The translations under genes and the position numbers were made by a program. Below are positions 1-64,000 of a stretch of DNA of 64,000 nucleotides, piece after piece; position 1 is the stretch's first letter, and the number at the start of each line of letters is the position of its first letter. The stretch is from positions 18,118-82,117 of IMG/VR virus record IMGVR_UViG_3300027749_000082. One strand, given 5' to 3'. This DNA comes from a virus. The notes under the pieces are model-generated. The model did no database searches. It saw nothing but the letters and a program-made list of their open reading frames with translations, and was not told where the DNA came from.

Positions 1-52
1 GCGAATCTGTACCTCTTCTAATTTTGAGCTTAACAATTGTAATATCAGGCAT
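1..52 (-). CDS. N-terminus of a fiber-like virion protein (cut by window edge)
   Basis: Seventeen codons are visible, starting with ATG at 52 and reading MPDITIVKLKIRRGTDS. The IKxRRGTxxQ type of N-terminus is common in phage tail-fiber and hyaluronidase-like virion proteins, where it precedes a segment describing a grid or label. A CATAAATA late motif lies 7 nt upstream, which supports the start. The family assignment rests on a very short stretch and is inference; the rest of the gene is outside the window. Confidence 0.5.
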   Translation of the reverse strand, partial: MPDITIVKLKIRRGTDS

Positions 53-59
53 ATAATTT

Positions 60-67
60 TATTTATG
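60..67 (-). promoter_or_regulatory. Late promoter motif CATAAATA
   Basis: Read on the minus strand, CATAAATA ends 7 nt before the ATG at 52. It resembles the T4 late -10 consensus TATAAATA with one changed base. Confidence 0.55.
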
Positions 68-90
68 TAAAAAAACGAGTATAAAGAGTG

Positions 91-118
91 TTGATATTTT
101 TCTCTGACACTGTATACT
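91..118 (+). promoter_or_regulatory. Candidate sigma70-type promoter
   Basis: TTGATA (91-96), a 16-nt spacer and TATACT (113-118) precede the plus-strand gene at 169. The leader would be about 45 nt, longer than at other promoters here, so the assignment is tentative. Confidence 0.4.
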
Positions 119-168
119 ATATATGGTGTCGCTATCTTCATTATTTATAGTAGTCAAATAAGAAAACA

Positions 169-846
169 ATGAAAAAAGTAGTAGTAATTGGTGGTGGTGT
201 AGATGTAACCTCTAAACAACGAGGTGAATTTCTTAATAATACATTTGATGAAATTATTATTATGAAAAGATCTATATATCATCTTGAATCACATAAAGAT
301 TATATCGGTATACCTACAATATGGGTTAATGGTGGTAGAGAGTGGCGTAAATATGATTGGATTACATCAGAAGTAGAAGAAAGACTTTTATGGCGTGAAA
401 AATATGATAAGAATATTAATATTACTCTACAACATAAAGCATACGACATATTAGCTGAGTCAAAAATAAGAGAAGTGTGGTTAAATTACTTAGATAGAGC
501 AGATCATTACCCCTTTACACCACCTAATAATATTAATATAAAGTGTATATCAGGATTAAAAGATATACACAAAGAAGCAACATATTTTTGTTCAGTAGGA
601 CTTCAAACAATTGCATACGCAATAAATCAAGGCTATGAAGTATATTATTTTGGTATTGATTCTTTTCTTAAAGGGCATCATTACTACCCTGAATCAACGT
701 ATACATTTATATCACCTGAAAGTTTAGATCCTCAGGATGTTATGGATTACACCCATAAGTGCTCTAATTATTTACGTGAGTATAAAGAGATAAAAAAATT
801 AATTAAAGAAGGTAAACTTAAACATATTGATACTATATGTACTTAA
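169..846 (+). CDS. Sialyltransferase-like glycosyltransferase (GT42/GT29-like)
   Basis: A 225-residue protein. It opens with a VVVIGGG strand-loop, as in GT42 enzymes that begin with a G-x-G nucleotide loop. It carries SVGLQTIAYAINQGYEVYYF followed by GID, which resembles the SG..A...ALGYKEIYL.GIDF core of bacterial sialyltransferases such as Campylobacter Cst-II. A Tyr/His-rich stretch (GHHYYPES) follows. If the resemblance is real, it would transfer a sugar from a CMP-activated donor. No CMP-sugar synthase is visible nearby. It starts an apparent plus-strand operon with the next two genes. A general Rossmann-type phage protein of unknown role is the alternative. Confidence 0.5.
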   Translation: MKKVVVIGGGVDVTSKQRGEFLNNTFDEIIIMKRSIYHLESHKDYIGIPTIWVNGGREWRKYDWITSEVEERLLWREKYDKNINITLQHKAYDILAESKIREVWLNYLDRADHYPFTPPNNINIKCISGLKDIHKEATYFCSVGLQTIAYAINQGYEVYYFGIDSFLKGHHYYPESTYTFISPESLDPQDVMDYTHKCSNYLREYKEIKKLIKEGKLKHIDTICT

Positions 847-1508
847 ATAATAAAGTAATGATTGGTTATGATGCTCGTGAAGATGCAGCATATAAAGCGT
901 GTGTAAACTCTTTACACAAAAATTCATCTTGTACTATAGATATTACACCACTCAAACAGGATAAACTTACACAGCAACAAATTTATAAACGCTTACCTGA
1001 CCCATTATCTAGTACAGAGTTTACATTTACACGATTTTTAACACCTTTTTTATGTGAGTATAAAGGTTGGGCAGTTTTTTGTGATTGTGATTTTATCTTT
1101 ATTGACGATATACAATCTCTATTCGAATTAAAAGATGAAAAGTATGCTATTATGTGCTGCAAGCATGAATATAAACCTACCGCAACACATAAAATGGATA
1201 ACTGCAAACAGCATCTATACCCTAGAAAGAATTGGAGCTCACTTATACTGTGGAATTGTAATCACCCTAAAAATAAACTAGTAACTCCAGAGTTAGTTAA
1301 CACTCAAACAGGTCAGTATCTACATAGATTTATGTGGTTAGATGATTCAGAGATTGGTTCTCTCCCATTAGAATGGAATTGGTTAGTAGGTTGGTATAAA
1401 GAACCTCAAGACGGTAAACCTAAAGCATTACACTTTACAGAAGGTGGTCCGTGGTTTGATAATTATAAAGATTGTGAGTATAGTGATGTATATAACTTAT
1501 ATAAATGA
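837..1508 (+). CDS. DxD-motif glycosyltransferase, GT8-like
   Basis: 223 residues from ATG 837, which overlaps the upstream gene by 10 nt; ATG 858 (MIGYDAREDAAY) is an equally plausible start. The GYDxRE start, the R-F-L-x-P region and WAVFCDCDFIFIDD (DCD at residues 83-85) fit the metal- and nucleotide-sugar-binding centre of GT-A retaining transferases. A late HFTEGGPWF (His near residue 199) matches the C-terminal HxxG region typical of GT8 proteins. Its stop overlaps the start of the radical SAM gene by 4 nt (1505-1508), so the two are probably translated together. The acceptor is unknown. Confidence 0.65.
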   Translation: MYLNNKVMIGYDAREDAAYKACVNSLHKNSSCTIDITPLKQDKLTQQQIYKRLPDPLSSTEFTFTRFLTPFLCEYKGWAVFCDCDFIFIDDIQSLFELKDEKYAIMCCKHEYKPTATHKMDNCKQHLYPRKNWSSLILWNCNHPKNKLVTPELVNTQTGQYLHRFMWLDDSEIGSLPLEWNWLVGWYKEPQDGKPKALHFTEGGPWFDNYKDCEYSDVYNLYK

Positions 1509-2341
1509 AAAAAACAATTACACAGGTTAGAGATATACAGTATAACTTAGAGGAATCTATTAATTTATTAACTTCTTTAAAGAGTATTGAAATTAATCCT
1601 GTAGAAGCGTGTACACGTAAGTGTAGTTTTTGCCCGAGAAGTAATCCAGAGCTATACCCAACAACCAATAAACGTATTACTCTCGAAACGTGTGAGAAAA
1701 TTGCTAAAGATCTTCATAAAATAAACTATATAGGTAGAGTTGGGTTTGTAGGTTTTGGAGAACCACTATTACACAGACAACTTGAGCAGTGTATTGCTAT
1801 TATACGTCAGTATAATCCAAAAATAACCTATATAGAGGTTATAACGAATGGTGACTTACTTACAACAACGAGAATTCAATCATTATACGAGGCAGGATGT
1901 AATTTAATAGCTGTTAGTATGTACGAATATGATATTACAGAGCGTGTTGAAACACTACGTGGTAATATACCTATAGAAATAGTATATAGACATCATTACG
2001 ATGTAACTAAAAGCTATAACTTAGAATTAGTTAATAGAAATGAAATAACATTCGGTAAAACATATCTTAATATAGAATCACCGTGCTATATTCCGTTTTA
2101 TAAAATGTTTATTGACTGGAATGGTGATATCTTAACATGTCAAAACGATTGGTCACGTACATTAACATTCGGTAACATTAATATCGAGTCTATTAGTAAT
2201 ATATGGTTAGGTCAGCAATATAATGCGTTTAAAAATACTCTTAAGACAGGAAAACGTACTATTGAGCCTTGTAACAAATGTAATGTATGCGGTATTAAAC
2301 GTGGTGAAGCGGAATTTAACTTATTTACCGAGAGTAGGTAA
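1505..2341 (+). CDS. Radical SAM/SPASM-domain enzyme
   Basis: 278 residues. CTRKCSFC places C36, C40 and C43 in the CxxxCxxC signature that binds a 4Fe-4S cluster and S-adenosylmethionine. GFGEPLLH (residues 83-90) matches the GGEP-type SAM-contacting motif. Additional cysteines at 194, 212, 256, 259 and 262, including CNKCNVC, form a SPASM/Twitch-like C-terminal cluster-binding region with the usual D-W-N-G-D-I sequence. Such enzymes modify peptides or small molecules; the substrate here is not evident. It follows two glycosyltransferase-like genes, and its last 21 nt overlap the convergent gene that ends at 2321. Confidence 0.85.
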   Translation: MKKTITQVRDIQYNLEESINLLTSLKSIEINPVEACTRKCSFCPRSNPELYPTTNKRITLETCEKIAKDLHKINYIGRVGFVGFGEPLLHRQLEQCIAIIRQYNPKITYIEVITNGDLLTTTRIQSLYEAGCNLIAVSMYEYDITERVETLRGNIPIEIVYRHHYDVTKSYNLELVNRNEITFGKTYLNIESPCYIPFYKMFIDWNGDILTCQNDWSRTLTFGNINIESISNIWLGQQYNAFKNTLKTGKRTIEPCNKCNVCGIKRGEAEFNLFTESR

Positions 2342-3061
2342 ATAATTATGTCTTAATTGTTTTTTCTTCTCAATTAATTTAAGCATCTGCATACTATCTG
2401 TATCTAACACGCATCCTGGTATATTAACCTCAACACAGTCGTGTATAGTATCAGGTATTGGAGATATACCACATAAAACATCGCGTAATAATAGTGAATG
2501 TTTATACCAAGGTATTAAAAAATTACTACTACCTTTATATGTATTATTATAAAACACCTCTATATGATTAACAACAGTTGTATTGGTAAGTATAGATGTC
2601 ATGTTAGCTAACATCTCTTGTGTTTTTTTAGTTTTACGTAATATAGCAACACCTGCATCACAAATATTCGTAGGTGATACTATTTTTGTAAGAGCATGAT
2701 CTTTAATCATACTAGCTGCTCTTTGTAATCGACTACTTACCATAAATGCATCCGGATCCAAATATATACCTACATCATCATCCGTAAGAGTATGTAGAAA
2801 GTGAACCCATGCACCTACTTGACTACCTGTAACATTAAGATACTCGTAATTATACCCGCAAAATGCGTCCTTAAGAGTAATAGTTTGTATGTGTAAGTTA
2901 CTATTATTAAAATATTGTGGAATATTAGTAACAACTGTAATACTATTAAAGAATTTAGTGTGTATTTTAGCCCATAAAGGTATTAACTCCTTAGAATAAA
3001 ATTCTTTTACATACTCAGGGCAGCTATCTACTACAATAAACGAGGTAAATAGATGATTCAT
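2321..3061 (-). CDS. Possible GT-A glycosyltransferase, otherwise unknown
   Basis: 246 residues. The only recognisable element is VGIYLDPDAFM (D102, D104), which has the DxD pattern of GT-A nucleotide-sugar transferases. It is preceded by a W-V-H-F-L helix, as in proteins that act on 'where is the sugar donor' loops. No close family was recognised. It is followed upstream (higher coordinates) by the aminotransferase gene with a 4-nt stop/start overlap at 3058-3061, so the two are likely one minus-strand transcription unit. Confidence 0.45.
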   Translation of the reverse strand: MNHLFTSFIVVDSCPEYVKEFYSKELIPLWAKIHTKFFNSITVVTNIPQYFNNSNLHIQTITLKDAFCGYNYEYLNVTGSQVGAWVHFLHTLTDDDVGIYLDPDAFMVSSRLQRAASMIKDHALTKIVSPTNICDAGVAILRKTKKTQEMLANMTSILTNTTVVNHIEVFYNNTYKGSSNFLIPWYKHSLLLRDVLCGISPIPDTIHDCVEVNIPGCVLDTDSMQMLKLIEKKKQLRHNYLPTLGK

Positions 3062-3969
3062 AATGTATTATATAGTTCTAAATCAAACAATGTCAATCTA
3101 TGAAACACTTTACCGTTAAATGTATACTCTTTTAGCTTATACCCCCTATATTCTGGTGTATTATTTAATAATATAAAATTTCCTGCAGCAGCAACTACAT
3201 CTAAACATAATAACTCTTTCACCTTATTAAATTGATTACACACATCAGTAAGGATATTTTGATTATGTAAAATATAATCAGCAAACTTTAAAGTTACACC
3301 GTTCAAGTACATAGGTCTAAATTGGTTTAGCCTCGCTATTAAAGTAGTATTGCTACTAATACAAAAACCAAGACGCATACCAGTTAATAACCCCATTTTA
3401 CTAAATGTTCGAACTATAATAAGATTGTATGGTAGATTGTTTAAGTTAATTACTTTAATAGGGTTAATATATGCTTCATCAACAATTACATATTTATATT
3501 GCTTACACAATTCTAATATTTCATTAGTATTAAACGTGTAACCCGTGGGATTATGAGGAGATACAATATACAACCCCGTATGTGATATATCCTTATTTAA
3601 AGTAAGATCTAAAGAGAATTCTGTTTCAAAATTAAAGGGTATTTGTATTAAATCTTTATTATATAGTTTACAATAAAATGTAAATAATTCAAATGTTGGT
3701 AATGTAGTTACCCATTTATTGCAATCTAATGTTTCAATTAGAGTCTTTAAAACAAATTCAGATCCATTATTAACGTGTATATTATCACTAGTACAAGTTA
3801 TAGCTTGTGCTAAACGTTTAATTACAGTAAACGGTGATGCATAACTATAGATATCTAAAGCAGTTACCTTAACATTTTTTAGTACTATATTTATAAGTGA
3901 TGGGCACAAGCACTCATTTTTATCTAATCTAAGATTAGAATGTGCATATAAAATTGGGTTTCGATTCAT
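3058..3969 (-). CDS. PLP-dependent aminotransferase, histidinol-phosphate aminotransferase-like
   Basis: 303 residues from the first ATG (3969); an in-frame TTG lies 9 nt further upstream. The N-terminal RLDKNE, GSE (cofactor phosphate region), SPHNPTG, VIVDEAY and RTFSKMGLLTGMRLGF motifs are the class I/II fold-type I pattern, with the PLP-binding lysine at residue 191. HisC-like proteins transfer an amino group to phosphorylated ketones or amino-alcohol phosphates. At about 300 residues it is shorter than the usual 350, so the C-terminal small domain is trimmed. It overlaps the upstream gene by 35 nt. The substrate cannot be told; a role in making a modified sugar or phosphonate-like headgroup is speculation. 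Confidence 0.8.
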   Translation of the reverse strand: MNRNPILYAHSNLRLDKNECLCPSLINIVLKNVKVTALDIYSYASPFTVIKRLAQAITCTSDNIHVNNGSEFVLKTLIETLDCNKWVTTLPTFELFTFYCKLYNKDLIQIPFNFETEFSLDLTLNKDISHTGLYIVSPHNPTGYTFNTNEILELCKQYKYVIVDEAYINPIKVINLNNLPYNLIIVRTFSKMGLLTGMRLGFCISSNTTLIARLNQFRPMYLNGVTLKFADYILHNQNILTDVCNQFNKVKELLCLDVVAAAGNFILLNNTPEYRGYKLKEYTFNGKVFHRLTLFDLELYNTL

Positions 3970-4555
3970 TTTGATCAATATATCTAATTATTTCAGAAAG
4001 ATAAGATAATGTTTCATTAAACATAGGAGGATAAGCTTTAAGTACCTCTATAATACTATCTGTTGTTTGTAATAATGTTTGATATCTATCCTTTGCACGA
4101 TTAATTGCTAAAATTAAATTTTTACTTTCATACATATCTAAATCATCATCATTCTTAATAAAATCTAAATTAACGCTATATTCCCTTTCAACATTTAACC
4201 ATATATTTTCTTTAAGTTGTAATAGTGTGAGTTGATCGAGAGTATTAAATTTAAAACCTAAAGATCGTAAAGTATGTAATATATGATATATTTTAACAAC
4301 ATCATAAGCATTTGCAATTAAAATAACATCATCTTCATTAAATAAACTTTCCTCTGATAGTCTTTTTATGTGCTCAACCTTATAATTAAAATACGATAAA
4401 AATAAATCATTATATTCATAAAGTGTATAATGTAAAGGTAGTTCTATATTACAAATACTATTAGTAAATATATCTCTAAATATAATAGTGTTATTAGAGT
4501 TACTTATTAATTCCCCACGATATGTTATATTTTTAAGTATTAACTCAATATACAT
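3935..4555 (-). CDS. Hypothetical protein, 206 aa
   Basis: No family recognised. The N-terminal third is beta-rich (LILKNITYRGELI...TIIFRDIFTNSICNIEL). The remainder is predicted helical, with leucine-rich stretches around residues 85-125 and 150-195 and many acidic residues. It lies between the fiber gene ending at 4558 and the aminotransferase, overlaps the latter by 35 nt, and probably belongs to the same minus-strand operon. Confidence 0.6.
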   Translation of the reverse strand: MYIELILKNITYRGELISNSNNTIIFRDIFTNSICNIELPLHYTLYEYNDLFLSYFNYKVEHIKRLSEESLFNEDDVILIANAYDVVKIYHILHTLRSLGFKFNTLDQLTLLQLKENIWLNVEREYSVNLDFIKNDDDLDMYESKNLILAINRAKDRYQTLLQTTDSIIEVLKAYPPMFNETLSYLSEIIRYIDQNESKPNFICTF

Positions 4556-4557
4556 GT

Positions 4558-5190
4558 TTAAAACGCGGAAGGGTAAGTTAACGACCCACTATTATAATTA
4601 ATAATAACAGGTATAGCAGCAGATGTCCAGTTAGAGTTAAGATCCTGTATAATAATATTATCAATTCGATCTGAATTAGCGACCTGATATGTGTTAGGTC
4701 CATTATAAGGTATAGTAGTATTATCACTATTTCCAAACAACCCACCTACAGTCATCGTAACGTTAATAGCTGTATCAGAAACCACGGTTGTTGTACTTCT
4801 AATAAAAACATTACTGCTACTATATACTGATAACCTTAATTTAAACACTCCTCCTACTGACTTAGCATAATTTGTATTTATTGTAGCGATAACTGTACCA
4901 TCACCTGATCTAGAATACTTTTTCCATGATTCGGAAGTTGTTTTTATATCACCTGATAATATAAAATAATTTTTTGCTTGAAATAAGTTACAAATATCTC
5001 CGTATCCAATAATGTTATAGTTTGTAACACTAGCTCTATCCGTTACAGATTTAGACGGTTCATAATAAAAATTAAGATCAGTTAAACTTAACCCAACTGT
5101 AAAATTTGTAGATGATGCTGTAGTTGGTGAGTATCGTGGTTTAAAAATATTATCTAAATCTGTTTTATTATACTGGAAGTTAGACGACAT
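4558..5190 (-). CDS. Hypothetical tail or fiber-associated protein
   Basis: 210 residues, rich in Ser, Thr, Asn and Tyr, with alternating beta-strand patterns (VFKLRLSVYSSSNVFIRSTT) and ending in YNSGSLTYPSAF. This composition is typical of distal tail proteins, and it lies directly downstream of the S74 fiber gene with 3 nt between them. The start is an ATG without a Shine-Dalgarno sequence. No homologous domain was recognised; a fiber tip or adhesin is the simplest inference. Confidence 0.55.
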   Translation of the reverse strand: MSSNFQYNKTDLDNIFKPRYSPTTASSTNFTVGLSLTDLNFYYEPSKSVTDRASVTNYNIIGYGDICNLFQAKNYFILSGDIKTTSESWKKYSRSGDGTVIATINTNYAKSVGGVFKLRLSVYSSSNVFIRSTTTVVSDTAINVTMTVGGLFGNSDNTTIPYNGPNTYQVANSDRIDNIIIQDLNSNWTSAAIPVIINYNSGSLTYPSAF

Positions 5191-5193
5191 ATA

Positions 5194-5964
5194 TTACTTA
5201 GTTTGTACTAATATAGTTAATTCTTTAATAGCTTCAATTAATAGTGATGTAATTCGACCATAATCAATAGCAAGTGGTTCACCCTGTTCATCCTTTAGAA
5301 CGAAATCAGGTGCAACTTTATTAACTTCTTCAGCAATAAGTCCAGTATCACTCTTACCAGTTTCCTTCCAATCAAACGTTACACCTTCAAGCTTTTGAAC
5401 AATCTCAAGTGCATTTATAATAGGCTTAACGTTTTCTTTAAATCTAATAGAAGATGTAGAATTAAATGTAGGTGCTGTAACAGCATAATTACACTGAGTT
5501 GGTCCATTAATTGTAACACCAGCACCTTGAGCTCCTGTTACTGTACCACCTAAATAAACCATTCCTGTTCCAAGGCTAAAAGAAAAAGGTTTAAAATTAT
5601 TAGGACTACCTAACTGACTATTATAGTTTGTTAGTAATATATTAAAATTAGAATTATCGTTTTGCATTATTACACCATAATTACTACTAACATAACGATC
5701 TTGACCATGACCAGTACTGTAACCTGTTGTTATATTTTCACTATTAGATATAAATCCTCCTGTACTTGTAATAGAGCCTACAGATGAAAGTCCTCCGGTA
5801 ATCGATAGTCCATTACCTTTACGTCCGATAGAAATAGCAGATGTATTACCGAGTCCATCATAAACAATTGATTGACCTACTGCAGGTAGAGAGCTACCAT
5901 TTGCGTGTAATACACCAGCGTATGTATCACTAATCTTTGTCTGTGTTAATTTAATACTAGCCAT
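5194..5964 (-). CDS. Tail fiber with C-terminal S74 intramolecular chaperone
   Basis: 256 residues. The first 165 are glycine- and serine-rich fiber sequence. The C-terminus, from TSSIRFKENVKPIINALEIV through TGLIAEEVNKVAPDFV to YGRITSLLIEAIKEL, is the peptidase S74 (endosialidase chaperone) domain. This domain trimerises the fiber and then cleaves itself off using a Ser-Lys dyad; S171 and K176 have the expected five-residue spacing. The mature protein would end just before S171. A TATAAATA motif lies 10 nt upstream of the ATG. Confidence 0.9.
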   Translation of the reverse strand: MASIKLTQTKISDTYAGVLHANGSSLPAVGQSIVYDGLGNTSAISIGRKGNGLSITGGLSSVGSITSTGGFISNSENITTGYSTGHGQDRYVSSNYGVIMQNDNSNFNILLTNYNSQLGSPNNFKPFSFSLGTGMVYLGGTVTGAQGAGVTINGPTQCNYAVTAPTFNSTSSIRFKENVKPIINALEIVQKLEGVTFDWKETGKSDTGLIAEEVNKVAPDFVLKDEQGEPLAIDYGRITSLLIEAIKELTILVQTK

Positions 5965-5974
5965 CTTATTATTA

Positions 5975-5982
5975 TATTTATA
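5975..5982 (-). promoter_or_regulatory. Late promoter motif TATAAATA
   Basis: A perfect match to the T4 late consensus, ending 10 nt before the ATG of the S74 fiber gene. Transcription would start within a few bases of the start codon. Confidence 0.7.
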
Positions 5983-5986
5983 CTGA

Positions 5987-7951
5987 TTATTCTATTATTA
6001 ATGTATTGCTTGGATCACCACTACCTGCATTATAAACAGGTGCAATTTCATCACCCTTATCAGGTTGTGTTAAAGTAATTAACTGTAACTGTAGATCGTA
6101 TATCTTACGTATTGTTCTATTGATTACCCCTGTAATATTTTTTTCATTATCATGAATAAAATATTCATAGTTAGTGTTATTATATAATTGTGTTAAATCT
6201 ATATTATAATTATAATCATTGTATATAAAAACTTTTAAAGCGTCATATGAACCTGTAAATCTACCTATAATATTATTTTTTAAATTAATTATATCATACA
6301 TTAACTTATAGATCTCCTTATTAAGAGAGCTACCCTGTATATATTCATTTGGATTTAGTGTAAACACGCTACCAAAATTATCAAAATTAGGTAGTTTGAG
6401 AACTGTTTTTACTAAATTTGGTTCTTTAAAGTAATAAATCTTAGTTTGCGATATAAAAAATAGTTTATCATAGTTTGAAGTTTGTGATGTTATCTTATAA
6501 CCTGCTAATACATCACTAAATACTCCGTTTTTAGTTGGAGCTTTATTTTGTATAGTATCTATTACCACAGATGTATCCCAGTTAAATAACGCGTTACCCC
6601 ACTGCATTGTAGCGTAATTCCAGTAGTTATTAACCTCATAGTGTGAGACAGTAGGGGCTTTAACATTTGCGAGTAGTTGCTCCGTCTGATAGCCTCCCTG
6701 CACAGAAGTAAGTTTATTTGTAAAATATTTATATACAGTATAATTAGTACAAATATAAAAGTGATTACTATCATTATAGGAAAAAGTAATATCATTTACA
6801 TACTCATCACTACGTAGAGTAACTGTTAATATTTGTGTATTAAGTATATCAAAGCATTGATCAAGTATGTATAATTTAAAACCTGTACCGTAATATGTTA
6901 ATATATATAAAAGATCGTAAAGCTTATTAAATTCTATTGCTGCAAGAGGCTCACTTTTAAAATTTATTTTTGTAATCCTTGCTTTAAAATTAAAATCTAA
7001 ATCATATATCTTAACAACTCTATTATATGAATCATTTACTGCTATGTAATCATTACCCGCAGCTATTTCCTTAGGTTGATTAAATAAAAGATTATCCTGC
7101 GCTCGACCTCTACCACCAATTATTTCGAGTAGATTGCGTTTGTTAGCTAAAACTGTATCTCCGTTTATATATCCGCTTATATCATACTTTAAAACTGTAT
7201 CATTACCTGTATCTGTTACATATAAATTATTATTAACAACTGCCATACCACCAATACTCGAAAATGTTAATATATTTTCTTGGGTTTGTGTCTGGTAATA
7301 TGGTGAAGTTTCAATAATACCAATAGATTGATCATTACATGAAAGAGTTATTATAGATGTATCTGTATAGGCAAATATTGCTGCGTGTGTCTCATCATAC
7401 GTATAATTTACCGGTACAAATCCTTTTATATCTGATATAAACTTAAAATTATCTGTATTTATAAATTCAATAGTATTGTAAAACGATCCAGAAAGTACGC
7501 TTAAAGAAGTATCTGTAACATTTAATATACCAGCATACTTAAGAATAGGGCTCGAAGGTAAATTAGAGTCTGTAACAAAAAATCTTGAGTATGTATAAGT
7601 TGTATTATCCTTTATTTTTGATAACTTATCTTTTAGTAAATCATAATTTAAGAAATCATTTGCTTCTATTAATATATCATTTAAAGCATAAGGTAAAGTT
7701 ATATTATCATTAATTGCTCTATCAAAAAAGAACTTAGAGCAAAGTAAATCTGTCTTGTAGGTGTTAAGACGTTCAAGAGGTTGATTTAAAGTCGGATCTG
7801 ATGTTATGCATTTTAAAGATAAATCTCCTATAGTACTTGCGACATACGGTACACCGCTTAAAACCTCTACATAACCCTCATAATTTGAACCGGTTAAAGT
7901 AAAAAGTCCCGTTTCAGCGTAAAATCGTTTGTAGTCACTATATTTTATCAT
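5987..7951 (-). CDS. Large tail protein with NHL-like beta-propeller segment
   Basis: 654 residues. From about 230 to 330 it carries propeller-type repeats of the NHL kind: VVNNNLYVTDTGNDTVLKYD, then GNDYIAVNDSYNRVVKIYDL, each a strand hairpin with an N/D-x-x-N-x-V-x-K-Y/I pattern. Further YDLLYILTYYGTGFKLYIL and FYICTNYTVYKYF repeats extend the region to about 420. The C-terminus is helical. NHL propellers bind proteins, RNA or glycans; in a virion this would suit a receptor-facing or structural spacer role. Its start overlaps the previous gene's stop by 4 nt (7948-7951), so it is translated in one operon with the LamG-like protein. Confidence 0.65.
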   Translation of the reverse strand: MIKYSDYKRFYAETGLFTLTGSNYEGYVEVLSGVPYVASTIGDLSLKCITSDPTLNQPLERLNTYKTDLLCSKFFFDRAINDNITLPYALNDILIEANDFLNYDLLKDKLSKIKDNTTYTYSRFFVTDSNLPSSPILKYAGILNVTDTSLSVLSGSFYNTIEFINTDNFKFISDIKGFVPVNYTYDETHAAIFAYTDTSIITLSCNDQSIGIIETSPYYQTQTQENILTFSSIGGMAVVNNNLYVTDTGNDTVLKYDISGYINGDTVLANKRNLLEIIGGRGRAQDNLLFNQPKEIAAGNDYIAVNDSYNRVVKIYDLDFNFKARITKINFKSEPLAAIEFNKLYDLLYILTYYGTGFKLYILDQCFDILNTQILTVTLRSDEYVNDITFSYNDSNHFYICTNYTVYKYFTNKLTSVQGGYQTEQLLANVKAPTVSHYEVNNYWNYATMQWGNALFNWDTSVVIDTIQNKAPTKNGVFSDVLAGYKITSQTSNYDKLFFISQTKIYYFKEPNLVKTVLKLPNFDNFGSVFTLNPNEYIQGSSLNKEIYKLMYDIINLKNNIIGRFTGSYDALKVFIYNDYNYNIDLTQLYNNTNYEYFIHDNEKNITGVINRTIRKIYDLQLQLITLTQPDKGDEIAPVYNAGSGDPSNTLIIE

Positions 7952-10900
7952 TTGAAATCAATAAATTGTATATCGTTAATTTTAATACCCACTGGTAAAG
8001 CTGATGCTGTCTGATCGAGTATTATATTTTTGATGTTATTTTTAAAATCGGTATTAGTTATACCAGCATTCTTAACGTAAATATTTATACTTTTAGAACT
8101 CGATACGGGCGAATACTTAAAGTATCTCTCTATCTCTTCTATATTACTTCTTTGACCGGAAGGTATTGATATAACTAAATTATCAATAGGGTCTTTATTA
8201 ATATTTAAAGCAAATATTTCATCTGTTTTAAGCGCTCTATCATATATATGACAATTACGTATACTAGTATTATTTAAATAGTAATACCCAGGTTGTTTTA
8301 AGTATGTTGCAAGATCTAATCCATTAACAATACCTACAGCACCGAGATATAAGTCTTCAGATAATATTTGTTGTATATTATATTTATTAGGAGGTATTGT
8401 TAAGTTTTTATATATAATACCGTCAATAAATAAGGTAATATTACCTTGCCTACTATCAAAGCGATATGTAAATGTATGATAACCTATATCAAGATCTTGT
8501 AATGATAATTCTATATTTTGTTGAAGTGTATCTTCGGAGGATAGATAATTGGTGAGTGTCATATTAAATGACAAATCTGTACCGAGAGCCTGAATTTTAT
8601 TAAAGTTTGTTAAATTATATCTTTTTCTAATAGCAGATGTATCAGAAACATACTGACCTGTTATACCTAAGTCTACTTTATTAGGTGCAGTTTCAACATT
8701 AGTTATATTACTTGTAAGAATATTCTGAACAACTAAATTACCTACAGGATGTATATCAAGATTACTACCAGATAACATTAAAATAGTAGCGCTCTCATTT
8801 AAGCCTGTATCTGTATATTCACGAATAATATCAACGTGTATATTTTTATAAGGTCCAGCTCCAACAGGATCTACTGTTGTTCCTGATAATACATAAACCC
8901 GATTTGAAGTATATTGATACCAGTTAGTATCCGTTAATATAATAATATTATTATCTGTTGTTAAAGCAAAGTCATTAATAGTGCTTGATGTATCAAATAG
9001 TGACCGCGCGGTATTTGTAATTAAATTATAGTACCATAGTTGCTTATTATGAAGTAAAAAATAGATTTCATCTGCATTTTTATATTTAAATCTTTCACCG
9101 GGGATACTATATAATATATTATTATAGATAATTAAGCTTCTATGCTTACCCTGAATAGGTTCATTAACATATAATGGTAATAGTGTTGCATATACCGTGG
9201 TATAATTAAAGGTAAACTTATTTACTCGTACAACTACCCCAGTTATATCTAATAAAAAATATATATAATTATCATCTTGTGTATAATTTTTATAACTAGT
9301 AATAGGTATAACTTCTTTTTTTAACTTATTACCTAATTCATTAACTTTGTACAATAATCCGTTATTACATATTACAAAAAAATCATCAAGAGGCTTATAA
9401 ACTATAATATCTCTTACATCTGTATCAAAGGTAATAGTCTTAATCAGTGTATAATTAGTATTATATATATAAACAATATTATCTTGATAAAGCGTTATAA
9501 AGGGAGTTACTTTAGTATCATTGAGAATTGTAAATTCTCTACTAGAGTTAGCTAAGGAGTATCCAATAGGTGTGCCAGGGTTAACAAAAAGATCAAACGA
9601 GATAGTAAATTGTGAAGAGCAATTAACTGGATCTTTAATATTAAATTTATTATATTTTGTACCATCGTAAACTATACTATCACTAATATAAGGTATAGCT
9701 ACATTATTAGTTGTATAATAGTTAGAGAAGCCACTAACTAAAGGCATTGTATTTATTAAAGCATTTTGAATATCGTTACTATCTATCCTCGAGTAATAAT
9801 ACCTTGTGTTAGGCTCAATCGTTAGATCACTCTTTTTATCAAATATAAAATTTGATGTTCTACTAGGTGTATAGTAAATGGAGTCTATAGGATCTAAAAA
9901 AGAAGCAGAATAAGCAGGTGTAATACTAGAAGATAATGCTGCTTGTTTAGATATCCTATCAGGATAATAATATCTATCTACCCACATTCCCATATTACTT
10001 GCACCACCAGATAACCATGTGCATAAGTATCTACCGTTTTCGAATGTAGTACTTTTAGCACGTGAACGATATATCTTATCTGCTAGTAATGGAGATGTAG
10101 AAGGTAAACTACCGTTATATATAAATTTTGTATCGTTAATATTAAGCTTTTCGTATGGATATAAAGAAGACGGAGTTACAAAGTATGTATCTCTACCGCT
10201 ATATACTTCTATATCTTTATCATACCAAGTATAAATTAAAGAGATATGGTCATCTCCCCTTTCTTGATCATTACCTGTTCGTAATGTTGTATATTCTCTA
10301 AATAATGTGCTTGGTATATTTCCTTCATTAATCGTAGTACTTGCTCCACGCTTAATAAAACCTTTTTCTGATCTACTATTATCTAAAGCAATATGATTTA
10401 ATTCAATTGTATCACTAACCTCGTTATAATTTGTGTGTAGTATGTATTGATTAGTTTTATCAAAATCACTTTTTTCATTGTTAATACTTAGTGTATTAAC
10501 TTTATTAGTATTATAACTTATCCAGCTTGTATTTAATTTAGGGTTAATCGTCTCGTAATTATAATATACTCTAAATAATTTATTAACTCGACCAAATGAT
10601 GCACATAATACATTAACAAGTGTTAGGGATGTACCAGATAAGTTAACAGCAAATAGTGTATTATTATACTCTTTATATAATTGTAGGTAACCTGTACTAT
10701 CTAATTGATATTGGAAAATATCATCTCCTTCATTACCTGCTGGTATGTATGTTGATATACTAGGTATAAATTGTAAATTATTTTGATTAATTACATTTAA
10801 CACATAATAACCGTTCCCTGCATTATGTAAAACTCTTAAAACCTTATTATTAATAAAACTTAATTCAAAAAAGCTACCTGAATTATTATAATCAACAGTA

Positions 10901-11250
10901 CTTAAAATACTTAGAGTTGTTGTGTTATCTCCGGTTGCACGAACATTCAATACCTTTGGAACAGATAAAGAAGTGAGGTCATTTAGTATTAATGGTGTTG
11001 TAATAGTTCTTAAGTAATTATCCTTTTGACCAGGTAAAGAAATAAAATCTTCAAGTTTTTTAAGCCCTGTTAAATACTGTGATGTATAATTATTAATTGA
11101 TGAATCATATGCACCAGATAACGCATCTATAAGGTTAAACGAAAAGCCTTGTTCGCAAGTAATTGCAGATTGCTTATATTCATAATTACCGTCAAGATAT
11201 GTTGCTTTAGGTGTACGTATAGCAGCTAGGCTATATGTTTGTAAATTCAT
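7948..11250 (-). CDS. Giant tail/baseplate protein with LamG (concanavalin A-like) domain
   Basis: 1,100 residues from ATG 11250; the TTG two codons upstream is a less likely start. Near residues 935-1045, IELSLQDLDIGYHTFTYRFD, GNITLFIDGIIYKN and NTSIRNCHIYDRALKTDEIF form the signature of a LamG/concanavalin A-like jelly roll: the 'W-H-x-F-T-Y' strand, 'V-Y-I-D-G' strand and 'I-x-x-x-R-I-Y-x-R-A-L-T-x-E-E' tail. Such domains bind carbohydrate. The remainder is Asn/Tyr/Thr-rich beta sequence with propeller-like segments (600-800). A distal, receptor-binding part of the baseplate is the likely role. Confidence 0.75.
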   Translation of the reverse strand: MNLQTYSLAAIRTPKATYLDGNYEYKQSAITCEQGFSFNLIDALSGAYDSSINNYTSQYLTGLKKLEDFISLPGQKDNYLRTITTPLILNDLTSLSVPKVLNVRATGDNTTTLSILSTVDYNNSGSFFELSFINNKVLRVLHNAGNGYYVLNVINQNNLQFIPSISTYIPAGNEGDDIFQYQLDSTGYLQLYKEYNNTLFAVNLSGTSLTLVNVLCASFGRVNKLFRVYYNYETINPKLNTSWISYNTNKVNTLSINNEKSDFDKTNQYILHTNYNEVSDTIELNHIALDNSRSEKGFIKRGASTTINEGNIPSTLFREYTTLRTGNDQERGDDHISLIYTWYDKDIEVYSGRDTYFVTPSSLYPYEKLNINDTKFIYNGSLPSTSPLLADKIYRSRAKSTTFENGRYLCTWLSGGASNMGMWVDRYYYPDRISKQAALSSSITPAYSASFLDPIDSIYYTPSRTSNFIFDKKSDLTIEPNTRYYYSRIDSNDIQNALINTMPLVSGFSNYYTTNNVAIPYISDSIVYDGTKYNKFNIKDPVNCSSQFTISFDLFVNPGTPIGYSLANSSREFTILNDTKVTPFITLYQDNIVYIYNTNYTLIKTITFDTDVRDIIVYKPLDDFFVICNNGLLYKVNELGNKLKKEVIPITSYKNYTQDDNYIYFLLDITGVVVRVNKFTFNYTTVYATLLPLYVNEPIQGKHRSLIIYNNILYSIPGERFKYKNADEIYFLLHNKQLWYYNLITNTARSLFDTSSTINDFALTTDNNIIILTDTNWYQYTSNRVYVLSGTTVDPVGAGPYKNIHVDIIREYTDTGLNESATILMLSGSNLDIHPVGNLVVQNILTSNITNVETAPNKVDLGITGQYVSDTSAIRKRYNLTNFNKIQALGTDLSFNMTLTNYLSSEDTLQQNIELSLQDLDIGYHTFTYRFDSRQGNITLFIDGIIYKNLTIPPNKYNIQQILSEDLYLGAVGIVNGLDLATYLKQPGYYYLNNTSIRNCHIYDRALKTDEIFALNINKDPIDNLVISIPSGQRSNIEEIERYFKYSPVSSSKSINIYVKNAGITNTDFKNNIKNIILDQTASALPVGIKINDIQFIDFK

Positions 11251-11256
11251 ATACAA

Positions 11257-11264
11257 TATTTAAT
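11257..11264 (-). promoter_or_regulatory. Weak late promoter motif ATTAAATA
   Basis: It ends 6 nt before the ATG at 11250 and differs at one core position from TATAAATA (minus strand). It is kept because the spacing matches other starts. Confidence 0.35.
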
Positions 11265-11320
11265 TATAATAATCAAGTTAGAAAGCTTTTATGTGTAAAG
11301 ACTAATTACAAATTATATTT

Positions 11321-11962
11321 TTATACTATATAAGAAAAATAACCATCAGGCTGTAAATATCTATAGATACCGTCCGGTCTAAATAAGTTACCCTGAGGTA
11401 TACTAGTTAAGCTAGTATATTGTGTACTACTACTTAGCGATGTTAGTAAGCTAGGTACAATTTGGATATTATTTTTACTTTCAAAGTTAACAAAAGTTGT
11501 ATTGTAAGAAATAGGCAATATTTGTGAGTTAATTGCTACATATTCTTTAATATCATCATAAAACGATCCGTGATATATATTAAAAGGTTGATAAAAGCTT
11601 ACGGTTTCCCCGCTATCGTAAGTTAGTATAAATTTAGCTACTACATTAAGTGAATGTGTCACACTATTATTAATATAATCATGAGAATAACTCGTACACA
11701 CTGAACCACCTATTTTTCCGTAAAGTATTTCATTAAAAATAGATTGGTTACGGTAGTCATAAACAGCATCCTTTTTAATTGAAACAATATCATTACTATC
11801 ACCCCATATTATATCTAAAAATAAAACCGTGTTGTATGGCTCAGTAATACCTGTAAGAATAAAATTAACTGTATTTTTACCCTTAAGTATTACAGGTTCA
11901 TTGTATATACTAGCAGATGTTACTGTTGATAAATTAAAAAATATAGTAGTAGATCTGTTCAT
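11321..11962 (-). CDS. Hypothetical tail protein, 213 aa
   Basis: The N-terminal half has an alternating beta pattern (STIFFNLSTVTSASIYNEPV, TVNFILTGITEPYNTVLFLD) resembling an immunoglobulin-like or PKD-like fold, including the phrase LDIIWGDS followed by a KFILTYDSGETVSF strand, but not clearly enough to name a domain. It overlaps the stop of the 1,014-residue protein by 4 nt and so is translated with it. By position among giant tail proteins it is probably a baseplate or fiber-attachment component. Confidence 0.6.
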   Translation of the reverse strand: MNRSTTIFFNLSTVTSASIYNEPVILKGKNTVNFILTGITEPYNTVLFLDIIWGDSNDIVSIKKDAVYDYRNQSIFNEILYGKIGGSVCTSYSHDYINNSVTHSLNVVAKFILTYDSGETVSFYQPFNIYHGSFYDDIKEYVAINSQILPISYNTTFVNFESKNNIQIVPSLLTSLSSSTQYTSLTSIPQGNLFRPDGIYRYLQPDGYFSYIV

Positions 11963-14900
11963 AATATAAGTGCTCCATCTTGTGCTGTTAATGATCCCTG
12001 TATAGAGCCTGTTACAGCATATGATATTGAAGAGCTATAAAATCCTGTTGTGTTTACTATTTTGTCTGTTTTATAAAACTTTGCATCATAAAACGTTACA
12101 GCGTTATCGTTAATATTAAAGCTATAATCAAATACATAGAACATATTATTACTATCTGTACTGGTATAAGATAACTTATACATATTATTAAACGAATTAA
12201 ATGTAATAATAGGTTTATCTACCTTAACAATGTTAATATTAAATGTACTAGTTATATAACCTCTTAAACTAAACAATGCTGTAGCTGTATTCTGGATATC
12301 ACTTAATAGAGGGAAGACCTGTAATACAGAGTTATCAACTATATCATACCGGTAAATTGTTGGTAGTAAAATTTTAAAGTTAGATCCCGATAAACAATTA
12401 AATTCAGATTGTAAAATTTGAGCTGGTATTTCTTCTGTCGTTATATAATCATCACCTTCAGTAGCTATGTTATCACCACCATTTTGTGTTATCTGATTAA
12501 TAACACAAAAAGTAATTGTTCTATCTTTTTCATTAAAGAATCTATTAGAGAATTTATTAAATGCTGTTGAGGATGTTCTTGTAAAGTATGTATTTTTCGT
12601 AGCAGGTGTAACAAAGGCACCATCTTGATATTTAATTTTATCAAAAATTAAATAACTACTTGTTTCGCATATAATTGTATCATATATAATATCAAAATCT
12701 TTAATCTTATTAAACACTTCTGATTGAACAATACTTGTATATTTGTTAAAGGTTGTATTTAAGGAAGATGATAGAGGTAAAGATGTAGAATATCTTTGAT
12801 TTTTAACATATAACTTACCATTTAATTTTCGTTTATAAGCTTGGGTTTTAAGTATATTATCACCCGTTATTGTACTTATAATAGTTAAACTATTATTTGC
12901 TACAGTATTATAATATGTATAATTATCACCGTAGTTGTTATCATTAGTAAGAACACCTTGATCGTCTGTAAAGTACCCACAATCATAATCTTTAAATAAT
13001 ATTTGTGGAGCAGATTGCACAGCACTTAAAATATATTTTGCATTTAAAGTAAAATCAGAGTAACTAGTTGTAGGTGAACGATAACCTCTTTGTATATATG
13101 GTGAAAATTGACTTATTCCTCCGTCAATTAAGGACTCGTAGTAATAAGGACTAGGGGATGGGTAGTAAATTATATCATCTGCAGCAACCGGATCTGGTAG
13201 AGGTGTATTATTTTGAAAAGTAAACCCACCCGCATCTTTAAAGGTATATATTACATTACGTGAAGTTGTAGCAACTTCTTGATATGGTGCAAACTCTCTG
13301 AAAAAGAGTGTATATGGACTACCAGAAAGAGTAAATCTTGATGCAGAAAGAGTAGGTGTTGGTTTGTTTACTGTAAGAGCAGTTAATCCAGAACGTATAG
13401 AACCATTACTCTGTATACCTGTAATAGCATAATTAAATGTATAACCTTCGTAGCTATCAAAAAAGCTATAACCATCAAGCGTTAAATCGAGTATAGTTGA
13501 TGTAGTACCTAAATCTTCAATTGACTTAAAGGTATGACCTAACTCGTCTTTAAATAAAGCATACTCATTACCATAGACATCGTATTGAACTTTAGTTATA
13601 TATCCTTTATTATATAAGTCACTAAAATTTAAATTTAAACTATCTTCACTTACTATATTTTTTTCTGTATTTTGTTGTTTAGTGTAATACGGTGTAAAGG
13701 TTTGTTCGTAATTACTAATTTTAGGATCACCACTAGCAAATCCAGACGTATTATTTTTTACATCTTTAGAATAGTCATGAATAAAGACGAGAGGGTAATT
13801 CGGTTGCTTGTTAATTGATACATTACCATATACATTAGGGTCTGGAAAAATATAGACTTTGTTTGGTTCAAGCTTTGTTTTATCAATAGTATATGTATAA
13901 TTACTTGTATTAAGTTTAAATATACCTTGCGTATCTGGCTTAAAGAATAACCCTAAATCACGCAATAGTTTTAACTCTGTAGATGCTTCAACTGTTGCTG
14001 TATCAGCGGTTTGCAGATTTAAAATATTAGATGTTGGATTTTGTGCAACAATAAATCTATCATATATATTAGCCCCGTTAACTGTTGAGTAATAATAAAA
14101 GTCAACACCAATATACTTACTAATTAATTGTTTCTTGAGATAATCTATATCTGCTGTTGTAAGTCCACAAACTGTATTAGCATTTATAAGTGTTAGTGGA
14201 TCAGAAGGATTACATATAGGATCTGTTGTTACAGCAAAATTAACTGCTAGTGGCAACTCAGCTAAGAATGTTGTTGATTTAAAGACTTGTTGGGGTAATA
14301 CTTCCTTAAAGAATAAATTAATATCTATATCATTAGTATTTGCTGTATACTCTTTTTTTCTAAGAGGAGAAACTTCACTATTTGTTCTAGGTAAATCAAA
14401 ATAATTACCATATACATCAACAAATTCTTCTAAATCTATTTTCATTTCATTAACTACAGTAGATAATGAAAGGTTTAAAGTACTAAATTGTGGTTGCTCA
14501 TCTGCAGAAACTATATAATTATAGATCTTTTCAAAGATTGCTTTTTCAATAGACAGAGAACTACCTTTAATTTTAGATTTATCTACAACATATTTTGTCT
14601 CTTCTCTTTTTTCCTTATAAAATATTATAATCTGCCTTATTTTTTCAACATAAAGCGGTATAGCTATATCTAAATCAACAGGATCAGTAAGATCAAGTGT
14701 AGACATAAATCTTAATTCCTGCTGTGTTGAATAATTTAAAATTAAAGTCTTAAGAAACTCCACATAAAGATCAACAAAATTTACACTTACTCCTATAGTA
14801 TTGATACTATTTTTTATATCAGCCCACTGCTTTAAATAAAATAAGTAAAAGTTATTATACTCTTCAGGAGTGTAGTCGACATTAGTATTTTTTATAAAAT

Positions 14901-15003
14901 CTAAAAACGAGAGAGGTTGAGTGTTATCAATTGTTGTAGTAGAATTACTATTTGTAATAGAATTCGATACAATACTAACACTAAACGAATTTTTACTGAT
15001 CAT
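11959..15003 (-). CDS. Giant baseplate protein, 1,014 aa (gp7-position)
   Basis: The first 200 residues include helical stretches with conserved-looking text (NNFYLFYLKQWADIKNSINT, FVDLYVEFLKTLIL, DLDIAIPLYVEKIRQIIIFY). The rest is beta-rich and Ser/Thr/Asn-rich. No domain could be named. Its place after gp25-, gp6- and PKD-containing genes recalls the T4 order 25-6-7, where gp7 is a 1,032-residue wedge protein, so a gp7-like role is an inference from order and length only. An AATAAATA motif lies 7 nt upstream of the ATG. Confidence 0.65.
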   Translation of the reverse strand: MISKNSFSVSIVSNSITNSNSTTTIDNTQPLSFLDFIKNTNVDYTPEEYNNFYLFYLKQWADIKNSINTIGVSVNFVDLYVEFLKTLILNYSTQQELRFMSTLDLTDPVDLDIAIPLYVEKIRQIIIFYKEKREETKYVVDKSKIKGSSLSIEKAIFEKIYNYIVSADEQPQFSTLNLSLSTVVNEMKIDLEEFVDVYGNYFDLPRTNSEVSPLRKKEYTANTNDIDINLFFKEVLPQQVFKSTTFLAELPLAVNFAVTTDPICNPSDPLTLINANTVCGLTTADIDYLKKQLISKYIGVDFYYYSTVNGANIYDRFIVAQNPTSNILNLQTADTATVEASTELKLLRDLGLFFKPDTQGIFKLNTSNYTYTIDKTKLEPNKVYIFPDPNVYGNVSINKQPNYPLVFIHDYSKDVKNNTSGFASGDPKISNYEQTFTPYYTKQQNTEKNIVSEDSLNLNFSDLYNKGYITKVQYDVYGNEYALFKDELGHTFKSIEDLGTTSTILDLTLDGYSFFDSYEGYTFNYAITGIQSNGSIRSGLTALTVNKPTPTLSASRFTLSGSPYTLFFREFAPYQEVATTSRNVIYTFKDAGGFTFQNNTPLPDPVAADDIIYYPSPSPYYYESLIDGGISQFSPYIQRGYRSPTTSYSDFTLNAKYILSAVQSAPQILFKDYDCGYFTDDQGVLTNDNNYGDNYTYYNTVANNSLTIISTITGDNILKTQAYKRKLNGKLYVKNQRYSTSLPLSSSLNTTFNKYTSIVQSEVFNKIKDFDIIYDTIICETSSYLIFDKIKYQDGAFVTPATKNTYFTRTSSTAFNKFSNRFFNEKDRTITFCVINQITQNGGDNIATEGDDYITTEEIPAQILQSEFNCLSGSNFKILLPTIYRYDIVDNSVLQVFPLLSDIQNTATALFSLRGYITSTFNINIVKVDKPIITFNSFNNMYKLSYTSTDSNNMFYVFDYSFNINDNAVTFYDAKFYKTDKIVNTTGFYSSSISYAVTGSIQGSLTAQDGALIL

Positions 15004-15010
15004 TCAATTA

Positions 15011-15018
15011 TATTTATT
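15011..15018 (-). promoter_or_regulatory. Late promoter motif AATAAATA
   Basis: It ends 7 nt before the ATG of the 1,014-residue baseplate gene and overlaps the stop codon of the upstream PKD gene. Confidence 0.45.
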
Positions 15019-17126
15019 TAATTAAAGAGATTCAGTCCAGTGTATAATTGATTAGAAAGAATATTAGAAATAATCCCACCTGGTTGAGACCAATCTTCGT
15101 AAGAACTAATATTATTACTAAGGGTATTTGTAATATCGTTATAGTTTATAGTATTATTAGTTATTGTACCGTTAATAGTAGGGTTATGCTCATAAAAAAG
15201 ATAATACTTACTAAGATCAACAACTGTTGCTCCTTCAGGTGTTACTAATCCCCAACCCCAAGTACTATTATAACTGCTTAGTTTATAAGTTCTAAGCGTA
15301 TTATTAATTACAGTTGCACTTAAAGATGCTACGAAAGGCAAATATGTATTTAACCGTTTAAATACACCACTATACTTTTCAAATGCTACAATATCAACCC
15401 CTGCTGTTATAGTATAATTAAGTGTTGATATTTCATTACCTAAATTAGAACCGTATATCTCACTATCTTGATAACCGTATGTTTTAAAATCATAATTATA
15501 TAAGTCAGCAAAACCTTTTAGTCTATTAAAGTTTATTGAAAGTAAATCAACAAGTCTTCCTATATCTGCTGGGTAGAGATAATTAGAACTATCATATTGA
15601 ATATTATCATTACTACCTACCATCTTAATTAAAGATACTAAGCTTTGTATACCAGCATAATCTAATGTAGAGTTATTATCAACGAAGTTTTGAATTTTTT
15701 CGTATGTTCGTTTACCTAATGTATCACCAATCGGTGAGGATAGATTACCAACAATACTACCCATAAAATCATCAAAGAGTATAGGATTGTCTAAAAATAA
15801 TGGCTGCATAGCAATATCTTTGAATTGCTGTGTCATATCAATATCTTCCCCTTTCTTAGCTACATTATAATAGTTTTTTGAGTATAGATTGAAGGTATTA
15901 GAGACACTAGTATTAGATCCACCTATTAATATATAAACATTTTTAAAAGCGTATGGTGCATAATATACATTACTACCAATTGTTATGGATGGTTGGCTAA
16001 GATCTACATAAATTGAACCTTTATAAAAATTACCGCTAATTAATGAAGATAGCGGTCCAAAGTTATTAATAATAGTTGTATATTCGCCTAGATTATCTCC
16101 ATTACTTAGAACTATAGTAGCATCTAAATCATCATTAATTAAAAGTGGTCCTGTTTTGTTTGTAAAATTGTTTGTATCTTTTACTTTAACCACAAAACCT
16201 ATTTTTGTATTGCCGAATTTATTATTACCTATTGGAAAAAGATTTGAAGTTTGACCTTCACTAGTTATACCGTTAGCATTTATAGAGTAGTGGTCGTAAC
16301 TTGTATTGGCTACTATAATAGCACTCATACCTACAGTTGATGTGTTAGCAAATTCTAACAATTCACCAGGTTGATAACCAAAAAATAGATTTACTTGTGA
16401 TTTAGGTACATCGCTCTTAAAATATACATCTTGATAACCTGTTATACCGCAGAAAAATGCGTGGGTATCAGAAACATCTGTATATACTATATTAGTACCT
16501 GATAACTTACAGTAAAGCGGTGTAGTTGTTGTTTGAAAAGAAGATATTTCAAAAAAATCTGTTATACCGTTTAGACCAACTTCTTTAAGGTAAAAGGAAG
16601 AATATGGTTGTAAGTGACCATAAGCTTGTTTATCTAAACCTAATTCAAAATAATTATCATCACACCCGGAGCAAAAAGCTACAATTGTCTTATTATCTGT
16701 AGCATCAACTAAGTGTTGATAAGAAACAGAATTAGTAATGTGTATAGGTGATAATAATTGCCCGGAAATTAAAGTATAATTTATAGGGGTACTAACTTGT
16801 AAATTAATACTATTAGGTACAAAATCATACACATCCACCATTTGGAAGTAACTATTTACATAACACTGACCATCACCTGTATATAAAGAACACGTAACTT
16901 TATAATTACCAGCAGTTGTATATGCATGGTTAGCAGTAACTGCCTCCATAATTGAACCATCCCCAAAATCCCAAACAACCCGGTGCGTAGAAAATATATG
17001 ATCTGTTGTTTCTAATCTAGGTATAAAAGTAAAGGTGGCAAATGGCAGCGTATAACTCAGTGTATTTAGTACTCCTGTATAGTTATAAGTGTCAAAATAA
17101 GCGTAAACAGTATTAATATTACTCAT
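15018..17126 (-). CDS. Baseplate protein with N-terminal PKD domain
   Basis: 702 residues from ATG 17126; a TTG two codons earlier is the alternative. Residues about 30-100 hold a PKD (polycystic kidney disease) immunoglobulin-like repeat: VVWDFGDGSIMEAVTANHAY followed by TTAGNYKVTCSLY, the classic W-D-F-G-D-G-S ... H-x-Y-x-x-x-G-x-Y-x-V core. PKD repeats mediate protein or polysaccharide contacts. The rest is Asn/Ser/Tyr-rich with a helical region around 440-560 (FKDIAMQPLFLDNPILFDDF). It overlaps the gp6-like gene by 8 nt, so it belongs to the same wedge operon. Confidence 0.75.
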   Translation of the reverse strand: MSNINTVYAYFDTYNYTGVLNTLSYTLPFATFTFIPRLETTDHIFSTHRVVWDFGDGSIMEAVTANHAYTTAGNYKVTCSLYTGDGQCYVNSYFQMVDVYDFVPNSINLQVSTPINYTLISGQLLSPIHITNSVSYQHLVDATDNKTIVAFCSGCDDNYFELGLDKQAYGHLQPYSSFYLKEVGLNGITDFFEISSFQTTTTPLYCKLSGTNIVYTDVSDTHAFFCGITGYQDVYFKSDVPKSQVNLFFGYQPGELLEFANTSTVGMSAIIVANTSYDHYSINANGITSEGQTSNLFPIGNNKFGNTKIGFVVKVKDTNNFTNKTGPLLINDDLDATIVLSNGDNLGEYTTIINNFGPLSSLISGNFYKGSIYVDLSQPSITIGSNVYYAPYAFKNVYILIGGSNTSVSNTFNLYSKNYYNVAKKGEDIDMTQQFKDIAMQPLFLDNPILFDDFMGSIVGNLSSPIGDTLGKRTYEKIQNFVDNNSTLDYAGIQSLVSLIKMVGSNDNIQYDSSNYLYPADIGRLVDLLSINFNRLKGFADLYNYDFKTYGYQDSEIYGSNLGNEISTLNYTITAGVDIVAFEKYSGVFKRLNTYLPFVASLSATVINNTLRTYKLSSYNSTWGWGLVTPEGATVVDLSKYYLFYEHNPTINGTITNNTINYNDITNTLSNNISSYEDWSQPGGIISNILSNQLYTGLNLFN

Positions 17127-18924
17127 CTTCAATAATTATTTTATTAGTAAGGTTAGATATTTCGTAAAAATACGCGTACATAAAGCTTTCTAACGTATAA
17201 TTTTGCGATACAAAAGTTACATCATCTGTTTCATATAATGGATTCCATACTACATAATTAATTTGTGAAGATTCATACCCTGTATCAACACGTCTAGTAA
17301 GGATTCGCTTAACACCAATAATATTGAGTATATCGTTTGTTATTTGATTAAGATTAATAGTATCACCTAACTGTATATTAGAAAAATATGTATTAAATAT
17401 ACTTAAGATCTGACCTTTTAAAGAGGCACTATTAACCCGGGTATTAATATCACGCTTTATTACAAGATATGTATGATCTTTTAACGCTACCGATTCTAAC
17501 TCTCCTGCAACTTGTAATCCAAAGCTAAAAGCTTTATAAACAGGATCCATACACACTATTGATTGTGTAATATCTTTCTTTAAATTACACTCATTAGTTA
17601 ATAACTGCTTTTGAGAAGCATTTAAGTAGTTTGGTGTACGTTCATTTAATATAGTTGATATTTTAGGTACAGTAAACACATATACACTATTAAAGTTTGT
17701 TGATGGTGCAAAGAACACCTGATTAAACAATACTCTACAATCTTCATTAGGTCTATTAAGTCCTATTTTATAAAAATATGCAAGATAGTTTGTTGTAAAT
17801 TCTTCATTAGACAGAATATTTACAGACTTAATAATATTATTATAGTTTTTAGCAATAAAAGCTTTGTAATCACCTTGAGTTACTAATCTATCTTGTGTAG
17901 TAAACATTTTAGGTGCATTTTGCTTTATCTGATCTACAGTTTCAGCATCAGCAATAGGAGATGACTTACTGCTATTATTAGGAAATAAGTGTGGTAGATC
18001 GGTACCTACTACTAATCTAGTACCACTATCATAAAGGTACTGTGATATATCAATAAATGATGCTGAACTATATAAATTAATTTTTTGCTTGTTAAGAACA
18101 CCAGCACTTATCTCACCAGTAGCACCATCTGATAAAACGTAAAATATTTTTACTTGCTCACCTATTTGAGGCGCTTTACCTGTAACACCATTACCAAATT
18201 TAAATTCGTAATTACCGTTTTCGTTTAATCGTTTTTCATACCTTCTTGCATCAGATGATTCAAGATATAGTGATGATGTTTCTTTCCATTCGTACCACTT
18301 GCTATCATTATTGCTAAGTATAAAGACAGAAAAACTATTATCTGCTATAAAGCTCGTGCCATTAACACCTACTGTATTAACAAGTATATATGTCTCAAAA
18401 GTTTCACCTGTACTAATATATGTTGGAGCTTCAATAATAGATCCCTGCATTAGTGTACTATTATTAATATATAAAGTTTCTGTATTAGTTGTTGTTTTTT
18501 CAAACGAAATATCAGATATTAGTGTATAAGGTATACCGTTTGCATTAATAAAAGAAAAGCGAGGTAATAAATAACTACTTTGCGCAAGACCGCTATCTGC
18601 AGATAAGCTCAAAGTAACAAGAGATGTTTGTTGTCCTAGTGGCTTATAACCAAGTAGAGAGACAAGCTTATTAACATTTTCATAGAGTGATGCTGTGGTA
18701 AAATTACTTTCAGTTGATGTACTATTTAAATAAAATAGTAATACATGATACATATAAGCCACAACATCAATAAAAGCATTAATATTAGAACCTTCAAAGT
18801 TTTGATCTCTAAAAACTTGGCTTTCATTTAATCTAGCTATGATTAAGTTCTTAAGAGTTTCAGCCTCAAACGCTGTGTAAGCGTCTTTAGGTAAGTTAAA
18901 TTCTGTAAAGTTATTAATATTCAT
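17119..18924 (-). CDS. gp6: Baseplate wedge protein, gp6/baseplate J-like
   Basis: 601 residues (T4 gp6 is 660). The N-terminus has the helical pattern AETLKNLIIARLNESQVFRD, GSNINAFIDVVAYMYHVLLF, YENVNKLVSLLGYKPLG, characteristic of gp6. Further on, YEKRLNENGNYEFKFGNGVT is the J-like F-G-D/N-G-x-x-G-x-x-P motif, and MFTTQDRLVTQGDYKAFI is the usual 'T-R-A-V-T-x-x-D-Y' segment. gp6 forms the inner ring of the wedge around the hub and binds gp25. The gp25-like gene directly precedes it with a 4-nt overlap, as expected for the complex. Confidence 0.9.
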   Translation of the reverse strand: MNINNFTEFNLPKDAYTAFEAETLKNLIIARLNESQVFRDQNFEGSNINAFIDVVAYMYHVLLFYLNSTSTESNFTTASLYENVNKLVSLLGYKPLGQQTSLVTLSLSADSGLAQSSYLLPRFSFINANGIPYTLISDISFEKTTTNTETLYINNSTLMQGSIIEAPTYISTGETFETYILVNTVGVNGTSFIADNSFSVFILSNNDSKWYEWKETSSLYLESSDARRYEKRLNENGNYEFKFGNGVTGKAPQIGEQVKIFYVLSDGATGEISAGVLNKQKINLYSSASFIDISQYLYDSGTRLVVGTDLPHLFPNNSSKSSPIADAETVDQIKQNAPKMFTTQDRLVTQGDYKAFIAKNYNNIIKSVNILSNEEFTTNYLAYFYKIGLNRPNEDCRVLFNQVFFAPSTNFNSVYVFTVPKISTILNERTPNYLNASQKQLLTNECNLKKDITQSIVCMDPVYKAFSFGLQVAGELESVALKDHTYLVIKRDINTRVNSASLKGQILSIFNTYFSNIQLGDTINLNQITNDILNIIGVKRILTRRVDTGYESSQINYVVWNPLYETDDVTFVSQNYTLESFMYAYFYEISNLTNKIIIEDE

Positions 18925-19406
18925 ACGAAAGTGTAGCCATCAGTATTTAAGACACCCTTTAAGCTTAGCCCCTGTATATTGAGCGACGGTATAGATAAAC
19001 TTATAGTTATATTATATTGCTGTTCATCAATATTAGCGAGTACTTCTAACATATCAATTTGAACACGTGGCTCAAAGCTTGTCAACCCCTCATGTAGGTC
19101 GGTACCCAGAAAAAAGGCACGACTTTCTGATATTGTCTCAAATAAATACCCTCGTAAATCTAATCCAAACTTAGGATTAAGTAGCTTCTCACCGGGTGAT
19201 GTTGTAAGAATATTTTTAATAGCATTAATTACAGACCCACTATCATAAATTGGCTTTAAATCATTTTTTTCACTAGTTTTATGCAACTGTGGATTATCTG
19301 TAAATTGAGGTATTAAGTCAAAACCAATATCCTTATATAGATATCCATCGTTAACAGATGTATCTAAAGGAGTTACGGGTCTCTGAACGTTTAACTTAAT
19401 TGCCAT
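18921..19406 (-). CDS. gp25: Baseplate wedge subunit, gp25/GPW family
   Basis: 161 residues (T4 gp25 is 132). The core I-K-N-I-L-T-T-S-P-G-E-K-L-L-N-P-K-F-G (residues about 64-82), followed by LRGYLFETIS and a C-terminal I-x-V/I-S-L beta strand, is the GPW/gp25 family signature, in which gp25 sits at the junction of wedge, hub and sheath and nucleates sheath assembly. The N-terminal 45 residues are an extension relative to T4. The start codon lies within the end of the 61-residue gene (11-nt overlap). Confidence 0.9.
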   Translation of the reverse strand: MAIKLNVQRPVTPLDTSVNDGYLYKDIGFDLIPQFTDNPQLHKTSEKNDLKPIYDSGSVINAIKNILTTSPGEKLLNPKFGLDLRGYLFETISESRAFFLGTDLHEGLTSFEPRVQIDMLEVLANIDEQQYNITISLSIPSLNIQGLSLKGVLNTDGYTFV

Positions 19407-19581
19407 ATTGTTGTATTAACTGTTCGTAAGTTTCAGTAAAAGTTTCTTTTTTTTCTTCATCTTCTGCATTTATACGAAGAGCTACTAAGTACTTTTTTGC
19501 TTTTTCGATAGAGTCAGAACAGCCTACCTTTTTACCTGTTTTTTTCAAATAAACACACTTACCAACTCTTTTATAAGGCAT
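19396..19581 (-). CDS. Small conserved phage protein, 61 aa
   Basis: A start at ATG 19581 is chosen over ATG 19617 because an ATTAAATA box ends exactly 5 nt before it, and because 19617 would lie inside the promoter of the divergent gene. The protein is MPYKRVGKCVYLKKTGKKVG then CSDSIEKAKKYLVAL: a basic N-terminus with two cysteines (9 and 21), then a charged helix. Short proteins with this K-x-G-K-C-V-Y-x-K ... G-C-S/T pattern recur next to structural genes in large phages, but their function is unknown to me. Confidence 0.7.
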   Translation of the reverse strand: MPYKRVGKCVYLKKTGKKVGCSDSIEKAKKYLVALRINAEDEEKKETFTETYEQLIQQYGN

Positions 19582-19586
19582 ATCAT

Positions 19587-19594
19587 TATTTAAT
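19587..19594 (-). promoter_or_regulatory. Weak late promoter motif ATTAAATA
   Basis: It ends 5 nt before ATG 19581 on the minus strand. The one-base mismatch lowers confidence; the exact 5-nt spacing raises it. Confidence 0.4.
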
Positions 19595-19614
19595 GTCGAA
19601 ATATTTAATCCGAG

Positions 19615-19622
19615 CATAAATA
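19615..19622 (+). promoter_or_regulatory. Late promoter motif CATAAATA
   Basis: It ends exactly 5 nt before the ATG at 19628 (spacer GATAT), in the divergent region between two oppositely oriented genes. Confidence 0.6.
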
Positions 19623-19627
19623 GATAT

Positions 19628-20212
19628 ATGGCAAAAAAGTATTTAATGCTCGTCGAAGACTATATGAAGCGATTTGAACGTGGTGGATTCCTCGTAGGTG
19701 ACATCTTTGAATTTAATAAGAATTTTAAAACAGAAGATGAGTATAAGAGTCTCGGTCAAAACGTAAAAGACATGATCGACGAAATGCTTGATTCAGGATT
19801 AAACATCCGTGTTGTTGGTATTAAAGACAATACAGGTGCAAGATTTCCTGGTAGTAATCAATCTTCATCTAATGATGTTGAATTATCATTAGCATTAGAT
19901 AACACAGGTGGTAGATTTACGCATTATGTATCTGTTTCACCTAGCTTAGGTCAACCTGGCGACTCTGGTTATCCAGGACTTACACCAATACCTGATGAAG
20001 TTAAGCGAAAGGATAAAGTTAACATTAAACCAAAAGAAATGGAAAAGAGTAACAATAACTCTAACAAGTCTGATAGAGGTGATGGTAAATTATCCGATAC
20101 AGAAAGAACTTTAACATGTAAAAATACAGTTCTACCACATAAATCTACCTCACCTTCTCCAGCTGTAGCTTCACAGACACACCATTACTTGAAGGATTTA
20201 GCTAAAGCTTAA
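19628..20212 (+). CDS. Hypothetical protein with disordered C-terminal half
   Basis: 194 residues. The first 115 look folded: KKYLMLVEDYMKRFERGGFL, VGDIFEFNKNF, LNIRVVGIKDNTGARFPGSN, then a beta-rich part. From about 130 the sequence is low complexity (KPKEMEKSNNNSNKSDRGDG) and probably disordered. No family recognised. It is one of two plus-strand genes set inside the minus-strand structural block and has its own late motif, so a virion or assembly role is likely. Its stop and that of the convergent clamp loader share the tetranucleotide TTAA at 20209-20212. Confidence 0.65.
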   Translation: MAKKYLMLVEDYMKRFERGGFLVGDIFEFNKNFKTEDEYKSLGQNVKDMIDEMLDSGLNIRVVGIKDNTGARFPGSNQSSSNDVELSLALDNTGGRFTHYVSVSPSLGQPGDSGYPGLTPIPDEVKRKDKVNIKPKEMEKSNNNSNKSDRGDGKLSDTERTLTCKNTVLPHKSTSPSPAVASQTHHYLKDLAKA

Positions 20213-21141
20213 GCGATACGCTCAAGCATAATCCAACAAGCAAAAGAACAAATTTCTTTGTCTAAGACAAAGACAATTTTATAGAGATGATCAGCAATAA
20301 CCGCTATCATCTCTTTCTTTTTGTTATCAGCTACAGGCGCTGTATAGATATAGTTAAGAAAACTACGAAGTAAGCTATCATAGTCGTTATAAAACCTATC
20401 TTCATTCTCAATAAGGTACTTTCTCAACGAAATCGTGTCTTTTTCTTTGATCTTCGTGAAGATAGTATCAAGAAGCTCGGTATCAACGCTAATATTAGTA
20501 ATACAGAGGACGTTGTGAATACAGTTCTTTTGAATTTCATTAATTGTTTTTCTTAAATCGGGGAAATTAGCTCTTACAAGTTCTACAAACTTTTTCTTTT
20601 GAATATCATCTACTTCTATACTCTCTAACTTGAGAATATTGTAACATCTCTTAACAGCATCCTCAATAGTAGGTTTAATATCAAGAGACTGACATCTAGA
20701 CTGCAAAGCAGGTATAATCTTATGTTTATGGTTAGCAGTAAGTATAAATCGTGTATACTTAGCAAATGACTCCATAGTATTACGTAGAGCTGCTTGTGCG
20801 TTAGCTGTTAGGAAATCCGACTCATCTAAGACAACAACCTTAACCTTACCATCAAACGATTTAGTTTGTGAGAAATTAGTTACTTTATGACGAATAGTAT
20901 CAATACCAGTTTCATCAGAGGCGTTAATATATAAAAAATCGCAACCGAGAATTTCATTTACAATAATACGAGCTGCTGTAGTTTTACCAGTACCGGGAGT
21001 ACCCACAAATAGTAAATTAGGAATCTCATCTTTAAAACTACCTATAATATCTCGATTTCTATCAGAAAGAATTAAATCATCGAGCTTAGTTGGTCTATAC
21101 TTTTCACACCATAGTGCGTTTAAATTTAGCGTTGTACTCAT
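20209..21141 (-). CDS. gp44: Clamp-loader AAA+ ATPase subunit, gp44/RFC small subunit-like
   Basis: 310 residues. LWCEKYRPTKLDDLI is the RFC box II start; Walker A GTPGTGKTT (47-55), Walker B VVVLDESD (102-109), sensor 1 TANH (135-138) and the SRC arginine-finger motif (148-150) are all present. It loads the sliding clamp (gp45 type) onto primer-template DNA for replication and, in T4, for late transcription. The partner subunit (gp62) and the clamp are not in this window. It is unusual to find it among tail genes; the dUTPase gene lies 6 nt upstream, forming a small replication islet. Confidence 0.95.
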   Translation of the reverse strand: MSTTLNLNALWCEKYRPTKLDDLILSDRNRDIIGSFKDEIPNLLFVGTPGTGKTTAARIIVNEILGCDFLYINASDETGIDTIRHKVTNFSQTKSFDGKVKVVVLDESDFLTANAQAALRNTMESFAKYTRFILTANHKHKIIPALQSRCQSLDIKPTIEDAVKRCYNILKLESIEVDDIQKKKFVELVRANFPDLRKTINEIQKNCIHNVLCITNISVDTELLDTIFTKIKEKDTISLRKYLIENEDRFYNDYDSLLRSFLNYIYTAPVADNKKKEMIAVIADHLYKIVFVLDKEICSFACWIMLERIA

Positions 21142-21147
21142 ATTATA

Positions 21148-21579
21148 TTAGTTACCAGAAGAGCCAAAGCCCTTATCACCTCTAATACTATCCTCAATCT
21201 CACCCTCTTCAATCAAAGTATTGTAATTTTTATATACTACAAACTGTGCAATTCGATCTCCTGCTTTAACCTCATAGTCTATATCTGTGTTATTAATAAG
21301 CTTAATACCACAATTTCCACGATATTGCTCATCAACTACACCTTGAAACGCTGTGATTCCTTTTGCAAATCCCATACCGCTTCTGCTTTGGATCTGAAAC
21401 CAAAACCCCGGTGTAATATAAGCAAGAGTAAGACCTACATCAACAACAGCACTACCACGTGCTGGAATTACCTTGTTTTCCACTGCTGACACATCGTATC
21501 CCGTATCGGAAGCATTATTCTTAGTAGGTAGCTTAGCATCTTGGTGAACACGCTTAAAACGTAATATAACATCATTCAT
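21148..21579 (-). CDS. dut: dUTP diphosphatase
   Basis: 143 residues, full length for a trimeric dUTPase. All five motifs are visible: ASDTGYDVSA (1), RSGMGFAKGI (2), GVVDEQYRGN (3, with the catalytic Asp and the uracil-stacking Tyr), AGDRIAQFVV (4) and RGDKGFGSSG (5, the flexible C-terminal loop). It hydrolyses dUTP to dUMP and pyrophosphate, keeping uracil out of viral DNA and feeding dTMP synthesis. It is transcribed with the clamp loader gene. Confidence 0.97.
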   Translation of the reverse strand: MNDVILRFKRVHQDAKLPTKNNASDTGYDVSAVENKVIPARGSAVVDVGLTLAYITPGFWFQIQSRSGMGFAKGITAFQGVVDEQYRGNCGIKLINNTDIDYEVKAGDRIAQFVVYKNYNTLIEEGEIEDSIRGDKGFGSSGN

Positions 21580-21629
21580 ACTATGATTATAACCATTGAT
21601 AAACCTAAATCAAGATTAAATACATAATA

Positions 21630-22073
21630 ATGGAAGAAAATCTAGACAATATTGTAGGTGATATAATTACACAATTAAAAGGTACTACAGCATTGGCTAG
21701 AAAAGAGCCGGAGGATGAGCTAACAAAAGAAAAATTAGAGGAATTTATTATTAAAAACTCTGGCAGACTTATTAATAAGTCACTTAATATAATTGATGAG
21801 GTTCAAGCTTATATTTCTTCAGCACCTGATGCTAAAGATGTAGCTGCTTTTGCTGAATTACTTAAAGCATCTTCTGCTAGTATGGAATCACTTAATAAGA
21901 TCTATATTTCACTTGAGAAGAACAAGACTACAAAGGATATTAAGCAGATGGACCTTGATTCGAGGGAAAAGATTAATACTCAGGATAATATAACACACCT
22001 TTTATCTCGTAAAGAGATCATGAAAGAGTTAATGAATAAAGCTGATAAGGCTGATACTACTATTACGGTGTAA
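21630..22073 (+). CDS. Probable terminase small subunit, gp16-like
   Basis: 147 residues, mostly helical. The central part (APDAKDVAAFAELLKASSAS, MESLNKIYISLEK) followed by a conserved-looking K-D-I-K-Q-M-D-L-D-S-R tail resembles the central coiled-coil of T4-type gp16 proteins, which form rings that stimulate the large terminase and choose packaging sites. It is acidic at the N-terminus. The large terminase lies 13 kb away on the opposite strand. It is not adjacent to terminase genes as in T4, so the assignment rests on pattern alone. Its 3' end overlaps the convergent lysozyme-like gene by 11 nt. Confidence 0.55.
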   Translation: MEENLDNIVGDIITQLKGTTALARKEPEDELTKEKLEEFIIKNSGRLINKSLNIIDEVQAYISSAPDAKDVAAFAELLKASSASMESLNKIYISLEKNKTTKDIKQMDLDSREKINTQDNITHLLSRKEIMKELMNKADKADTTITV

Positions 22074-24234
22074 GTCTTATATGACCATCATTATGTTCAA
22101 TTGACCCGAAATATGCAGCTGCACCACCCCAACCTGAAGTTATAGGCCACCTATTAAGATCGTATACTTTAATATACTTATCTCGTCTTACTAAGTAGTT
22201 TATAATTTTAAGAGCAGCATCTGTATTAAAATAAGGATCAAGTAGCTGTGCATCGGTAAGCGGTTGACCATTGTTTAAATTATAAGCGAGACTTTTACCA
22301 TCTAAATATGATAATTGGAATAACCCTTTCGAATTACCATGATCACCTGTTGCTGTATTTTTAAAACCTGACTCTTGTTCGCATAATCTCATAAAGAAAG
22401 CTGACCACTCAGTCACAGTACCGTTAGATATACCATAAGCATCACCATCTAGCGGTTTTGATGTAAACGCAGGGAATGATGGTATTCTTTGCTCAATATA
22501 TGATTTAAGTTGCTGTTTATTAACTTCACCTGTATTACTTTTATTTAAATCAGCAATTGTACCAATAACAAACTCAATTGTACAAGTTGTTTTACTTGGA
22601 CATGCATACTGTTCATATACACTTACTTTACCATTATCTGGATCATCGAGAATATAAGGACTACCAGTTGTTACAGGTTCTTTCCCAAATATCGCTTTAA
22701 AAGTAGGTATAGTAAAATAAACACCAGGTCCTGTGCTTTCATCTGGAGGGAGATCAAATACCTTTACAACAATAGCATTACCACCGTTATCAGGTTTAAC
22801 TCTAGCATACACACGCTTATCAGAATCACCTGTATTACTTATATACTGCTCTAATTCTCCTTCACCATACGAAAATCCACCACTTGAAGTAAAGTAAGCT
22901 TTAAGTATAGCAGGATCTATAGCAATTCCAAGATTAAATTTATTATTTTCAAACTTAATTAAATCAACACTAGTAGTATAACCTTGCGCTTTTAATTGTT
23001 TATAAAATTCCCAACTTGAAGGTCCTGTCTTATATTGATCATTATCCCCCTTTTTATCCTTACGTTGCGCTTTTATTAACCCATGCTGTGTATCACTACT
23101 ATTTGATTTATTACTGTAGAATGTTGTACCGGCTAAATGACCTCCATAAATCATTATATTATTTTTTGTAGATGATGGAGAACCATCTGTAACAAACGGT
23201 ATAGGGTTAGTAATAGCTACATAATTATCTAAAGGTTGAATAAGTGTTGGATTTCTGTTACCGATACCTCCATAATCTAAATTATCTGCATTACTACCAC
23301 CAGAATTTGATGGTGATTGCCCAAATAGTGTTCTTTGAAACATACCTGATGTAGGGTTAGAGCTATTAACAGTATCCGGTATCCCAGATCTAGATACATT
23401 TTCAAGATTCTGTTTAGGGTCGTAAGGATTATATCTATAATCGTGTTGATAATCTCTAAAGCAATCACCTAATTCCGCCGCTGTTTCAGCTAAAATGTCA
23501 GCAGCTATCTTATTTAAAGTTATATGTGAAGCGTAATCTGGCGTATATCTATAACCTGCTGTATTAAGCCTCATAGAAGACCCATCATGTGCAAGATTCT
23601 CGAGAGTTGTTTTATTAGCAGTATCTACCATTGATGTCTGCGTCTCAGACCACGCTTGTAGTGCTAGTGTTTTTAAATTAACTATACTCTTTTGAAATAG
23701 TTCAGGTATCTTATTAAAGAGTGTAGCATCAATACCACCTGTAAACATAGCAGTATTATCTTTCATGCTACCTACAGCAAAAACAGAGTTCTCGTTTGAA
23801 AAAATAGATCCTTGTGATAACTTACTAATAGAGCTTGAAGTTCTTCCAAACGGATTGCAGGGAGATGTTAAACAATCATTAGCATTTCTAATTGAGCGTG
23901 CTAGTGATGTATTTAAACCATTTAAATTTGCAAATGTATAATTAATGTATGATATTTGTTCTGCAAAAATAGGATATGTTTCCATTTTTTGCCTATAAAA
24001 TTTCTTTGTAGGTATATCTATACTTGCACCACTTAATACAAAAGTAGTCACGAATGCATTAAGTGCATCTTTATTACCATTGATAGCCTGATTAAAATTT
24101 ATAGCTAAATCAAAATCTAATGCGAGAGCAGGATCGTCTAAGTGCTCGCAATAGGGTGATTGATACTTAATAAACTCTCGAGAAATCGCATAACCAAAAA
24201 GTTTAGCGTGTAAATTATGTGAGTATATTACCAT
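22063..24234 (-). CDS. Tail-associated lytic transglycosylase-like protein
   Basis: 723 residues. The C-terminal 120 residues carry a lysozyme-like SLT pattern: FMRLCEQESGFKN with the probable catalytic E621, then GNSKGLFQLS (637-640 GLFQ) and a final A-A-A-Y-F-G-S. This fold cuts peptidoglycan; in a tail it would open a local hole in the cell wall, as gp5 does in T4. The rest is unassigned; residues 320-540 may be a beta domain. No signal peptide is seen, so it is unlikely to be the endolysin. It is flanked by hub-type genes. Confidence 0.75.
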   Translation of the reverse strand: MVIYSHNLHAKLFGYAISREFIKYQSPYCEHLDDPALALDFDLAINFNQAINGNKDALNAFVTTFVLSGASIDIPTKKFYRQKMETYPIFAEQISYINYTFANLNGLNTSLARSIRNANDCLTSPCNPFGRTSSSISKLSQGSIFSNENSVFAVGSMKDNTAMFTGGIDATLFNKIPELFQKSIVNLKTLALQAWSETQTSMVDTANKTTLENLAHDGSSMRLNTAGYRYTPDYASHITLNKIAADILAETAAELGDCFRDYQHDYRYNPYDPKQNLENVSRSGIPDTVNSSNPTSGMFQRTLFGQSPSNSGGSNADNLDYGGIGNRNPTLIQPLDNYVAITNPIPFVTDGSPSSTKNNIMIYGGHLAGTTFYSNKSNSSDTQHGLIKAQRKDKKGDNDQYKTGPSSWEFYKQLKAQGYTTSVDLIKFENNKFNLGIAIDPAILKAYFTSSGGFSYGEGELEQYISNTGDSDKRVYARVKPDNGGNAIVVKVFDLPPDESTGPGVYFTIPTFKAIFGKEPVTTGSPYILDDPDNGKVSVYEQYACPSKTTCTIEFVIGTIADLNKSNTGEVNKQQLKSYIEQRIPSFPAFTSKPLDGDAYGISNGTVTEWSAFFMRLCEQESGFKNTATGDHGNSKGLFQLSYLDGKSLAYNLNNGQPLTDAQLLDPYFNTDAALKIINYLVRRDKYIKVYDLNRWPITSGWGGAAAYFGSIEHNDGHIRLTP

Positions 24235-24240
24235 TGTAAT

Positions 24241-24248
24241 TATTTATC
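24241..24248 (-). promoter_or_regulatory. Late promoter motif GATAAATA
   Basis: It ends 6 nt before the ATG of the lysozyme-like tail gene. Confidence 0.5.
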
Positions 24249-24280
24249 GTGTAATCCTAAGAACTAATTAATTAATACAA

Positions 24281-25906
24281 TTAAAATTGTGGATTTATAC
24301 TAGGATTAAATTGATTAGTAAACGATTGATTTGCTGTTTCTAATACCGCTGGAGTAGGTGGTGGTATTGTAGGAGCACTAGTAGTTACACTAACACCCGG
24401 ATTTACATTAGGATTAAATTGATTGTTAAATGAATTAAGTGCTGATTGTAATGCAGGTGTCGGTGTTGTTTCGGGTGTAGTTTTATATATACCAGCTGGT
24501 ATATTAGATATATTAGCTCCAGGTCGAACAGCCGTACCCTTAGTATGAAGTTTAGCACATACTATTTCATTTGTATAAAAATCACCTTTAAATACATGTT
24601 TTACAGAAATAATAAACCAGTATCCATCCATACTATCATCTGTTGTTGCTTTATTAATGATACCCTCACCCTTATAATTTATTTTAATAAATTTACCTGA
24701 CTGTCTATATGCCTTACCAGGAACACTAAATGTAAGATGCTTATTATCATATATGAAACTTTTCATCATAATATTAACAACAGCACTTTTTGTTAGTGTA
24801 TCATTCGCATCATCTATATTTTTATGTACAATCCTTCTATTTGACTTACCAGCTTCATTATTTCTTGTTACCGTAGGTAAGTTCGCTGCGTTGCCAGCTA
24901 ACATCTGTGTAGCAAAATCATACTTTACACCTTCATAAGTAACGGTTGGTGCAGCTGTACTTGTTATATCCTCACTACCAGAGCCGCTAACTATTGTATC
25001 AATCCACTTATTTTCTAAAACATCACCTTGATCAACGTGTATAAAGCTATAATTATCTATAAAGTTCGTATTTAGAGCAGCACTATTATTAGCAGAGCCT
25101 ATTACAAACTCCTCCGTAACATATTCATGAAGATCCTCTGCTTTTTGATTATACTTTATATAAAACCCTTTAATATACTCTGCTAACGGTCTTAATACAA
25201 GTTTTCTCTGTAAAACCCCATTCTTTAATACTGTTACACCTGTTAGTAAACCAGGCCCTGCAATATCACCTGTATAAGTAACATATTGATATAATTTACA
25301 AATAATATCATATAGTGTTGTTTTTCCCTTCTTATACACCCCCGCTAAACTAATATTATTAGGAGCATCAGCTACAAATGCATCCTTTATCGTGATATTT
25401 GTAGTTATATCGTCTACAGATTCTTTATTAGAATGCTTAAGTAGTGTGTGAATTAATTTACCTGGGGTATCGTTTAACTTAGAGTCATTCGGTAACTGAT
25501 ATATACTTTCTGTTTTTAATTTTGCGACGAAGTATTCTTCAAAGGAAAAAGAAAGACCCTTATCGATAATATTAATTGAGTCTTCTACACCTTTTGTAAG
25601 AAAAGCTAAAAACGCTATTGAAGCATCAGCATTTGTTTTTGACTTAGAAAGGTTAGAATCCTTAATACTAATATACAAACAATTAATACCCGTTACATCT
25701 AACACATTTAATTGTTGTAAAATACCATAAAAATTATTAATGGTACAGCTACCACCATAACCAAAAAATGCTAAGCTATCTTCAATTATAAGATTATCTA
25801 TTGAACCCTTTGTTAATGGTAAGTAAATTTCAGCTCCTGGTTTAGTATTTACTAGACCGAACTCAAATTCATAAATATCGCTATTAATGTTACTCTGCTT
25901 ACTCAT
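24281..25906 (-). CDS. Probable baseplate hub protein
   Basis: 541 residues. The N-terminal 400 residues mix beta strands and helices in a way compatible with gp27-like hub proteins (EFEFGLVNTKPGAEIYLPLT, SFEEYFVAKLKTESIYQLP, ENKWIDTIVSG). Its place between a gp53-like gene and the lysozyme-like gene also fits a hub, though no diagnostic motif is seen. The last 65 residues hold two similar blocks, ALNSFNNQFNPNVNPG and ANQSFTNQFNPSINPQF, separated by a Pro/Thr-rich linker, which look like a repeated docking peptide. The 4-nt overlap at 25903-25906 links it to the next gene. Confidence 0.5.
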   Translation of the reverse strand: MSKQSNINSDIYEFEFGLVNTKPGAEIYLPLTKGSIDNLIIEDSLAFFGYGGSCTINNFYGILQQLNVLDVTGINCLYISIKDSNLSKSKTNADASIAFLAFLTKGVEDSINIIDKGLSFSFEEYFVAKLKTESIYQLPNDSKLNDTPGKLIHTLLKHSNKESVDDITTNITIKDAFVADAPNNISLAGVYKKGKTTLYDIICKLYQYVTYTGDIAGPGLLTGVTVLKNGVLQRKLVLRPLAEYIKGFYIKYNQKAEDLHEYVTEEFVIGSANNSAALNTNFIDNYSFIHVDQGDVLENKWIDTIVSGSGSEDITSTAAPTVTYEGVKYDFATQMLAGNAANLPTVTRNNEAGKSNRRIVHKNIDDANDTLTKSAVVNIMMKSFIYDNKHLTFSVPGKAYRQSGKFIKINYKGEGIINKATTDDSMDGYWFIISVKHVFKGDFYTNEIVCAKLHTKGTAVRPGANISNIPAGIYKTTPETTPTPALQSALNSFNNQFNPNVNPGVSVTTSAPTIPPPTPAVLETANQSFTNQFNPSINPQF

Positions 25907-26277
25907 ACATTAACTTGACTTAATACGCTATTAATAATACTATCTATATTATCAGGATAAAAATACTTATATGCTATACCAGGCTCTGCATAGAATATAT
26001 TTTTTGGTTTATTTATTAAAAATAATAACCACCATAAGTTAGTAGTACCGTATAATTTATATGAAAATGTTGTCCAAGGTAATTTCCGATTCAAAGTAAA
26101 AGCACCTATTAGTGTTGGATCGATATCTGTTGGTATATTAACCTTGTTTAATATATTATAAAAATAATATACATCTGTAGCAGTTTTATTAGTAGTATAG
26201 ACATTAAAAATATTTTCATATCTCGTATTATCTAATTTTTCTAATGTAGGTATATCGTTTTGTGGAAGTCCGTTCAT
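25903..26277 (-). CDS. Baseplate wedge protein, gp53-like
   Basis: 124 residues. TTFSYKLYGTTNLWWLLFLI followed by N-K-P-K-N-I-F is the typical gp53/LysM-related pattern 'Y-x-x-Y-G-x-x-x-Y-W-x-I-L-L-x-N-x-I-x-N-P-F' seen in T4-like wedge proteins. T4 gp53 is 196 residues, so this is a short version. It would help join wedges into the hexagonal baseplate. It has no late motif of its own within 15 nt of the ATG and is presumably transcribed with its neighbours. Confidence 0.6.
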   Translation of the reverse strand: MNGLPQNDIPTLEKLDNTRYENIFNVYTTNKTATDVYYFYNILNKVNIPTDIDPTLIGAFTLNRKLPWTTFSYKLYGTTNLWWLLFLINKPKNIFYAEPGIAYKYFYPDNIDSIINSVLSQVNV

Positions 26278-26302
26278 TTTTAAAATCTTACAATTATATT
26301 AT

Positions 26303-27499
26303 TTAAAATAAAGATAATACACCCGTATTTATCTTATTACCGAAATCCGGAGACGCCATCATATTACCTATATCCGCTAGTAAGCCTGTAAAGGTAATTG
26401 ATACTACATACGCTTCAGGTATTGGTGCTGTAATAGTTGTACCTGCACGATCATTACTTGGAATAGCAACCGGTAAAATACGCTTTGTGCCTTGAAACTC
26501 TACAGACATATTACTTATATAACAGTAAGGCATAGATTTAATGCCTGGTATAGAGAGTGTATATATCTTTGGTGGTAATATTCTTGAAAATGAAGTTCTA
26601 TATGGTTTATTCTGATACGCTAGCATCCATAACAGTTCATAATTTTGTTGATATGGTAATACTGAACTATCACCAGGGTTATACGTGTTAAGTAGTGGAA
26701 ACTTAATAGTGATAGATTCACCTTCAGAAGGATATTGAAAATATCTAGGCTTTTCAATAAAGGTACCAGGTTGTAGTACATTAAGTGTTGCAGCTGCTTG
26801 ATCTACAGATGTTTCAACCAATTCCATATATTTTTTCGAGATCAAGGGTCGTTCTTGACTTTGACTACCCCATGAATTAGTTACAGTCATTGTATCACTG
26901 CCGAAGTAAGGCAATATATATCTAAACCCTGTTTTCTTAGTCAGATATATACCTATATATGACTTTAAAGTACTCTTCGAATAACTTAGTAAGCTTTGAT
27001 CATCAAAAGATGATACAAGTTTTTGAAGCTTTGATTGTAGAGCTTTCATTGTAGATTCAAAACTTGAACCAGTAGCTGTACTACCTAAACTTGAGCTTAT
27101 TAGTGTAGTAATATACGTAATTATTTTATTACTACTTTCTTTATCTAAATTATTTGTTGATCCTCCTATACCATTTATAAACGATGTAACATAATATAAA
27201 GCGGAGGAAATAAGTGAATTCGTTTCCTGTGATCTCTCTGTAAGAAATACACAAGGAATTGATGGTAATACACCTTTTTTAGGAGATACTGTCCAAACAA
27301 AATCACCTCTAACATCTATTATACCTGTAGGACTCTTCGGATGTAATATAACATTACCGTTTGTATTATTTACAGTGCCAATATTAGCTAATGATGGTGC
27401 AGAAATTAACCCACCTATAACATCTATACCACCTATACTAAGAAGATTGGTTGTAAGAGTGTTAGATGTATAAGAGTATAAAGATGTAGGTGTAGACAT
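26303..27499 (-). CDS. Baseplate-tube junction protein (gp48-position)
   Basis: 398 residues (T4 gp48 is 364). The C-terminal third (YQQNYELLWMLAYQNKPYRT, IPGIKSMPYCYISNMSVEF, IPEAYVVSITFTGLLADIGN) resembles the tube-fold part of tail-tube-initiator proteins, where a long beta strand ends in A-Y-x-V-x-I-T-x-x-G-L. The N-terminal part contains a Ser-rich helical insert (80-180). It lies next to the tape measure gene, as gp48 lies next to gp29 in T4. Assignment is by order and fold impression, not a diagnostic motif. Confidence 0.5.
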   Translation of the reverse strand: MSTPTSLYSYTSNTLTTNLLSIGGIDVIGGLISAPSLANIGTVNNTNGNVILHPKSPTGIIDVRGDFVWTVSPKKGVLPSIPCVFLTERSQETNSLISSALYYVTSFINGIGGSTNNLDKESSNKIITYITTLISSSLGSTATGSSFESTMKALQSKLQKLVSSFDDQSLLSYSKSTLKSYIGIYLTKKTGFRYILPYFGSDTMTVTNSWGSQSQERPLISKKYMELVETSVDQAAATLNVLQPGTFIEKPRYFQYPSEGESITIKFPLLNTYNPGDSSVLPYQQNYELLWMLAYQNKPYRTSFSRILPPKIYTLSIPGIKSMPYCYISNMSVEFQGTKRILPVAIPSNDRAGTTITAPIPEAYVVSITFTGLLADIGNMMASPDFGNKINTGVLSLF

Positions 27500-27515
27500 A
27501 TAGTTCTGTTAGGTG

Positions 27516-29144
27516 TTATGCTAATAAAGTCTGATTATTATAATCAGTTCTGTAGTTTTCAGGTGATGGGGTATTATATGAGTTAAAAGAGGCTCCAGAG
27601 CCACCACCTACTGGTTTTCTTACAAGTTGAACAAGTAATTCAATCATTGTATCTTGACGTTTAATCTGTTCAGATAATGCAGCTTTAGCAAACTTATTAT
27701 ATTCAGCAGTATTAGATACAAGTGTCTGCATATTATTATCACCGGTTGTGGTTAACGTGCCAGAGATTTCACTATTAACCTTCTTTTGTGTGCCTAATAG
27801 GTTCCACAATGCTTCGTTAATGTTATTAATATTTTTAATGGTCTTATCTACATCAAGATTGCCTAATATATTAAAATCTTTAACAGCTGCTAATTCTTTA
27901 AGAGCATTTGTTAGTTTTTCTATACCAGGTGCAGCTTTACCGAGTTCTATTATCTTATCAAACGGACTTTTTGCACCAAATAGTGAACCAATACCATCTA
28001 TTATACTACTAAAAAGACTACCACTACTAAACACTGCTAATCCCGCTCCTATAGCAGCTAAAGCTGGTCCTACAGCTAGCAAGACACTTACTGGCATATC
28101 TTTAAGCTTTACTAAAGAATCTGCAATTTTATCAAGAGCTGGCGCTGCAAGATTAGCTGCATATGCGAATGGTATAAGGGCAATACCAAGTAATCCAAGT
28201 GCAATAGCACCCATACCTATTAATTCAGGAATTGGTCCAGCACCTGCGACACCACCAATAACACCTAACCCAACTATAGCAGCACCAGCTATCTTCAAAA
28301 CTTTCCAATCCATTTTAGCAAACGGTTCTACAGCTTTTGATATACCCCATAATGCAGCATCCATAAGACCAAGCCCTAATGCGCCTAATGCAATATCTTT
28401 AAAGTTACTACCTATAAGTTTTCCTGCTACTCCTAATGCTGTTATAGCAACTCCTGCTTTTCCTAATGTCTCCCACCCTATACCTTCAAAAGGTTTAAGC
28501 CCCTTATCTACAAGAAATTCTAAAGCAACGGTAGTTGCACCTATACCAGCTGCTAGCTTAATCAAATTCCAACCTAATCCTTTAACCCCTTTATTAAGCA
28601 TATAAATGGTTAATATTGTACCACCTACTACAACACCAATTTTAAGTATAGTCTTCCAGTCTAAATTTTTGAAGGTAGTCATAACACTATCTATTAGACC
28701 ACCTACTACACCTTTTATTTTTTCTTTTAATTCTTTCGGTAGTAATGACCACCCAAAAACACCAAGAGCTGCAGCTCCGAGAGCGCCCAACATTGTTTTA
28801 ACAAAGTCACCCTTGTTGTCTTTTATATTACTAACCGCACTAACAACTCTATCTTTCATAGAACCTAAGGCTCTTATTGGTGTAATTGTCGACACTCTTT
28901 TAGCTACCGTGTCTTGCGCATACTTTCCTATCTCAACAATTTTACCAAATTCTTCTCCAAAGATTTTAGCTATTTTTCTAAGTCTGGATTGTTCATCAGA
29001 AGTTAAATTTGATTTAACTCTATTTTCTTCGTTATTAATAACACTAGAAGAATTAGCAGATTTTGAGTCTACACCTTTTGGCTCTGTTCTCCCTCTTAGG
29101 AGTGCAGACATAGTTTCTAAAACACCTAATTTATCATTAGCCAC
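27516..29144 (-). CDS. Tail tape measure protein
   Basis: 542 residues from GTG 29144 (T4 gp29 is 590). The GTG is chosen because an AATAAATA motif ends exactly 5 nt before it; the overlapping ATG at 29146 is out of frame. The charged N-terminal coil is followed by hydrophobic Gly/Ala/Leu-rich segments (100-370), as in tape measures that sit in the tube and help DNA pass the membrane. Three blocks repeat about every 60-70 residues: DWKTILKIGVVVGGT, GWETLGKAGVAITALGV and DWKVLKIAGAAIVGLGV. The long plus-strand open frames opposite it are not genes. Confidence 0.75.
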   Translation of the reverse strand: MANDKLGVLETMSALLRGRTEPKGVDSKSANSSSVINNEENRVKSNLTSDEQSRLRKIAKIFGEEFGKIVEIGKYAQDTVAKRVSTITPIRALGSMKDRVVSAVSNIKDNKGDFVKTMLGALGAAALGVFGWSLLPKELKEKIKGVVGGLIDSVMTTFKNLDWKTILKIGVVVGGTILTIYMLNKGVKGLGWNLIKLAAGIGATTVALEFLVDKGLKPFEGIGWETLGKAGVAITALGVAGKLIGSNFKDIALGALGLGLMDAALWGISKAVEPFAKMDWKVLKIAGAAIVGLGVIGGVAGAGPIPELIGMGAIALGLLGIALIPFAYAANLAAPALDKIADSLVKLKDMPVSVLLAVGPALAAIGAGLAVFSSGSLFSSIIDGIGSLFGAKSPFDKIIELGKAAPGIEKLTNALKELAAVKDFNILGNLDVDKTIKNINNINEALWNLLGTQKKVNSEISGTLTTTGDNNMQTLVSNTAEYNKFAKAALSEQIKRQDTMIELLVQLVRKPVGGGSGASFNSYNTPSPENYRTDYNNQTLLA

Positions 29145-29149
29145 ATAGT

Positions 29150-29157
29150 TATTTATT
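29150..29157 (-). promoter_or_regulatory. Late promoter motif AATAAATA
   Basis: It ends exactly 5 nt before the GTG start of the tape measure gene and decides that start. It overlaps the stop codon of the upstream gene. Confidence 0.5.
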
Positions 29158-29887
29158 CACCGGCTAAAAAGCCAGCGTCTATATTTAACTTAGTACCGTC
29201 GCTGAATGTAAAGAACTCTTGTTCATACTCCTTATATTTTGCAATAAAGTCAAGTAACATATTATTAAGTTTGAGAGGTAGGTTTTCAACAATATTTTTT
29301 CTATCGTAAATACCATGCTCACCAAAATTAATGATAGAATCCTCTATTTGTATTGTTTGTATAAATTTTATTAGTTCATATACTAATAAAATACTAATAG
29401 AACCACCAATTTTTTTATCGTCTGCAGCAAGCTTGGATATCTCAGAAATACTCTTTTCTGTAATTTTTGAATCTTCTATAAGTGTTGGTATCTTTACTTT
29501 AACCCTAATACCTTTATATTCAAACTCTTGCTCCTCTACATACTTAAACTTAAAAGGTGGTAGACTATCGAGAGAATAATCAATACTGTTAATAGTTACT
29601 TTATCACCGTTAATTTGACGTCTAATATCTAAAAGAATCTTACTTCTATCGTAATGTTTAAAAGCAATATCTTCAGTAGAATTTTCCTTAACGATATCAT
29701 TAAAAATCTTAGTTGAGAGTATAGTACCTTCAACACCTTCGAGAATAGTCTTAATTACATCTCTTTGTTGTTTAACAGAAAATGATTTAAAGGGAATTTT
29801 CTTATTAATAGACGGTACATATACATCTACAAACTCGTTATCATTAAATTGTTTAAGTTCATCCAAAAAAGACTTAACATCACTCAT
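29153..29887 (-). CDS. Probable baseplate hub/assembly protein (gp26/gp51 region)
   Basis: 244 residues, charged, with a beta N-terminus (FVDVYVPSINKKIPFKSFSV) followed by helices; it ends in FFTFSDGTKLNIDAGFLAGE. In T4-like phages a pair of small hub-assembly proteins (gp26, gp51) accompanies the tape measure; this gene and its upstream neighbour occupy that place. Similarity is by general pattern ('K-Q-Q-R-D-V-I-K-T-I' and so on) and not certain. A one-mismatch motif AGTAAATA (29893-29900) ends exactly 5 nt before the ATG. Confidence 0.45.
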   Translation of the reverse strand: MSDVKSFLDELKQFNDNEFVDVYVPSINKKIPFKSFSVKQQRDVIKTILEGVEGTILSTKIFNDIVKENSTEDIAFKHYDRSKILLDIRRQINGDKVTINSIDYSLDSLPPFKFKYVEEQEFEYKGIRVKVKIPTLIEDSKITEKSISEISKLAADDKKIGGSISILLVYELIKFIQTIQIEDSIINFGEHGIYDRKNIVENLPLKLNNMLLDFIAKYKEYEQEFFTFSDGTKLNIDAGFLAGE

Positions 29888-29895
29888 AAATGTAT

Positions 29896-30723
29896 TTACT
29901 CACGCTTCTTGCTTTGCAACTCCTTATTTTGATCATCAATATCCTTATTATATATGTTAATTAATACTCGTGTATCAAGAGGTGTAAGATCAAAAAACGT
30001 ATCACCTGATATAGAAAGTCTATTTGAAAAAACATATAATAATTCGAAAAAGTTTTTTAACCCTGTTGAGAAAATCATCATAATAAAATTCATAAACTCA
30101 TTTGAAATTATATTTGTATTAATACCTTCTATATTAAAAGCTTCATTATGCTCTATAATTACAAAATCCTGTAATTGTTTAGAAATCTGAGTTATATACT
30201 TATTAATATGTGGAAATAGTAAGTTTGGGATAGTAGCTAAAACTTTTTCTTTTTCTTGTTCTGTTAATTCAGCAAAATTGAGTACATTATCTTTAAATTT
30301 AATAGTTCTTATTATACTTGAATATATATCATCAATACTCTTAAAATACAGAGTATTCGGTAACCCTAAATCAACTGTAAAATCTTGTACGTTTATTGTT
30401 TGCTCAAAATCATTTTGAAAACAATCAATTTTTTCAAGTATTGTAGATATACCGTAATTTACCGTACCGTTGGTATTTGAAAATAATAAATCAGGATCTA
30501 TAAAAAGCATTCGTATAGTTAATAGAATATAGAACTTATCTATAATATCTAAAAACTTAAGGTCACCCTTAAAAATAATGAAATTAAATAAATCATTTAA
30601 TCCCTCAATATCTGCATTCTCGCAATACTTTAGTATAGTTAAATAATCCTTATTCTTTAACTCCTCTAACCGTATACGTTTACCGCTTGGTAATTGAATT
30701 TTAATTTTAAAGCCGTGGCTCAT
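29896..30723 (-). CDS. Probable baseplate hub subunit (gp26-like region)
   Basis: 275 residues. The start MSHGFKIKIQLPSGKRIRLE then LKNKDYLTILKYCENADIEG is a recognisable pattern of T4-like baseplate hub proteins ('ubiquitin-like' beta strands then a helix-rich 'K-x-Y-L-x-I-x-K' segment). The remainder is helical and Ile/Phe/Asn-rich. It overlaps the tube-like gene upstream by 4 nt, so it is translated with it. A chaperone or hub core role is inferred. Confidence 0.5.
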   Translation of the reverse strand: MSHGFKIKIQLPSGKRIRLEELKNKDYLTILKYCENADIEGLNDLFNFIIFKGDLKFLDIIDKFYILLTIRMLFIDPDLLFSNTNGTVNYGISTILEKIDCFQNDFEQTINVQDFTVDLGLPNTLYFKSIDDIYSSIIRTIKFKDNVLNFAELTEQEKEKVLATIPNLLFPHINKYITQISKQLQDFVIIEHNEAFNIEGINTNIISNEFMNFIMMIFSTGLKNFFELLYVFSNRLSISGDTFFDLTPLDTRVLINIYNKDIDDQNKELQSKKRE

Positions 30724-31424
30724 ACTACAGGTATAGTATAGTAACGACTAAAAGCAAATCCAACTGTCTTACTAACTTCCGCAAAACTAATATCAGAATA
30801 ATTTAATTCATCACCGCTAACTTGGTGAGGTATAGCATCCTCAAAAATAAGTGCTTTTCTATGCTGAAAGACTGGTAACCCACCTTGACCCGGTTTAGCG
30901 CGGGTATAGTAGTTAACCATTATATTACATTTTATATCTTCTTTACCATCTTCTATAAGACCCTTATATGATGCAGCTATAATCCAAGGTCTTATAAAAT
31001 TGTCAATAATATCTAAATTAGTTTCGATAAATGTAATAGATAATCCGTTACTTGCACCGTAACCATTTCTGTCTCCACTAATATAACCTGGTAAAAATCC
31101 TCCAACATTATCAAGTGAAGAGTTACTTACATTATATGCATCATTAGGTAAAGCAACATTTTGTGCAAACATATAACCATAATAACTGTTTGGATCTGAT
31201 TGATAATCAAACAACCCACTTACAACCGGCCATTTATTAGGTCCTTCATAACGTGCGAGTATGGAGGAGATATTAGCTCCTATATCGCTCATAGTATTAG
31301 CAGCAAACAAGCTAGCCGCTGCTGCACCCCGTGGAAAGAAAGATATCGTCCAAAGAAACTTAAGTGGAACATCATTAGCCCACTCGTTCTGTAGACTGAT
31401 CCGTAATGGAATTGATCCAGTCAC
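30720..31424 (-). CDS. Tail tube-like protein (tube/baseplate or tube-terminator type)
   Basis: 234 residues starting at GTG (31424). The opening beta strands (PLRISLQNEWANDVPLKFLW then TISFFPRGAA) and the late G-L-S-I-T-F-I-E-T segment followed by IRPWIIAASYKGLIEDG match the tail-tube fold, in which a loop-rich N-terminal strand pair precedes a central helix. T4-like phages have several tube-fold paralogs (gp19, gp48, gp54). Lying just downstream of the main tube gene, this one may cap or start the tube. Confidence 0.5.
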   Translation of the reverse strand: MTGSIPLRISLQNEWANDVPLKFLWTISFFPRGAAAASLFAANTMSDIGANISSILARYEGPNKWPVVSGLFDYQSDPNSYYGYMFAQNVALPNDAYNVSNSSLDNVGGFLPGYISGDRNGYGASNGLSITFIETNLDIIDNFIRPWIIAASYKGLIEDGKEDIKCNIMVNYYTRAKPGQGGLPVFQHRKALIFEDAIPHQVSGDELNYSDISFAEVSKTVGFAFSRYYTIPVV

Positions 31425-31437
31425 TTATGTTTAGTTT

Positions 31438-31989
31438 TTATTGAGCAACAGGAGGATTAGTATAGTAGTGGTAAGCAATTGTAGCTGTAACGTCTACAGT
31501 TTGACCAGTACCTGCAGCTATTGAATATGAGATATTCTCAATATTTCTTATAGAAGCTCCAACAAGCTTATACGAACTAATTGGCTTAAGATCCTTATCT
31601 AATTGCGCTAATGTAATATAGTGTGTTTGATCTGGTGTACCATATTGACCTGTAGAAGTACTATCGTCAAATAATGCTCTTGAAGCAGTTTCAAAGTAAT
31701 TTCTAAGGCTACTAGCTGCATCAAGATAGAATACAATTTGATAACCTTCAGAACCTGGATATGTAACACCACCTGGAACATTAATGTTTAATCCCATATA
31801 AGGTACAGCAACATTACTAATATTTCTACCTGGAAGAGCAGCTGTCTTAGCATAGATTAATTGACCTTCTGTCATCGCAGGAACACCAGCAAGATTTAAC
31901 TCAGTTACTCTAAAAAGGAAATCTCTAGAGAAATCTCTATCTGCTGCTGTTTTATAGAAGTTTTGGATATTTTGGTTTACGCCGGCCAT
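31438..31989 (-). CDS. gp19: Major tail tube protein, gp19-like
   Basis: 183 residues (T4 gp19 is 163). The tube-protein pattern is visible: RDFLFRVTELNLAGVPAMTE, LIYAKTAALPGRNISNVAVP (the P-G-R ... V-P-Y-M-G-L region), then LRNYFETASRALFDD and a final V-D-V-T-A-T-I-A-Y-H-Y strand. It follows the sheath gene on the minus strand, as in T4, but has its own late motif CATAAATA 5 nt before the ATG, and a strong terminator separates it from the sheath gene. Separate promoters would suit different copy numbers. Confidence 0.8.
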   Translation of the reverse strand: MAGVNQNIQNFYKTAADRDFSRDFLFRVTELNLAGVPAMTEGQLIYAKTAALPGRNISNVAVPYMGLNINVPGGVTYPGSEGYQIVFYLDAASSLRNYFETASRALFDDSTSTGQYGTPDQTHYITLAQLDKDLKPISSYKLVGASIRNIENISYSIAAGTGQTVDVTATIAYHYYTNPPVAQ

Positions 31990-31994
31990 ATTAA

Positions 31995-32002
31995 TATTTA
32001 TG
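31995..32002 (-). promoter_or_regulatory. Late promoter motif CATAAATA
   Basis: It ends exactly 5 nt before the tube gene ATG (spacer TTAAT) and lies just downstream of the sheath terminator. Confidence 0.65.
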
Positions 32003-32021
32003 TAACCTGATATAGAAATAC

Positions 32022-32051
32022 AAAAAAAAGCCGGTTGTTTCCAACCGGCTT
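32022..32051 (-). terminator. Intrinsic terminator of the sheath gene
   Basis: On the minus strand, a 10-bp perfect stem (AAGCCGGTTG with its complement, arms 32028-32037 and 32042-32051) around a 4-nt loop is followed by a run of Ts. It lies 21 nt past the sheath stop codon. The high-GC stem stands out in this AT-rich genome. Confidence 0.9.
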
Positions 32052-32072
32052 AATTATTTTAACTACTTTTTA

Positions 32073-34505
32073 TTAACCACCAATTAACTCTTGGAAGTTG
32101 GTATCGGTGCGAGTTGCGTAAAAATTTATTAAGATAAATTCAGCAGACTTAACAGGCTTTAAGTAAATATCTACTACTAATTCATTGTTATCGATAACAT
32201 CACCAGTGTTGTTACGGCTATCACATACAATAAGGTAATCATAAAGACCATCTGATTGTTTAACTCTCTCAAAGAAAGGTGTAAGTGTATTAACGACACG
32301 AGTTCTTGTGAATAGTGTATTATTCTCAAATAAGAAGTATCTCATTACGTCTCTCGTAGCTTTTTCTAAGTATAAGAAGCTTCTACGAACGTTAATTCTA
32401 TCGAAAGCACTTGGCTTTTTAAGAAGTGTCTTTTGACCGTATACAACAATACCTTGATCAGGTACACGTGTTACAGGATTAAAGTTAAACTTATAGAACT
32501 CATCACGCTGTCTTTGGTTAGGTGAAAGAGCAACATCAAGCGCATCATTAATTACACCGCGTGAATAACCAGCAGGCGCTGCCCATGGTCCTTGATCTGT
32601 ATCTGTTGATGCCATTCTCGCTGCTGCAAATCCTGAAGAAGGTACATAAATGTATAAGCCACTATATGCATCATATACTTTCATATAATTTGCAAATACA
32701 CCTGCATACGACGTATTAGTATTTTCAAATTGATGTCTAAGAGGCCAGTAAATGTGTTGTGAGAAGTTAAGACCAGGTATATTAATAACCTTTGTATCTT
32801 TACCTGTTACAAATATTTGACGAATAGGGTCAGCGATAAAGAATATATCACCTCTACCACCATCTTTTACTGGTCCGCAGAATGTATTAAATTGATTAAA
32901 GATTGTAGTGTAACTATCTCTTGCATTTGTAATAGTTAGATCATTTGATGTTCTAAGAGCTTCAATATCAGGAGCAGTCTTTGTATCATCAAAGTAAGTG
33001 AGACCAGTAGCACAAACTGTTGTCCATATAGTACCAAGACCACCTTCTGCTATAATATCGATATTAAAAAGCTGATCATTTCTAACACGCTCTAAAGCAC
33101 GACTAATCTTATCTGGTATATTACCAACACTCTTTGAGCTAATCTTAACAGCACCGTAAGCACCAAGCGGGAATAACGCATCACCGTAGCCAATTCCTGT
33201 AGCTGCTTGGAACTGCGCATATGTAACGCCGAAAGGAGCGTATGCTGCTTGTGCAGTTGAGAGTGCTGATGCAGAAAGACCAGATACAAGTAAGGTAGCA
33301 GTATATGTATTATTAATTGCTGATAATGAATTAACTAATTGTGTTGAAATAACACGTACCTTCTTTGACGGTGTACCATCTGGATTGAGTTGTATACCAT
33401 TGAAGTAATCGGAAATATATGGATTAACTAATAATTCAAGATTTCTCGAACCATTCTCAACATTTTCAAGGAAAAAGTTAACCGGCTTGCCACCGTTTTC
33501 ACTATTAATTTGTCTAGCATAGCCAATTGAACCATTATAACCTTCTTCGATAATATAATCTAAAGTTGTTGAATCATTAGCAAATACTGATTGTCTTAAT
33601 TTAAAGATACCAACATTAAGTGTATCGTCAAAGAATCTTGTACCAATATCATAATTAGTAATTTTTTCTTCCATCACTTGCGATACTGTATTAGTAGCAG
33701 GATTATTTCCATAAGCAGGTGTTGCTGTTAAGGAGAAAGCTAATCGGGATTTCGGAATACTATTATAAGCTGTAAGACCAGAAGTACCAGCAGACTGTGT
33801 AACAGTATAAGCAGTTTGAATACTATCATAATTAGAAGCAGGGTTAATATTTGTATTATCTGCTAAACCAACATAATAACCTTGATACTTACCGTCAATT
33901 GTTGTTTGTCCAGAATTGATTGCTATTACAGCAGCACCTGAAAGACTCTGTAGAGAGTTGAATGTTGTTAGTGCACTATTACTCCATTGCGAGAATAACG
34001 TACCGTTAACAAGGTTTGTGTAATCTGTTTGTGAGATATTAAACTGCGTTGGTTGTCCAAGCAAATATGTAGCACCTGATGCTCCTAAATAAGTAGTAGA
34101 AATATTAGTTGCAGATAATGTACCTGTACCGGAGAGTGGTGTGTTAGCACCAATACCTGATATAGCATTTGCAGCTACGATAGCTGGGTAAGCGAGAACA
34201 GATATAGAAGAACCAAATCCTTCACCTGTACCGTCACCATAAGGTAATCTGTTAATAAGTACATTAGCAGATGAATTAAGTGTTGCTTTTACAGTATGAT
34301 AGCAATATCTTTCTGCTGGTGTCTTTGGATTTCCGTAAATAGATTCAAATTCTGAAATGCTTCCTACGCTTAAAACCTCATCTGTTGGACCTTGATCTGT
34401 ATAACCTGTAATATAAACGGTTGTGCCGGCAGGTGTTGGTACTCTTAGAGATAAATCATTTTCCCTAATTTCAACACCTGGTGATTGGATTGTTCTTTTC
34501 GCCAT
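32073..34505 (-). CDS. gp18: Tail sheath protein, gp18-like
   Basis: 810 residues (T4 gp18 is 659). The N-terminus AKRTIQSPGVEIRENDLSLR and the C-terminal KFNFNPVTRVPDQGIVVYGQ, INVRRSFLYLEKATRDVMRY and VDIYLKPVKSAEFILINFYA strands are the sheath signature, the last being the donor strand of the sheath mesh. The extra length lies in the middle (residues about 90-300 and 380-460), where sheaths carry variable protruding domains. The sheath contracts around the tube to drive it through the cell envelope. It is expressed from TATAAATA and closed by its own terminator, so it is a single-gene unit. Confidence 0.95.
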   Translation of the reverse strand: MAKRTIQSPGVEIRENDLSLRVPTPAGTTVYITGYTDQGPTDEVLSVGSISEFESIYGNPKTPAERYCYHTVKATLNSSANVLINRLPYGDGTGEGFGSSISVLAYPAIVAANAISGIGANTPLSGTGTLSATNISTTYLGASGATYLLGQPTQFNISQTDYTNLVNGTLFSQWSNSALTTFNSLQSLSGAAVIAINSGQTTIDGKYQGYYVGLADNTNINPASNYDSIQTAYTVTQSAGTSGLTAYNSIPKSRLAFSLTATPAYGNNPATNTVSQVMEEKITNYDIGTRFFDDTLNVGIFKLRQSVFANDSTTLDYIIEEGYNGSIGYARQINSENGGKPVNFFLENVENGSRNLELLVNPYISDYFNGIQLNPDGTPSKKVRVISTQLVNSLSAINNTYTATLLVSGLSASALSTAQAAYAPFGVTYAQFQAATGIGYGDALFPLGAYGAVKISSKSVGNIPDKISRALERVRNDQLFNIDIIAEGGLGTIWTTVCATGLTYFDDTKTAPDIEALRTSNDLTITNARDSYTTIFNQFNTFCGPVKDGGRGDIFFIADPIRQIFVTGKDTKVINIPGLNFSQHIYWPLRHQFENTNTSYAGVFANYMKVYDAYSGLYIYVPSSGFAAARMASTDTDQGPWAAPAGYSRGVINDALDVALSPNQRQRDEFYKFNFNPVTRVPDQGIVVYGQKTLLKKPSAFDRINVRRSFLYLEKATRDVMRYFLFENNTLFTRTRVVNTLTPFFERVKQSDGLYDYLIVCDSRNNTGDVIDNNELVVDIYLKPVKSAEFILINFYATRTDTNFQELIGG

Positions 34506-34510
34506 ATAAG

Positions 34511-34518
34511 TATTTATA
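34511..34518 (-). promoter_or_regulatory. Late promoter motif TATAAATA
   Basis: Perfect consensus, ending exactly 5 nt before the sheath gene ATG (spacer CTTAT). This is the best-placed example in the window: a highly expressed late gene with its own terminator. Confidence 0.8.
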
Positions 34519-34536
34519 CTTTTTAAGTATAAATTT

Positions 34537-35112
34537 TCAGCTTAAAAGCGATGTATGCAGCTGAGAGTAAACAAAGGTAAAGGATGATTCGATTTCTCCA
34601 TCTTCTCTATAGTTATAATTAATACCTCCTAAATCAGTAGGAAAAGCTTTAGTGTAAATAAATTTAATTTTTTCGTTATTATACTCATCAAGCCCGTATA
34701 TTGTTAGGTCTGTTTGATAATCCTTAAATCTGTCATCTTGAACAAGACCTGAACTATCATATACACCTGTATATTCGTCGTGAAGTAAATTAATCCATTT
34801 ATAAATCGTCCAATAATTATTATATTGGTTATCTATTGTAAAATTAACCGTTACCGGGGGGTAAGGATTTTTACTGTGTGTAGAATTATAAAGAGTACTA
34901 CCAGAATATCTTATTTCTAACGCTGGTACAGTAATTGCAGGTACAACAGTTCCATATATAGAAAGCTGCATTGAATCTTGTATAACAGTAGCGTTATTAC
35001 GTTCATCGTGCTTATTAATTTTCTTTAGTGCATTAGGCAACTGAAAGACAAGTCTAAACTTATCAACATGTGACTTATTAAGAACTGATTGTGTATATTG
35101 ATTAGTGGCCAT
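34537..35112 (-). CDS. Tail tube-fold protein next to terminase
   Basis: 191 residues from ATG 35112 (MATNQYTQSV); the start upstream at 35184 lies inside the terminase gene and is less likely. The tube fold is well marked: FRLVFQLPNALKKI, then SMQLSIYGTVVPAITVPALE, IRYSGSTLYNSTHS, YPPVTVNFTIDNQYNNYWTI and FPTDLGGINYNYREDGEIES. The terminase stop overlaps its start by 11 nt. It could be a second tube protein, a tube terminator (gp3 or gp15 region) or a minor tail completion protein; the fold is clear, the exact position in the tail is not. Confidence 0.7.
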   Translation of the reverse strand: MATNQYTQSVLNKSHVDKFRLVFQLPNALKKINKHDERNNATVIQDSMQLSIYGTVVPAITVPALEIRYSGSTLYNSTHSKNPYPPVTVNFTIDNQYNNYWTIYKWINLLHDEYTGVYDSSGLVQDDRFKDYQTDLTIYGLDEYNNEKIKFIYTKAFPTDLGGINYNYREDGEIESSFTFVYSQLHTSLLS

Positions 35113-36808
35113 ATGGTTTCCATCCTTCCGCTGCCATTGATTCCATTTCTGAGAGTTGTTCTGTATATCCCATACCGAAAACAATAGGCGTCATGTATGG
35201 ATTATTTAATCCTACTACTTCAAAATCATTGTATATAGATGTAGCATTCTCAAATGTAGCTACACCGAAATCCATTGCTTCTATAACCATAGGTTTTCCA
35301 TGATCATCTAGTTCAAGTATATCGAAGTATCTCTCTGTTATTTCTTTCTCTAATATAAAAAGCGCATATAAAAGAGACATAACTCTATCATCATTAAATC
35401 CTCCTTTAGCTTTCCATGTGCCATTAGGATATCTAACGAAATCTCGCATCTCTTTAAGTGTCTGAATATCTTGTAAAGTAACAGAGCGTGTTTCGTTAAT
35501 AAAGTATCGCATATTCATAACACCTTTATATTTGGTGTTAGTATGAGCAATCATACCCATCTGTGGTCTACCACGAAGTGCTGCTTTAGCACCATACGAT
35601 ACAACCTTCTCGTAACCTACATCAAATGCAAGTCTATCAACAACTTGTGCACCGCAGTTATTACGTTCAATAAGAGCTAGAGGAGATCCCCAGTTTAAAA
35701 GTATTGTGTGTAGTTTATTTGAAAATTCTAGTGGTGGTATATTTCTATTATGATATACAGCAACCTGCTTAATATCTCTTGTATCTGTTATATCTAATAT
35801 CTGTATAACAGAAGCATCTGCTCCTACTCCTTCAGATATATCAACACCAGCAACATATATTTTTGAAGGGTCCGGTTCTTCCCAGATCTTATAGTTACCA
35901 TCATCTAATATAATCTTCGCTTCTGTACACTTTCTTGACATTTCTTCAAAAAGCTCTTCATCAATAGAAGATTCACCAGAGTTAATAAATTCACAGCAAA
36001 ATTCTTGAAGCCAAGCCTCTGTAGAGCCAAGAGCTTGTCTAGTAATAGAAGCCCACTTTTCATCTCTACCTGGAACCTCGTCCCACATGATTCTATCATG
36101 ACCCCACCCGTTTTCACCTTTTTCAGCACCATCATATATTTTATGAAACAGATTACCTGTACCATTAGCGGTAGAACATATAAACACTTTAGATTTTTTA
36201 GATGATGTAATAATAGGGAATACTGATTTCCAAAACTCCTCTACTAAATGAGACTCAATGAAGGCACACTCATCAATGATCAACAAATTTACCGATTGAC
36301 CCCGAGCAGCTGTACCAGTTGTAGTTGTAATACCAATACGGCTACCATTATCTAGTGTCATCGATGTCTTACCATACTCCTTAACACCTGGCTTTAACCA
36401 TATAGGTAATTCCTCAAATGCCATTCTAACACGTTGAAAGATTTCAATAGCAGTTGCTTCTTTGTTAGCTACTAGAAGAATACGCTGATCATCCATAAAG
36501 CATGCATACCATAACATATAAATTGTCATTAGTGTAGACTTACCGATTTGTCGAGATGCTAATAAAATAAAGAATCTATTATCTCTCATTTTTCGCATTA
36601 CACGTTTTTGACATGGGTGTAATCCAATCTTTTCGCGACCCCTATCTAGATTAATAATATGGAAGTAATTTTCAGCAAAGTGTAATATGTTTTCTTTACA
36701 CTTTTTTATCTCTTTTACCATCCATGGTTCATACGCTATTTGCGCATCTGCAGCTGGTAAGTTAGGGTTTCCAAGATAAAACTCTGTTTTATTAGCTTTT
36801 TTAGACAT
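35102..36808 (-). CDS. gp17: Terminase large subunit, gp17-like
   Basis: 568 residues (T4 gp17 is 610). ATPase domain: Walker A SRQIGKST (residues 85-92), Walker B LLIIDE (175-180, with catalytic Glu) and the coupling motif C region FICSTANGTGN (209-219). Nuclease domain: VAGVDISEGVGADAS with D323, LALIERNNCG, and a late FNDDRVMSLLYALF with the final Asp pair. It cuts concatemeric DNA and powers packaging through the portal. It starts at ATG 36808, with its own gene on the far side of the divergent promoter region. Confidence 0.97.
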   Translation of the reverse strand: MSKKANKTEFYLGNPNLPAADAQIAYEPWMVKEIKKCKENILHFAENYFHIINLDRGREKIGLHPCQKRVMRKMRDNRFFILLASRQIGKSTLMTIYMLWYACFMDDQRILLVANKEATAIEIFQRVRMAFEELPIWLKPGVKEYGKTSMTLDNGSRIGITTTTGTAARGQSVNLLIIDECAFIESHLVEEFWKSVFPIITSSKKSKVFICSTANGTGNLFHKIYDGAEKGENGWGHDRIMWDEVPGRDEKWASITRQALGSTEAWLQEFCCEFINSGESSIDEELFEEMSRKCTEAKIILDDGNYKIWEEPDPSKIYVAGVDISEGVGADASVIQILDITDTRDIKQVAVYHNRNIPPLEFSNKLHTILLNWGSPLALIERNNCGAQVVDRLAFDVGYEKVVSYGAKAALRGRPQMGMIAHTNTKYKGVMNMRYFINETRSVTLQDIQTLKEMRDFVRYPNGTWKAKGGFNDDRVMSLLYALFILEKEITERYFDILELDDHGKPMVIEAMDFGVATFENATSIYNDFEVVGLNNPYMTPIVFGMGYTEQLSEMESMAAEGWKPYGH

Positions 36809-36813
36809 ACTAC

Positions 36814-36821
36814 TATAAATA
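36814..36821 (+). promoter_or_regulatory. Late promoter motif TATAAATA
   Basis: Perfect consensus ending exactly 5 nt before the ATG at 36827, in the 18-nt gap between two divergent genes. Confidence 0.8.
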
Positions 36822-36826
36822 TATAT

Positions 36827-37810
36827 ATGTCAAGATCAAAAAACGACTTCGCATCCATCGGAAATTTATATGGTGGTATGTTAAATGGTATCAAGAGTCA
36901 GCTCGTAGCTGAAGGAAAAATTGGACCTGCTGTTAAAACAGCTAAAACTAACCCAACTATTAAACCTGGTGAAATCGGCGATGTCGCACTTGCTCCAGAT
37001 AGAGGGCCTCGTACCACTGCTGGTTATTTACCAGCTAAGGTTGATAAAAAGACAATGTCTAAAAAAGACATTGATGATAACCTCTATAAAATCGATGATC
37101 TTTCATATGATGAGGATGAAGAGACAAAGAAAAAAACTAAAAAAACTGCTTTAAAGAAAGCTAATGTAGTTAAGGCTAAAAAAATGTCCGAAGAAGATGA
37201 AGAAGAACTTGTAAAAGAAAGTGGAAAAATCGCTAAGGAGAGACTAAATAACTTTATGAGAAGAAAATCGATTTTTGATAAACTTTACGAAAACGTTATG
37301 CAACCGGACGGCCGCCCTGAAGGCGGAGAGATGGATGATTCACAGGAACTTGATGCTCTCGGCATTGACGGTGAAGGTGACGAAATGGGTGGTGAGGATG
37401 AAGTAACCTTTACACTTGACCGTGCTACTGCTGAAAAGCTTCTTGATGTTATCGGTGCTGCTATGGGCCAAGGACACGAAGAAGGTGAAGCAGAAAATGA
37501 ATACGGTGGTGAAGAAGATTCTGGCGAATTCGGCGGTGAAGAAGACGAAGAAGGCTTCTGGGACGAAGACGAAGAAGAACTTGCAGGTGCCAAGGAATTC
37601 ACAAAGGAAGTTAACTTCGGTAAAAACAACAAGGTCAGTAATCTTAAGGTTCAAAACCAATATGTAACAGGTAGTTATACAGACAAGACGGGTGTAAGTG
37701 ATGAATATGGTCACTCACTCATTAACGCTAAGCAAGTTGGTATGGGCAAAGATCCTAAAGTCAAATCAGTACTTAAAAGCGCTGGTGGTAAGAAAGTGTT
37801 TGAAGTCTAA
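36827..37810 (+). CDS. Highly acidic protein, possible capsid/scaffold component
   Basis: 327 residues. Residues about 85-140 are Lys/Asp/Glu-rich (DDLSYDEDEETKKKTKKTAL); from 165 to 255 Glu and Asp dominate (GGEEDEEGFWDEDEEELAGA). The C-terminus (250-327) looks folded, with KVSNLKVQNQYVTGSYTDKT. No family recognised. An abundant acidic protein made from a perfect late promoter and closed by a strong terminator would suit a head or packaging-associated protein; this is inference. The minus-strand Ser/Pro-rich open frame opposite it is a shadow of the Glu codons. Confidence 0.75.
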   Translation: MSRSKNDFASIGNLYGGMLNGIKSQLVAEGKIGPAVKTAKTNPTIKPGEIGDVALAPDRGPRTTAGYLPAKVDKKTMSKKDIDDNLYKIDDLSYDEDEETKKKTKKTALKKANVVKAKKMSEEDEEELVKESGKIAKERLNNFMRRKSIFDKLYENVMQPDGRPEGGEMDDSQELDALGIDGEGDEMGGEDEVTFTLDRATAEKLLDVIGAAMGQGHEEGEAENEYGGEEDSGEFGGEEDEEGFWDEDEEELAGAKEFTKEVNFGKNNKVSNLKVQNQYVTGSYTDKTGVSDEYGHSLINAKQVGMGKDPKVKSVLKSAGGKKVFEV

Positions 37811-37831
37811 TTTTTAACTAAAAATTTAATA

Positions 37832-37865
37832 AAGCCCTGTAGTTTCTCACTACAGGGCTTTTTTT
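37832..37865 (+). terminator. Intrinsic terminator after the acidic protein gene
   Basis: An 11-bp perfect stem (AAGCCCTGTAG, arms 37832-37842 and 37850-37860), 7-nt loop and T7 tail. It lies 21 nt after the stop codon and 1 nt before the next late motif. Confidence 0.9.
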
Positions 37866-37866
37866 G

Positions 37867-37874
37867 TATAAATA
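37867..37874 (+). promoter_or_regulatory. Late promoter motif TATAAATA
   Basis: Perfect consensus, ending exactly 5 nt before the ATG at 37880 and starting just after the T-run of the preceding terminator. Confidence 0.8.
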
Positions 37875-37879
37875 ATAAT

Positions 37880-38263
37880 ATGGTAACGTTTAGTGACTAC
37901 TTACTCGAATACACCAAGAATAAAGAAAAATCTTTATTCTTCGGTATAGCAAAAATGAAACATGGCAACAACGGTAAGGACTGGAATAGAGCTCATGAGA
38001 GAAAACACATTAATACTGTTACTAAAGAGTACAACCATAAGCACCCTATTATAAACAGTATATGCCAAGGTAAAGCAGATAATGTACCTATTACAGGTGT
38101 AAATCTTAATAATATATTAAAGCTTTATAGTATGATATTTGAACCAGGTCTTAAGACTATAGGTAACTCAGATGTTGAAATAGAGATGTTTGAGGATGAA
38201 GAAGGCAGACAACACGGTAGATTGAGAAATAAGAAAAAGAAAACTTTACCGTATGGCTTGTAA
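37880..38263 (+). CDS. Hypothetical protein, 127 aa
   Basis: No family recognised. It starts VTFSDYLLEYTKNKEKSLFF and has a His-rich stretch (HERKHINTVTKEYNHKHP) and an acidic C-terminus that ends in basic residues (RLRNKKKKTLPYGL). It comes first in a plus-strand unit with the gp14-like neck gene, with an 11-nt overlap, so it may be a head-completion or neck partner. It has its own perfect late promoter motif. Confidence 0.65.
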   Translation: MVTFSDYLLEYTKNKEKSLFFGIAKMKHGNNGKDWNRAHERKHINTVTKEYNHKHPIINSICQGKADNVPITGVNLNNILKLYSMIFEPGLKTIGNSDVEIEMFEDEEGRQHGRLRNKKKKTLPYGL

Positions 38264-39140
38264 CCCTAATCAAATTAACTGTAATAGTAATAGTCCTGGA
38301 ATGGATTGGTATAACGCTGCTGCAGAATCACCAGAGTGTAGTCAATTCTTTGATCCATCTAACTTTCAAGCTGAACAGGTAATATATGATGCTGCTTATC
38401 AGGATATGATCAATAGCTTTGGTATACCTATAGATTACTATATTAATACATTTAATTTATCAGCTGCAGATACACTTTATGGTGAGCAACCTACAGCTAT
38501 ATTTTACGGTCCCGTTTCTTTACAAATGTATGTAGAGCTTACTGAACCTGCAGTTAATCTTTCTAAATTTGGTTTTGCTTCTGATGATGAGATGACCGGA
38601 TTTCTACATATACAAACGTTTATGGATGCAGTATCTGGAAAACGGTTCTATATACGTACATCAACAGGTAATATACTATCAATTAACGAATATTTCTCAC
38701 AAAATAAAAGAGCGGTAGGTATAAATGATACACTAATGAGTCAGTTCACAACTAATGGTCAAGTACTTGAACCAAAGTCAGGTGATCTTATACAGTTATC
38801 ACCTTTGGGTTGTGATAGACCAAATGGTCGTGGTGCTAAGATATTTGAAGTGACAGAAAGAGTAGATCAAGATGTTGCTTCTTTAAATCCTCTTATGGGA
38901 CACTATGTTTATAGATTAAGAGCTAAACGTTACGAATATTCATTCGAACCTGGCGCTCCACAAGAACAACAGAATCAACAGGTATTTGAGAATGCGTTCT
39001 CTGGTAAAAAATCTTCTACTATAACAGGTCAAGTATCATCAGCTCCTAAATCGTATCCAGGCGATGTAGATACGGAGTCACAGACAAAAGTGTTTGATAT
39101 GACTGCTAATGAGACAGATATATACGGTACGTATTATTAA
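38253..39140 (+). CDS. gp14: Neck protein, gp14-like (copy 1)
   Basis: 295 residues (T4 gp14 is 256). Recognisable blocks: FGIPIDYYINTFNLSAADTL, LYGEQPTAIFYGPVSLQMYV, LSKFGFASDDEMTGFLHIQT, EPKSGDLIQLSPLGCDRPNG, GRGAKIFEVTERVDQD, and HYVYRLRAKRYEYSFEPGAP. These match the order and text of gp14-type head-completion proteins, which connect the portal vertex with the tail. It has a near-identical partner at 41944-42813 (about two thirds identical by eye, with an identical last 20 residues). Its stop and the convergent fiber's stop share TTAA at 39137-39140. Confidence 0.75.
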   Translation: MACNPNQINCNSNSPGMDWYNAAAESPECSQFFDPSNFQAEQVIYDAAYQDMINSFGIPIDYYINTFNLSAADTLYGEQPTAIFYGPVSLQMYVELTEPAVNLSKFGFASDDEMTGFLHIQTFMDAVSGKRFYIRTSTGNILSINEYFSQNKRAVGINDTLMSQFTTNGQVLEPKSGDLIQLSPLGCDRPNGRGAKIFEVTERVDQDVASLNPLMGHYVYRLRAKRYEYSFEPGAPQEQQNQQVFENAFSGKKSSTITGQVSSAPKSYPGDVDTESQTKVFDMTANETDIYGTYY

Positions 39141-41104
39141 TTGTATAAATTACCATATACATCTAAATCTGCTTGTGTAATTAGATTTAATGGTATATAT
39201 GTACCAGCTATTGTGTTTATAGCGGTTTGTATAGCATCTGAGTAATATGATATTGATGGACCACCATATGTATACCAAAATGTCATTAATAATACAGGCT
39301 TTTTATTTATAAAGCATATATTAGGATGTCCACTATCCCCAGCTCGTGCATTCTTAAATGATAATACAGCACCTTCATTTGAGGAAAATACAGTATTGTT
39401 ATAAGTCCAAGTAGGATCTGCTGTCCAAAAAGATGTACTATACGAACCTGGGGTAATATCTTGATCTTGCGAGATCCTATAACCATGAATCCACGGCGGT
39501 ATTTTTGTAGCTGAATTAGCACAAATTAATGAGTTAGGTAGTATATAAAACCCCGGGAAAGCTGAAACAGGAAGTGCAGGACTAAGTTCGTATAATGCTA
39601 TATCACCACTATTAGCTATAAGTGTTTTACTTATAATATTTGTATTATATATTTTAGAGGGATTATTAAAATCTCTAAAATATACAGCCCGTGGTAGTGG
39701 TGTGCCGGGAGAACCTGGATCTAAGTGATTTGCTGTAATAGCAAATCTCGGATGTATTATATTTGTAGCGTAATCATTTCCTGCAAATCCGTTATAATTA
39801 TTTAGCACCGATAAAGGCCACGTGTACATACTATTTGTATTCATACCAAAAGCAGTATTTAATGCTCCATAATAAGAGTTTTGAAATGTACCATCACTAA
39901 GTGGTATATAAAAAGAATAGGGTTGTCTTTTACCTGAAAGAGGATCTGTAACAGTTTTATATTGTTCCATTAAAAGCGTGTTAGACTTTGTGGGTATAAT
40001 ATCATATAGAGGAATTGAGGTAATATTATATGCAGATAAGAGTTTAAACACTATTTCTGCAGGAAAAGGATTATTAGTAAACTTCCAAGTTGTAGGGTGA
40101 CATACTCCACTTGAATTTATATTCGAGGTTAAAACATTTACCTGTGTTGTACTTAATGCATTAATAAAATTAAAATTACTGACAGTAGAACCACTTAGAT
40201 TTGTTAATATTGTTGATTTATTAAGATTAGTAAAATCTATATAAGAGGTGCTTAATGGTATATTTGATGAATTAAAATAATAATAGTCGCCAACTGTTTG
40301 GTTAGCAGAAATTGTAGGATATATATTAGTTGAGGAAAGAGATAAAGTTGTTATTTTAAGACCTGTTAGTGTATTAGATGTTAGAGTTAAATTAAATGTT
40401 GTTAATACTGATACATTCTGATTAAATGTAAAATTTAAACTAAGATAAGGGCATCTATTATAAGGATATCGCGCATTACTACTACTCGTGGGTATATTAA
40501 AAGTTGTATTAAATTGCTTGATAGGGTCACTTATGTTAAAATATATAACATTAGCTTGTGTTGAGTAATTTGTCCAGCTAGTATCTAGATTATATGTAAT
40601 ATAGCAATTTACGGATGTTAATAGAGGATTATTAGCAAATGTAATGCTTGGCCGAAAATAAGTAGTATCACGGGGAAAACCTTTAAGATAATACCCAACA
40701 CCCCAAAACATGTAACTACTTAAAGATATATCTGTTAAAACATTATTACCTGTAACAGCAATATTATTTGTCCCTAAAAAAGGCATCAAAATAGTATAAT
40801 TACTATTTTGTATAGAATCATAGTATGTACTAACTACAGGTACAATTGTGGTATCTGGAAAACTAAAATTAATAGTTTTAAATTGACTATCTCTAATTTT
40901 AATTATTTTAAGTGCATCCTTATAGTTGTAGAATCTTTCTACTACATTCCAATTACCAGATAACCCTCCACCCATATTAATATATGTGGAACAAGATTGA
41001 CCTAGATCGATCGCCCAAAAATCCGATCGTAGATAGTTAAGTGTATACGTATTTGGTATAATAACGTTAGATAAATAAAAGGAAGTAGTTAAAAAATTAT
41101 ACAT
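39137..41104 (-). CDS. Fiber-type protein with C-terminal trypsin-like serine protease domain
   Basis: 655 residues from ATG 41104 (an upstream in-frame start would overlap the neighbouring gene). The N-terminal two thirds are Asn/Ser/Thr-rich beta sequence typical of tail fibers. The C-terminal 200 residues match a chymotrypsin fold: AITANH (H460), NSGDIALYEL (D501) and ARAGDSGHP (S591), with 41- and 90-residue spacings close to those of chymotrypsin (45 and 93). The GDSG context strongly suggests an active protease or a relic of one. It could cut fiber precursors or host surface proteins. It lies between the two gp14 copies. Confidence 0.75.
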   Translation of the reverse strand: MYNFLTTSFYLSNVIIPNTYTLNYLRSDFWAIDLGQSCSTYINMGGGLSGNWNVVERFYNYKDALKIIKIRDSQFKTINFSFPDTTIVPVVSTYYDSIQNSNYTILMPFLGTNNIAVTGNNVLTDISLSSYMFWGVGYYLKGFPRDTTYFRPSITFANNPLLTSVNCYITYNLDTSWTNYSTQANVIYFNISDPIKQFNTTFNIPTSSSNARYPYNRCPYLSLNFTFNQNVSVLTTFNLTLTSNTLTGLKITTLSLSSTNIYPTISANQTVGDYYYFNSSNIPLSTSYIDFTNLNKSTILTNLSGSTVSNFNFINALSTTQVNVLTSNINSSGVCHPTTWKFTNNPFPAEIVFKLLSAYNITSIPLYDIIPTKSNTLLMEQYKTVTDPLSGKRQPYSFYIPLSDGTFQNSYYGALNTAFGMNTNSMYTWPLSVLNNYNGFAGNDYATNIIHPRFAITANHLDPGSPGTPLPRAVYFRDFNNPSKIYNTNIISKTLIANSGDIALYELSPALPVSAFPGFYILPNSLICANSATKIPPWIHGYRISQDQDITPGSYSTSFWTADPTWTYNNTVFSSNEGAVLSFKNARAGDSGHPNICFINKKPVLLMTFWYTYGGPSISYYSDAIQTAINTIAGTYIPLNLITQADLDVYGNLYN

Positions 41105-41109
41105 AATTA

Positions 41110-41424
41110 TTAAAAGGGTGTACCGTACGTTCTGCCGTAATACCATGTATTAAAGGCTGTATCTACCGGTACGAATTCAAAAGCGCTTAATAGAGGTACT
41201 ACAGATTCATTTACACCTATAATAGTACCAGTTCCACCAGCAAAGGTTATTTCCTGTAAAATTTGTTCTGCGTAGACTATCGATACTACAGGTCTATTAG
41301 GAGTATTACCTAGGTAGTTATCTTTACCAGAAGCTGCTATATAGACTGCAGTTCTACTAGCAAATGTCCTAGCGTCAGGACCATCCGCATCAATCGTAGC
41401 ATTTCGTACACCGTATGATATCAT
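41110..41424 (-). CDS. Hypothetical fiber-cassette protein, 104 aa
   Basis: The sequence is beta-like with a Gly-rich strand (ITFAGGTGTIIGVNESVVPL) and ends with AFNTWYYGRTYGTPF. No family recognised. It lies between the MDDQL-type fiber gene and the protease-domain fiber gene, and overlaps the former by 4 nt, so it should be co-translated. It may be a small fiber-tip or adaptor protein. Confidence 0.5.
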   Translation of the reverse strand: MISYGVRNATIDADGPDARTFASRTAVYIAASGKDNYLGNTPNRPVVSIVYAEQILQEITFAGGTGTIIGVNESVVPLLSAFEFVPVDTAFNTWYYGRTYGTPF

Positions 41425-41867
41425 TGAAGTAATCCTGTTAAGAGAAACACACTATCACCTACTCTACCAATAGATGCTACTGCACCAACACCTGCTGTTG
41501 TATATAAGGAGTTATACGAAACTAGTCTAGCATTATAACCTGAAGATAGATTAATTGTTATTGTACCTGTGCTTAGTTGTGCTACTGTTGTATTTGCACC
41601 AACTGTATTTAAAGCGCTATCAATCCATGCAGTTATATTCTGTGTACCACTATATATTAACATCTTTGCGTTATAGTCTACATGAGATATTATAAAACTA
41701 TTGGAAGCGCTTATTGTGTTTAGATATGTACCATTTAAATTAACAAGAAAGCTAGAAAGCGTATTGACTGTTGCACGCTTTGTTTCTACTTCGTTATCCA
41801 CTATAAGATAATCAGTTCCAAGTACTGTAGTAGCAGTATTAAGTTGTGATATTAATTGGTCATCCAT
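41421..41867 (-). CDS. Fiber protein with shared ISQL-type N-terminus
   Basis: 148 residues from ATG 41867, chosen over the upstream start at 41891 because TATAAATA ends exactly 5 nt before it. The N-terminus MDDQLISQLNTATTVLGTDY then L-I-V-D-N-E-V-E-T-K-R-A-T matches the start of the beta-roll protein at 44920-46524 (ISQLDIATAALSSDYIIIDN), so both probably share a docking domain. The C-terminus, with TAGVGAVASIGRVGDSVFLL, is a short beta domain. It heads the operon that reads into the protease-domain fiber. Confidence 0.65.
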   Translation of the reverse strand: MDDQLISQLNTATTVLGTDYLIVDNEVETKRATVNTLSSFLVNLNGTYLNTISASNSFIISHVDYNAKMLIYSGTQNITAWIDSALNTVGANTTVAQLSTGTITINLSSGYNARLVSYNSLYTTAGVGAVASIGRVGDSVFLLTGLLQ

Positions 41868-41872
41868 ACATA

Positions 41873-41880
41873 TATTTATA
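41873..41880 (-). promoter_or_regulatory. Late promoter motif TATAAATA
   Basis: Perfect consensus, ending exactly 5 nt before ATG 41867 (spacer TATGT). It decides that start over the upstream one. Confidence 0.8.
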
Positions 41881-41943
41881 ATAACACACACGTAGTGGTG
41901 TAGCTTTAAGCTAATATCATTGATACTATTAAATAATATAGTA

Positions 41944-42813
41944 ATGGCTTGTAATACTACTAGACAAAACTGCCCACCGAGTAGCGTATTTTCTGCTATG
42001 GCATCTCCCGGTTGTAGTCAGTTCGCAAACCCTGCTAATTTCCAAGCAGAGCAATTTGTTTATAGTGCGGCGTTTAGAGATTCTATAAACAATTTTGGTA
42101 TACCTGTAGACTACTATATTAATACATATAATATTAATACAGCTGATAACTTATACGGTGAACAACCTACAGCTATATTTTATGGTCCTATATCATTAAT
42201 GATGTATGTTGAATTATCTGAAAACTCTATTAATCTATCTAAATTTGGTTTTGCTTCAGATGATGAAATGACAGGCTTTTTACATATACAAACATTTACT
42301 AATGCAATATGCGGTAAAGAGTATTTTGTTCAAACATCAACTGGCGAACTACTTACTGTAGAAGAATATTCAGATACATTTAACTTAGTAGTATCAGATA
42401 AAACACTACTTCAACCTTATTTAAATAGTAATCAAGCAGTTGAACCTAAATCAGGTGATCTTATACAGTTATCACCTTTAGGCTGCGATAGACCAAATGG
42501 AAGAGGTGCTAAAATATTTGAAGTAACAGAGAGAATGGATCAAGATGTATCATCTATTAACCCCATGCTTGGTCATTATGTATATAGACTAAGAGCTAAA
42601 CGATATGAATCTTCATTCGAACCAGGAGCTCCTAAAGAACCACAAAATCAACAAGTATTTGAAAATGCTTTTTCTGGTAAGGTATCTTCTACTATACCTG
42701 GAGAAGTGCCATCTAATCCTAAATCGTATCCAGGAGATATTAATACCGAGTCACAGACAAAAGTGTTTGATATGACTGCTAATGAAACAGATATATACGG
42801 AACGTATTATTAA
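41944..42813 (+). CDS. gp14: Neck protein, gp14-like (copy 2)
   Basis: 289 residues from ATG 41944 (eight codons after an upstream in-frame start). It carries the same blocks as the copy at 38253-39140: YINTYNINTADNLYGEQPTA, ENSINLSKFGFASDDEMTGF, VEPKSGDLIQLSPLGCDRPN, and an identical C-terminus TESQTKVFDMTANETDIYGT. The N-terminus and the 120-150 region differ most. Two gp14 homologs would be unusual for a T4-like phage, which has one, so one copy may have a changed role. It lies in a plus-strand island between fiber genes and shares a TTAA stop with the convergent fiber gene. Confidence 0.75.
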   Translation: MACNTTRQNCPPSSVFSAMASPGCSQFANPANFQAEQFVYSAAFRDSINNFGIPVDYYINTYNINTADNLYGEQPTAIFYGPISLMMYVELSENSINLSKFGFASDDEMTGFLHIQTFTNAICGKEYFVQTSTGELLTVEEYSDTFNLVVSDKTLLQPYLNSNQAVEPKSGDLIQLSPLGCDRPNGRGAKIFEVTERMDQDVSSINPMLGHYVYRLRAKRYESSFEPGAPKEPQNQQVFENAFSGKVSSTIPGEVPSNPKSYPGDINTESQTKVFDMTANETDIYGTYY

Positions 42814-43496
42814 AATAAAGGAGCTGGTGCTACCTGTTTAGCCGTTATATATGATCCACTGGTTATTGTAACAGGAATAATTCCGGGGGATACTGTACTA
42901 TGAAATAATGTTATAACTGTAGGACTATAAACTGTTAATAACAATTTATAAGAAGTTGGACGATTAAACATATTATATAGCCCTTGACTAGGATTACCTA
43001 CTATAAATGTAGATAGTGTATTATTTATATTTGACATATATACCCCTGTACCCGGAGTATTAACGGGTATACCCGAACTGTATGGTAAATACCCCATACC
43101 TAATGAAGTAACAGGGTTAGAAGCAGATAAAGTAAAATCTATAGTCCATATACCGGTGCTGGATAAGGTAGAAGTATTATTACCAGTTGTATAAGGATAA
43201 ATTAATGCAGTTACAAAATAAACACCAGAAGATAATGTTAATGTTATACCTGATGGAACATAGGCAGAGGTAGCAAAAACAGTAGTAGAATCCGATGTTA
43301 ATATACTGGTATATGTGTTACCATATCTCATATCCCCATAACCTCTATTAATTATATCACTACTTAAAGTAGTGATTTGGCTTGCAGCAATAAACTGATT
43401 ATTAATAGTTAAATTACCTGTTAAGTTTATATTACTTAAAGTAGGAGATGCTGTAGAATCTGTATTGGATAAATCTGATAAAGCATGAAGAGGCAT
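42810..43496 (-). CDS. Tail fiber paralog A (MPLHALSDLSN family)
   Basis: 228 residues, first of three neighbouring paralogs. The shared start is MPLHALSDLSN.DST...T then ...SGLTI/LTI, followed by a variable beta domain ending in ITSGSYITAKQVAPAPLF. This copy is the most diverged at its N-terminus (residues 20-60). An AATAAATA sits 1 nt before the ATG, too close for a leader, so its promoter is unclear. Small beta-rich virion adhesins of this type are exchanged readily. Confidence 0.65.
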   Translation of the reverse strand: MPLHALSDLSNTDSTASPTLSNINLTGNLTINNQFIAASQITTLSSDIINRGYGDMRYGNTYTSILTSDSTTVFATSAYVPSGITLTLSSGVYFVTALIYPYTTGNNTSTLSSTGIWTIDFTLSASNPVTSLGMGYLPYSSGIPVNTPGTGVYMSNINNTLSTFIVGNPSQGLYNMFNRPTSYKLLLTVYSPTVITLFHSTVSPGIIPVTITSGSYITAKQVAPAPLF

Positions 43497-43511
43497 ATAT
43501 TTATTTTATAT

Positions 43512-44183
43512 TTAAAGTGTTGGTCTTGCTATTATAAATGAACCTCTATGACAAATTAGTAAAGCAGGTGGTGATGTGGTAGAAGTAGGGGTAGCAGTAA
43601 TAAAAATTCTTGTATTATTATTATAAATTTTTAAAGAATAATTAGCTATATAATATTTAGCACCAGTATCACCAGCAGAATAAGCAAATGTACCTTGCGA
43701 TACGGCACTAAGAGATATTCGCATACTTTTTTGACTAGATTGTACAGTAGAATAAGCTTGTATTGTACCGAGTGTACTGGGTAAGGGTGATATAAAACTT
43801 CCCATAATATCTATAGTATCCGTAGCAGATAAACCATGTCCATAAGAAGGTGCTCCTCCAGATAAATTCTGAAAAAATATTTTTGATTCGACAGTATATG
43901 TACCTGCATTTAGAATCAAAGAAATACCCATCTCGGTATATGTAAGGGGTGTAGTATATAAATTACCCACAATACTATCAGCAGATAATATACTCATATA
44001 TATATTACCATATCTTTTATCAGCAGTAGCTTTAGTAACTACACTACTACTTAAAGTTAATACTTGATTAGGAGCATATATTTGGTTATATACTGATAAA
44101 TTATTAGTTATAGTCAACCCACTAATAGTAGGAGATGATGTAGAATCCACATTAGATAAATCTGATAAAGCATGAAGAGGCAT
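43512..44183 (-). CDS. Tail fiber paralog B (MPLHALSDLSN family)
   Basis: 223 residues. Its first 50 residues are nearly identical to paralog C (MPLHALSDLSNVDSTSSPTI then SGLTITNNLSVYNQIYAPNQ), while the rest is unrelated in text and ends in TPTSTTSPPALLICHRGSFI. A conserved N-terminus with a variable body is the expected layout of a docking head plus exchangeable receptor-binding or enzyme domain. Confidence 0.65.
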   Translation of the reverse strand: MPLHALSDLSNVDSTSSPTISGLTITNNLSVYNQIYAPNQVLTLSSSVVTKATADKRYGNIYMSILSADSIVGNLYTTPLTYTEMGISLILNAGTYTVESKIFFQNLSGGAPSYGHGLSATDTIDIMGSFISPLPSTLGTIQAYSTVQSSQKSMRISLSAVSQGTFAYSAGDTGAKYYIANYSLKIYNNNTRIFITATPTSTTSPPALLICHRGSFIIARPTL

Positions 44184-44187
44184 ATAT
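44071..44187 (-). repeat. 117-bp direct repeat, copy 1 (start of paralog B)
   Basis: Nearly identical to 44804-44920, with two mismatches spotted by eye. It covers the upstream edge and first 37 codons of paralog B. It could serve as a site for recombination between the paralogs. Confidence 0.85.
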
Positions 44188-44202
44188 TTATTTTATTTAT
44201 TA

Positions 44203-44916
44203 TTAACCAACTTGTGTGGCTATCATCCATGATCCCTTGTACATTGTTACAGGATTACCTACAGTTAATGTATTTTGAAAATACAAAATATAAAACCTAC
44301 AAGGTGTATTTACAAATATAGTTGTTTGATGTAAGAACATTCTACCCCCATTTAATGCTGCTGTATCAGAAAATGTGTTACCATTAACTCCTGATATTGG
44401 AGTTAAAGAAGTTGTATTTATATTTATAATAGTTCCACCTAAAGCTGCCGTAGCCCATGTACTTCCTATAGGTGCTGTAGTAGGCTGTTTAATACCTGTT
44501 ACAATAATATTAGCATCAGTAACACTAGTTGTACAATTAACATTAGTTGTAATAATACTCATTTTTAATCCAGTAGCTGTAGTAGAATTTAAATTATTAC
44601 CGTAACATAGTGAATCTATTATGTATACTCCGGTAGAAAGGGCTAAGTATAAGGGACAAGCAGATAATATGTCAGCATACCCCATAGCATTATTATCAAT
44701 AGGAGGTCCGTCAGCAGATAATATATTTACAAACATATTACCATACCTTTTATCTGCTGCATACTGAGTCATTACACTACTACTAAGTGTAGCTGTCTGG
44801 TTAGGAGCATATATTTGATTATATACAGATAAATTATTAGTTATAGTCAACCCACTAATAGTAGGAGATGATGTAGAATCCACATTAGATAAATCTGATA
44901 AAGCATGAAGAGGCAT
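44203..44916 (-). CDS. Tail fiber paralog C (MPLHALSDLSN family)
   Basis: 237 residues. It shares its first 50 residues with paralog B and diverges after YAPNQ. The C-terminal part ends in TVGNPVTMYKGSWMIATQVG, the same G-S-(W/F/Y)-I-A-(T/R/K) ending seen in A and B. So start and end are conserved and the middle varies, consistent with a short trimeric fiber with a variable tip. A late motif is not visible upstream of this copy. Confidence 0.65.
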   Translation of the reverse strand: MPLHALSDLSNVDSTSSPTISGLTITNNLSVYNQIYAPNQTATLSSSVMTQYAADKRYGNMFVNILSADGPPIDNNAMGYADILSACPLYLALSTGVYIIDSLCYGNNLNSTTATGLKMSIITTNVNCTTSVTDANIIVTGIKQPTTAPIGSTWATAALGGTIININTTSLTPISGVNGNTFSDTAALNGGRMFLHQTTIFVNTPCRFYILYFQNTLTVGNPVTMYKGSWMIATQVG

Positions 44917-44920
44917 ATAT
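44804..44920 (-). repeat. 117-bp direct repeat, copy 2 (start of paralog C)
   Basis: Same orientation as copy 1. It includes the start codon of paralog C (44916) and the three following bases. Confidence 0.85.
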
Positions 44921-46524
44921 TATATTGAAGTTGTTGTTAAGGCTCCACTATTATTAACTGTTATTCTCCATCTTGAACCATTAGGAGATTTAATAATTAA
45001 CCCACTAGCTATATTTATTGCTTCAAAATCTGTATTGGTATATATAGAACTTGTAGCACTTATATTACCAACTACAGTTTGATTGGTGGAAAAATTATTA
45101 TTAACATTTTTATATACACCGTTAGTTACAGTATCAGCATTACCTGTAACACTACCTGTTAAGTTACCTGTAACACTACCTAAAATATTTGCTTGTAGTG
45201 TATCAATTTTAAATGTAGGTCCTGTAACATCAATTAAGTTAGTATCAGCTGGTTCCGCTGTAACGCCGCTAAATAAAACCCAGTTATTTGTTAAGGCTCT
45301 TCTAGCTAATCCTGTGTGTTGATATAATCCATTATTAAAATGACCTACAAATCCTAAGTCTAATGAATTACCAGTTGAACCTGTACCAAGATATATTAAA
45401 GGATCACTCACCGACATACTAGATGCAGCAACTTGTAAAGAAGAACCAGAGATATATAAACTTCCTAATACATTTAAATCACCCGGTGTAGTTATTGAAC
45501 TAGGTAAACTTATCGTATAGTTATTACCTGTAGCAGATACACTTATCTGATTTGTTGTGCCGTTTATTTGTTTTACAAAGGTGCTTGAAGCAGTTTGATA
45601 TGCAGTAGCTATATTATATGATGTATTCCAGTTAGCACTATTAGCTTGAACAGTTGTGTAAACATTAGAACTATTAGCACTATTAGCTTGAACAGTTGTG
45701 TAAGTATTTTGCCAATTATTTGATGTACCACCTACAGTTGATATAAGACCAACTACAGTAGCATTGTTCATATATGTAGTATTATCAGCAGTACTAGATA
45801 AACTAGAACCAATAGCAAAGGAATTATTATGGGTTACTAGATTATTTTGACCACCTAATATACCAGAATAATTACCACTTACTGTATTAAGACAACCACC
45901 TCCAACAGTAGAATAAGAACTTAAAGCACGATTATAAGCTCCACCGCCTATAAATGAATAACTACCACTAGCTGTATTACATTCCCCACCAACCACACTA
46001 GAATAATCACAAACTGTATTATCTCCTCCACTACCTATAAACGAATGACGACCTAAAGCAGAATTACTTTCTCCTCCAACTACTACAGGCATATAACAAC
46101 CGCTAGCTGTGTTATTTCTACCACCACCTATAAATGAATAACATCCACTGGCTGTACTACTAAATCCTCCAACAATAGTGGAAAAATAACCATTAACTGT
46201 ATTATGATCACCACCAGCTACATTAGAATAAGCACTTAAAGCTTTATTATTATTACCACCACCTACTGTAGAATATATACCGCTAGCTGTATTATTTAAC
46301 CCTCCACCTATAGTAGAATAAGTGCCGCTAGATGTATTATGACCGTTAGTAGGTTGGATTGATGTTGTAGCATTTACTAGCGTATATGGCTTAGTTCCTA
46401 TAGTAGAATATACAAAATCAGAAGTTGTAATACGCTTTGTTACAATGCTGTTATCTATTATAATATAATCAGAGCTGAGCGCTGCAGTAGCAATATCAAG
46501 TTGTGATATTTGTTTGTTAGCCAT
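44920..46524 (-). CDS. Beta-roll tail fiber with YadA-head-like repeats
   Basis: 534 residues. After a shared ISQL-type N-terminus (MANKQISQLDIATAALSSDY), about a dozen 15-residue repeats of the type G-G-G-x-x-N-T-A-S-G-x-Y-S-x-V run from about 60 to 240. This is the left-handed beta-roll of YadA-type trimeric adhesin heads. The second half has a typical fiber region (SDPLIYLGTGSTGNSLDLGF, VLFSGV) and ends with SPNGSRWRITVNNSGALTTT, as in many T4-like fiber tips. It probably binds the host surface. TATAAATA lies 7 nt upstream. Confidence 0.8.
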   Translation of the reverse strand: MANKQISQLDIATAALSSDYIIIDNSIVTKRITTSDFVYSTIGTKPYTLVNATTSIQPTNGHNTSSGTYSTIGGGLNNTASGIYSTVGGGNNNKALSAYSNVAGGDHNTVNGYFSTIVGGFSSTASGCYSFIGGGRNNTASGCYMPVVVGGESNSALGRHSFIGSGGDNTVCDYSSVVGGECNTASGSYSFIGGGAYNRALSSYSTVGGGCLNTVSGNYSGILGGQNNLVTHNNSFAIGSSLSSTADNTTYMNNATVVGLISTVGGTSNNWQNTYTTVQANSANSSNVYTTVQANSANWNTSYNIATAYQTASSTFVKQINGTTNQISVSATGNNYTISLPSSITTPGDLNVLGSLYISGSSLQVAASSMSVSDPLIYLGTGSTGNSLDLGFVGHFNNGLYQHTGLARRALTNNWVLFSGVTAEPADTNLIDVTGPTFKIDTLQANILGSVTGNLTGSVTGNADTVTNGVYKNVNNNFSTNQTVVGNISATSSIYTNTDFEAINIASGLIIKSPNGSRWRITVNNSGALTTTSI

Positions 46525-46531
46525 ATGTATA

Positions 46532-46539
46532 TATTTATA
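46532..46539 (-). promoter_or_regulatory. Late promoter motif TATAAATA
   Basis: Perfect consensus, 7 nt before the ATG at 46524. It lies just downstream of the terminator of the preceding gene. Confidence 0.7.
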
Positions 46540-46540
46540 A

Positions 46541-46574
46541 CAAAAACGCCTCTTTATAAAAATATAAAGAGGCG
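46541..46574 (-). terminator. Intrinsic terminator of the 85-aa protein gene
   Basis: On the minus strand, an 11-bp perfect stem (CGCCTCTTTAT, arms 46547-46557 and 46564-46574) with a 6-nt loop, followed by a T5 run. It lies 29 nt past the stop at 46604 and just before the next late motif. Confidence 0.85.
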
Positions 46575-46603
46575 ATATTAAATCGGTACTATGTAATCTT
46601 AGC

Positions 46604-46861
46604 TTATTTCGCTAAGCTATTAATATGAGCTGTAACAGCAGTTAAGATATCTGCATTTGACCATTCAAGTGGTTTGTCATAGTTGTCTCCAGATAATTCA
46701 GTAAGAACAACTCTACCAAGACCTTGAATAAATACAGCTACTTCTTTTTGTGAAGGAATATCAACAATTCTTTCAATAGATACTGTTGTTGGAAGTGTTG
46801 TAGTAACAGCAGGTGATGTAACAACTACAAGTTCTGTAGGGAGTGTAATGTCTAAGCTCAT
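46604..46861 (-). CDS. Hypothetical small protein, 85 aa
   Basis: Beta-rich sequence (LVVVTSPAVTTTLPTTVSIE, EVAVFIQGLGRVVLTELSGD) with a helical end (NADILTAVTAHINSLAK). No family recognised. It has its own late motif (5-nt spacing) and its own terminator, so it is a single-gene late unit, which suggests a virion component made in large amounts. It sits between the GT25 gene and the beta-roll fiber. Confidence 0.65.
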   Translation of the reverse strand: MSLDITLPTELVVVTSPAVTTTLPTTVSIERIVDIPSQKEVAVFIQGLGRVVLTELSGDNYDKPLEWSNADILTAVTAHINSLAK

Positions 46862-46866
46862 ACTAG

Positions 46867-46874
46867 TATTTATA
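46867..46874 (-). promoter_or_regulatory. Late promoter motif TATAAATA
   Basis: Perfect consensus ending exactly 5 nt before ATG 46861 (spacer CTAGT). Confidence 0.8.
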
Positions 46875-46896
46875 GTTAAGAGTTAATTATTCAACA

Positions 46897-47517
46897 CTAA
46901 ATAATATTCGAACCAAAATCCTTAATTTGTATGATAGAATTAAAAGGTTCTATTTTCTTTGTTAGACATTTACCACCCTGTCTATTGTTTTTACTCATTT
47001 GCTGTAATATCTTTGCATAGAAATTATCTATCTCCATACCAGAAGCATCACACATATAGATAATATCATCAAAAATCCTATGATTAACTCCATAAGCGTG
47101 TAGTTCTACTATCTGATTATTAAACAATTGCTCTTGTAATCCTCCAAAATATAACAAATCAAAATTTTGTATATTAAAATAATTACCATTTAATAATACA
47201 TTAGGGTCTATTGTAAATTTAATATCATCTTCAAATATAAGGATATTCTTATAATTATTAACTTTAGCATCCTTGATAATGTTTAGGTGTGCTGCTCTAC
47301 AACCAAGTTGACCTTTAATATACTTTTCTTCTCTGTGTATAAAGTTTCTATATAGAGAGATATCTGGTATAGTATCAACAACTATACCTGTAGCACGTTG
47401 ATAATTAGTAATATTGTATTGTTTAAATTGATCTAGTATGTGTTGATTCCTATCAACATCCTTATCTAAATTAATATAATATACTTTATCAAATAAATTA
47501 TTAACTAAATTATTCAT
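46897..47517 (-). CDS. Glycosyltransferase family 25-like protein
   Basis: 206 residues. KVYYINLDKDVDRNQHI (residues 11-27) is the GT25 opening (V-x-V-I-N-L-x-R-x-x-x-R). GCRAAHLNI (72-80) followed by NILIFEDDIKF (EDD 96-98) is the E-D-D metal and donor site. GT25 enzymes transfer Gal, Glc or related sugars to lipopolysaccharide or to collagen-type hydroxylysine. The gene overlaps the sulfotransferase gene by 4 nt and is the last of a run that begins with a fiber gene. Confidence 0.85.
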   Translation of the reverse strand: MNNLVNNLFDKVYYINLDKDVDRNQHILDQFKQYNITNYQRATGIVVDTIPDISLYRNFIHREEKYIKGQLGCRAAHLNIIKDAKVNNYKNILIFEDDIKFTIDPNVLLNGNYFNIQNFDLLYFGGLQEQLFNNQIVELHAYGVNHRIFDDIIYMCDASGMEIDNFYAKILQQMSKNNRQGGKCLTKKIEPFNSIIQIKDFGSNII

Positions 47518-48338
47518 TGTTTATAATTGAAGATATCACGATACCATTGAAAGTTAGTATCAATCCAATTACAAATATCTCGACCTAGTACCTGTTGAGG
47601 TTTATTATCCTTTAATTCTAATTTAGGTTTAATAACATGATCACCAAATACACCATAAACGCTATCATCTTCCTGTGTAGCTTGTTCAATACGATTTACA
47701 TTATGATTAGAATAGAAGGGTAGTTCAAAATATTCGTAAATTTTCTTTAATACAATATTAGGAGTTAAACACAAATCTTCATACTTGACAAATAACATAT
47801 TCTCATTTAATCCCTGTCTAAAGATCTCCTGTAGTCTCTCTATAGCTAATCCTAAAGGCTGAGTATTAACATAATGATCAACTCTCTTACCAGTAGATGT
47901 ATTTTTAAGCTCAGCATGATTAACAATCCCACTATCCTTATCAGGTGAAGATCTAAACTTATTCTCCATAGAGCATATGATTTGTTTCATATCTCTAACC
48001 ATGCATATTACCTTGGGTTGTTCGTTAAGAGCAAACTTCAATAAATCCTGATGAATTCCCCAACCTCTTGATTTCTCGAGTACAATAGGCTTATCAGTAA
48101 CAGCATCATAAAATCCTCTTAATCCTGCATTACAGAAATTTTGGAATCCTTTTCTCATTAAATCACTATCCTGTGCTTTAAAGGTAGGGTCATTAGAGAA
48201 ATTTGCTCTAGCTCCATATATAAGTTCGAGTGTACCTGATGTTGGTGTACAGTAAAAGTCAGGATTTTGAGCTAATATATTTTGAATTAGTGTTGATCCT
48301 GCTCTTGGTAGAGATGAGTTAAATAGTAGTTTTTTCAT
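47514..48338 (-). CDS. PAPS-dependent sulfotransferase-like protein
   Basis: 274 residues. SSLPRAGSTLIQNIL (8-22) is the 5'-phosphosulfate-binding loop and ICMVRDMKQIICSMENKF (111-128) the 3'-phosphate-binding region of the sulfotransferase family. KSRGW (89-93) follows the family's central strand. It would move a sulfuryl group from PAPS to a sugar or peptide hydroxyl. No PAPS-making genes are visible, so PAPS must come from the host. It overlaps its neighbours by 4 nt on each side, fixing it in the fiber-GT operon. Confidence 0.85.
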   Translation of the reverse strand: MKKLLFNSSLPRAGSTLIQNILAQNPDFYCTPTSGTLELIYGARANFSNDPTFKAQDSDLMRKGFQNFCNAGLRGFYDAVTDKPIVLEKSRGWGIHQDLLKFALNEQPKVICMVRDMKQIICSMENKFRSSPDKDSGIVNHAELKNTSTGKRVDHYVNTQPLGLAIERLQEIFRQGLNENMLFVKYEDLCLTPNIVLKKIYEYFELPFYSNHNVNRIEQATQEDDSVYGVFGDHVIKPKLELKDNKPQQVLGRDICNWIDTNFQWYRDIFNYKQ

Positions 48339-49225
48339 ATAAGATTTTTTAAGATTGCATCAACATCGAATATCTCGTAAGGGGATGTATATGGACACTC
48401 GTGAACAGCTCCTGTAAAATTATAATCATACAAGTAAGAATCAACTGTACCTTCTCTAAATTCTACTACTGGCTTAATATTATTATGCATACTATAACCA
48501 AAGATTTCTGGTTGAGTAGCTACCCACACAACAGTAGAAGGGAGGTTCATAGCTGCAGCTGCGTGTTGTAAGGAAGAGTCAATTAATAGTCTAGCTTGTG
48601 ATTGTTGTAAGGCACTAAATAATACTTTCTTTTGCATTACTTGATCTACACGTAGAGCGCTATTTAATACAGGATGTAAGTCATAACACACATGAACTAC
48701 AAAATACTTTTCACTTAAGAGATCAACAATCCTCTGTGCAATAACAGGATGTATGTCTCTCATCCATGAATAAGGAGTCTCTTGATGACCTGTACCAGGT
48801 CCTCCGAACGGTTGAAATATAATAACTGGTTTATCAGTTGGATTTTGAAATAATTTACTACCTAATTCCTGCTCTCTAAAGTTAAAGTGCAGTGATGGTA
48901 GTTCGTTATTATACACAACACCAATCATATTACACCATGTATCTATAAGGTTCTTACTTTTTGTAATATGAGATGTTTGTTTATAAGGTTCTTGAGCAAA
49001 AACCTCTACATCTTTTTCAAAAATAAAATCTTTATAAAAATGAGGTGTATTATTGAGCTTATAAACTCTATCAATAAAAGGGTTGTTTAGATAAACTTCA
49101 GGCCAAGCGCAATTAACAATAACTCTTGTTAAAGGATTGTGTTTTTTATAGCACTCAACAACTGCAGTTGAAGCTATATGCTTTCCTATACCTCCCTCAA
49201 TATGAAAAATTGCTGTGTCAGACAT
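48335..49225 (-). CDS. GT9-like (heptosyltransferase-type) glycosyltransferase
   Basis: 296 residues. The start FHIEGGIGKHIASTAVVECY fits the GT9 N-terminal G-x-G-D/K nucleotide loop, and LLIDSSLQHAAAAMNLPSTV is the D-S-x-x-x-H-x-A-A-A donor-binding motif. VIIFQPFGGPGTGHQ matches the I-x-x-x-P-G central strand. Heptosyltransferase-type enzymes act on lipopolysaccharide cores, but members in phages are not tied to one acceptor. It starts 45 nt past the stop of the Cys-rich fiber gene, with no promoter motif, so it is probably transcribed with it. Confidence 0.8.
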   Translation of the reverse strand: MSDTAIFHIEGGIGKHIASTAVVECYKKHNPLTRVIVNCAWPEVYLNNPFIDRVYKLNNTPHFYKDFIFEKDVEVFAQEPYKQTSHITKSKNLIDTWCNMIGVVYNNELPSLHFNFREQELGSKLFQNPTDKPVIIFQPFGGPGTGHQETPYSWMRDIHPVIAQRIVDLLSEKYFVVHVCYDLHPVLNSALRVDQVMQKKVLFSALQQSQARLLIDSSLQHAAAAMNLPSTVVWVATQPEIFGYSMHNNIKPVVEFREGTVDSYLYDYNFTGAVHECPYTSPYEIFDVDAILKNLI

Positions 49226-49270
49226 TAATAAAATTTAATGTCAACCAGTGATAAATCAATAGCTAATTAA

Positions 49271-51058
49271 TTATACAATAGTTAATACACCACCATTACT
49301 CCATATAGAACCTGTACCTAAACCATCGCAACTTGTAGGTACATTAGTAAGAACAAGAGTTGGTGCATATGCTGTATTAGCTGAGATAGCAGTAATATTT
49401 GTTCCAGCTATAACAGACGAGCAAGTAGCTGTAGAGCAAGTGCAATTACTCTTACCCCCTAAAATACTAGAATAATCTCCACTAGCTGTATTAGAACGAC
49501 CACCAGCTATATTAGAAAAATAACTACTAGCTGTATTACGAAAACCACCAGCTACATTAGAGTAACTACTAATTGCTGTATTACACCAACCACCAGCTAC
49601 ATTAGAGTAATTGTTACTAACTGTATTACATATACCACCAGCTATATTAGAATTATTAGCACTAACTGTATTACAACAACCACCACCTATACTAGAATAC
49701 GTACCTAAAGCTGTATTACAACAACCACCTCCCACTACACTCCAATTCCTAGCTGTATTACACTGACCACCACCTATAGCTCCATATCTACCTGATGTTG
49801 TATTGCAACTACCACCTGCTATAGTACCGTAACCAACAGCACTACAAGTCTTATTATAAGCACCACCACCTATTGTAGCATATTGACCACAAACTACTGT
49901 GTTACTAAGACCTCCTACAATTATTGAGTAAGTTGTATTAGTAGTAGTAGTTGTATTGCAACAACCGTTACCTATAAAACTATAATTACAACTAGCTATA
50001 TTATTACAACCACCAGCTATATTAGAAAAATAACCGCTAGCTGTATTACAAAAACCACCTAATACACTAGAAGCAAGACCACATGAAGCATTACAATACC
50101 CACCACCTATATTAGAGCAGTTACCACTAACTATATTAAACTGTCCACCAGCTACATTAGAATAACTACCATTTGCTGTATTACCACAACCACTACCTAC
50201 ACTAGAATATGCGCTTAGAGCTAAATTACTACAGCCACCAGCTATATTAGAAGTATTCCCACTAGCTGTATTAGAACGACCACCAGCTATATTTGAAGCA
50301 TATCCACTAGCTGTATTAAAACGACCACCAGCTACATTAGAGTAATTGTTACTAGCTGTATTTTGTCTACCTCCTGCTATAGTAGAGGCAAAACAACAAG
50401 AGTTATTAAAAGCACCACCGCCTATAGTTCCAAAATAACCGTTAGTTATGCAGTTAGTACTACCTCCACCTACAAAACTATAATTCGCTCCAGCGCAATT
50501 ATAACCACCACCACCAACAGTTGAACCCACAGCACCGCTAGCTATGTTACCGCAACCACCCCCTATAAAATTATAGATTCCATTACTAACTACATTTAAA
50601 GTTCCTCCTGCAATAACAGCTCCAACAGTACCATTACATATATTATTACTAATACCACTACCAATTATTGATTGTTGGCTACCGGTAATATTATTACAAC
50701 AACCAGCTACTATAGCACTATTCCATGTATAAGCACAGTTTGTTATAATATTGCAATAACCACCAGCTATTGAATTGCAACCTGTTGTAGGTAATGCATT
50801 ATTTGTACCTATTTGCAAATAATTTGCTGAAACTCCACCAGCAATACTTTGAGTAGTTGTAAAATAATTATTAGCAGTTTTAACAGCAAAATTATTACAC
50901 ACCGTATTAAAATTATTATTAGTTAAAAATATGCCTGAAAGATAAGGTGTGAGGGAAGCTAATGGCTCTTGCTTCGTTACGCCTACTTGAACAAAAGGTA
51001 TTAATTCATTGCCTGTAAAAGCAGTACCTAATGGAAGACATGAAATTTTAACGGACAT
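49271..51058 (-). CDS. Cys-rich beta-roll fiber with about 28 YadA-like repeats
   Basis: 595 residues. About 28 imperfect 15-residue repeats (examples: SNVAGGRFNTASGYA, SNIAGGCSNLALSAY, SSIGGGCCNTVSANN) fill residues 85-540. The pattern is the left-handed beta-roll of trimeric adhesin heads. The column just before N-T is often Cys or Cys-Cys, giving an apparent cysteine ladder along the roll. The N-terminus (KISCLPLGTAFTGNELIPFV) is a diverged version of the ISQL-type docking start, and the C-terminus ends in SCDGLGTGSIWSNGGVLTIV. An AATAAATA motif ends exactly 5 nt upstream. It heads the GT9-sulfotransferase-GT25 operon. Confidence 0.8.
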   Translation of the reverse strand: MSVKISCLPLGTAFTGNELIPFVQVGVTKQEPLASLTPYLSGIFLTNNNFNTVCNNFAVKTANNYFTTTQSIAGGVSANYLQIGTNNALPTTGCNSIAGGYCNIITNCAYTWNSAIVAGCCNNITGSQQSIIGSGISNNICNGTVGAVIAGGTLNVVSNGIYNFIGGGCGNIASGAVGSTVGGGGYNCAGANYSFVGGGSTNCITNGYFGTIGGGAFNNSCCFASTIAGGRQNTASNNYSNVAGGRFNTASGYASNIAGGRSNTASGNTSNIAGGCSNLALSAYSSVGSGCGNTANGSYSNVAGGQFNIVSGNCSNIGGGYCNASCGLASSVLGGFCNTASGYFSNIAGGCNNIASCNYSFIGNGCCNTTTTTNTTYSIIVGGLSNTVVCGQYATIGGGAYNKTCSAVGYGTIAGGSCNTTSGRYGAIGGGQCNTARNWSVVGGGCCNTALGTYSSIGGGCCNTVSANNSNIAGGICNTVSNNYSNVAGGWCNTAISSYSNVAGGFRNTASSYFSNIAGGRSNTASGDYSSILGGKSNCTCSTATCSSVIAGTNITAISANTAYAPTLVLTNVPTSCDGLGTGSIWSNGGVLTIV

Positions 51059-51063
51059 ATTAA

Positions 51064-51071
51064 TATTTATT
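51064..51071 (-). promoter_or_regulatory. Late promoter motif AATAAATA
   Basis: It ends exactly 5 nt before ATG 51058 (spacer TTAAT). It overlaps the -35 of the divergent early promoter by two bases. Confidence 0.6.
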
Positions 51072-51098
51072 GGATTAAGCTATTATTTATAATACAAT
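51070..51098 (+). promoter_or_regulatory. Sigma70-type early promoter
   Basis: TTGGAT (51070-51075), 17-nt spacer, TACAAT (51093-51098). The -10 ends 6 nt before ATG 51105. Confidence 0.5.
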
Positions 51099-51104
51099 AC
51101 TCTT

Positions 51105-51812
51105 ATGATCGTTTTCGATGAAAAATCGCATACTTATACTAATACTGAATCTAATAATCGTTATATTTCAGTTACAACTTTACTTGGAAAATATAAGAAG
51201 CCATTTGATTCGGACGGTCACTCAAAGCGTGTTGCAGAGCGAGAAGGCGTAACACAAGAATTTGTATTAGAGTCATGGAAAGCTACAACAAAGACAGCTA
51301 CTGATAAGGGTACAAAGATTCACTCTTTAATGGAGCAATTTGTAAAAACCGGTGAAGTAGTAGATACATATAATTACCTTTATAAAAGCTATGATAGCTT
51401 AGTCTCACGAGTTATTGGTAACTATAAAAAGGTTCACTCAGAAAAATTGCTCTTTTTGCACGATTATGAAGTTGCAGGTACATCTGATCTTATATACGAA
51501 CGTAAAGATGATTTTATTGTTGCTGATTTTAAGACAAATAAACAATATAGGTTTAATAGTGATTTTAACGATTACTTTAAAGCGCCGGTTGAGCACTTAC
51601 AGACCTGCGAATTTAATACGTACTCTTTACAATTATCTTTATATGCATATATGTATGAACAAGAATCCGGTAAGAAGTGTAGTAAGCTCGTAACCTTCTA
51701 CTTACAAGAAGATAAGTGGATTCCATACCATTCTAATTACCTTAAAGCGGATGTTTTAAATATTTTAAAAGATTATCAATTTAATCAGCAGAAAGTAACT
51801 ACAAAAGACTAA
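51105..51812 (+). CDS. PD-(D/E)XK nuclease (RecB/exonuclease-like)
   Basis: 235 residues. It has the order typical of small RecB/Cas4-like nucleases: an N-terminal helix-rich part with SVTTLLGKYKKPFD, then GTKIHSLME (69-77), EVAGTSDLIY with D128, ADFKTNK (140-146, the D-x-K pair D141/K143) and QLSLYAYMYE (the Q-x-x-x-Y helix). Such enzymes cut or trim DNA ends in recombination or repair, and some destroy host DNA. It is the first plus-strand early-type gene and has its own promoter. Confidence 0.85.
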   Translation: MIVFDEKSHTYTNTESNNRYISVTTLLGKYKKPFDSDGHSKRVAEREGVTQEFVLESWKATTKTATDKGTKIHSLMEQFVKTGEVVDTYNYLYKSYDSLVSRVIGNYKKVHSEKLLFLHDYEVAGTSDLIYERKDDFIVADFKTNKQYRFNSDFNDYFKAPVEHLQTCEFNTYSLQLSLYAYMYEQESGKKCSKLVTFYLQEDKWIPYHSNYLKADVLNILKDYQFNQQKVTTKD

Positions 51813-51839
51813 TTAACTTAAATCGATTAAATAATAACA

Positions 51840-52064
51840 ATGAATAAAGGTACATTAATTCGCAAGATAAACGAGAAAATTGACAAAATCACTAACGCAA
51901 TTTATGATCTTAGAGATTTACTTGATGATACAGAAAATGACGATCTTTCTCAGATGGGTAATGACTTAGCAGATGCTATGGTAGAATTTATTTCTAATAA
52001 TGATACTGCTACGAGTAGTGATATATTAGCATACATAGAAGAATATTATGGCAAAAAGCAGTAA
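51840..52064 (+). CDS. Hypothetical small protein, 74 aa
   Basis: Helical and acidic, with a heptad-like region in the first half (LIRKINEKIDKITNAIYDLR). No family recognised. It overlaps the next gene by 17 nt, so the two are likely co-translated. No Shine-Dalgarno sequence lies before its ATG. Confidence 0.6.
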   Translation: MNKGTLIRKINEKIDKITNAIYDLRDLLDDTENDDLSQMGNDLADAMVEFISNNDTATSSDILAYIEEYYGKKQ

Positions 52065-52266
52065 ACACACAAGTTTTTTAAAATACTTTATTAGTAAGTA
52101 TCTTAAGCCTGTCGATGACACTATTGAGTATGATCCTGAGCAAGTTGCTAAGGGTACTAAGGAAGAAATGGAGCACACCAAGTATCCGAAAATAGCGGAA
52201 GTTATTGCTAAGCAGCAAATTGCTGCTAATCCTAATATGTACAAAAATAAAGAAGAAATTAGTTGA
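52048..52266 (+). CDS. Hypothetical small protein, 72 aa
   Basis: A Lys-rich protein with an N-terminal helix containing SKHTSFLKYFISKYLKPVDD and a C-terminal charged helix. No family recognised. It is probably translated from the same message as the preceding gene. Confidence 0.55.
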   Translation: MAKSSKHTSFLKYFISKYLKPVDDTIEYDPEQVAKGTKEEMEHTKYPKIAEVIAKQQIAANPNMYKNKEEIS

Positions 52267-52291
52267 TTTAATTATATAGTGATAGTATAAT
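52263..52291 (+). promoter_or_regulatory. Sigma70-type early promoter
   Basis: TTGATT (52263-52268), 17-nt spacer, TATAAT (52286-52291). The -10 ends 8 nt before ATG 52300. It would drive the dTDP-sugar gene run. Confidence 0.7.
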
Positions 52292-52299
52292 TATTCTAT

Positions 52300-53160
52300 A
52301 TGAGTAATGTATTAATTATCGGTGCTGGTTATGTAGGTAATAATCTATATGAGTGGATGAATAAGGAAATACACAATCATAAATTATGGTTGGTAGCACG
52401 TAAAGCTTTAGATTATGCAGATCAATCCGATCTTAGAAAATTTATATTAAACAATGACATTCACTATATTGTTAATTGTAGCGGATTTACTGGTAGGCCT
52501 AATGTTGATGAGGGTGAACTAAAGAAGAAAGAGTGTTGGGATCTTAATGTAGTTATACCTCTTAATATTAGTAATACCTGTAAGCAATTAGGTATTAAAT
52601 ACATTCATATTTCATCGGGGTGTATCTATAGCGGATACGATAAGGTATGGACGGAGCTAGATGAACCTAATTTTGGTTTATTTGATCAATCGTCAACATA
52701 CTCTAAGTCTAAGCACGCTTTTGAGACACTTAGTGATTACGGTTGTATAGTGCGTGTACGTATGCCTTTTTGTAATAACTACAATCCGCGAAGCTTCCTT
52801 ACAAAAATTCATAAGTACGATCAATTAATTAATTTTAAAAACTCTAAAACATATATACCGGATTTGTGCAGGTTTATAGAGTATCTTATTAATAATAAAG
52901 TTGACCTTTCTGCAGTTAATACTATTAACTTTGTTAACCCTCAAGCTCTTGATACTATGCAAGTTACTGATTTAATGTCAGCAAATGGTTTGGATAATCC
53001 TAAATGGGCTTATGTTGATCCTAAACTGCTTAATATGTTAGCACCAAGATCTAATTGTGTCTTATCCATTAGTAAGCTAAAATCATTGTTTCCTGATTTT
53101 GATATACAAACAGAAAAGCAGGCTCTTGATAAAGCTCTTAGTAATATTAAAATAGACTAA
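52300..53160 (+). CDS. RmlD-like NAD(P)-dependent sugar reductase
   Basis: 286 residues. GAGYVGNN (8-15) is the Rossmann glycine loop; SSGCIYSG (105-112) and YSKSK (134-138) give the Ser and Tyr-x-x-x-Lys of the extended SDR family. The overall text is like dTDP-4-dehydrorhamnose reductase. With rmlA and rmlB immediately downstream, it would reduce a 4-keto-6-deoxy sugar. The epimerase RmlC is absent, so the product need not be L-rhamnose and the reductase name is provisional. Confidence 0.75.
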   Translation: MSNVLIIGAGYVGNNLYEWMNKEIHNHKLWLVARKALDYADQSDLRKFILNNDIHYIVNCSGFTGRPNVDEGELKKKECWDLNVVIPLNISNTCKQLGIKYIHISSGCIYSGYDKVWTELDEPNFGLFDQSSTYSKSKHAFETLSDYGCIVRVRMPFCNNYNPRSFLTKIHKYDQLINFKNSKTYIPDLCRFIEYLINNKVDLSAVNTINFVNPQALDTMQVTDLMSANGLDNPKWAYVDPKLLNMLAPRSNCVLSISKLKSLFPDFDIQTEKQALDKALSNIKID

Positions 53161-53161
53161 T

Positions 53162-53896
53162 ATGACTAAAGGTATTATTTTAGCGGGAGGAAAAGGTACA
53201 CGATTATACCCACTTACCCATTGCATTAGTAAACAGTTACTTCCTGTTTATCATAAACCAATGATCTACTATCCATTGCAGACTCTGAAGAGTATGGGTA
53301 TAACAGAAGTTCTTATTATTACAGCTGATCCACAGCAATGTAGATTGTTTGAAGATCAACTTAAAGATGGCTCACAATATGGTCTCAATTTAACTTATAA
53401 GGTCCAAGATTCGCCACGCGGCTTACCTGATGCATTTATTGTAGGGGAAGCATTTATTGGTAGTGATGATGTAACTTTAATTCTTGGTGATAACGTATTT
53501 ATTACACCAGAAGTAATTGAAGCTGAGCCTAATACAATCTTTACTTATAAAGTTAAACATCCAGAATCATACGGTGTTATCCAGTTAACAGAAGATGGTT
53601 ATATCGACAAGCTTATTGAGAAACCAGTAGAGTTTGTTAGTAATGATGCGGTTGTAGGTTTATATGTATTTAAAAATGAAGTAGTTAATGTAGCAAAAAC
53701 GTTAACACCTTCAGCCAGAGAAGAGCTTGAAATTGTTGATCTAATTAAAGCAATGAATTCTATAGAGAGAGTAAAGGTACAGCAGTTAGATGGATTTTGG
53801 TTTGACTGCGGTACACACGACGATTTACTTGAATGCTCAAATCTCGTACGAGCAATAGAACAAAGAACAAACACAATCGTTGGACTTTATGAATAA
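53162..53896 (+). CDS. rmlA: Glucose-1-phosphate thymidylyltransferase-like (RmlA family)
   Basis: 244 residues. GGKGTRLYPLT (9-19) is the nucleotidyltransferase G-x-G-T-R signature, SKQLLPVYHKPMIYYPLQTL the sugar-phosphate site, and ILGDNVF (107-113) the Asp metal site. It joins dTTP and glucose-1-phosphate to make dTDP-glucose, the substrate for RmlB. It is shorter than the usual 290 residues, lacking the allosteric C-terminal part; the reaction should still be possible. The gap to the preceding stop is 1 nt and it overlaps rmlB by 17 nt. Confidence 0.9.
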   Translation: MTKGIILAGGKGTRLYPLTHCISKQLLPVYHKPMIYYPLQTLKSMGITEVLIITADPQQCRLFEDQLKDGSQYGLNLTYKVQDSPRGLPDAFIVGEAFIGSDDVTLILGDNVFITPEVIEAEPNTIFTYKVKHPESYGVIQLTEDGYIDKLIEKPVEFVSNDAVVGLYVFKNEVVNVAKTLTPSAREELEIVDLIKAMNSIERVKVQQLDGFWFDCGTHDDLLECSNLVRAIEQRTNTIVGLYE

Positions 53897-54860
53897 AATA
53901 ACTTACCTTGTTACCGGATCATTTGGGTTTATTGGCTCTCATGTCATTATAGAACTATTAAAAAATCCTAATGCTATTATTATTAATATTGATAATTTGA
54001 GTATTGGGAGTGATCCAAAAAACGTACCTATTAGCGAAAGATTAATCAATTATTATATAAATATCTGCGATGAAAGCATCTTTGAAATCTTTGAATCTCA
54101 TAGACCGGATTACATTATTCATCTTGCAGCGGAGTCGCATGTTGATCGATCGATTAGCAATCCTCTTAGTTTTGTCGAATCTAATGTAAACGGTACAGCT
54201 AATATTCTTGAGGGTATGAGACGATTCGTACCTAATGCAAGAATGGTGCATGTGTCTACAGATGAAGTATATGGTCATTTAGAAATAGATGATGAACCGT
54301 TTACAGAAGAAACACCAATTGATGCTCGTTCACCTTATTCTGCATCTAAAGCAGCATCTGATATGTTAGCTTTGTCTTACAGAAATACTTATAAACTAGA
54401 TATTACTGTAACTCGATGCTGTAATAATTATGGTGAGCATCAACACGATGAAAAACTGATTCCTACTATAATTCGTTCTATTGTGAGTGGTAATAGAATA
54501 CCTGTTTACGGAAAGGGTGATAATATTCGTGAGTGGGTATATGTTAAGGATCATGCTAAAGCGGTATTAGAAGTACTCCATCACTTCTCACGTCGACGGA
54601 TCTACAATCTATATGGTATAGAACGCTACCGTAACTTAGATCTTATTAAAAAGATTATAGACGAGCTTGTTGAAATCTATCCAATTTATAAGCGTGACTC
54701 GTATGAGGATTATATTACTTTTGTAGAAGATAGAAAAGGTCACGATTTTAAATACGCAATGTCCTCTATACACGATGAGATTACTGCTTTACATCGACAG
54801 GAAAGCTTTACAACAGCGATTACTAAAACAATCAACTACTATGTGTCTAAATATGCTTGA
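53880..54860 (+). CDS. rmlB: dTDP-glucose 4,6-dehydratase
   Basis: 326 residues. GSFGFIGS (13-20) is the NAD-binding loop; HLAAESHVDRSISNP, STDEVYG (126-132, catalytic Asp/Glu) and YSASK (153-157, catalytic Tyr and Lys) identify RmlB. It turns dTDP-glucose into dTDP-4-keto-6-deoxyglucose. The start at 53880 overlaps rmlA; the alternative at 53889 removes three residues. Together with rmlA and the reductase it makes a 6-deoxy sugar nucleotide for the glycosyltransferases elsewhere in the window. Confidence 0.92.
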   Translation: MDFMNKITYLVTGSFGFIGSHVIIELLKNPNAIIINIDNLSIGSDPKNVPISERLINYYINICDESIFEIFESHRPDYIIHLAAESHVDRSISNPLSFVESNVNGTANILEGMRRFVPNARMVHVSTDEVYGHLEIDDEPFTEETPIDARSPYSASKAASDMLALSYRNTYKLDITVTRCCNNYGEHQHDEKLIPTIIRSIVSGNRIPVYGKGDNIREWVYVKDHAKAVLEVLHHFSRRRIYNLYGIERYRNLDLIKKIIDELVEIYPIYKRDSYEDYITFVEDRKGHDFKYAMSSIHDEITALHRQESFTTAITKTINYYVSKYA

Positions 54861-55315
54861 TGCTCGTTCTCTCCCCATCACCTGGAATAATTAAAGATAC
54901 AAAATTAGACTACGACCTCATTTCCTTTATTTTAAGTCAGTTTATTACTGTAAAACGTAAAGTATATTTAAAAGTTGAAAAGTCTAAGACAACATATTCT
55001 TGCTGTTACCCCGATGAAAAACTTATTCAGATTGATCTCAAGCAGGGAACATCGTTAAAATATGTTATAGCGACACTCCTTCATGAAGTAAGGCATTATA
55101 TCCAAATTAAGCATTTCAACAGTAAGATTCAATTTAAATACGCATCGTATAATGATTACTATAATTCTGCAGAAGAAAAGGATGCACGAAAATATGAAAA
55201 GCTTACAACAGAAGTCTGTAAAATTTACACTAACTACCAAATTATTAAGCGTAAATTTTTAGAATTAGATCTTGATACTTTTAAGGAACTTAACGATAAT
55301 TTAGATAAGCAATGA
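54857..55315 (+). CDS. Small zinc metallopeptidase-like protein (HExxH)
   Basis: 152 residues. LLHEVRHYIQ (HEVRH, 76-80) gives the zinc-binding and catalytic HExxH helix, and the SAEEKDARKYEKL helix provides a possible third ligand (E106/E107), as in SprT- and minigluzincin-like proteins. No signal peptide is seen, so it acts in the cytoplasm if active. It overlaps the rmlB stop by 4 nt, so it is part of the same transcript. The substrate is unknown; cleavage of a host protein early in infection would be one possibility. Confidence 0.7.
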   Translation: MMLVLSPSPGIIKDTKLDYDLISFILSQFITVKRKVYLKVEKSKTTYSCCYPDEKLIQIDLKQGTSLKYVIATLLHEVRHYIQIKHFNSKIQFKYASYNDYYNSAEEKDARKYEKLTTEVCKIYTNYQIIKRKFLELDLDTFKELNDNLDKQ

Positions 55316-55545
55316 ATATAGTACGGTGTGTTGATAACTACGAGGGTGAAGGCACTCTTATCGATCTGGAGTACGAGTACGATAAAAAATCAAAAAAGTT
55401 TAAAGTAGTTGATTTAAGAATTCACGCTATTATAAATAACATTGTCGGTGAAGTAATGGGATCAGTCAGCGTTGTTGATAAGATCGTCATTGCAAAAGAA
55501 ATAGTATACTGGCTAGAACAAGAAAAAACAGATAACGAAGAATAA
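55312..55545 (+). CDS. Hypothetical small protein, 77 aa
   Basis: Beta-rich first half (VRCVDNYEGEGTLIDLEYEY) then a helix ending VYWLEQEKTDNEE. No family recognised. It overlaps the zincin gene by 4 nt and precedes another small gene by 1 nt, so all three are read from one message. Confidence 0.6.
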   Translation: MNIVRCVDNYEGEGTLIDLEYEYDKKSKKFKVVDLRIHAIINNIVGEVMGSVSVVDKIVIAKEIVYWLEQEKTDNEE

Positions 55546-55546
55546 A

Positions 55547-55726
55547 ATGTATAACGGTAAAATTAGTGAGTTTCGTTTTGAACACGACTCAGATACAAAT
55601 CGCATTATGGTGTATGAAGAAGGTAGGGGCGTTGAGCCTGTATCTCTCATTCATGTAAAACCAAATCTTACGGAAAAGGACTTCCATATAGAGATAATGG
55701 ATTTTTATTCAAAATCAGGTAACTAA
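55547..55726 (+). CDS. Hypothetical small protein, 59 aa
   Basis: A short frame from ATG 55547 (MYNGKISEFRFEHDSDTNRI) to TAA 55726, with an alternating beta pattern and the ending DFYSKSGN. The tight spacing to both neighbours (1 nt and 8 nt), and codon use like theirs, support it as real. Function unknown. Confidence 0.6.
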   Translation: MYNGKISEFRFEHDSDTNRIMVYEEGRGVEPVSLIHVKPNLTEKDFHIEIMDFYSKSGN

Positions 55727-55734
55727 GCAATAAT

Positions 55735-55983
55735 ATGTTTTGCGGTTGTGGTAGTATTGTAGAATCAGCGCGTGCTGATCTAAATTTAAGAACGTGTCGT
55801 ACATGTGCCTTTACAGGTCCTGATGTTCAACGACCGAAAGGTACAATGATCTATTCTCATAAAACTTCTGGTGAGATTGAGATTCATACGGCAGATAGTT
55901 GGCGTGAAAAAAAGAAGTACTATGTACCTAATGGTAATGGAAGGTCTTGTGTTAAGAACTTTAGTAAGAATATTGCAGTTTAG
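55735..55983 (+). CDS. Small cysteine-rich (zinc ribbon-like) protein
   Basis: 82 residues. FCGCGSIVESARADLNLRTC then RTC gives C3, C5, C20 and C23, arranged as a possible C-x-C ... C-x-x-C zinc site at the N-terminus; the C-terminus is basic. No family recognised. Its stop TAG and the convergent HNH gene's stop overlap at 55980-55983. Confidence 0.55.
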   Translation: MFCGCGSIVESARADLNLRTCRTCAFTGPDVQRPKGTMIYSHKTSGEIEIHTADSWREKKKYYVPNGNGRSCVKNFSKNIAV

Positions 55984-56756
55984 TTTTTTCTTTGAGATGA
56001 AGCTCTACACCTTACGCTGCAATAAGTTTTTTGTTTAAGAACACCCGGTTTACCGTATATTAAATTATCACACTGAGCGCATGGTTTGGATATTATTAAA
56101 GCAAATCTTGTTGGTGGTTTAGATTTACCCTTCCTAGAGTTATCTGTACATTCCTTTGAACAAAATTTTCTTTTTTCAATTATATTTGGTGTGTTAATCA
56201 TTAACTCCTTACAACATTCACACCTTTTTTGTATACGTCTTTGTTGTGACTTACTAGAACAAGCAGTTGAGCAATAAGAACGTCCTTTAGACTGTGATGG
56301 TATAATCTCAAAATCTTGATAGCAGCCCTTACACTTTAAAATTGCTTTATTTTTTTGACTGTCAACTTTACACTGTATACTACAAAAAGATCTATTACTA
56401 CATTCTAAAGATTTAAAAGTAATTCTACAATGTTTACAAGTTGTGTCTATACGTGGTACATATAATTTTCTTCTTAACCAGCCATACAATTTATTTCTTC
56501 TCCAGTACTTACTTACCTTTGTATCTTTTGACATTACATCACAAGCTCTAACTAAACGTAGATTGTTAGGGTATATCTTAACTAGTAACTGATGAGCTAC
56601 ATAATGTTCTTCTGGTGTAAGAGATACTAAATTTTCAGGTTCATCACTACCACCCATACATCGTGGTATAATATGATGTATTTCTTTATAACCTTCAATT
56701 ATACCTCTTACCTGACCACGCTTCACCAGCTTTTCATATATTAATTTGTATTGCAT
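55980..56756 (-). CDS. HNH homing-type endonuclease with zinc-finger repeats
   Basis: 258 residues. EIHHIIPRCMGGSDEPENLV then L-T-P-E-E-H-Y-V-A-H (H28, N42, H51/H55) is the H-N-H nuclease core in the typical phage mobile-endonuclease text. From residue 100 four C-x-x-C ... C-x-x-x-C zinc-finger-like units follow (CKHC, CKGC, CECC, CAQC cores), likely for DNA recognition. Such genes spread by cutting sites in related phages. It is the only minus-strand gene among the plus-strand early genes and has a late-type AATAAATA 8 nt upstream. Confidence 0.85.
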   Translation of the reverse strand: MQYKLIYEKLVKRGQVRGIIEGYKEIHHIIPRCMGGSDEPENLVSLTPEEHYVAHQLLVKIYPNNLRLVRACDVMSKDTKVSKYWRRNKLYGWLRRKLYVPRIDTTCKHCRITFKSLECSNRSFCSIQCKVDSQKNKAILKCKGCYQDFEIIPSQSKGRSYCSTACSSKSQQRRIQKRCECCKELMINTPNIIEKRKFCSKECTDNSRKGKSKPPTRFALIISKPCAQCDNLIYGKPGVLKQKTYCSVRCRASSQRKN

Positions 56757-56761
56757 TTCAA
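56747..56761. repeat. 15-bp direct repeat, copy 1
   Basis: TGTATTGCATTTCAA, at the 5' end of the HNH gene; the second copy is at 56839-56853, 92 bp away. It may mark the boundary of the inserted element. Confidence 0.7.
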
Positions 56762-56764
56762 ATA

Positions 56765-56772
56765 TATTTATT
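56765..56772 (-). promoter_or_regulatory. Late promoter motif AATAAATA
   Basis: It ends 8 nt before the HNH gene ATG. Confidence 0.35.
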
Positions 56773-56813
56773 CAAATAAACTTGATCTCAATATATATTA
56801 CAATAAATAGCTT

Positions 56814-56881
56814 AAAGCCTAGTAGGTCTATATTACTCTGTATTGCATTTCAACTTACTAAGTAAAAACCTACTAGGCTTT
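56814..56881. terminator. Inverted repeat between HNH gene and next gene
   Basis: A perfect 14-bp inverted repeat (AAAGCCTAGTAGGT, arms 56814-56827 and 56868-56881) with a 40-nt loop, followed by TTCTCTT on the plus strand. It could be a terminator for transcripts coming from either side or a folded leader region. The second copy of the 15-bp direct repeat lies inside the loop. Confidence 0.5.
56839..56853. repeat. 15-bp direct repeat, copy 2
   Basis: Identical to 56747-56761, located in the loop of the inverted repeat. A short direct repeat flanking 77 bp next to a homing endonuclease gene could be a scar of insertion. Confidence 0.7.
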
Positions 56882-56885
56882 TCTC

Positions 56886-56913
56886 TTGCAGTTAAGAAAA
56901 ATTAAACTATAAT
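56886..56913 (+). promoter_or_regulatory. Sigma70-type early promoter
   Basis: TTGCAG (56886-56891), 16-nt spacer, TATAAT (56908-56913). The -10 ends 6 nt before ATG 56920. Confidence 0.6.
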
Positions 56914-56919
56914 ATAAAA

Positions 56920-57648
56920 ATGTCTATGTTCGATTCAATTAAAATAGAGTTACCGCTTCCAAGTCTTCCACAAGGGGTACTTGATCGTTGGATACTAAAA
57001 GGTGAGCCAATTACTTCAAGTGAAGTTGTCTTTCAAACAAAAGATACACCTAACCAAGGAATGTCTCTTTATAACATCGATGCATCCGGGCAGCTGTTTA
57101 TTCAAAACGTTGAAGGTTATTGGGAAGAACCAGAACCTGTCGAAGAGGATGTTATTAACGATCCTGATAAATTAGTACCTTATCCAAGCTTCCTAACAGC
57201 TCTTGGTAACTATAAAGAAACGTCACGTTCTTGGGAAGAAGTAGACTTTACAGGATCAATTAATTTGTACGAATCGTACGAACATGCAGATAAACCTAAA
57301 TATGGTGATGAACTTTATAATCATGAAGATGATCGTTTCCGATATATGTCAGGTTGGGTTGAATATCAGGTACAGTTAGTTAAGGGTAAGGTCCAGAGTG
57401 AAGTTATTCTTGTTAGTCATGAATTACCAATTCGTTATAATGATGAAGAGCTTGCAGCAAAAAAAGAAAGTTGGGCAATTCAACGTGCAAAGGATGTAGA
57501 AGTTTATAAAGAAAATCGTAGAAAGTATCCTTCTGCTGAACAGAAGCTTATTGATTCAATTTATAAAATATCAAAAGATGCTGAAGTACTTCAACAAATT
57601 GATGAGTATCGTGAAAAATTTGACATTTGGTATACAGATGAAAACTGA
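56920..57648 (+). CDS. Hypothetical protein, 242 aa
   Basis: No family recognised. It begins MSMFDSIKIELPLPSLPQGV, then a mixed acidic and Tyr-rich middle (EVDFTGSINLYESYEHADKP), and ends in a helical, charged segment (AAKKESWAIQRAKDVEVYKE). The first part, with the phrase 'F-Q-T-K-D-T', suggests a small beta domain. Recurrent phage proteins of similar look are known as early genes of unknown role. It overlaps the next gene by 11 nt. Confidence 0.65.
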   Translation: MSMFDSIKIELPLPSLPQGVLDRWILKGEPITSSEVVFQTKDTPNQGMSLYNIDASGQLFIQNVEGYWEEPEPVEEDVINDPDKLVPYPSFLTALGNYKETSRSWEEVDFTGSINLYESYEHADKPKYGDELYNHEDDRFRYMSGWVEYQVQLVKGKVQSEVILVSHELPIRYNDEELAAKKESWAIQRAKDVEVYKENRRKYPSAEQKLIDSIYKISKDAEVLQQIDEYREKFDIWYTDEN

Positions 57649-57862
57649 ACTAACAATAGAACAGAAGACTAAAATTAGCCTCATTAAGGCTAGTATTGGT
57701 GATTTACAAGAACAGCAAGATATGCTCTTTGAGCAGCTATTATCTGATCTTAATATTGTTGAACCAGCTGATAATGACGCTATGTTCGATTACATATATA
57801 ACGATTACATTAACCCCTCACACGATTTATGGCAACAGGAAACATCGCACGCAATAGTATAA
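57638..57862 (+). CDS. Hypothetical helical protein, 74 aa
   Basis: The start at 57638 is chosen because earlier in-frame starts lie deep inside the preceding gene. The protein is MKTELTIEQKTKISLIKASI then G-D-L-Q-E-Q-Q-D-M-L-F-E, a charged helix with coiled-coil character, and ends acidic. No family recognised. It overlaps the thioredoxin gene by 34 nt. Confidence 0.55.
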   Translation: MKTELTIEQKTKISLIKASIGDLQEQQDMLFEQLLSDLNIVEPADNDAMFDYIYNDYINPSHDLWQQETSHAIV

Positions 57863-58170
57863 CAGGAAAATTCATTAAGACAGATCCACCTAACCAGGCT
57901 TATAGGGATGGTTGGGATAACATCTTTAAAAAGAAAAATAAACTTATTCTAGCTTCAGCTAGTTTTTGTGGTCCGTGTAAAATACTTAAATCACAAATCG
58001 ATGGAGAAAATCTAACTGTTGAGATTAAGCAGATGGAAGATGAGATTGATTTCTTTAAGCTACACGCTATTAAGAGTGTACCTCGCTTGCTTGTATTTAA
58101 AGGAGAAGAGCTCATCGATACCGTACAAGGTGCTGATCAAATTTTGCAACGAATTAAAGACGAAAATTGA
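57829..58170 (+). CDS. Thioredoxin-like protein
   Basis: 113 residues. ASASFCGPCKILKSQI places the redox pair at C47 and C50 (CGPC), and SVPRLLVF (83-90) provides the cis-Pro loop. The helix-strand order (KLILASA ... TVEIKQMED ... IDFFKLHAIKSVPRLLVFKG) is thioredoxin-like. It reduces disulfides, for example of ribonucleotide reductase, or could be a host interaction protein. The first 20 residues are an unusual basic extension. Confidence 0.9.
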   Translation: MATGNIARNSITGKFIKTDPPNQAYRDGWDNIFKKKNKLILASASFCGPCKILKSQIDGENLTVEIKQMEDEIDFFKLHAIKSVPRLLVFKGEELIDTVQGADQILQRIKDEN

Positions 58171-58188
58171 GGGAAGCTTAATAAGCTT

Positions 58189-58196
58189 TATAAATA
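58189..58196 (+). promoter_or_regulatory. Late promoter motif TATAAATA
   Basis: Perfect consensus, ending 9 nt before ATG 58206, longer than the usual 5 nt spacing. Confidence 0.6.
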
Positions 58197-58205
58197 TGGA
58201 ATACA

Positions 58206-58763
58206 ATGAACGACACTGAATCAATAATACCAATGAGTGATCCAGATACAGAAACCACTAACGGGGAGGTAGATAGTAGTCATATGAGATTTCATAAAGA
58301 ACATGAACATCTTAATACTACATTCGGTAACGCTTGGTTTGCTCTCAAAGCGGAAGCATTTGCACGTTTTTTCGGCACACCAATGTTTATTATAGGGCAG
58401 ACAGTTTTTGTAACTATCTGGATTATTTTAAATACTATAGGTGTTTGTCATTTCGACCTTTACCCTTTCATTTTATTGAATTTAGCATTCAGTACACAAG
58501 CAGCCTATGCAGCACCTCTAATTCTTCTTGCTCAAACTCGTCAAGCTGATAGAGATAAAGCACACACAGAAGCAGACGCAAAGCATCGTGATGATGTTGC
58601 ACTTGAAGCATCAAGACGTCAACAAGCTGCATCTATACAAACAGAAACTCTTCTCGAGCTTATTAAAAAGAATACAGAGTTGACCAAAAGTATTAAACAA
58701 ATGAACAAGCGTATGACAGTTCTCACAGAGGAAGTTCATGCTGTTGTTACAGCGAAAAAATAG
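58206..58763 (+). CDS. DUF1003 family membrane protein
   Basis: 185 residues. ALKAEAFARFFGTPMFIIGQ then TVFVTIWIILNTIG and FDLYPFILLNLAFSTQAAYA then APLILLAQTRQADRD are the core text of DUF1003, with two membrane segments (about 58-80 and 88-108) and a cytoplasmic coiled C-terminus (TEADAKHRDDVALEASRRQQ). The family's role is unknown, but it is common in bacteria and some phages. Here it has an N-terminal acidic extension of about 40 residues and a perfect late-type promoter motif. Confidence 0.85.
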   Translation: MNDTESIIPMSDPDTETTNGEVDSSHMRFHKEHEHLNTTFGNAWFALKAEAFARFFGTPMFIIGQTVFVTIWIILNTIGVCHFDLYPFILLNLAFSTQAAYAAPLILLAQTRQADRDKAHTEADAKHRDDVALEASRRQQAASIQTETLLELIKKNTELTKSIKQMNKRMTVLTEEVHAVVTAKK

Positions 58764-58764
58764 T

Positions 58765-58989
58765 ATGAAAGTAAACTTACCTATTAAGGGTCGCCGTTAC
58801 CATATTAGAGGTTACGAGTTTGTTGTTAATAAAATTCAGGTATACGAACAAAAAAAGGATTCGTATATAAGTGAAACATCGCTTGAAAATGCTGATCATA
58901 CATGGGTAAGTGAGACAGGTAATACTTGGTACAATTGGGGTAATGGTTCTCTTTTTGAGGAAGTTAAAGAAGAGGGCTTGATAAATTAA
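58765..58989 (+). CDS. Hypothetical protein, 74 aa
   Basis: The start is taken at ATG 58765, 1 nt after the DUF1003 stop. Beta-rich with many aromatics (GRRYHIRGYEFVVNKIQVYE, TWVSETGNTWYNWGNGSLFE). No family recognised. Confidence 0.55.
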   Translation: MKVNLPIKGRRYHIRGYEFVVNKIQVYEQKKDSYISETSLENADHTWVSETGNTWYNWGNGSLFEEVKEEGLIN

Positions 58990-59006
58990 CGGAACTATCT
59001 TATAAT
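58978..59006 (+). promoter_or_regulatory. Sigma70-type early promoter with GGAACTA upstream of -10
   Basis: TTGATA (58978-58983), 17-nt spacer, TATAAT (59001-59006), 5 nt before ATG 59012. The stretch GGAACTATCTTATAAT recurs with one change at 61413-61428. Confidence 0.8.
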
Positions 59007-59011
59007 GGAGT

Positions 59012-59233
59012 ATGAGCGACACTCTTAAAGAACTCAAAATAACAATTCAACCTTACGAGTATGAGGATTGTGGATGCGGCTGTGGAGAAAATGGTGATAC
59101 TATTTTTGTTAATGGTATTGATGTAGGAGATGTCATGCATGGTGATCGTGATATTGCAATCCATTTAATTTTAGAGCATCTCGGTTATGATGTAACAATC
59201 GAATATAATGATAAAGATGGAGAGGAATATTAA
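59012..59233 (+). CDS. Hypothetical acidic protein, 73 aa
   Basis: Has a cysteine cluster near the N-terminus (YEDCGCGCGENGDTIFVNGI) and an acidic body with a predicted helix (DIAIHLILEHLGYDVTIEYN). No family recognised. It has a strong early promoter 5 nt upstream. Confidence 0.6.
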   Translation: MSDTLKELKITIQPYEYEDCGCGCGENGDTIFVNGIDVGDVMHGDRDIAIHLILEHLGYDVTIEYNDKDGEEY

Positions 59234-59237
59234 AATT

Positions 59238-59405
59238 ATGAATATTGTACAATGGTTAAGAGGTTATAAAGCAGGTCGTAATAGTACATTACATGCAGAT
59301 AGAGAACTACAAGAACAGTGGCAACTCCGCGTTCTTAATGGTTCAGAGACATATGAAAGCTTTTGGGTATGGTGGAAAGGTTATAAAACTTCTAATAAAT
59401 TATGA
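59238..59405 (+). CDS. Hypothetical small protein, 55 aa
   Basis: ATG 59238 lies 4 nt past the preceding stop; starts upstream are inside that gene. Text MNIVQWLRGYKAGRNSTLHA, then aromatic-rich (SFWVWWKGYKTSNKL). It overlaps the next gene by 4 nt. Confidence 0.55.
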   Translation: MNIVQWLRGYKAGRNSTLHADRELQEQWQLRVLNGSETYESFWVWWKGYKTSNKL

Positions 59406-60208
59406 ACAACATTGACACAAAACAATTGACCGCAATCGAGATAAAACTTGATCATCTTACTACCAATCTTTTCCGATTGCAAAAATCGGTAGATGCAAAC
59501 AACGTATATGAATCAGGCCATCTGTATCTGACTGATGTCATTGATGATAAGTACAAGTATTACTCAGGATTTTCTTATAATAAAGATCTGACCGCTCTTG
59601 CTAAACTAAATTATCTGACCGATATATTCTTTGACAAGAGGGACGATGCCGAATGCCAAAAGCTCGATCAGCAATACAATGATGCTCTATTAGATAACTG
59701 GGTAACAGACGAAGAGAATGAAGTCCTCAAGGAGGAGCGTGATTGGTATAAACTCGCACTAGAGAAGATTTGTAAACGTCAAGGTCTTCGTCCTGCACCA
59801 TCACTAGAGGAATGTAAATACATTGCTTCTAATGCATTGGATTTGTATAATAAGGATACCGTAGAACCTGATCAATATAAAGAAGCACTTGAAGAGATTA
59901 CTAAACGGCCTCGTAAAGCTGAGACATGTAAATTGATTGCAAAGAAAGCATTGGGATTATTGTCTGATGATAACTATCAACCTGAATTGTTGATTGAAGA
60001 AAATCTCAAACTCAAGATCGAGAATGAAAACCTCACTTCTACGTTGATTGAGAAAGCACTTACCGAAATTTACTCTTGGGATAAAAGTAATTACAATGCC
60101 TCTCATAAACTTAACGATCTTCAAGCACGATTTAATGTATGTGAAGGTCTGAAGCAACAGTATTATAATCAACTTTGTGAAAATGGATTAGCTGAATACG
60201 GAAACTAA
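59402..60208 (+). CDS. Hypothetical coiled-coil protein, 268 aa
   Basis: Helical throughout and acidic, with heptad-like runs at both ends (IEIKLDHLTTNLFRLQKSVD; ENLKLKIENENLTSTLIEKA). Its middle has two similar blocks, LEKICKRQGLRPAPSLEECK and LEEITKRPRKAETCKLIAKK, each followed by an A-L-D/G-L segment. No family recognised. The codon use has more G and C at the third position than neighbouring genes by eye, which may point to a different origin. Confidence 0.6.
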   Translation: MNNIDTKQLTAIEIKLDHLTTNLFRLQKSVDANNVYESGHLYLTDVIDDKYKYYSGFSYNKDLTALAKLNYLTDIFFDKRDDAECQKLDQQYNDALLDNWVTDEENEVLKEERDWYKLALEKICKRQGLRPAPSLEECKYIASNALDLYNKDTVEPDQYKEALEEITKRPRKAETCKLIAKKALGLLSDDNYQPELLIEENLKLKIENENLTSTLIEKALTEIYSWDKSNYNASHKLNDLQARFNVCEGLKQQYYNQLCENGLAEYGN

Positions 60209-60211
60209 ATT

Positions 60212-60772
60212 ATGAAACTAAAACTACTTACTCATCCTTATTTCTGGCGCGAATTAAAATGGAAGATTCATGACTATTTCTCTCCTAAGAGTAAATGGTT
60301 ATTCAAAAAAATTGGTAACAGTTACTGCGATCATTGCGGACTTATTGATATTGTCTTGTTTGAAATTTTGATTAACTTTGTTGAAGCGGAAGATGGGTTA
60401 AAATCTATTTGGGATGATGAGCTATATGCAGATGATCTTAATAAAGGTTTTATTACTGATGACTATAAGCGAGAGCGTTCTGAAGTTAGGAATCAATTAT
60501 ATACAGCTTATTTGTATATTAAGCATGAACGTCCAGAACTTGAAAAAAAGCATGATGAATCCTATCCCAAGCCGCTAAAATTACATACAGAATGGTTCGT
60601 TCCATGCGAAGATGGTAGTGGTAACAGTAGAATGCTATCATGTGAAGAAAGATATGGCATGTCATTTGAAGAGGCATATGCAGAGACGACAGCACTTGAT
60701 AAACAAATGCAAGATATGGATACTCTCACTATGGAGATTATAATTAAAAACCGTAAATATATGTGGACATGA
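60212..60772 (+). CDS. Conserved phage protein of unknown function, 186 aa
   Basis: The start MKLKLLTHPYFWRELKWKIH then D-Y-F-S-P-K-S-K-W-L and CDHCGLIDIVLFEILINFVE is a recurring text in large phages (Pfam-type unknown). It is followed by helical, acidic sequence with Y-I-K-H-E-R-P-E-L. Its stop overlaps the start of the first small lipoprotein gene by 4 nt. Confidence 0.7.
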   Translation: MKLKLLTHPYFWRELKWKIHDYFSPKSKWLFKKIGNSYCDHCGLIDIVLFEILINFVEAEDGLKSIWDDELYADDLNKGFITDDYKRERSEVRNQLYTAYLYIKHERPELEKKHDESYPKPLKLHTEWFVPCEDGSGNSRMLSCEERYGMSFEEAYAETTALDKQMQDMDTLTMEIIIKNRKYMWT

Positions 60773-60885
60773 AAATAGTATTATTGATCATTATAGCTAT
60801 TACTTGTTGTTCGTGCTCTACTCACTATACTGGACCTAGTCCAGCTGATAGGATGAAGTATAATGCAGATATATACGATATGTAA
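60769..60885 (+). CDS. Small lipoprotein, 38 aa
   Basis: ATG 60769 to TAA 60885. The N-terminus MKIVLLIIIAITCCSCSTHY is a hydrophobic signal with a lipobox (cysteine at about position 14-16). The mature part is only about 22 residues, which is the size of some o-spanins or entry-exclusion lipoproteins. It is first of three consecutive lipoprotein genes. Confidence 0.6.
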   Translation: MKIVLLIIIAITCCSCSTHYTGPSPADRMKYNADIYDM

Positions 60886-60891
60886 TAAATA
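60884..60891 (+). promoter_or_regulatory. Late promoter motif AATAAATA
   Basis: It ends exactly 5 nt before ATG 60897 and overlaps the preceding stop codon. Confidence 0.6.
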
Positions 60892-60896
60892 CACAT

Positions 60897-61289
60897 ATGA
60901 AGTACATTGTATTGCTATTTGCTATTATCTTGAGTTCGTGTGCTCCTAATCTTCCGCAGAATCCATTCCCATGGATGGAATCATGGGGACAGAATGATTG
61001 TCTTCCAACAGCAATTTGCTTCAAACAGGCACTTGGTACTGCTTGTGCGTGGAGTCATGTTATCTGTTATACCTATAAGGATGCCGCAAACAAAGGGCAA
61101 CTCACTGGTCATGCTATTGTAGCGTATATGTACCCAACAGGTCAAAACCAACTATGGACATATGACTATATGGGTAGTTATCGTGTAAGAGCCTATCTCA
61201 CTGACCCTATTGTCATTGCTCAGTTAGCTGAAATTGAGCGTGGACGTCCAATGAATACCGTAACTCAAGCTGAGTTTGTAGATAAGTGA
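60897..61289 (+). CDS. Lipoprotein with papain-like (Cys-His-Asp) pattern
   Basis: 130 residues. MKYIVLLFAIILSSCAP has a lipobox (LSSC, C15). In the mature part, NDCLPTAICF (C35), TGHAIVAYMY (H72) and WTYDYMG (D90) give the order and spacing of a transglutaminase-like or papain-like cysteine protease triad (C ... H ... D). Such a surface lipoprotein could cut host envelope proteins or peptidoglycan cross-links, or block superinfection. It lies in a trio of lipoproteins. Confidence 0.6.
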   Translation: MKYIVLLFAIILSSCAPNLPQNPFPWMESWGQNDCLPTAICFKQALGTACAWSHVICYTYKDAANKGQLTGHAIVAYMYPTGQNQLWTYDYMGSYRVRAYLTDPIVIAQLAEIERGRPMNTVTQAEFVDK

Positions 61290-61411
61290 AAAAGCTTTTA
61301 TTACTGGTAGTAATCACATCAGCACTTAACTCTTGCGGTATAGTTGCTGGTCAGTATAGTACGTGGGAAAAACATAAATCATATTCTGTCAGTCATACCT
61401 TTGCATTTTAA
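61286..61411 (+). CDS. Small lipoprotein, 41 aa (GTG start)
   Basis: GTG 61286 overlaps the preceding stop by 4 nt, and TAA is at 61409-61411. The signal (KKLLLLVVITSALNSC) ends in a lipobox with C17, followed by a short 24-residue mature tail. No other start fits better. Confidence 0.55.
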   Translation: MKKLLLLVVITSALNSCGIVAGQYSTWEKHKSYSVSHTFAF

Positions 61412-61428
61412 AGGAACTACCTTATAAT
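61401..61428 (+). promoter_or_regulatory. Sigma70-type early promoter with GGAACTA upstream of -10
   Basis: TTGCAT (61401-61406), 16-nt spacer, TATAAT (61423-61428), 5 nt before ATG 61434. The GGAACTACCTTATAAT stretch matches 58991-59006 with one change. Confidence 0.75.
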
Positions 61429-61433
61429 AAGGT

Positions 61434-62117
61434 ATGGCTAGACCGGTTTATATTTTAGGAGATGTTCATGGTAAATTTGACGAGCTTATGCGGATCGTCA
61501 AGGATAGTGACATTAAGGATTGTTATATTATTTGCGTTGGTGATTTAGGTATTGGTTTTCATGATAATCGATTAAAAGAAATTAGAGCTGTTAATCTCTA
61601 TAACCAATTCTTTAAAGCAAGAAATATTTATTTTATGTCCATTAGAGGTAATCATGATGATCCATCTTACTTCTTTAATAAAAGAGGTAAAATGGAACAC
61701 TCTAATTTTGAACTACTAGACGACTACACAACTAGAACGATTAACGGTGAGAAGTATCTGTTTGTAGGTGGAGCAGTTTCTATTGATCGTAGAATTCGAA
61801 CGTTCGGTAAATCTTATTGGGAAGATGAAACATTTAACTTAATACCAGAAAAGATTGCAGACTGTGATATTCTTATTACCCACAGTATTCCAAGTTGGAA
61901 TGGTAATTTCTCAAAATCTAACATCAATAGTTGGTGTGAAAAGGATGCAACACTTTGGGATGAGTGTTTAAAAGAAAGAGAAGACCACGATAAGCTTATT
62001 ATGTTATCTAAGCCTACAAAGCATTACGCGGGGCATATGCATACATCATTATCTACTACTCTAAATGGATGTACCTCAAGAATTGTTGATGAACTTGAGA
62101 TTATTGAACACCGTTAA
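61434..62117 (+). CDS. Calcineurin-like metallophosphoesterase
   Basis: 227 residues. GDVHG (D10, H12), GDLG (36-39), GNHDD (72-76), a late ITHSIPSW (H) and YAGHMHTS (G-H-x-H) give the complete metal-binding set of the metallophosphoesterase fold. It hydrolyses phosphate esters, probably a nucleotide, cyclic nucleotide or phosphoprotein. It is full length and has its own early promoter. Confidence 0.9.
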   Translation: MARPVYILGDVHGKFDELMRIVKDSDIKDCYIICVGDLGIGFHDNRLKEIRAVNLYNQFFKARNIYFMSIRGNHDDPSYFFNKRGKMEHSNFELLDDYTTRTINGEKYLFVGGAVSIDRRIRTFGKSYWEDETFNLIPEKIADCDILITHSIPSWNGNFSKSNINSWCEKDATLWDECLKEREDHDKLIMLSKPTKHYAGHMHTSLSTTLNGCTSRIVDELEIIEHR

Positions 62118-62126
62118 AATAACATT

Positions 62127-62519
62127 ATGAATGCATCAACGAGAATTTATCAAAAAGAAGATGATCAACTCTTTAAACGTCGTGGTCGTAAATACATTCC
62201 AGTTAACGATCCTTATGCGCTAGATGGTTTACGCGACGGGTGGTGGCTTGTAAAGGTCGCTCCAGGGTTAACTTCTATTCGTCAAGCTGTTTACCCTCAT
62301 AAAGCAGAAGTTACTGCAGCCGCTCGTGATAAAGAAGATCAACTGGTTGAGATTATTCGCGCAGCATCAGAAGCACGACCACCAACTAGACCTATATCAG
62401 TAGAAGCAGCAAAAGATTGGAAGAAGTTTATTAAGAAGCATGGAGATCAATTCTCGACGCTTGAGTATCCTTCTATTCAAGAAAATGCCGAGAAGATCAT
62501 CGAAGCACTAATCAAATAA
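62127..62519 (+). CDS. Hypothetical protein, 130 aa
   Basis: The N-terminus has RIYQKEDDQLFKRRGRKYIP, then D-G-L-R-D-G-W-W-L-V-K-V-A-P-G, and a helical C-terminus. No family recognised. It looks like a small phage early protein. It lies 9 nt past the phosphoesterase and is followed 1 nt later by a membrane peptide gene. Confidence 0.6.
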   Translation: MNASTRIYQKEDDQLFKRRGRKYIPVNDPYALDGLRDGWWLVKVAPGLTSIRQAVYPHKAEVTAAARDKEDQLVEIIRAASEARPPTRPISVEAAKDWKKFIKKHGDQFSTLEYPSIQENAEKIIEALIK

Positions 62520-62520
62520 T

Positions 62521-62616
62521 ATGACAGACATAGCAATCGGTGTAATTTCAACAATGACGTTTTTTAGTATTATGATCATTTGTCTCACTATTTTAGTATA
62601 TAAACAAAAAATATGA
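62521..62616 (+). CDS. Small single-span membrane protein, 31 aa
   Basis: ATG 62521 to TGA 62616: MTDIAIGVISTMTFFSIMII then C-L-T-I-L-V-Y-K-Q-K-I. About 20 hydrophobic residues are followed by a short basic end, so one membrane span. Its stop overlaps the next gene's ATG by 4 nt, supporting the frame. Confidence 0.55.
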   Translation: MTDIAIGVISTMTFFSIMIICLTILVYKQKI

Positions 62617-62858
62617 ATAGTAAATTTTTTAGATGTGATTGTTATCAAGATGGTATTTTTGTGCAGCACGATGAGCACTGGGGTACTGAGTTTGCTTTTT
62701 ATTCAAGTAATCCTAATAATCGATCATGGAGAAATCGCTTTCAGTTAGCATTAAGATGTCTAAAAGGTAAACCTTATTCAGATATGGTTATCCTTAACGA
62801 TCAAGAGCTTGCAAATTTGGTTGATCATCTCTTAAAGATACAAAATAGAAATTATTAA
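62613..62858 (+). CDS. Hypothetical protein, 81 aa
   Basis: Aromatic-rich text FFRCDCYQDGIFVQHDEHWG then E-F-A-F-Y-S-S-N, followed by a basic stretch and a helix ending in LLKIQNRNY. No family recognised. It follows the membrane peptide gene with a 4-nt overlap. Confidence 0.6.
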   Translation: MNSKFFRCDCYQDGIFVQHDEHWGTEFAFYSSNPNNRSWRNRFQLALRCLKGKPYSDMVILNDQELANLVDHLLKIQNRNY

Positions 62859-62866
62859 TTTTTTAG

Positions 62867-62895
62867 TTGATTCATAATAGGTAGTAGGTTATAAT
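62867..62895 (+). promoter_or_regulatory. Sigma70-type early promoter
   Basis: TTGATT (62867-62872), 17-nt spacer, TATAAT (62890-62895). The -10 ends 13 nt before ATG 62909. Confidence 0.7.
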
Positions 62896-62908
62896 ATCTG
62901 AACACAAA

Positions 62909-63244
62909 ATGAAATACGGAACAGTACGCGACAAACAAGTAATTACGATTACTGTGGCAGGGTTTAAACTTAACAATGAGCTTAAACTATCCCTTAACTG
63001 GGATGCTGACTTAGATGATTGGAAACAAGCATTTAAGACAATCCTTATTCATCAAACGTTTGATGAGGATACCGTAAAAGAACTATTCGAAAATTATGAA
63101 GAAGAAATTCCTAACTACGATTATAACAATACTGATAGCCTTAACAACTTCACGTACTGCAGCAACACCGATCAAGTCTCATACAAAGGATCAATGGATA
63201 ACTGCTCGGATAACATACTATACTCCTGCGAGCCCCGACGGTAA
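62909..63244 (+). CDS. Hypothetical protein, 111 aa, overlapping the next gene
   Basis: The first 65 residues (MKYGTVRDKQVITITVAGFK, SLNWDADLDDWKQAFKTILI) look like an ordinary small phage protein. The last 50 residues, from about 63096, lie inside the next gene in another frame and are rich in Asn, Ser and Cys, so they may be non-native. The 149-nt overlap is long for this compact genome. Either the reading frame continues through the neighbour's signal peptide or a stop codon was lost. Confidence 0.5.
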   Translation: MKYGTVRDKQVITITVAGFKLNNELKLSLNWDADLDDWKQAFKTILIHQTFDEDTVKELFENYEEEIPNYDYNNTDSLNNFTYCSNTDQVSYKGSMDNCSDNILYSCEPRR

Positions 63245-63527
63245 GCATGTTGCCTGGTCTAAAGTAAAAGCTGCTAAGGAAGGTACAACAATAGCGGCAC
63301 ACCCAAAGCTCGCGTTTGGTACAGCAATTGAGATACCAGAGTTAAGAGGAATAGTAGGAAATGGTATCTTTATTGTACAAGATAGAGGTACTGCTGTTAC
63401 AAATAGAAAAGCATCACACGGTAAAACAGATGTTATCGATGTTTTCGTAAATTCTGAGAAAAAGCTACGATCTCTAACGAAAACGAAGCCAAAATACATG
63501 AAAGTCCACATTGTTTCGCATAAATAA
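63096..63527 (+). CDS. Secreted 3D-domain (double-psi beta-barrel) protein, possible cell-wall enzyme
   Basis: 143 residues. The N-terminus MKKKFLTTIITILIALTTSR is a signal peptide. WITARITYYTPASPDG, then GTTIAAHPKLAFGTAIEIPE, and IFIVQDRGTAVTNRKASHGK and TDVIDVFV form a 3D-domain (MltA/YabE-type) barrel, with D96, D112 and D115 as the expected acidic set. Such domains cut peptidoglycan in lytic transglycosylases. Next to a holin-like gene it could be the phage's lysis enzyme or an accessory. Its start lies inside the preceding gene. Confidence 0.75.
   Translation: MKKKFLTTIITILIALTTSRTAATPIKSHTKDQWITARITYYTPASPDGKHVAWSKVKAAKEGTTIAAHPKLAFGTAIEIPELRGIVGNGIFIVQDRGTAVTNRKASHGKTDVIDVFVNSEKKLRSLTKTKPKYMKVHIVSHK
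63519..63526 (+). promoter_or_regulatory. Late promoter motif CATAAATA
   Basis: It directly precedes ATG 63527 and lies 9 nt before ATG 63536. It overlaps the end of the 3D-domain gene. Confidence 0.35.
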
Positions 63528-63886
63528 TGATAGTTATGGAACCCCACAAATCATTGGTAGGAGAATTTATGCGCGGCGGCTGGATCATACCTTTTGTAGG
63601 TGCAAGTGCCATGGTAGCCCGGTTATTATCAACTCACGATCATGGTTTTAACTGGTTTGAACAATTAAAGCGTATATTTACCGCATCAATCGCTTCAAGC
63701 GTAGTATGGGTAATTTTAGATTCTGGTGTTGTTATTGAACCATCATACATTACTCCGCAATCACAGCTTACCAAAGCAATAATTTACGGGGTTGTAGGTG
63801 TTATCTCACCAGAGATTATCAGCGGTCTACTTAAACTTGGTACAAAATTCCATAAAGATCCAGGTTCGTTCTTTAAATGGTGGTAA
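63527..63886 (+). CDS. Holin-like membrane protein
   Basis: 119 residues from ATG 63527, or 116 from ATG 63536 (MEPHKSLVGEF). Hydrophobic segments at about 17-33 (GGWIIPFVGASAMVARL), 47-66 (RIFTASIASSVVWVILDSGV) and 83-100 (KAIIYGVVGVISPEIISGLL) give two or three spans. The basic C-terminus (KLGTKFHKDPGSFFKWW) is typical of holins. It follows a 3D-domain secreted protein, which together suggests a lysis pair. Other small membrane roles are possible. Confidence 0.55.
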   Translation: MIVMEPHKSLVGEFMRGGWIIPFVGASAMVARLLSTHDHGFNWFEQLKRIFTASIASSVVWVILDSGVVIEPSYITPQSQLTKAIIYGVVGVISPEIISGLLKLGTKFHKDPGSFFKWW

Positions 63887-63887
63887 G

Positions 63888-64000
63888 TTACCTTTTAAAT
63901 AAAGTCCTAACTTTAGAAAGTTTAGATTTTAGAGCATTCCAGTGAGATATCTTTGCTGGTGTATCTAAGTCAAAAGACTCAGCAACTATCTCTTCTTCTA
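63888..64000 (-). CDS. C-terminal fragment of a gene cut by window edge
   Basis: The last 36 codons are visible, ending in TAA at 63890-63888. The visible residues EEEIVAESFDLDTPAKISHW then NALKSKLSKVRTLFKR are acidic, then basic and helical. It converges on the holin-like gene with 1 nt between stops. Family unknown. Confidence 0.55.
   Translation of the reverse strand, partial: EEEIVAESFDLDTPAKISHWNALKSKLSKVRTLFKR

Follow-up and report, generated by a model that had tools for sequence, protein, structure and literature searches.

A Late Fiber, Glycosyltransferase and Sulfotransferase Cassette Conserved Among Aquatic Viruses and Its Probable Role in Decorating Phage Fibers with Sulfated Sugars

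Introduction

Why should a phage carry a sulfotransferase gene between two glycosyltransferase genes downstream of a fiber gene, and which molecule would these enzymes modify? The locus that raises this question lies in a stretch of 64,000 nucleotides (hereafter the window), corresponding to bases 18118–82117 of a virus record of 82,117 bases whose ends are not closed. The window has a GC content of 32%, and its tail sheath and T4-like terminase genes identify the virus as a myovirus with T4-type packaging. Most structural genes are on the minus strand, and the plus strand from 51105 carries a nuclease gene and sugar-nucleotide genes. The source virus is a virus of aquatic bacteria.

32073–34505: tail sheath
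35102–36808: T4-like terminase

The function of phage sulfotransferases, which OM43 phages also carry, has been called unclear (PMC10580990), and viral cysC has been read as a gene of assimilatory sulfate reduction (PMC10914622, PMC9529941). In our partial coverage of the open-licence literature, we found nothing on fiber sulfation, and nothing tying phage sulfotransferases or viral cysC to fibers.

Results and Discussion

Organization of the Late Operon

A sequence-only reading of the window had described a fiber gene followed by GT9-like, sulfotransferase (ST) and GT25 genes, and our check of the open reading frames bears out all four, each on the minus strand, in the following setting:

51084–51091, minus strand: second copy of the late motif, TATAAATA, at −33 relative to the fiber ATG
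51064–51071, minus strand: late-type promoter motif AATAAATA, 13 nt upstream of the fiber ATG and kept before the fibers of close relatives
49271–51058, minus strand: Cys-rich beta-roll fiber, 595 aa, with GGG/NTASG-type repeats and hardly any acidic residues; the proposed acceptor
48335–49225, minus strand: GT9-fold glycosyltransferase, 296 aa, matched by Foldseek to GT9 heptosyltransferases and TibC
47514–48338, minus strand: PAPS-dependent sulfotransferase (ST), 274 aa, from PF13469 (3e-13), PAPS motifs and fold
46897–47517, minus strand: short GT25 glycosyltransferase, 206 aa, PF01755 (5e-13); optional cassette member
46604–46861, minus strand: small conserved late protein, 85 aa, with its own late promoter TATAAATA at 46867–46874
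46547–46574, minus strand: intrinsic terminator-like hairpin of 12 pairs with a T tail, after the gene at 46604–46861; end of the transcription unit

A gap of 45 nt separates the fiber from the GT9-like gene, and the three enzyme genes do share the 4-nt overlaps claimed for them (GT9-like/ST at 48335–48338, ST/GT25 at 47514–47517). The motif NATAAATA stands exactly 13 nt upstream of the ATG in nine open reading frames of the window, the tail sheath included, where 0.028 would be expected at that position; this TATAAATA-type motif, at a fixed distance ahead of structural genes, belongs to the T4-like late promoter class. The late-type motif reported at the fiber is thus present twice, at −13 and at −33, and a check of the window found none before the GT9-like, ST and GT25 genes, in agreement with the proposed lack of an internal promoter. 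The proposed lack of an internal terminator holds as well, with minus-strand terminator-like sites not above chance in the scanned region (2 versus 2.3 expected) and a clear one downstream of the 85-aa gene, which in most close relatives comes after ST.

Fifteen close relatives show the same arrangement. The GT9/ST overlap is invariantly 4 nt, the −13 motif stands at neither of these genes, and it is found at the fibers with complete starts, the exception being the second of two tandem fibers in L004–L006, which begins 9 nt past the first. Given the motif at the fiber, its absence at the GT9, ST and GT25 genes and the recurrence of this pattern among the close relatives, the reading of the four genes as a late, co-transcribed operon is well supported by the sequences.

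Identity of the Fiber and the Enzymes

The fiber consists of 17.6% Gly, 13.4% Asn, 12.1% Ser, 10.3% Thr, 6.2% Cys and 4.5% Tyr, with Asp and Glu together at 0.6%, consistent with its earlier description as rich in Ser, Thr, Asn and Cys. It has no Pfam match; its repeats, in which Tyr is recurrent, are homologous to repeats in the fibers of relatives.

All three enzyme families named by the sequence-only reading were recovered, although by different routes. ST scores 51 bits against Pfam Sulfotransfer_3 (cut-off 27) and GT25 scores 49.8 bits against Glyco_transf_25 (cut-off 24), whereas the GT9-like protein has no Pfam match, remaining below the Glyco_transf_9 cut-off, and is assigned by fold from an AlphaFold model (pLDDT 76) whose best Foldseek matches are the GT9 enzymes 3tov (3e-11, TM 0.66) and 1psw, together with TibC. 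Its C-terminal donor-site motif DS..H is kept in 80/80 relatives. The catalytic Asp of WaaC/WaaF lies within an N-terminal G-D motif, and this motif is replaced here, reading GG.GK in 78/80 relatives and G.GD in 0/80, which is why we label the protein GT9-fold and not a GT9 member. In TibC, the counterpart of this residue is Asp-110 (PMC4358343). We considered and rejected membership in the TibC/BAHT group, as the phage protein has neither the four conserved Cys that make up the iron finger nor the N-terminal beta-barrel, and its catalytic Asp is missing; the protein begins directly with its GT domain, and the sole near-invariant Cys among its relatives is C98.

The PAPS-binding motifs of ST are intact, with the 5′-PSB PR[SA]GST in 90/90 relatives and the 3′-PB (VR-x7-S type; R115...S123 in the window) in 86/90. 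These motifs, and as circumstantial evidence the APS kinase gene that adjoins ST in most relatives, argue that the enzyme would genuinely transfer sulfate. The predicted model (pLDDT 87) has the fold of tyrosylprotein and other PAPS sulfotransferases, with TPST1/2 the closest solved structures by both fold and sequence. The CGEE of human TPST contains the catalytic Glu; in the profile alignment, the corresponding position holds CTPT/TPTSG, invariant in 90/90 relatives, and the protein is accordingly not placed among the tyrosylprotein sulfotransferases.

This ST subfamily is nearly restricted to viruses: a pattern scan of 84,980 species genomes, which is sensitive to close relatives only and leaves room for distant cellular sulfotransferases, returned 6 loci, each on a contig from a metagenome bin or a single cell. 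Three to five of these have fiber-like or cassette neighbors, as expected for phage contigs inside bins.

Homologs of the window GT25, 50–70% identical, follow ST in L026 and lie between GT9 and ST in L039, L040, L042, L044, L046 and L063. With the window counted, GT25 occurs in 8 of the compared loci (a loose single-sequence search gives 11, of which 7 are clear homologs). Its recurrence in 7 other loci led us to reject a chance insertion; GT9 and ST are the core of the cassette, and GT25 is an optional member.

On the plus strand, the window also encodes sugar-nucleotide enzymes:

52263–52291, plus strand: sigma70-like promoter (early-type), upstream of the rmlD-like gene
52300–53160, plus strand: RmlD-like NAD-dependent sugar reductase/epimerase (PF01370, PF04321; TIGR01214 1e-12, below its cut-off)
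53162–53896, plus strand: RmlA-like glucose-1-phosphate thymidylyltransferase (PF00483 8e-55; TIGR01207 4e-77, 259 bits, below the cut-off of 361)
53880–54860, plus strand: RmlB-like dTDP-glucose 4,6-dehydratase (TIGR01181 1e-97, 327 bits, cut-off 365)

No RmlC was seen near these genes, whose product, judging from the families, could be a dTDP-6-deoxyhexose. The block is syntenic in L009, L010, L021 and L025; L006 and L022, whose flanks are truncated, show part of it.

A Conserved Viral Cassette

A profile search of viral contigs with ST yielded 253 relatives, and 80 of these, together with the loci from our first scan, gave 90 loci for comparison. A GT9-like gene was found in 82 of them, a beta-roll fiber in 71, an APS kinase in 60 (four of these fused or merged with a nucleotidyltransferase), an NMNAT-like nucleotidyltransferase in 53, DUF2061 in 55, a PF11397 GlcNAc transferase in 12 and a SET-domain protein in 8, all counts being lower bounds because many loci end at contig ends. 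Typically the fiber comes first, often with a small gene behind it, and GT9, ST, APS kinase, nucleotidyltransferase and DUF2061 follow in that order, on contigs ranging from <10 kb to 373 kb. The ST sequences fall into about 48 clusters at 90% identity; since all 90 loci were drawn from this one sulfotransferase family, the counts do not represent independent events. Using a detector based on repeat motifs and composition rather than a curated family, we found a beta-roll fiber within 5 kb of ST at 52/58 loci with enough flank (30/34 when dereplicated). Distances among ST sequences correlate with those among their GT9 partners (r = 0.83), which indicates co-inheritance and not function, as single-copy neighbors may co-vary through shared descent alone. 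From these genomes, fiber, GT9 and ST form a conserved viral cassette, the enzyme genes recurring next to the fibers of dozens of further aquatic viruses.

As a control, we re-anchored the loci on the APS kinase and on the nucleotidyltransferase, which adjoin each other in 79/80 loci. Where the flank was sufficient, APS-kinase-anchored loci contained a beta-roll fiber within 5 kb in 18/23 cases with ST versus 0/19 without it (9/12 versus 0/14 when dereplicated, p = 7e-5), and GT9 in 22/23 versus 0/19 (dereplicated p = 2e-6). The fiber thus tracks GT9 and ST rather than the APS kinase. About one in two viral loci anchored on the APS kinase have no such ST, and the kinase pair is used otherwise there, such that not every viral cysC belongs to the cassette; other sulfotransferase-like genes in these loci were motif candidates that Pfam did not confirm.

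The presence of APS kinase, nucleotidyltransferase and DUF2061 in many cassette loci indicates that PAPS supply travels with ST. Among solved structures, the APS kinase profile hits APS kinases at 8e-18, and the nucleotidyltransferase profiles match NMN adenylyltransferases (3e-9). In L086–L088 the nucleotidyltransferase forms a single protein with a complete CysC-type APS kinase (224 bits), which suggests one shared pathway. A similar kinase–nucleotidyltransferase fusion occurs in Stenotrophomonas phages, where this sulfotransferase does not accompany it, and our search for the same APS kinase in cultured phages returned a single record, itself uncultured. No PAPS-supply genes were found in the 82-kb record of the window, which is a fragment; the window lineage does without the APS kinase, nucleotidyltransferase and DUF2061 genes but has retained the dTDP-sugar genes beside the operon. 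We put forward a minimal ATP sulfurylase as a candidate role for the nucleotidyltransferase, by way of hypothesis. The broader proposal, tentative and in our judgment doubtful as a whole, is that of a widespread, virus-specific fiber-sulfation cassette that would make its own PAPS through a compact APS kinase and a 125–150 aa NMNAT-like nucleotidyltransferase (the minimal ATP sulfurylase) and then glycosylate and sulfate a beta-roll fiber, in which case a large share of the viral cysC "auxiliary metabolic genes" would serve virion decoration and not cysteine synthesis.

The Likely Acceptor and Its Rivals

The explanation that we lean toward, with modest confidence and from gene linkage, and also the most economical one, is that the phage attaches both sugars and sulfate to its own fiber. 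The fiber would be made late, together with the co-transcribed, cytoplasmic GT9-like enzyme, which (with GT25 here and other glycosyltransferases in relatives) would add sugar to Ser, Thr or Asn of the beta-roll. ST would then move sulfate from PAPS to the fiber sugar before assembly, direct transfer to the protein being less likely. The donor sugar is plausibly a dTDP-6-deoxyhexose from the phage rmlA/rmlB/rmlD-like genes, and PAPS would come from the phage APS kinase and NMNAT-like nucleotidyltransferase in most relatives and from the host in the window lineage. We infer that decoration might confer negative charge, stability, adsorption or shielding. What speaks against this account is that the GT9-like protein does not have the catalytic Asp of known GT9 enzymes or the TibC iron finger, and that the search of the 82-kb fragment turned up no genes for PAPS supply.

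The sequence-only reading had gone further, arguing from late expression beside the fiber that the fiber, and not the cell surface, is the acceptor. The functional link to the fiber stands, as divergent viruses have the GT9–ST pair behind a fiber and the control gave 0/19 without ST; the exclusion of the cell surface does not, as a receptor-altering enzyme could sit at the same place. Indeed, because the same linkage is expected if the enzymes alter what the fiber binds, receptor modification is a serious, if rather unlikely, rival: late in infection, GT9, GT25 and ST would modify LPS, capsule or some other fiber-recognized surface glycan of the host, thereby keeping progeny from adhering to debris and preventing superinfection. 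Both glycosyltransferase families are typical of LPS biosynthesis, rml genes yield sugars common in O-antigens, and receptor-modifying enzymes could well adjoin and co-evolve with a receptor-binding fiber. However, the operon contains no flippase, lipid-carrier or membrane glycosyltransferase, its expression is late and not early, the cassette tracks the beta-roll fiber type in phage genomes of about 80 kb to >340 kb, and protein-directed enzymes also occur in the clusters (PF11397 in 12 loci, SET in 8). These PF11397 and SET genes, together with the precedent of TibC (PMC4358343), tilt the balance toward a protein acceptor.

The remaining explanations appear far less probable. The similarity of ST to TPST1/2 and the recurrent Tyr of the fiber repeats (4.5%) would fit direct sulfation of fiber tyrosine, with the glycosyltransferases doing separate jobs, but we rejected this as a first choice and consider it very unlikely, as the catalytic CGEE of TPST is not conserved, there are almost no acidic residues near the fiber Tyr, unlike in TPST substrates, and ST is almost always accompanied by a glycosyltransferase. 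A marginally lower probability still attaches to a role in host sulfur assimilation or small-molecule sulfation, with fiber proximity incidental. This would agree with the published reading of viral cysC (PMC10914622, PMC9529941) and with the roughly half of APS-kinase-anchored viral loci without this ST, yet an APS kinase is missing from the window, a sulfotransferase of the PAPS type uses PAPS up rather than reducing it, the adjacency to fiber and GT9 far exceeds the control, and the operon is late. Modification of phage DNA by the glycosyltransferases and the sulfotransferase, for which PMC12619734 cites DNA-hypermodifying phage glycosyltransferases, is highly improbable given late co-transcription with the fiber and consistent fiber adjacency; moreover, we found no base-hydroxymethylating enzyme in the stretches and genes examined, which cover part of the genome.

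Returning to decoration of the fiber, the recurrence of the cassette suggests that many phages probably equip their own fibers with sulfated sugars. If so, phages would build sulfated glycoproteins into their receptor-binding fibers, and in many cases the virus itself would provide the sulfate donor. This would explain phage sulfotransferases of unclear function (PMC10580990) and would lend a different meaning to viral cysC, which is at present assigned to viral sulfur cycling (PMC10914622, PMC9529941). The cassette thus offers a testable alternative to the sulfur-assimilation reading, and culturable phages exist for such tests.

Comparison with Known Systems

We know of no sulfotransferase or PAPS genes in mycobacteriophage glycosylation. 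There, phage-encoded glycosyltransferases likewise decorate virion proteins, the targets being capsid and tail-tube subunits (Freeman et al. 2023, cited by PMC12619734), whereas the target proposed here is a beta-roll fiber. TibC is a GT9-fold enzyme that glycosylates a repetitive adhesin, and the TibC/AAH autotransporter heptosyltransferases, encoded with and acting on repetitive surface adhesins (PMC4358343), have the GT9-type fold in common with the phage protein, which differs in lacking the iron-finger cysteines, N-terminal beta-barrel and catalytic Asp, and whose substrate is predicted.

Among cultured phages, Pelagibacter phage HTVC112P (gp48–gp49) resembles the window in having a beta-roll repeat fiber (756 aa) with a GT9-like gene directly behind it, here with a 1-nt overlap, the product of this gene scoring 22.1 bits against Glyco_transf_9 (cut-off 22); in contrast, no sulfotransferase adjoins it, and the fiber ends in Peptidase_S74. 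The sulfotransferases of cyanophages S-SKS1, S-SRM01 and S-SCSM1 belong to the same Sulfotransfer_3 superfamily as the window ST (28–30% identity), but no GT9–APS-kinase cassette was recognized in these phages. The distant sulfotransferase adjoins Gly/Ser/Thr/Asn-rich repeat proteins in the Synechococcus phages S-SKS1 and S-SRM01, whereas that of S-SCSM1 lies among replication genes. In the single-cell marine virus AG-345-L05, two sulfotransferase genes and one GT9-like gene alternate with genes for long repeat proteins. Finally, the viral cysC auxiliary genes described from aquatic phages encode APS kinases distinct from cellular ones (PMC10914622, PMC9529941), and, set against their published reading, a large subset of the loci compared here has the APS kinase adjoining a sulfotransferase and a fiber.

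Cassette Genes and Repeat Proteins in Related Loci

L086, 10800-11849 (also in L087 and L088): fusion of a CysC-type APS kinase with an NMNAT-like nucleotidyltransferase
L032, 16300-19557, and L035, 6258-10508: virion-type proteins containing long Thr-Pro repeats of a mucin-like kind

In the related viral loci L086, L087 and L088, the fused gene adjoins the sulfotransferase gene, and its product is possibly a compact viral PAPS synthase. The trio of APS kinase, nucleotidyltransferase and DUF2061 genes also occurs without a sulfotransferase of the window's type (L118, L129, L151, L165 and L174), where it neighbors glycosyltransferase, aminotransferase, oxygenase and carbamoyltransferase-like genes. 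The Thr-Pro repeat proteins of L032 and L035, which lie near a PF11397 GlcNAc transferase gene, may be targets of O-glycosylation.

Other Genes and Promoter Spacing in the Window

39137-41146, − strand: 669-aa fiber-region protein with GDSGHP and TANH motifs
42810-44916, − strand: three tandem paralogues (223-237 aa each; common start MPLHALSDLSN)
55980-56756, − strand: HNH endonuclease-like gene encoding several Cys pairs that resemble those of zinc ribbons

The paralogues are probably short fibers. A Pfam search of the 669-aa protein gave no match; its two motifs resemble those of a chymotrypsin-type serine protease, and GDSGHP is conserved in relatives (~33% identical) from L022, L024 and L025. 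The HNH-like gene, oriented opposite to the adjoining genes, could encode a homing endonuclease.

Throughout the window, 5 nt separate the end of the late motif from the ATG (e.g., motifs at 46867-46874 and 51064-51071), such that late messages would be nearly leaderless, and in several + strand genes TATAAT lies a few bases upstream of the ATG.
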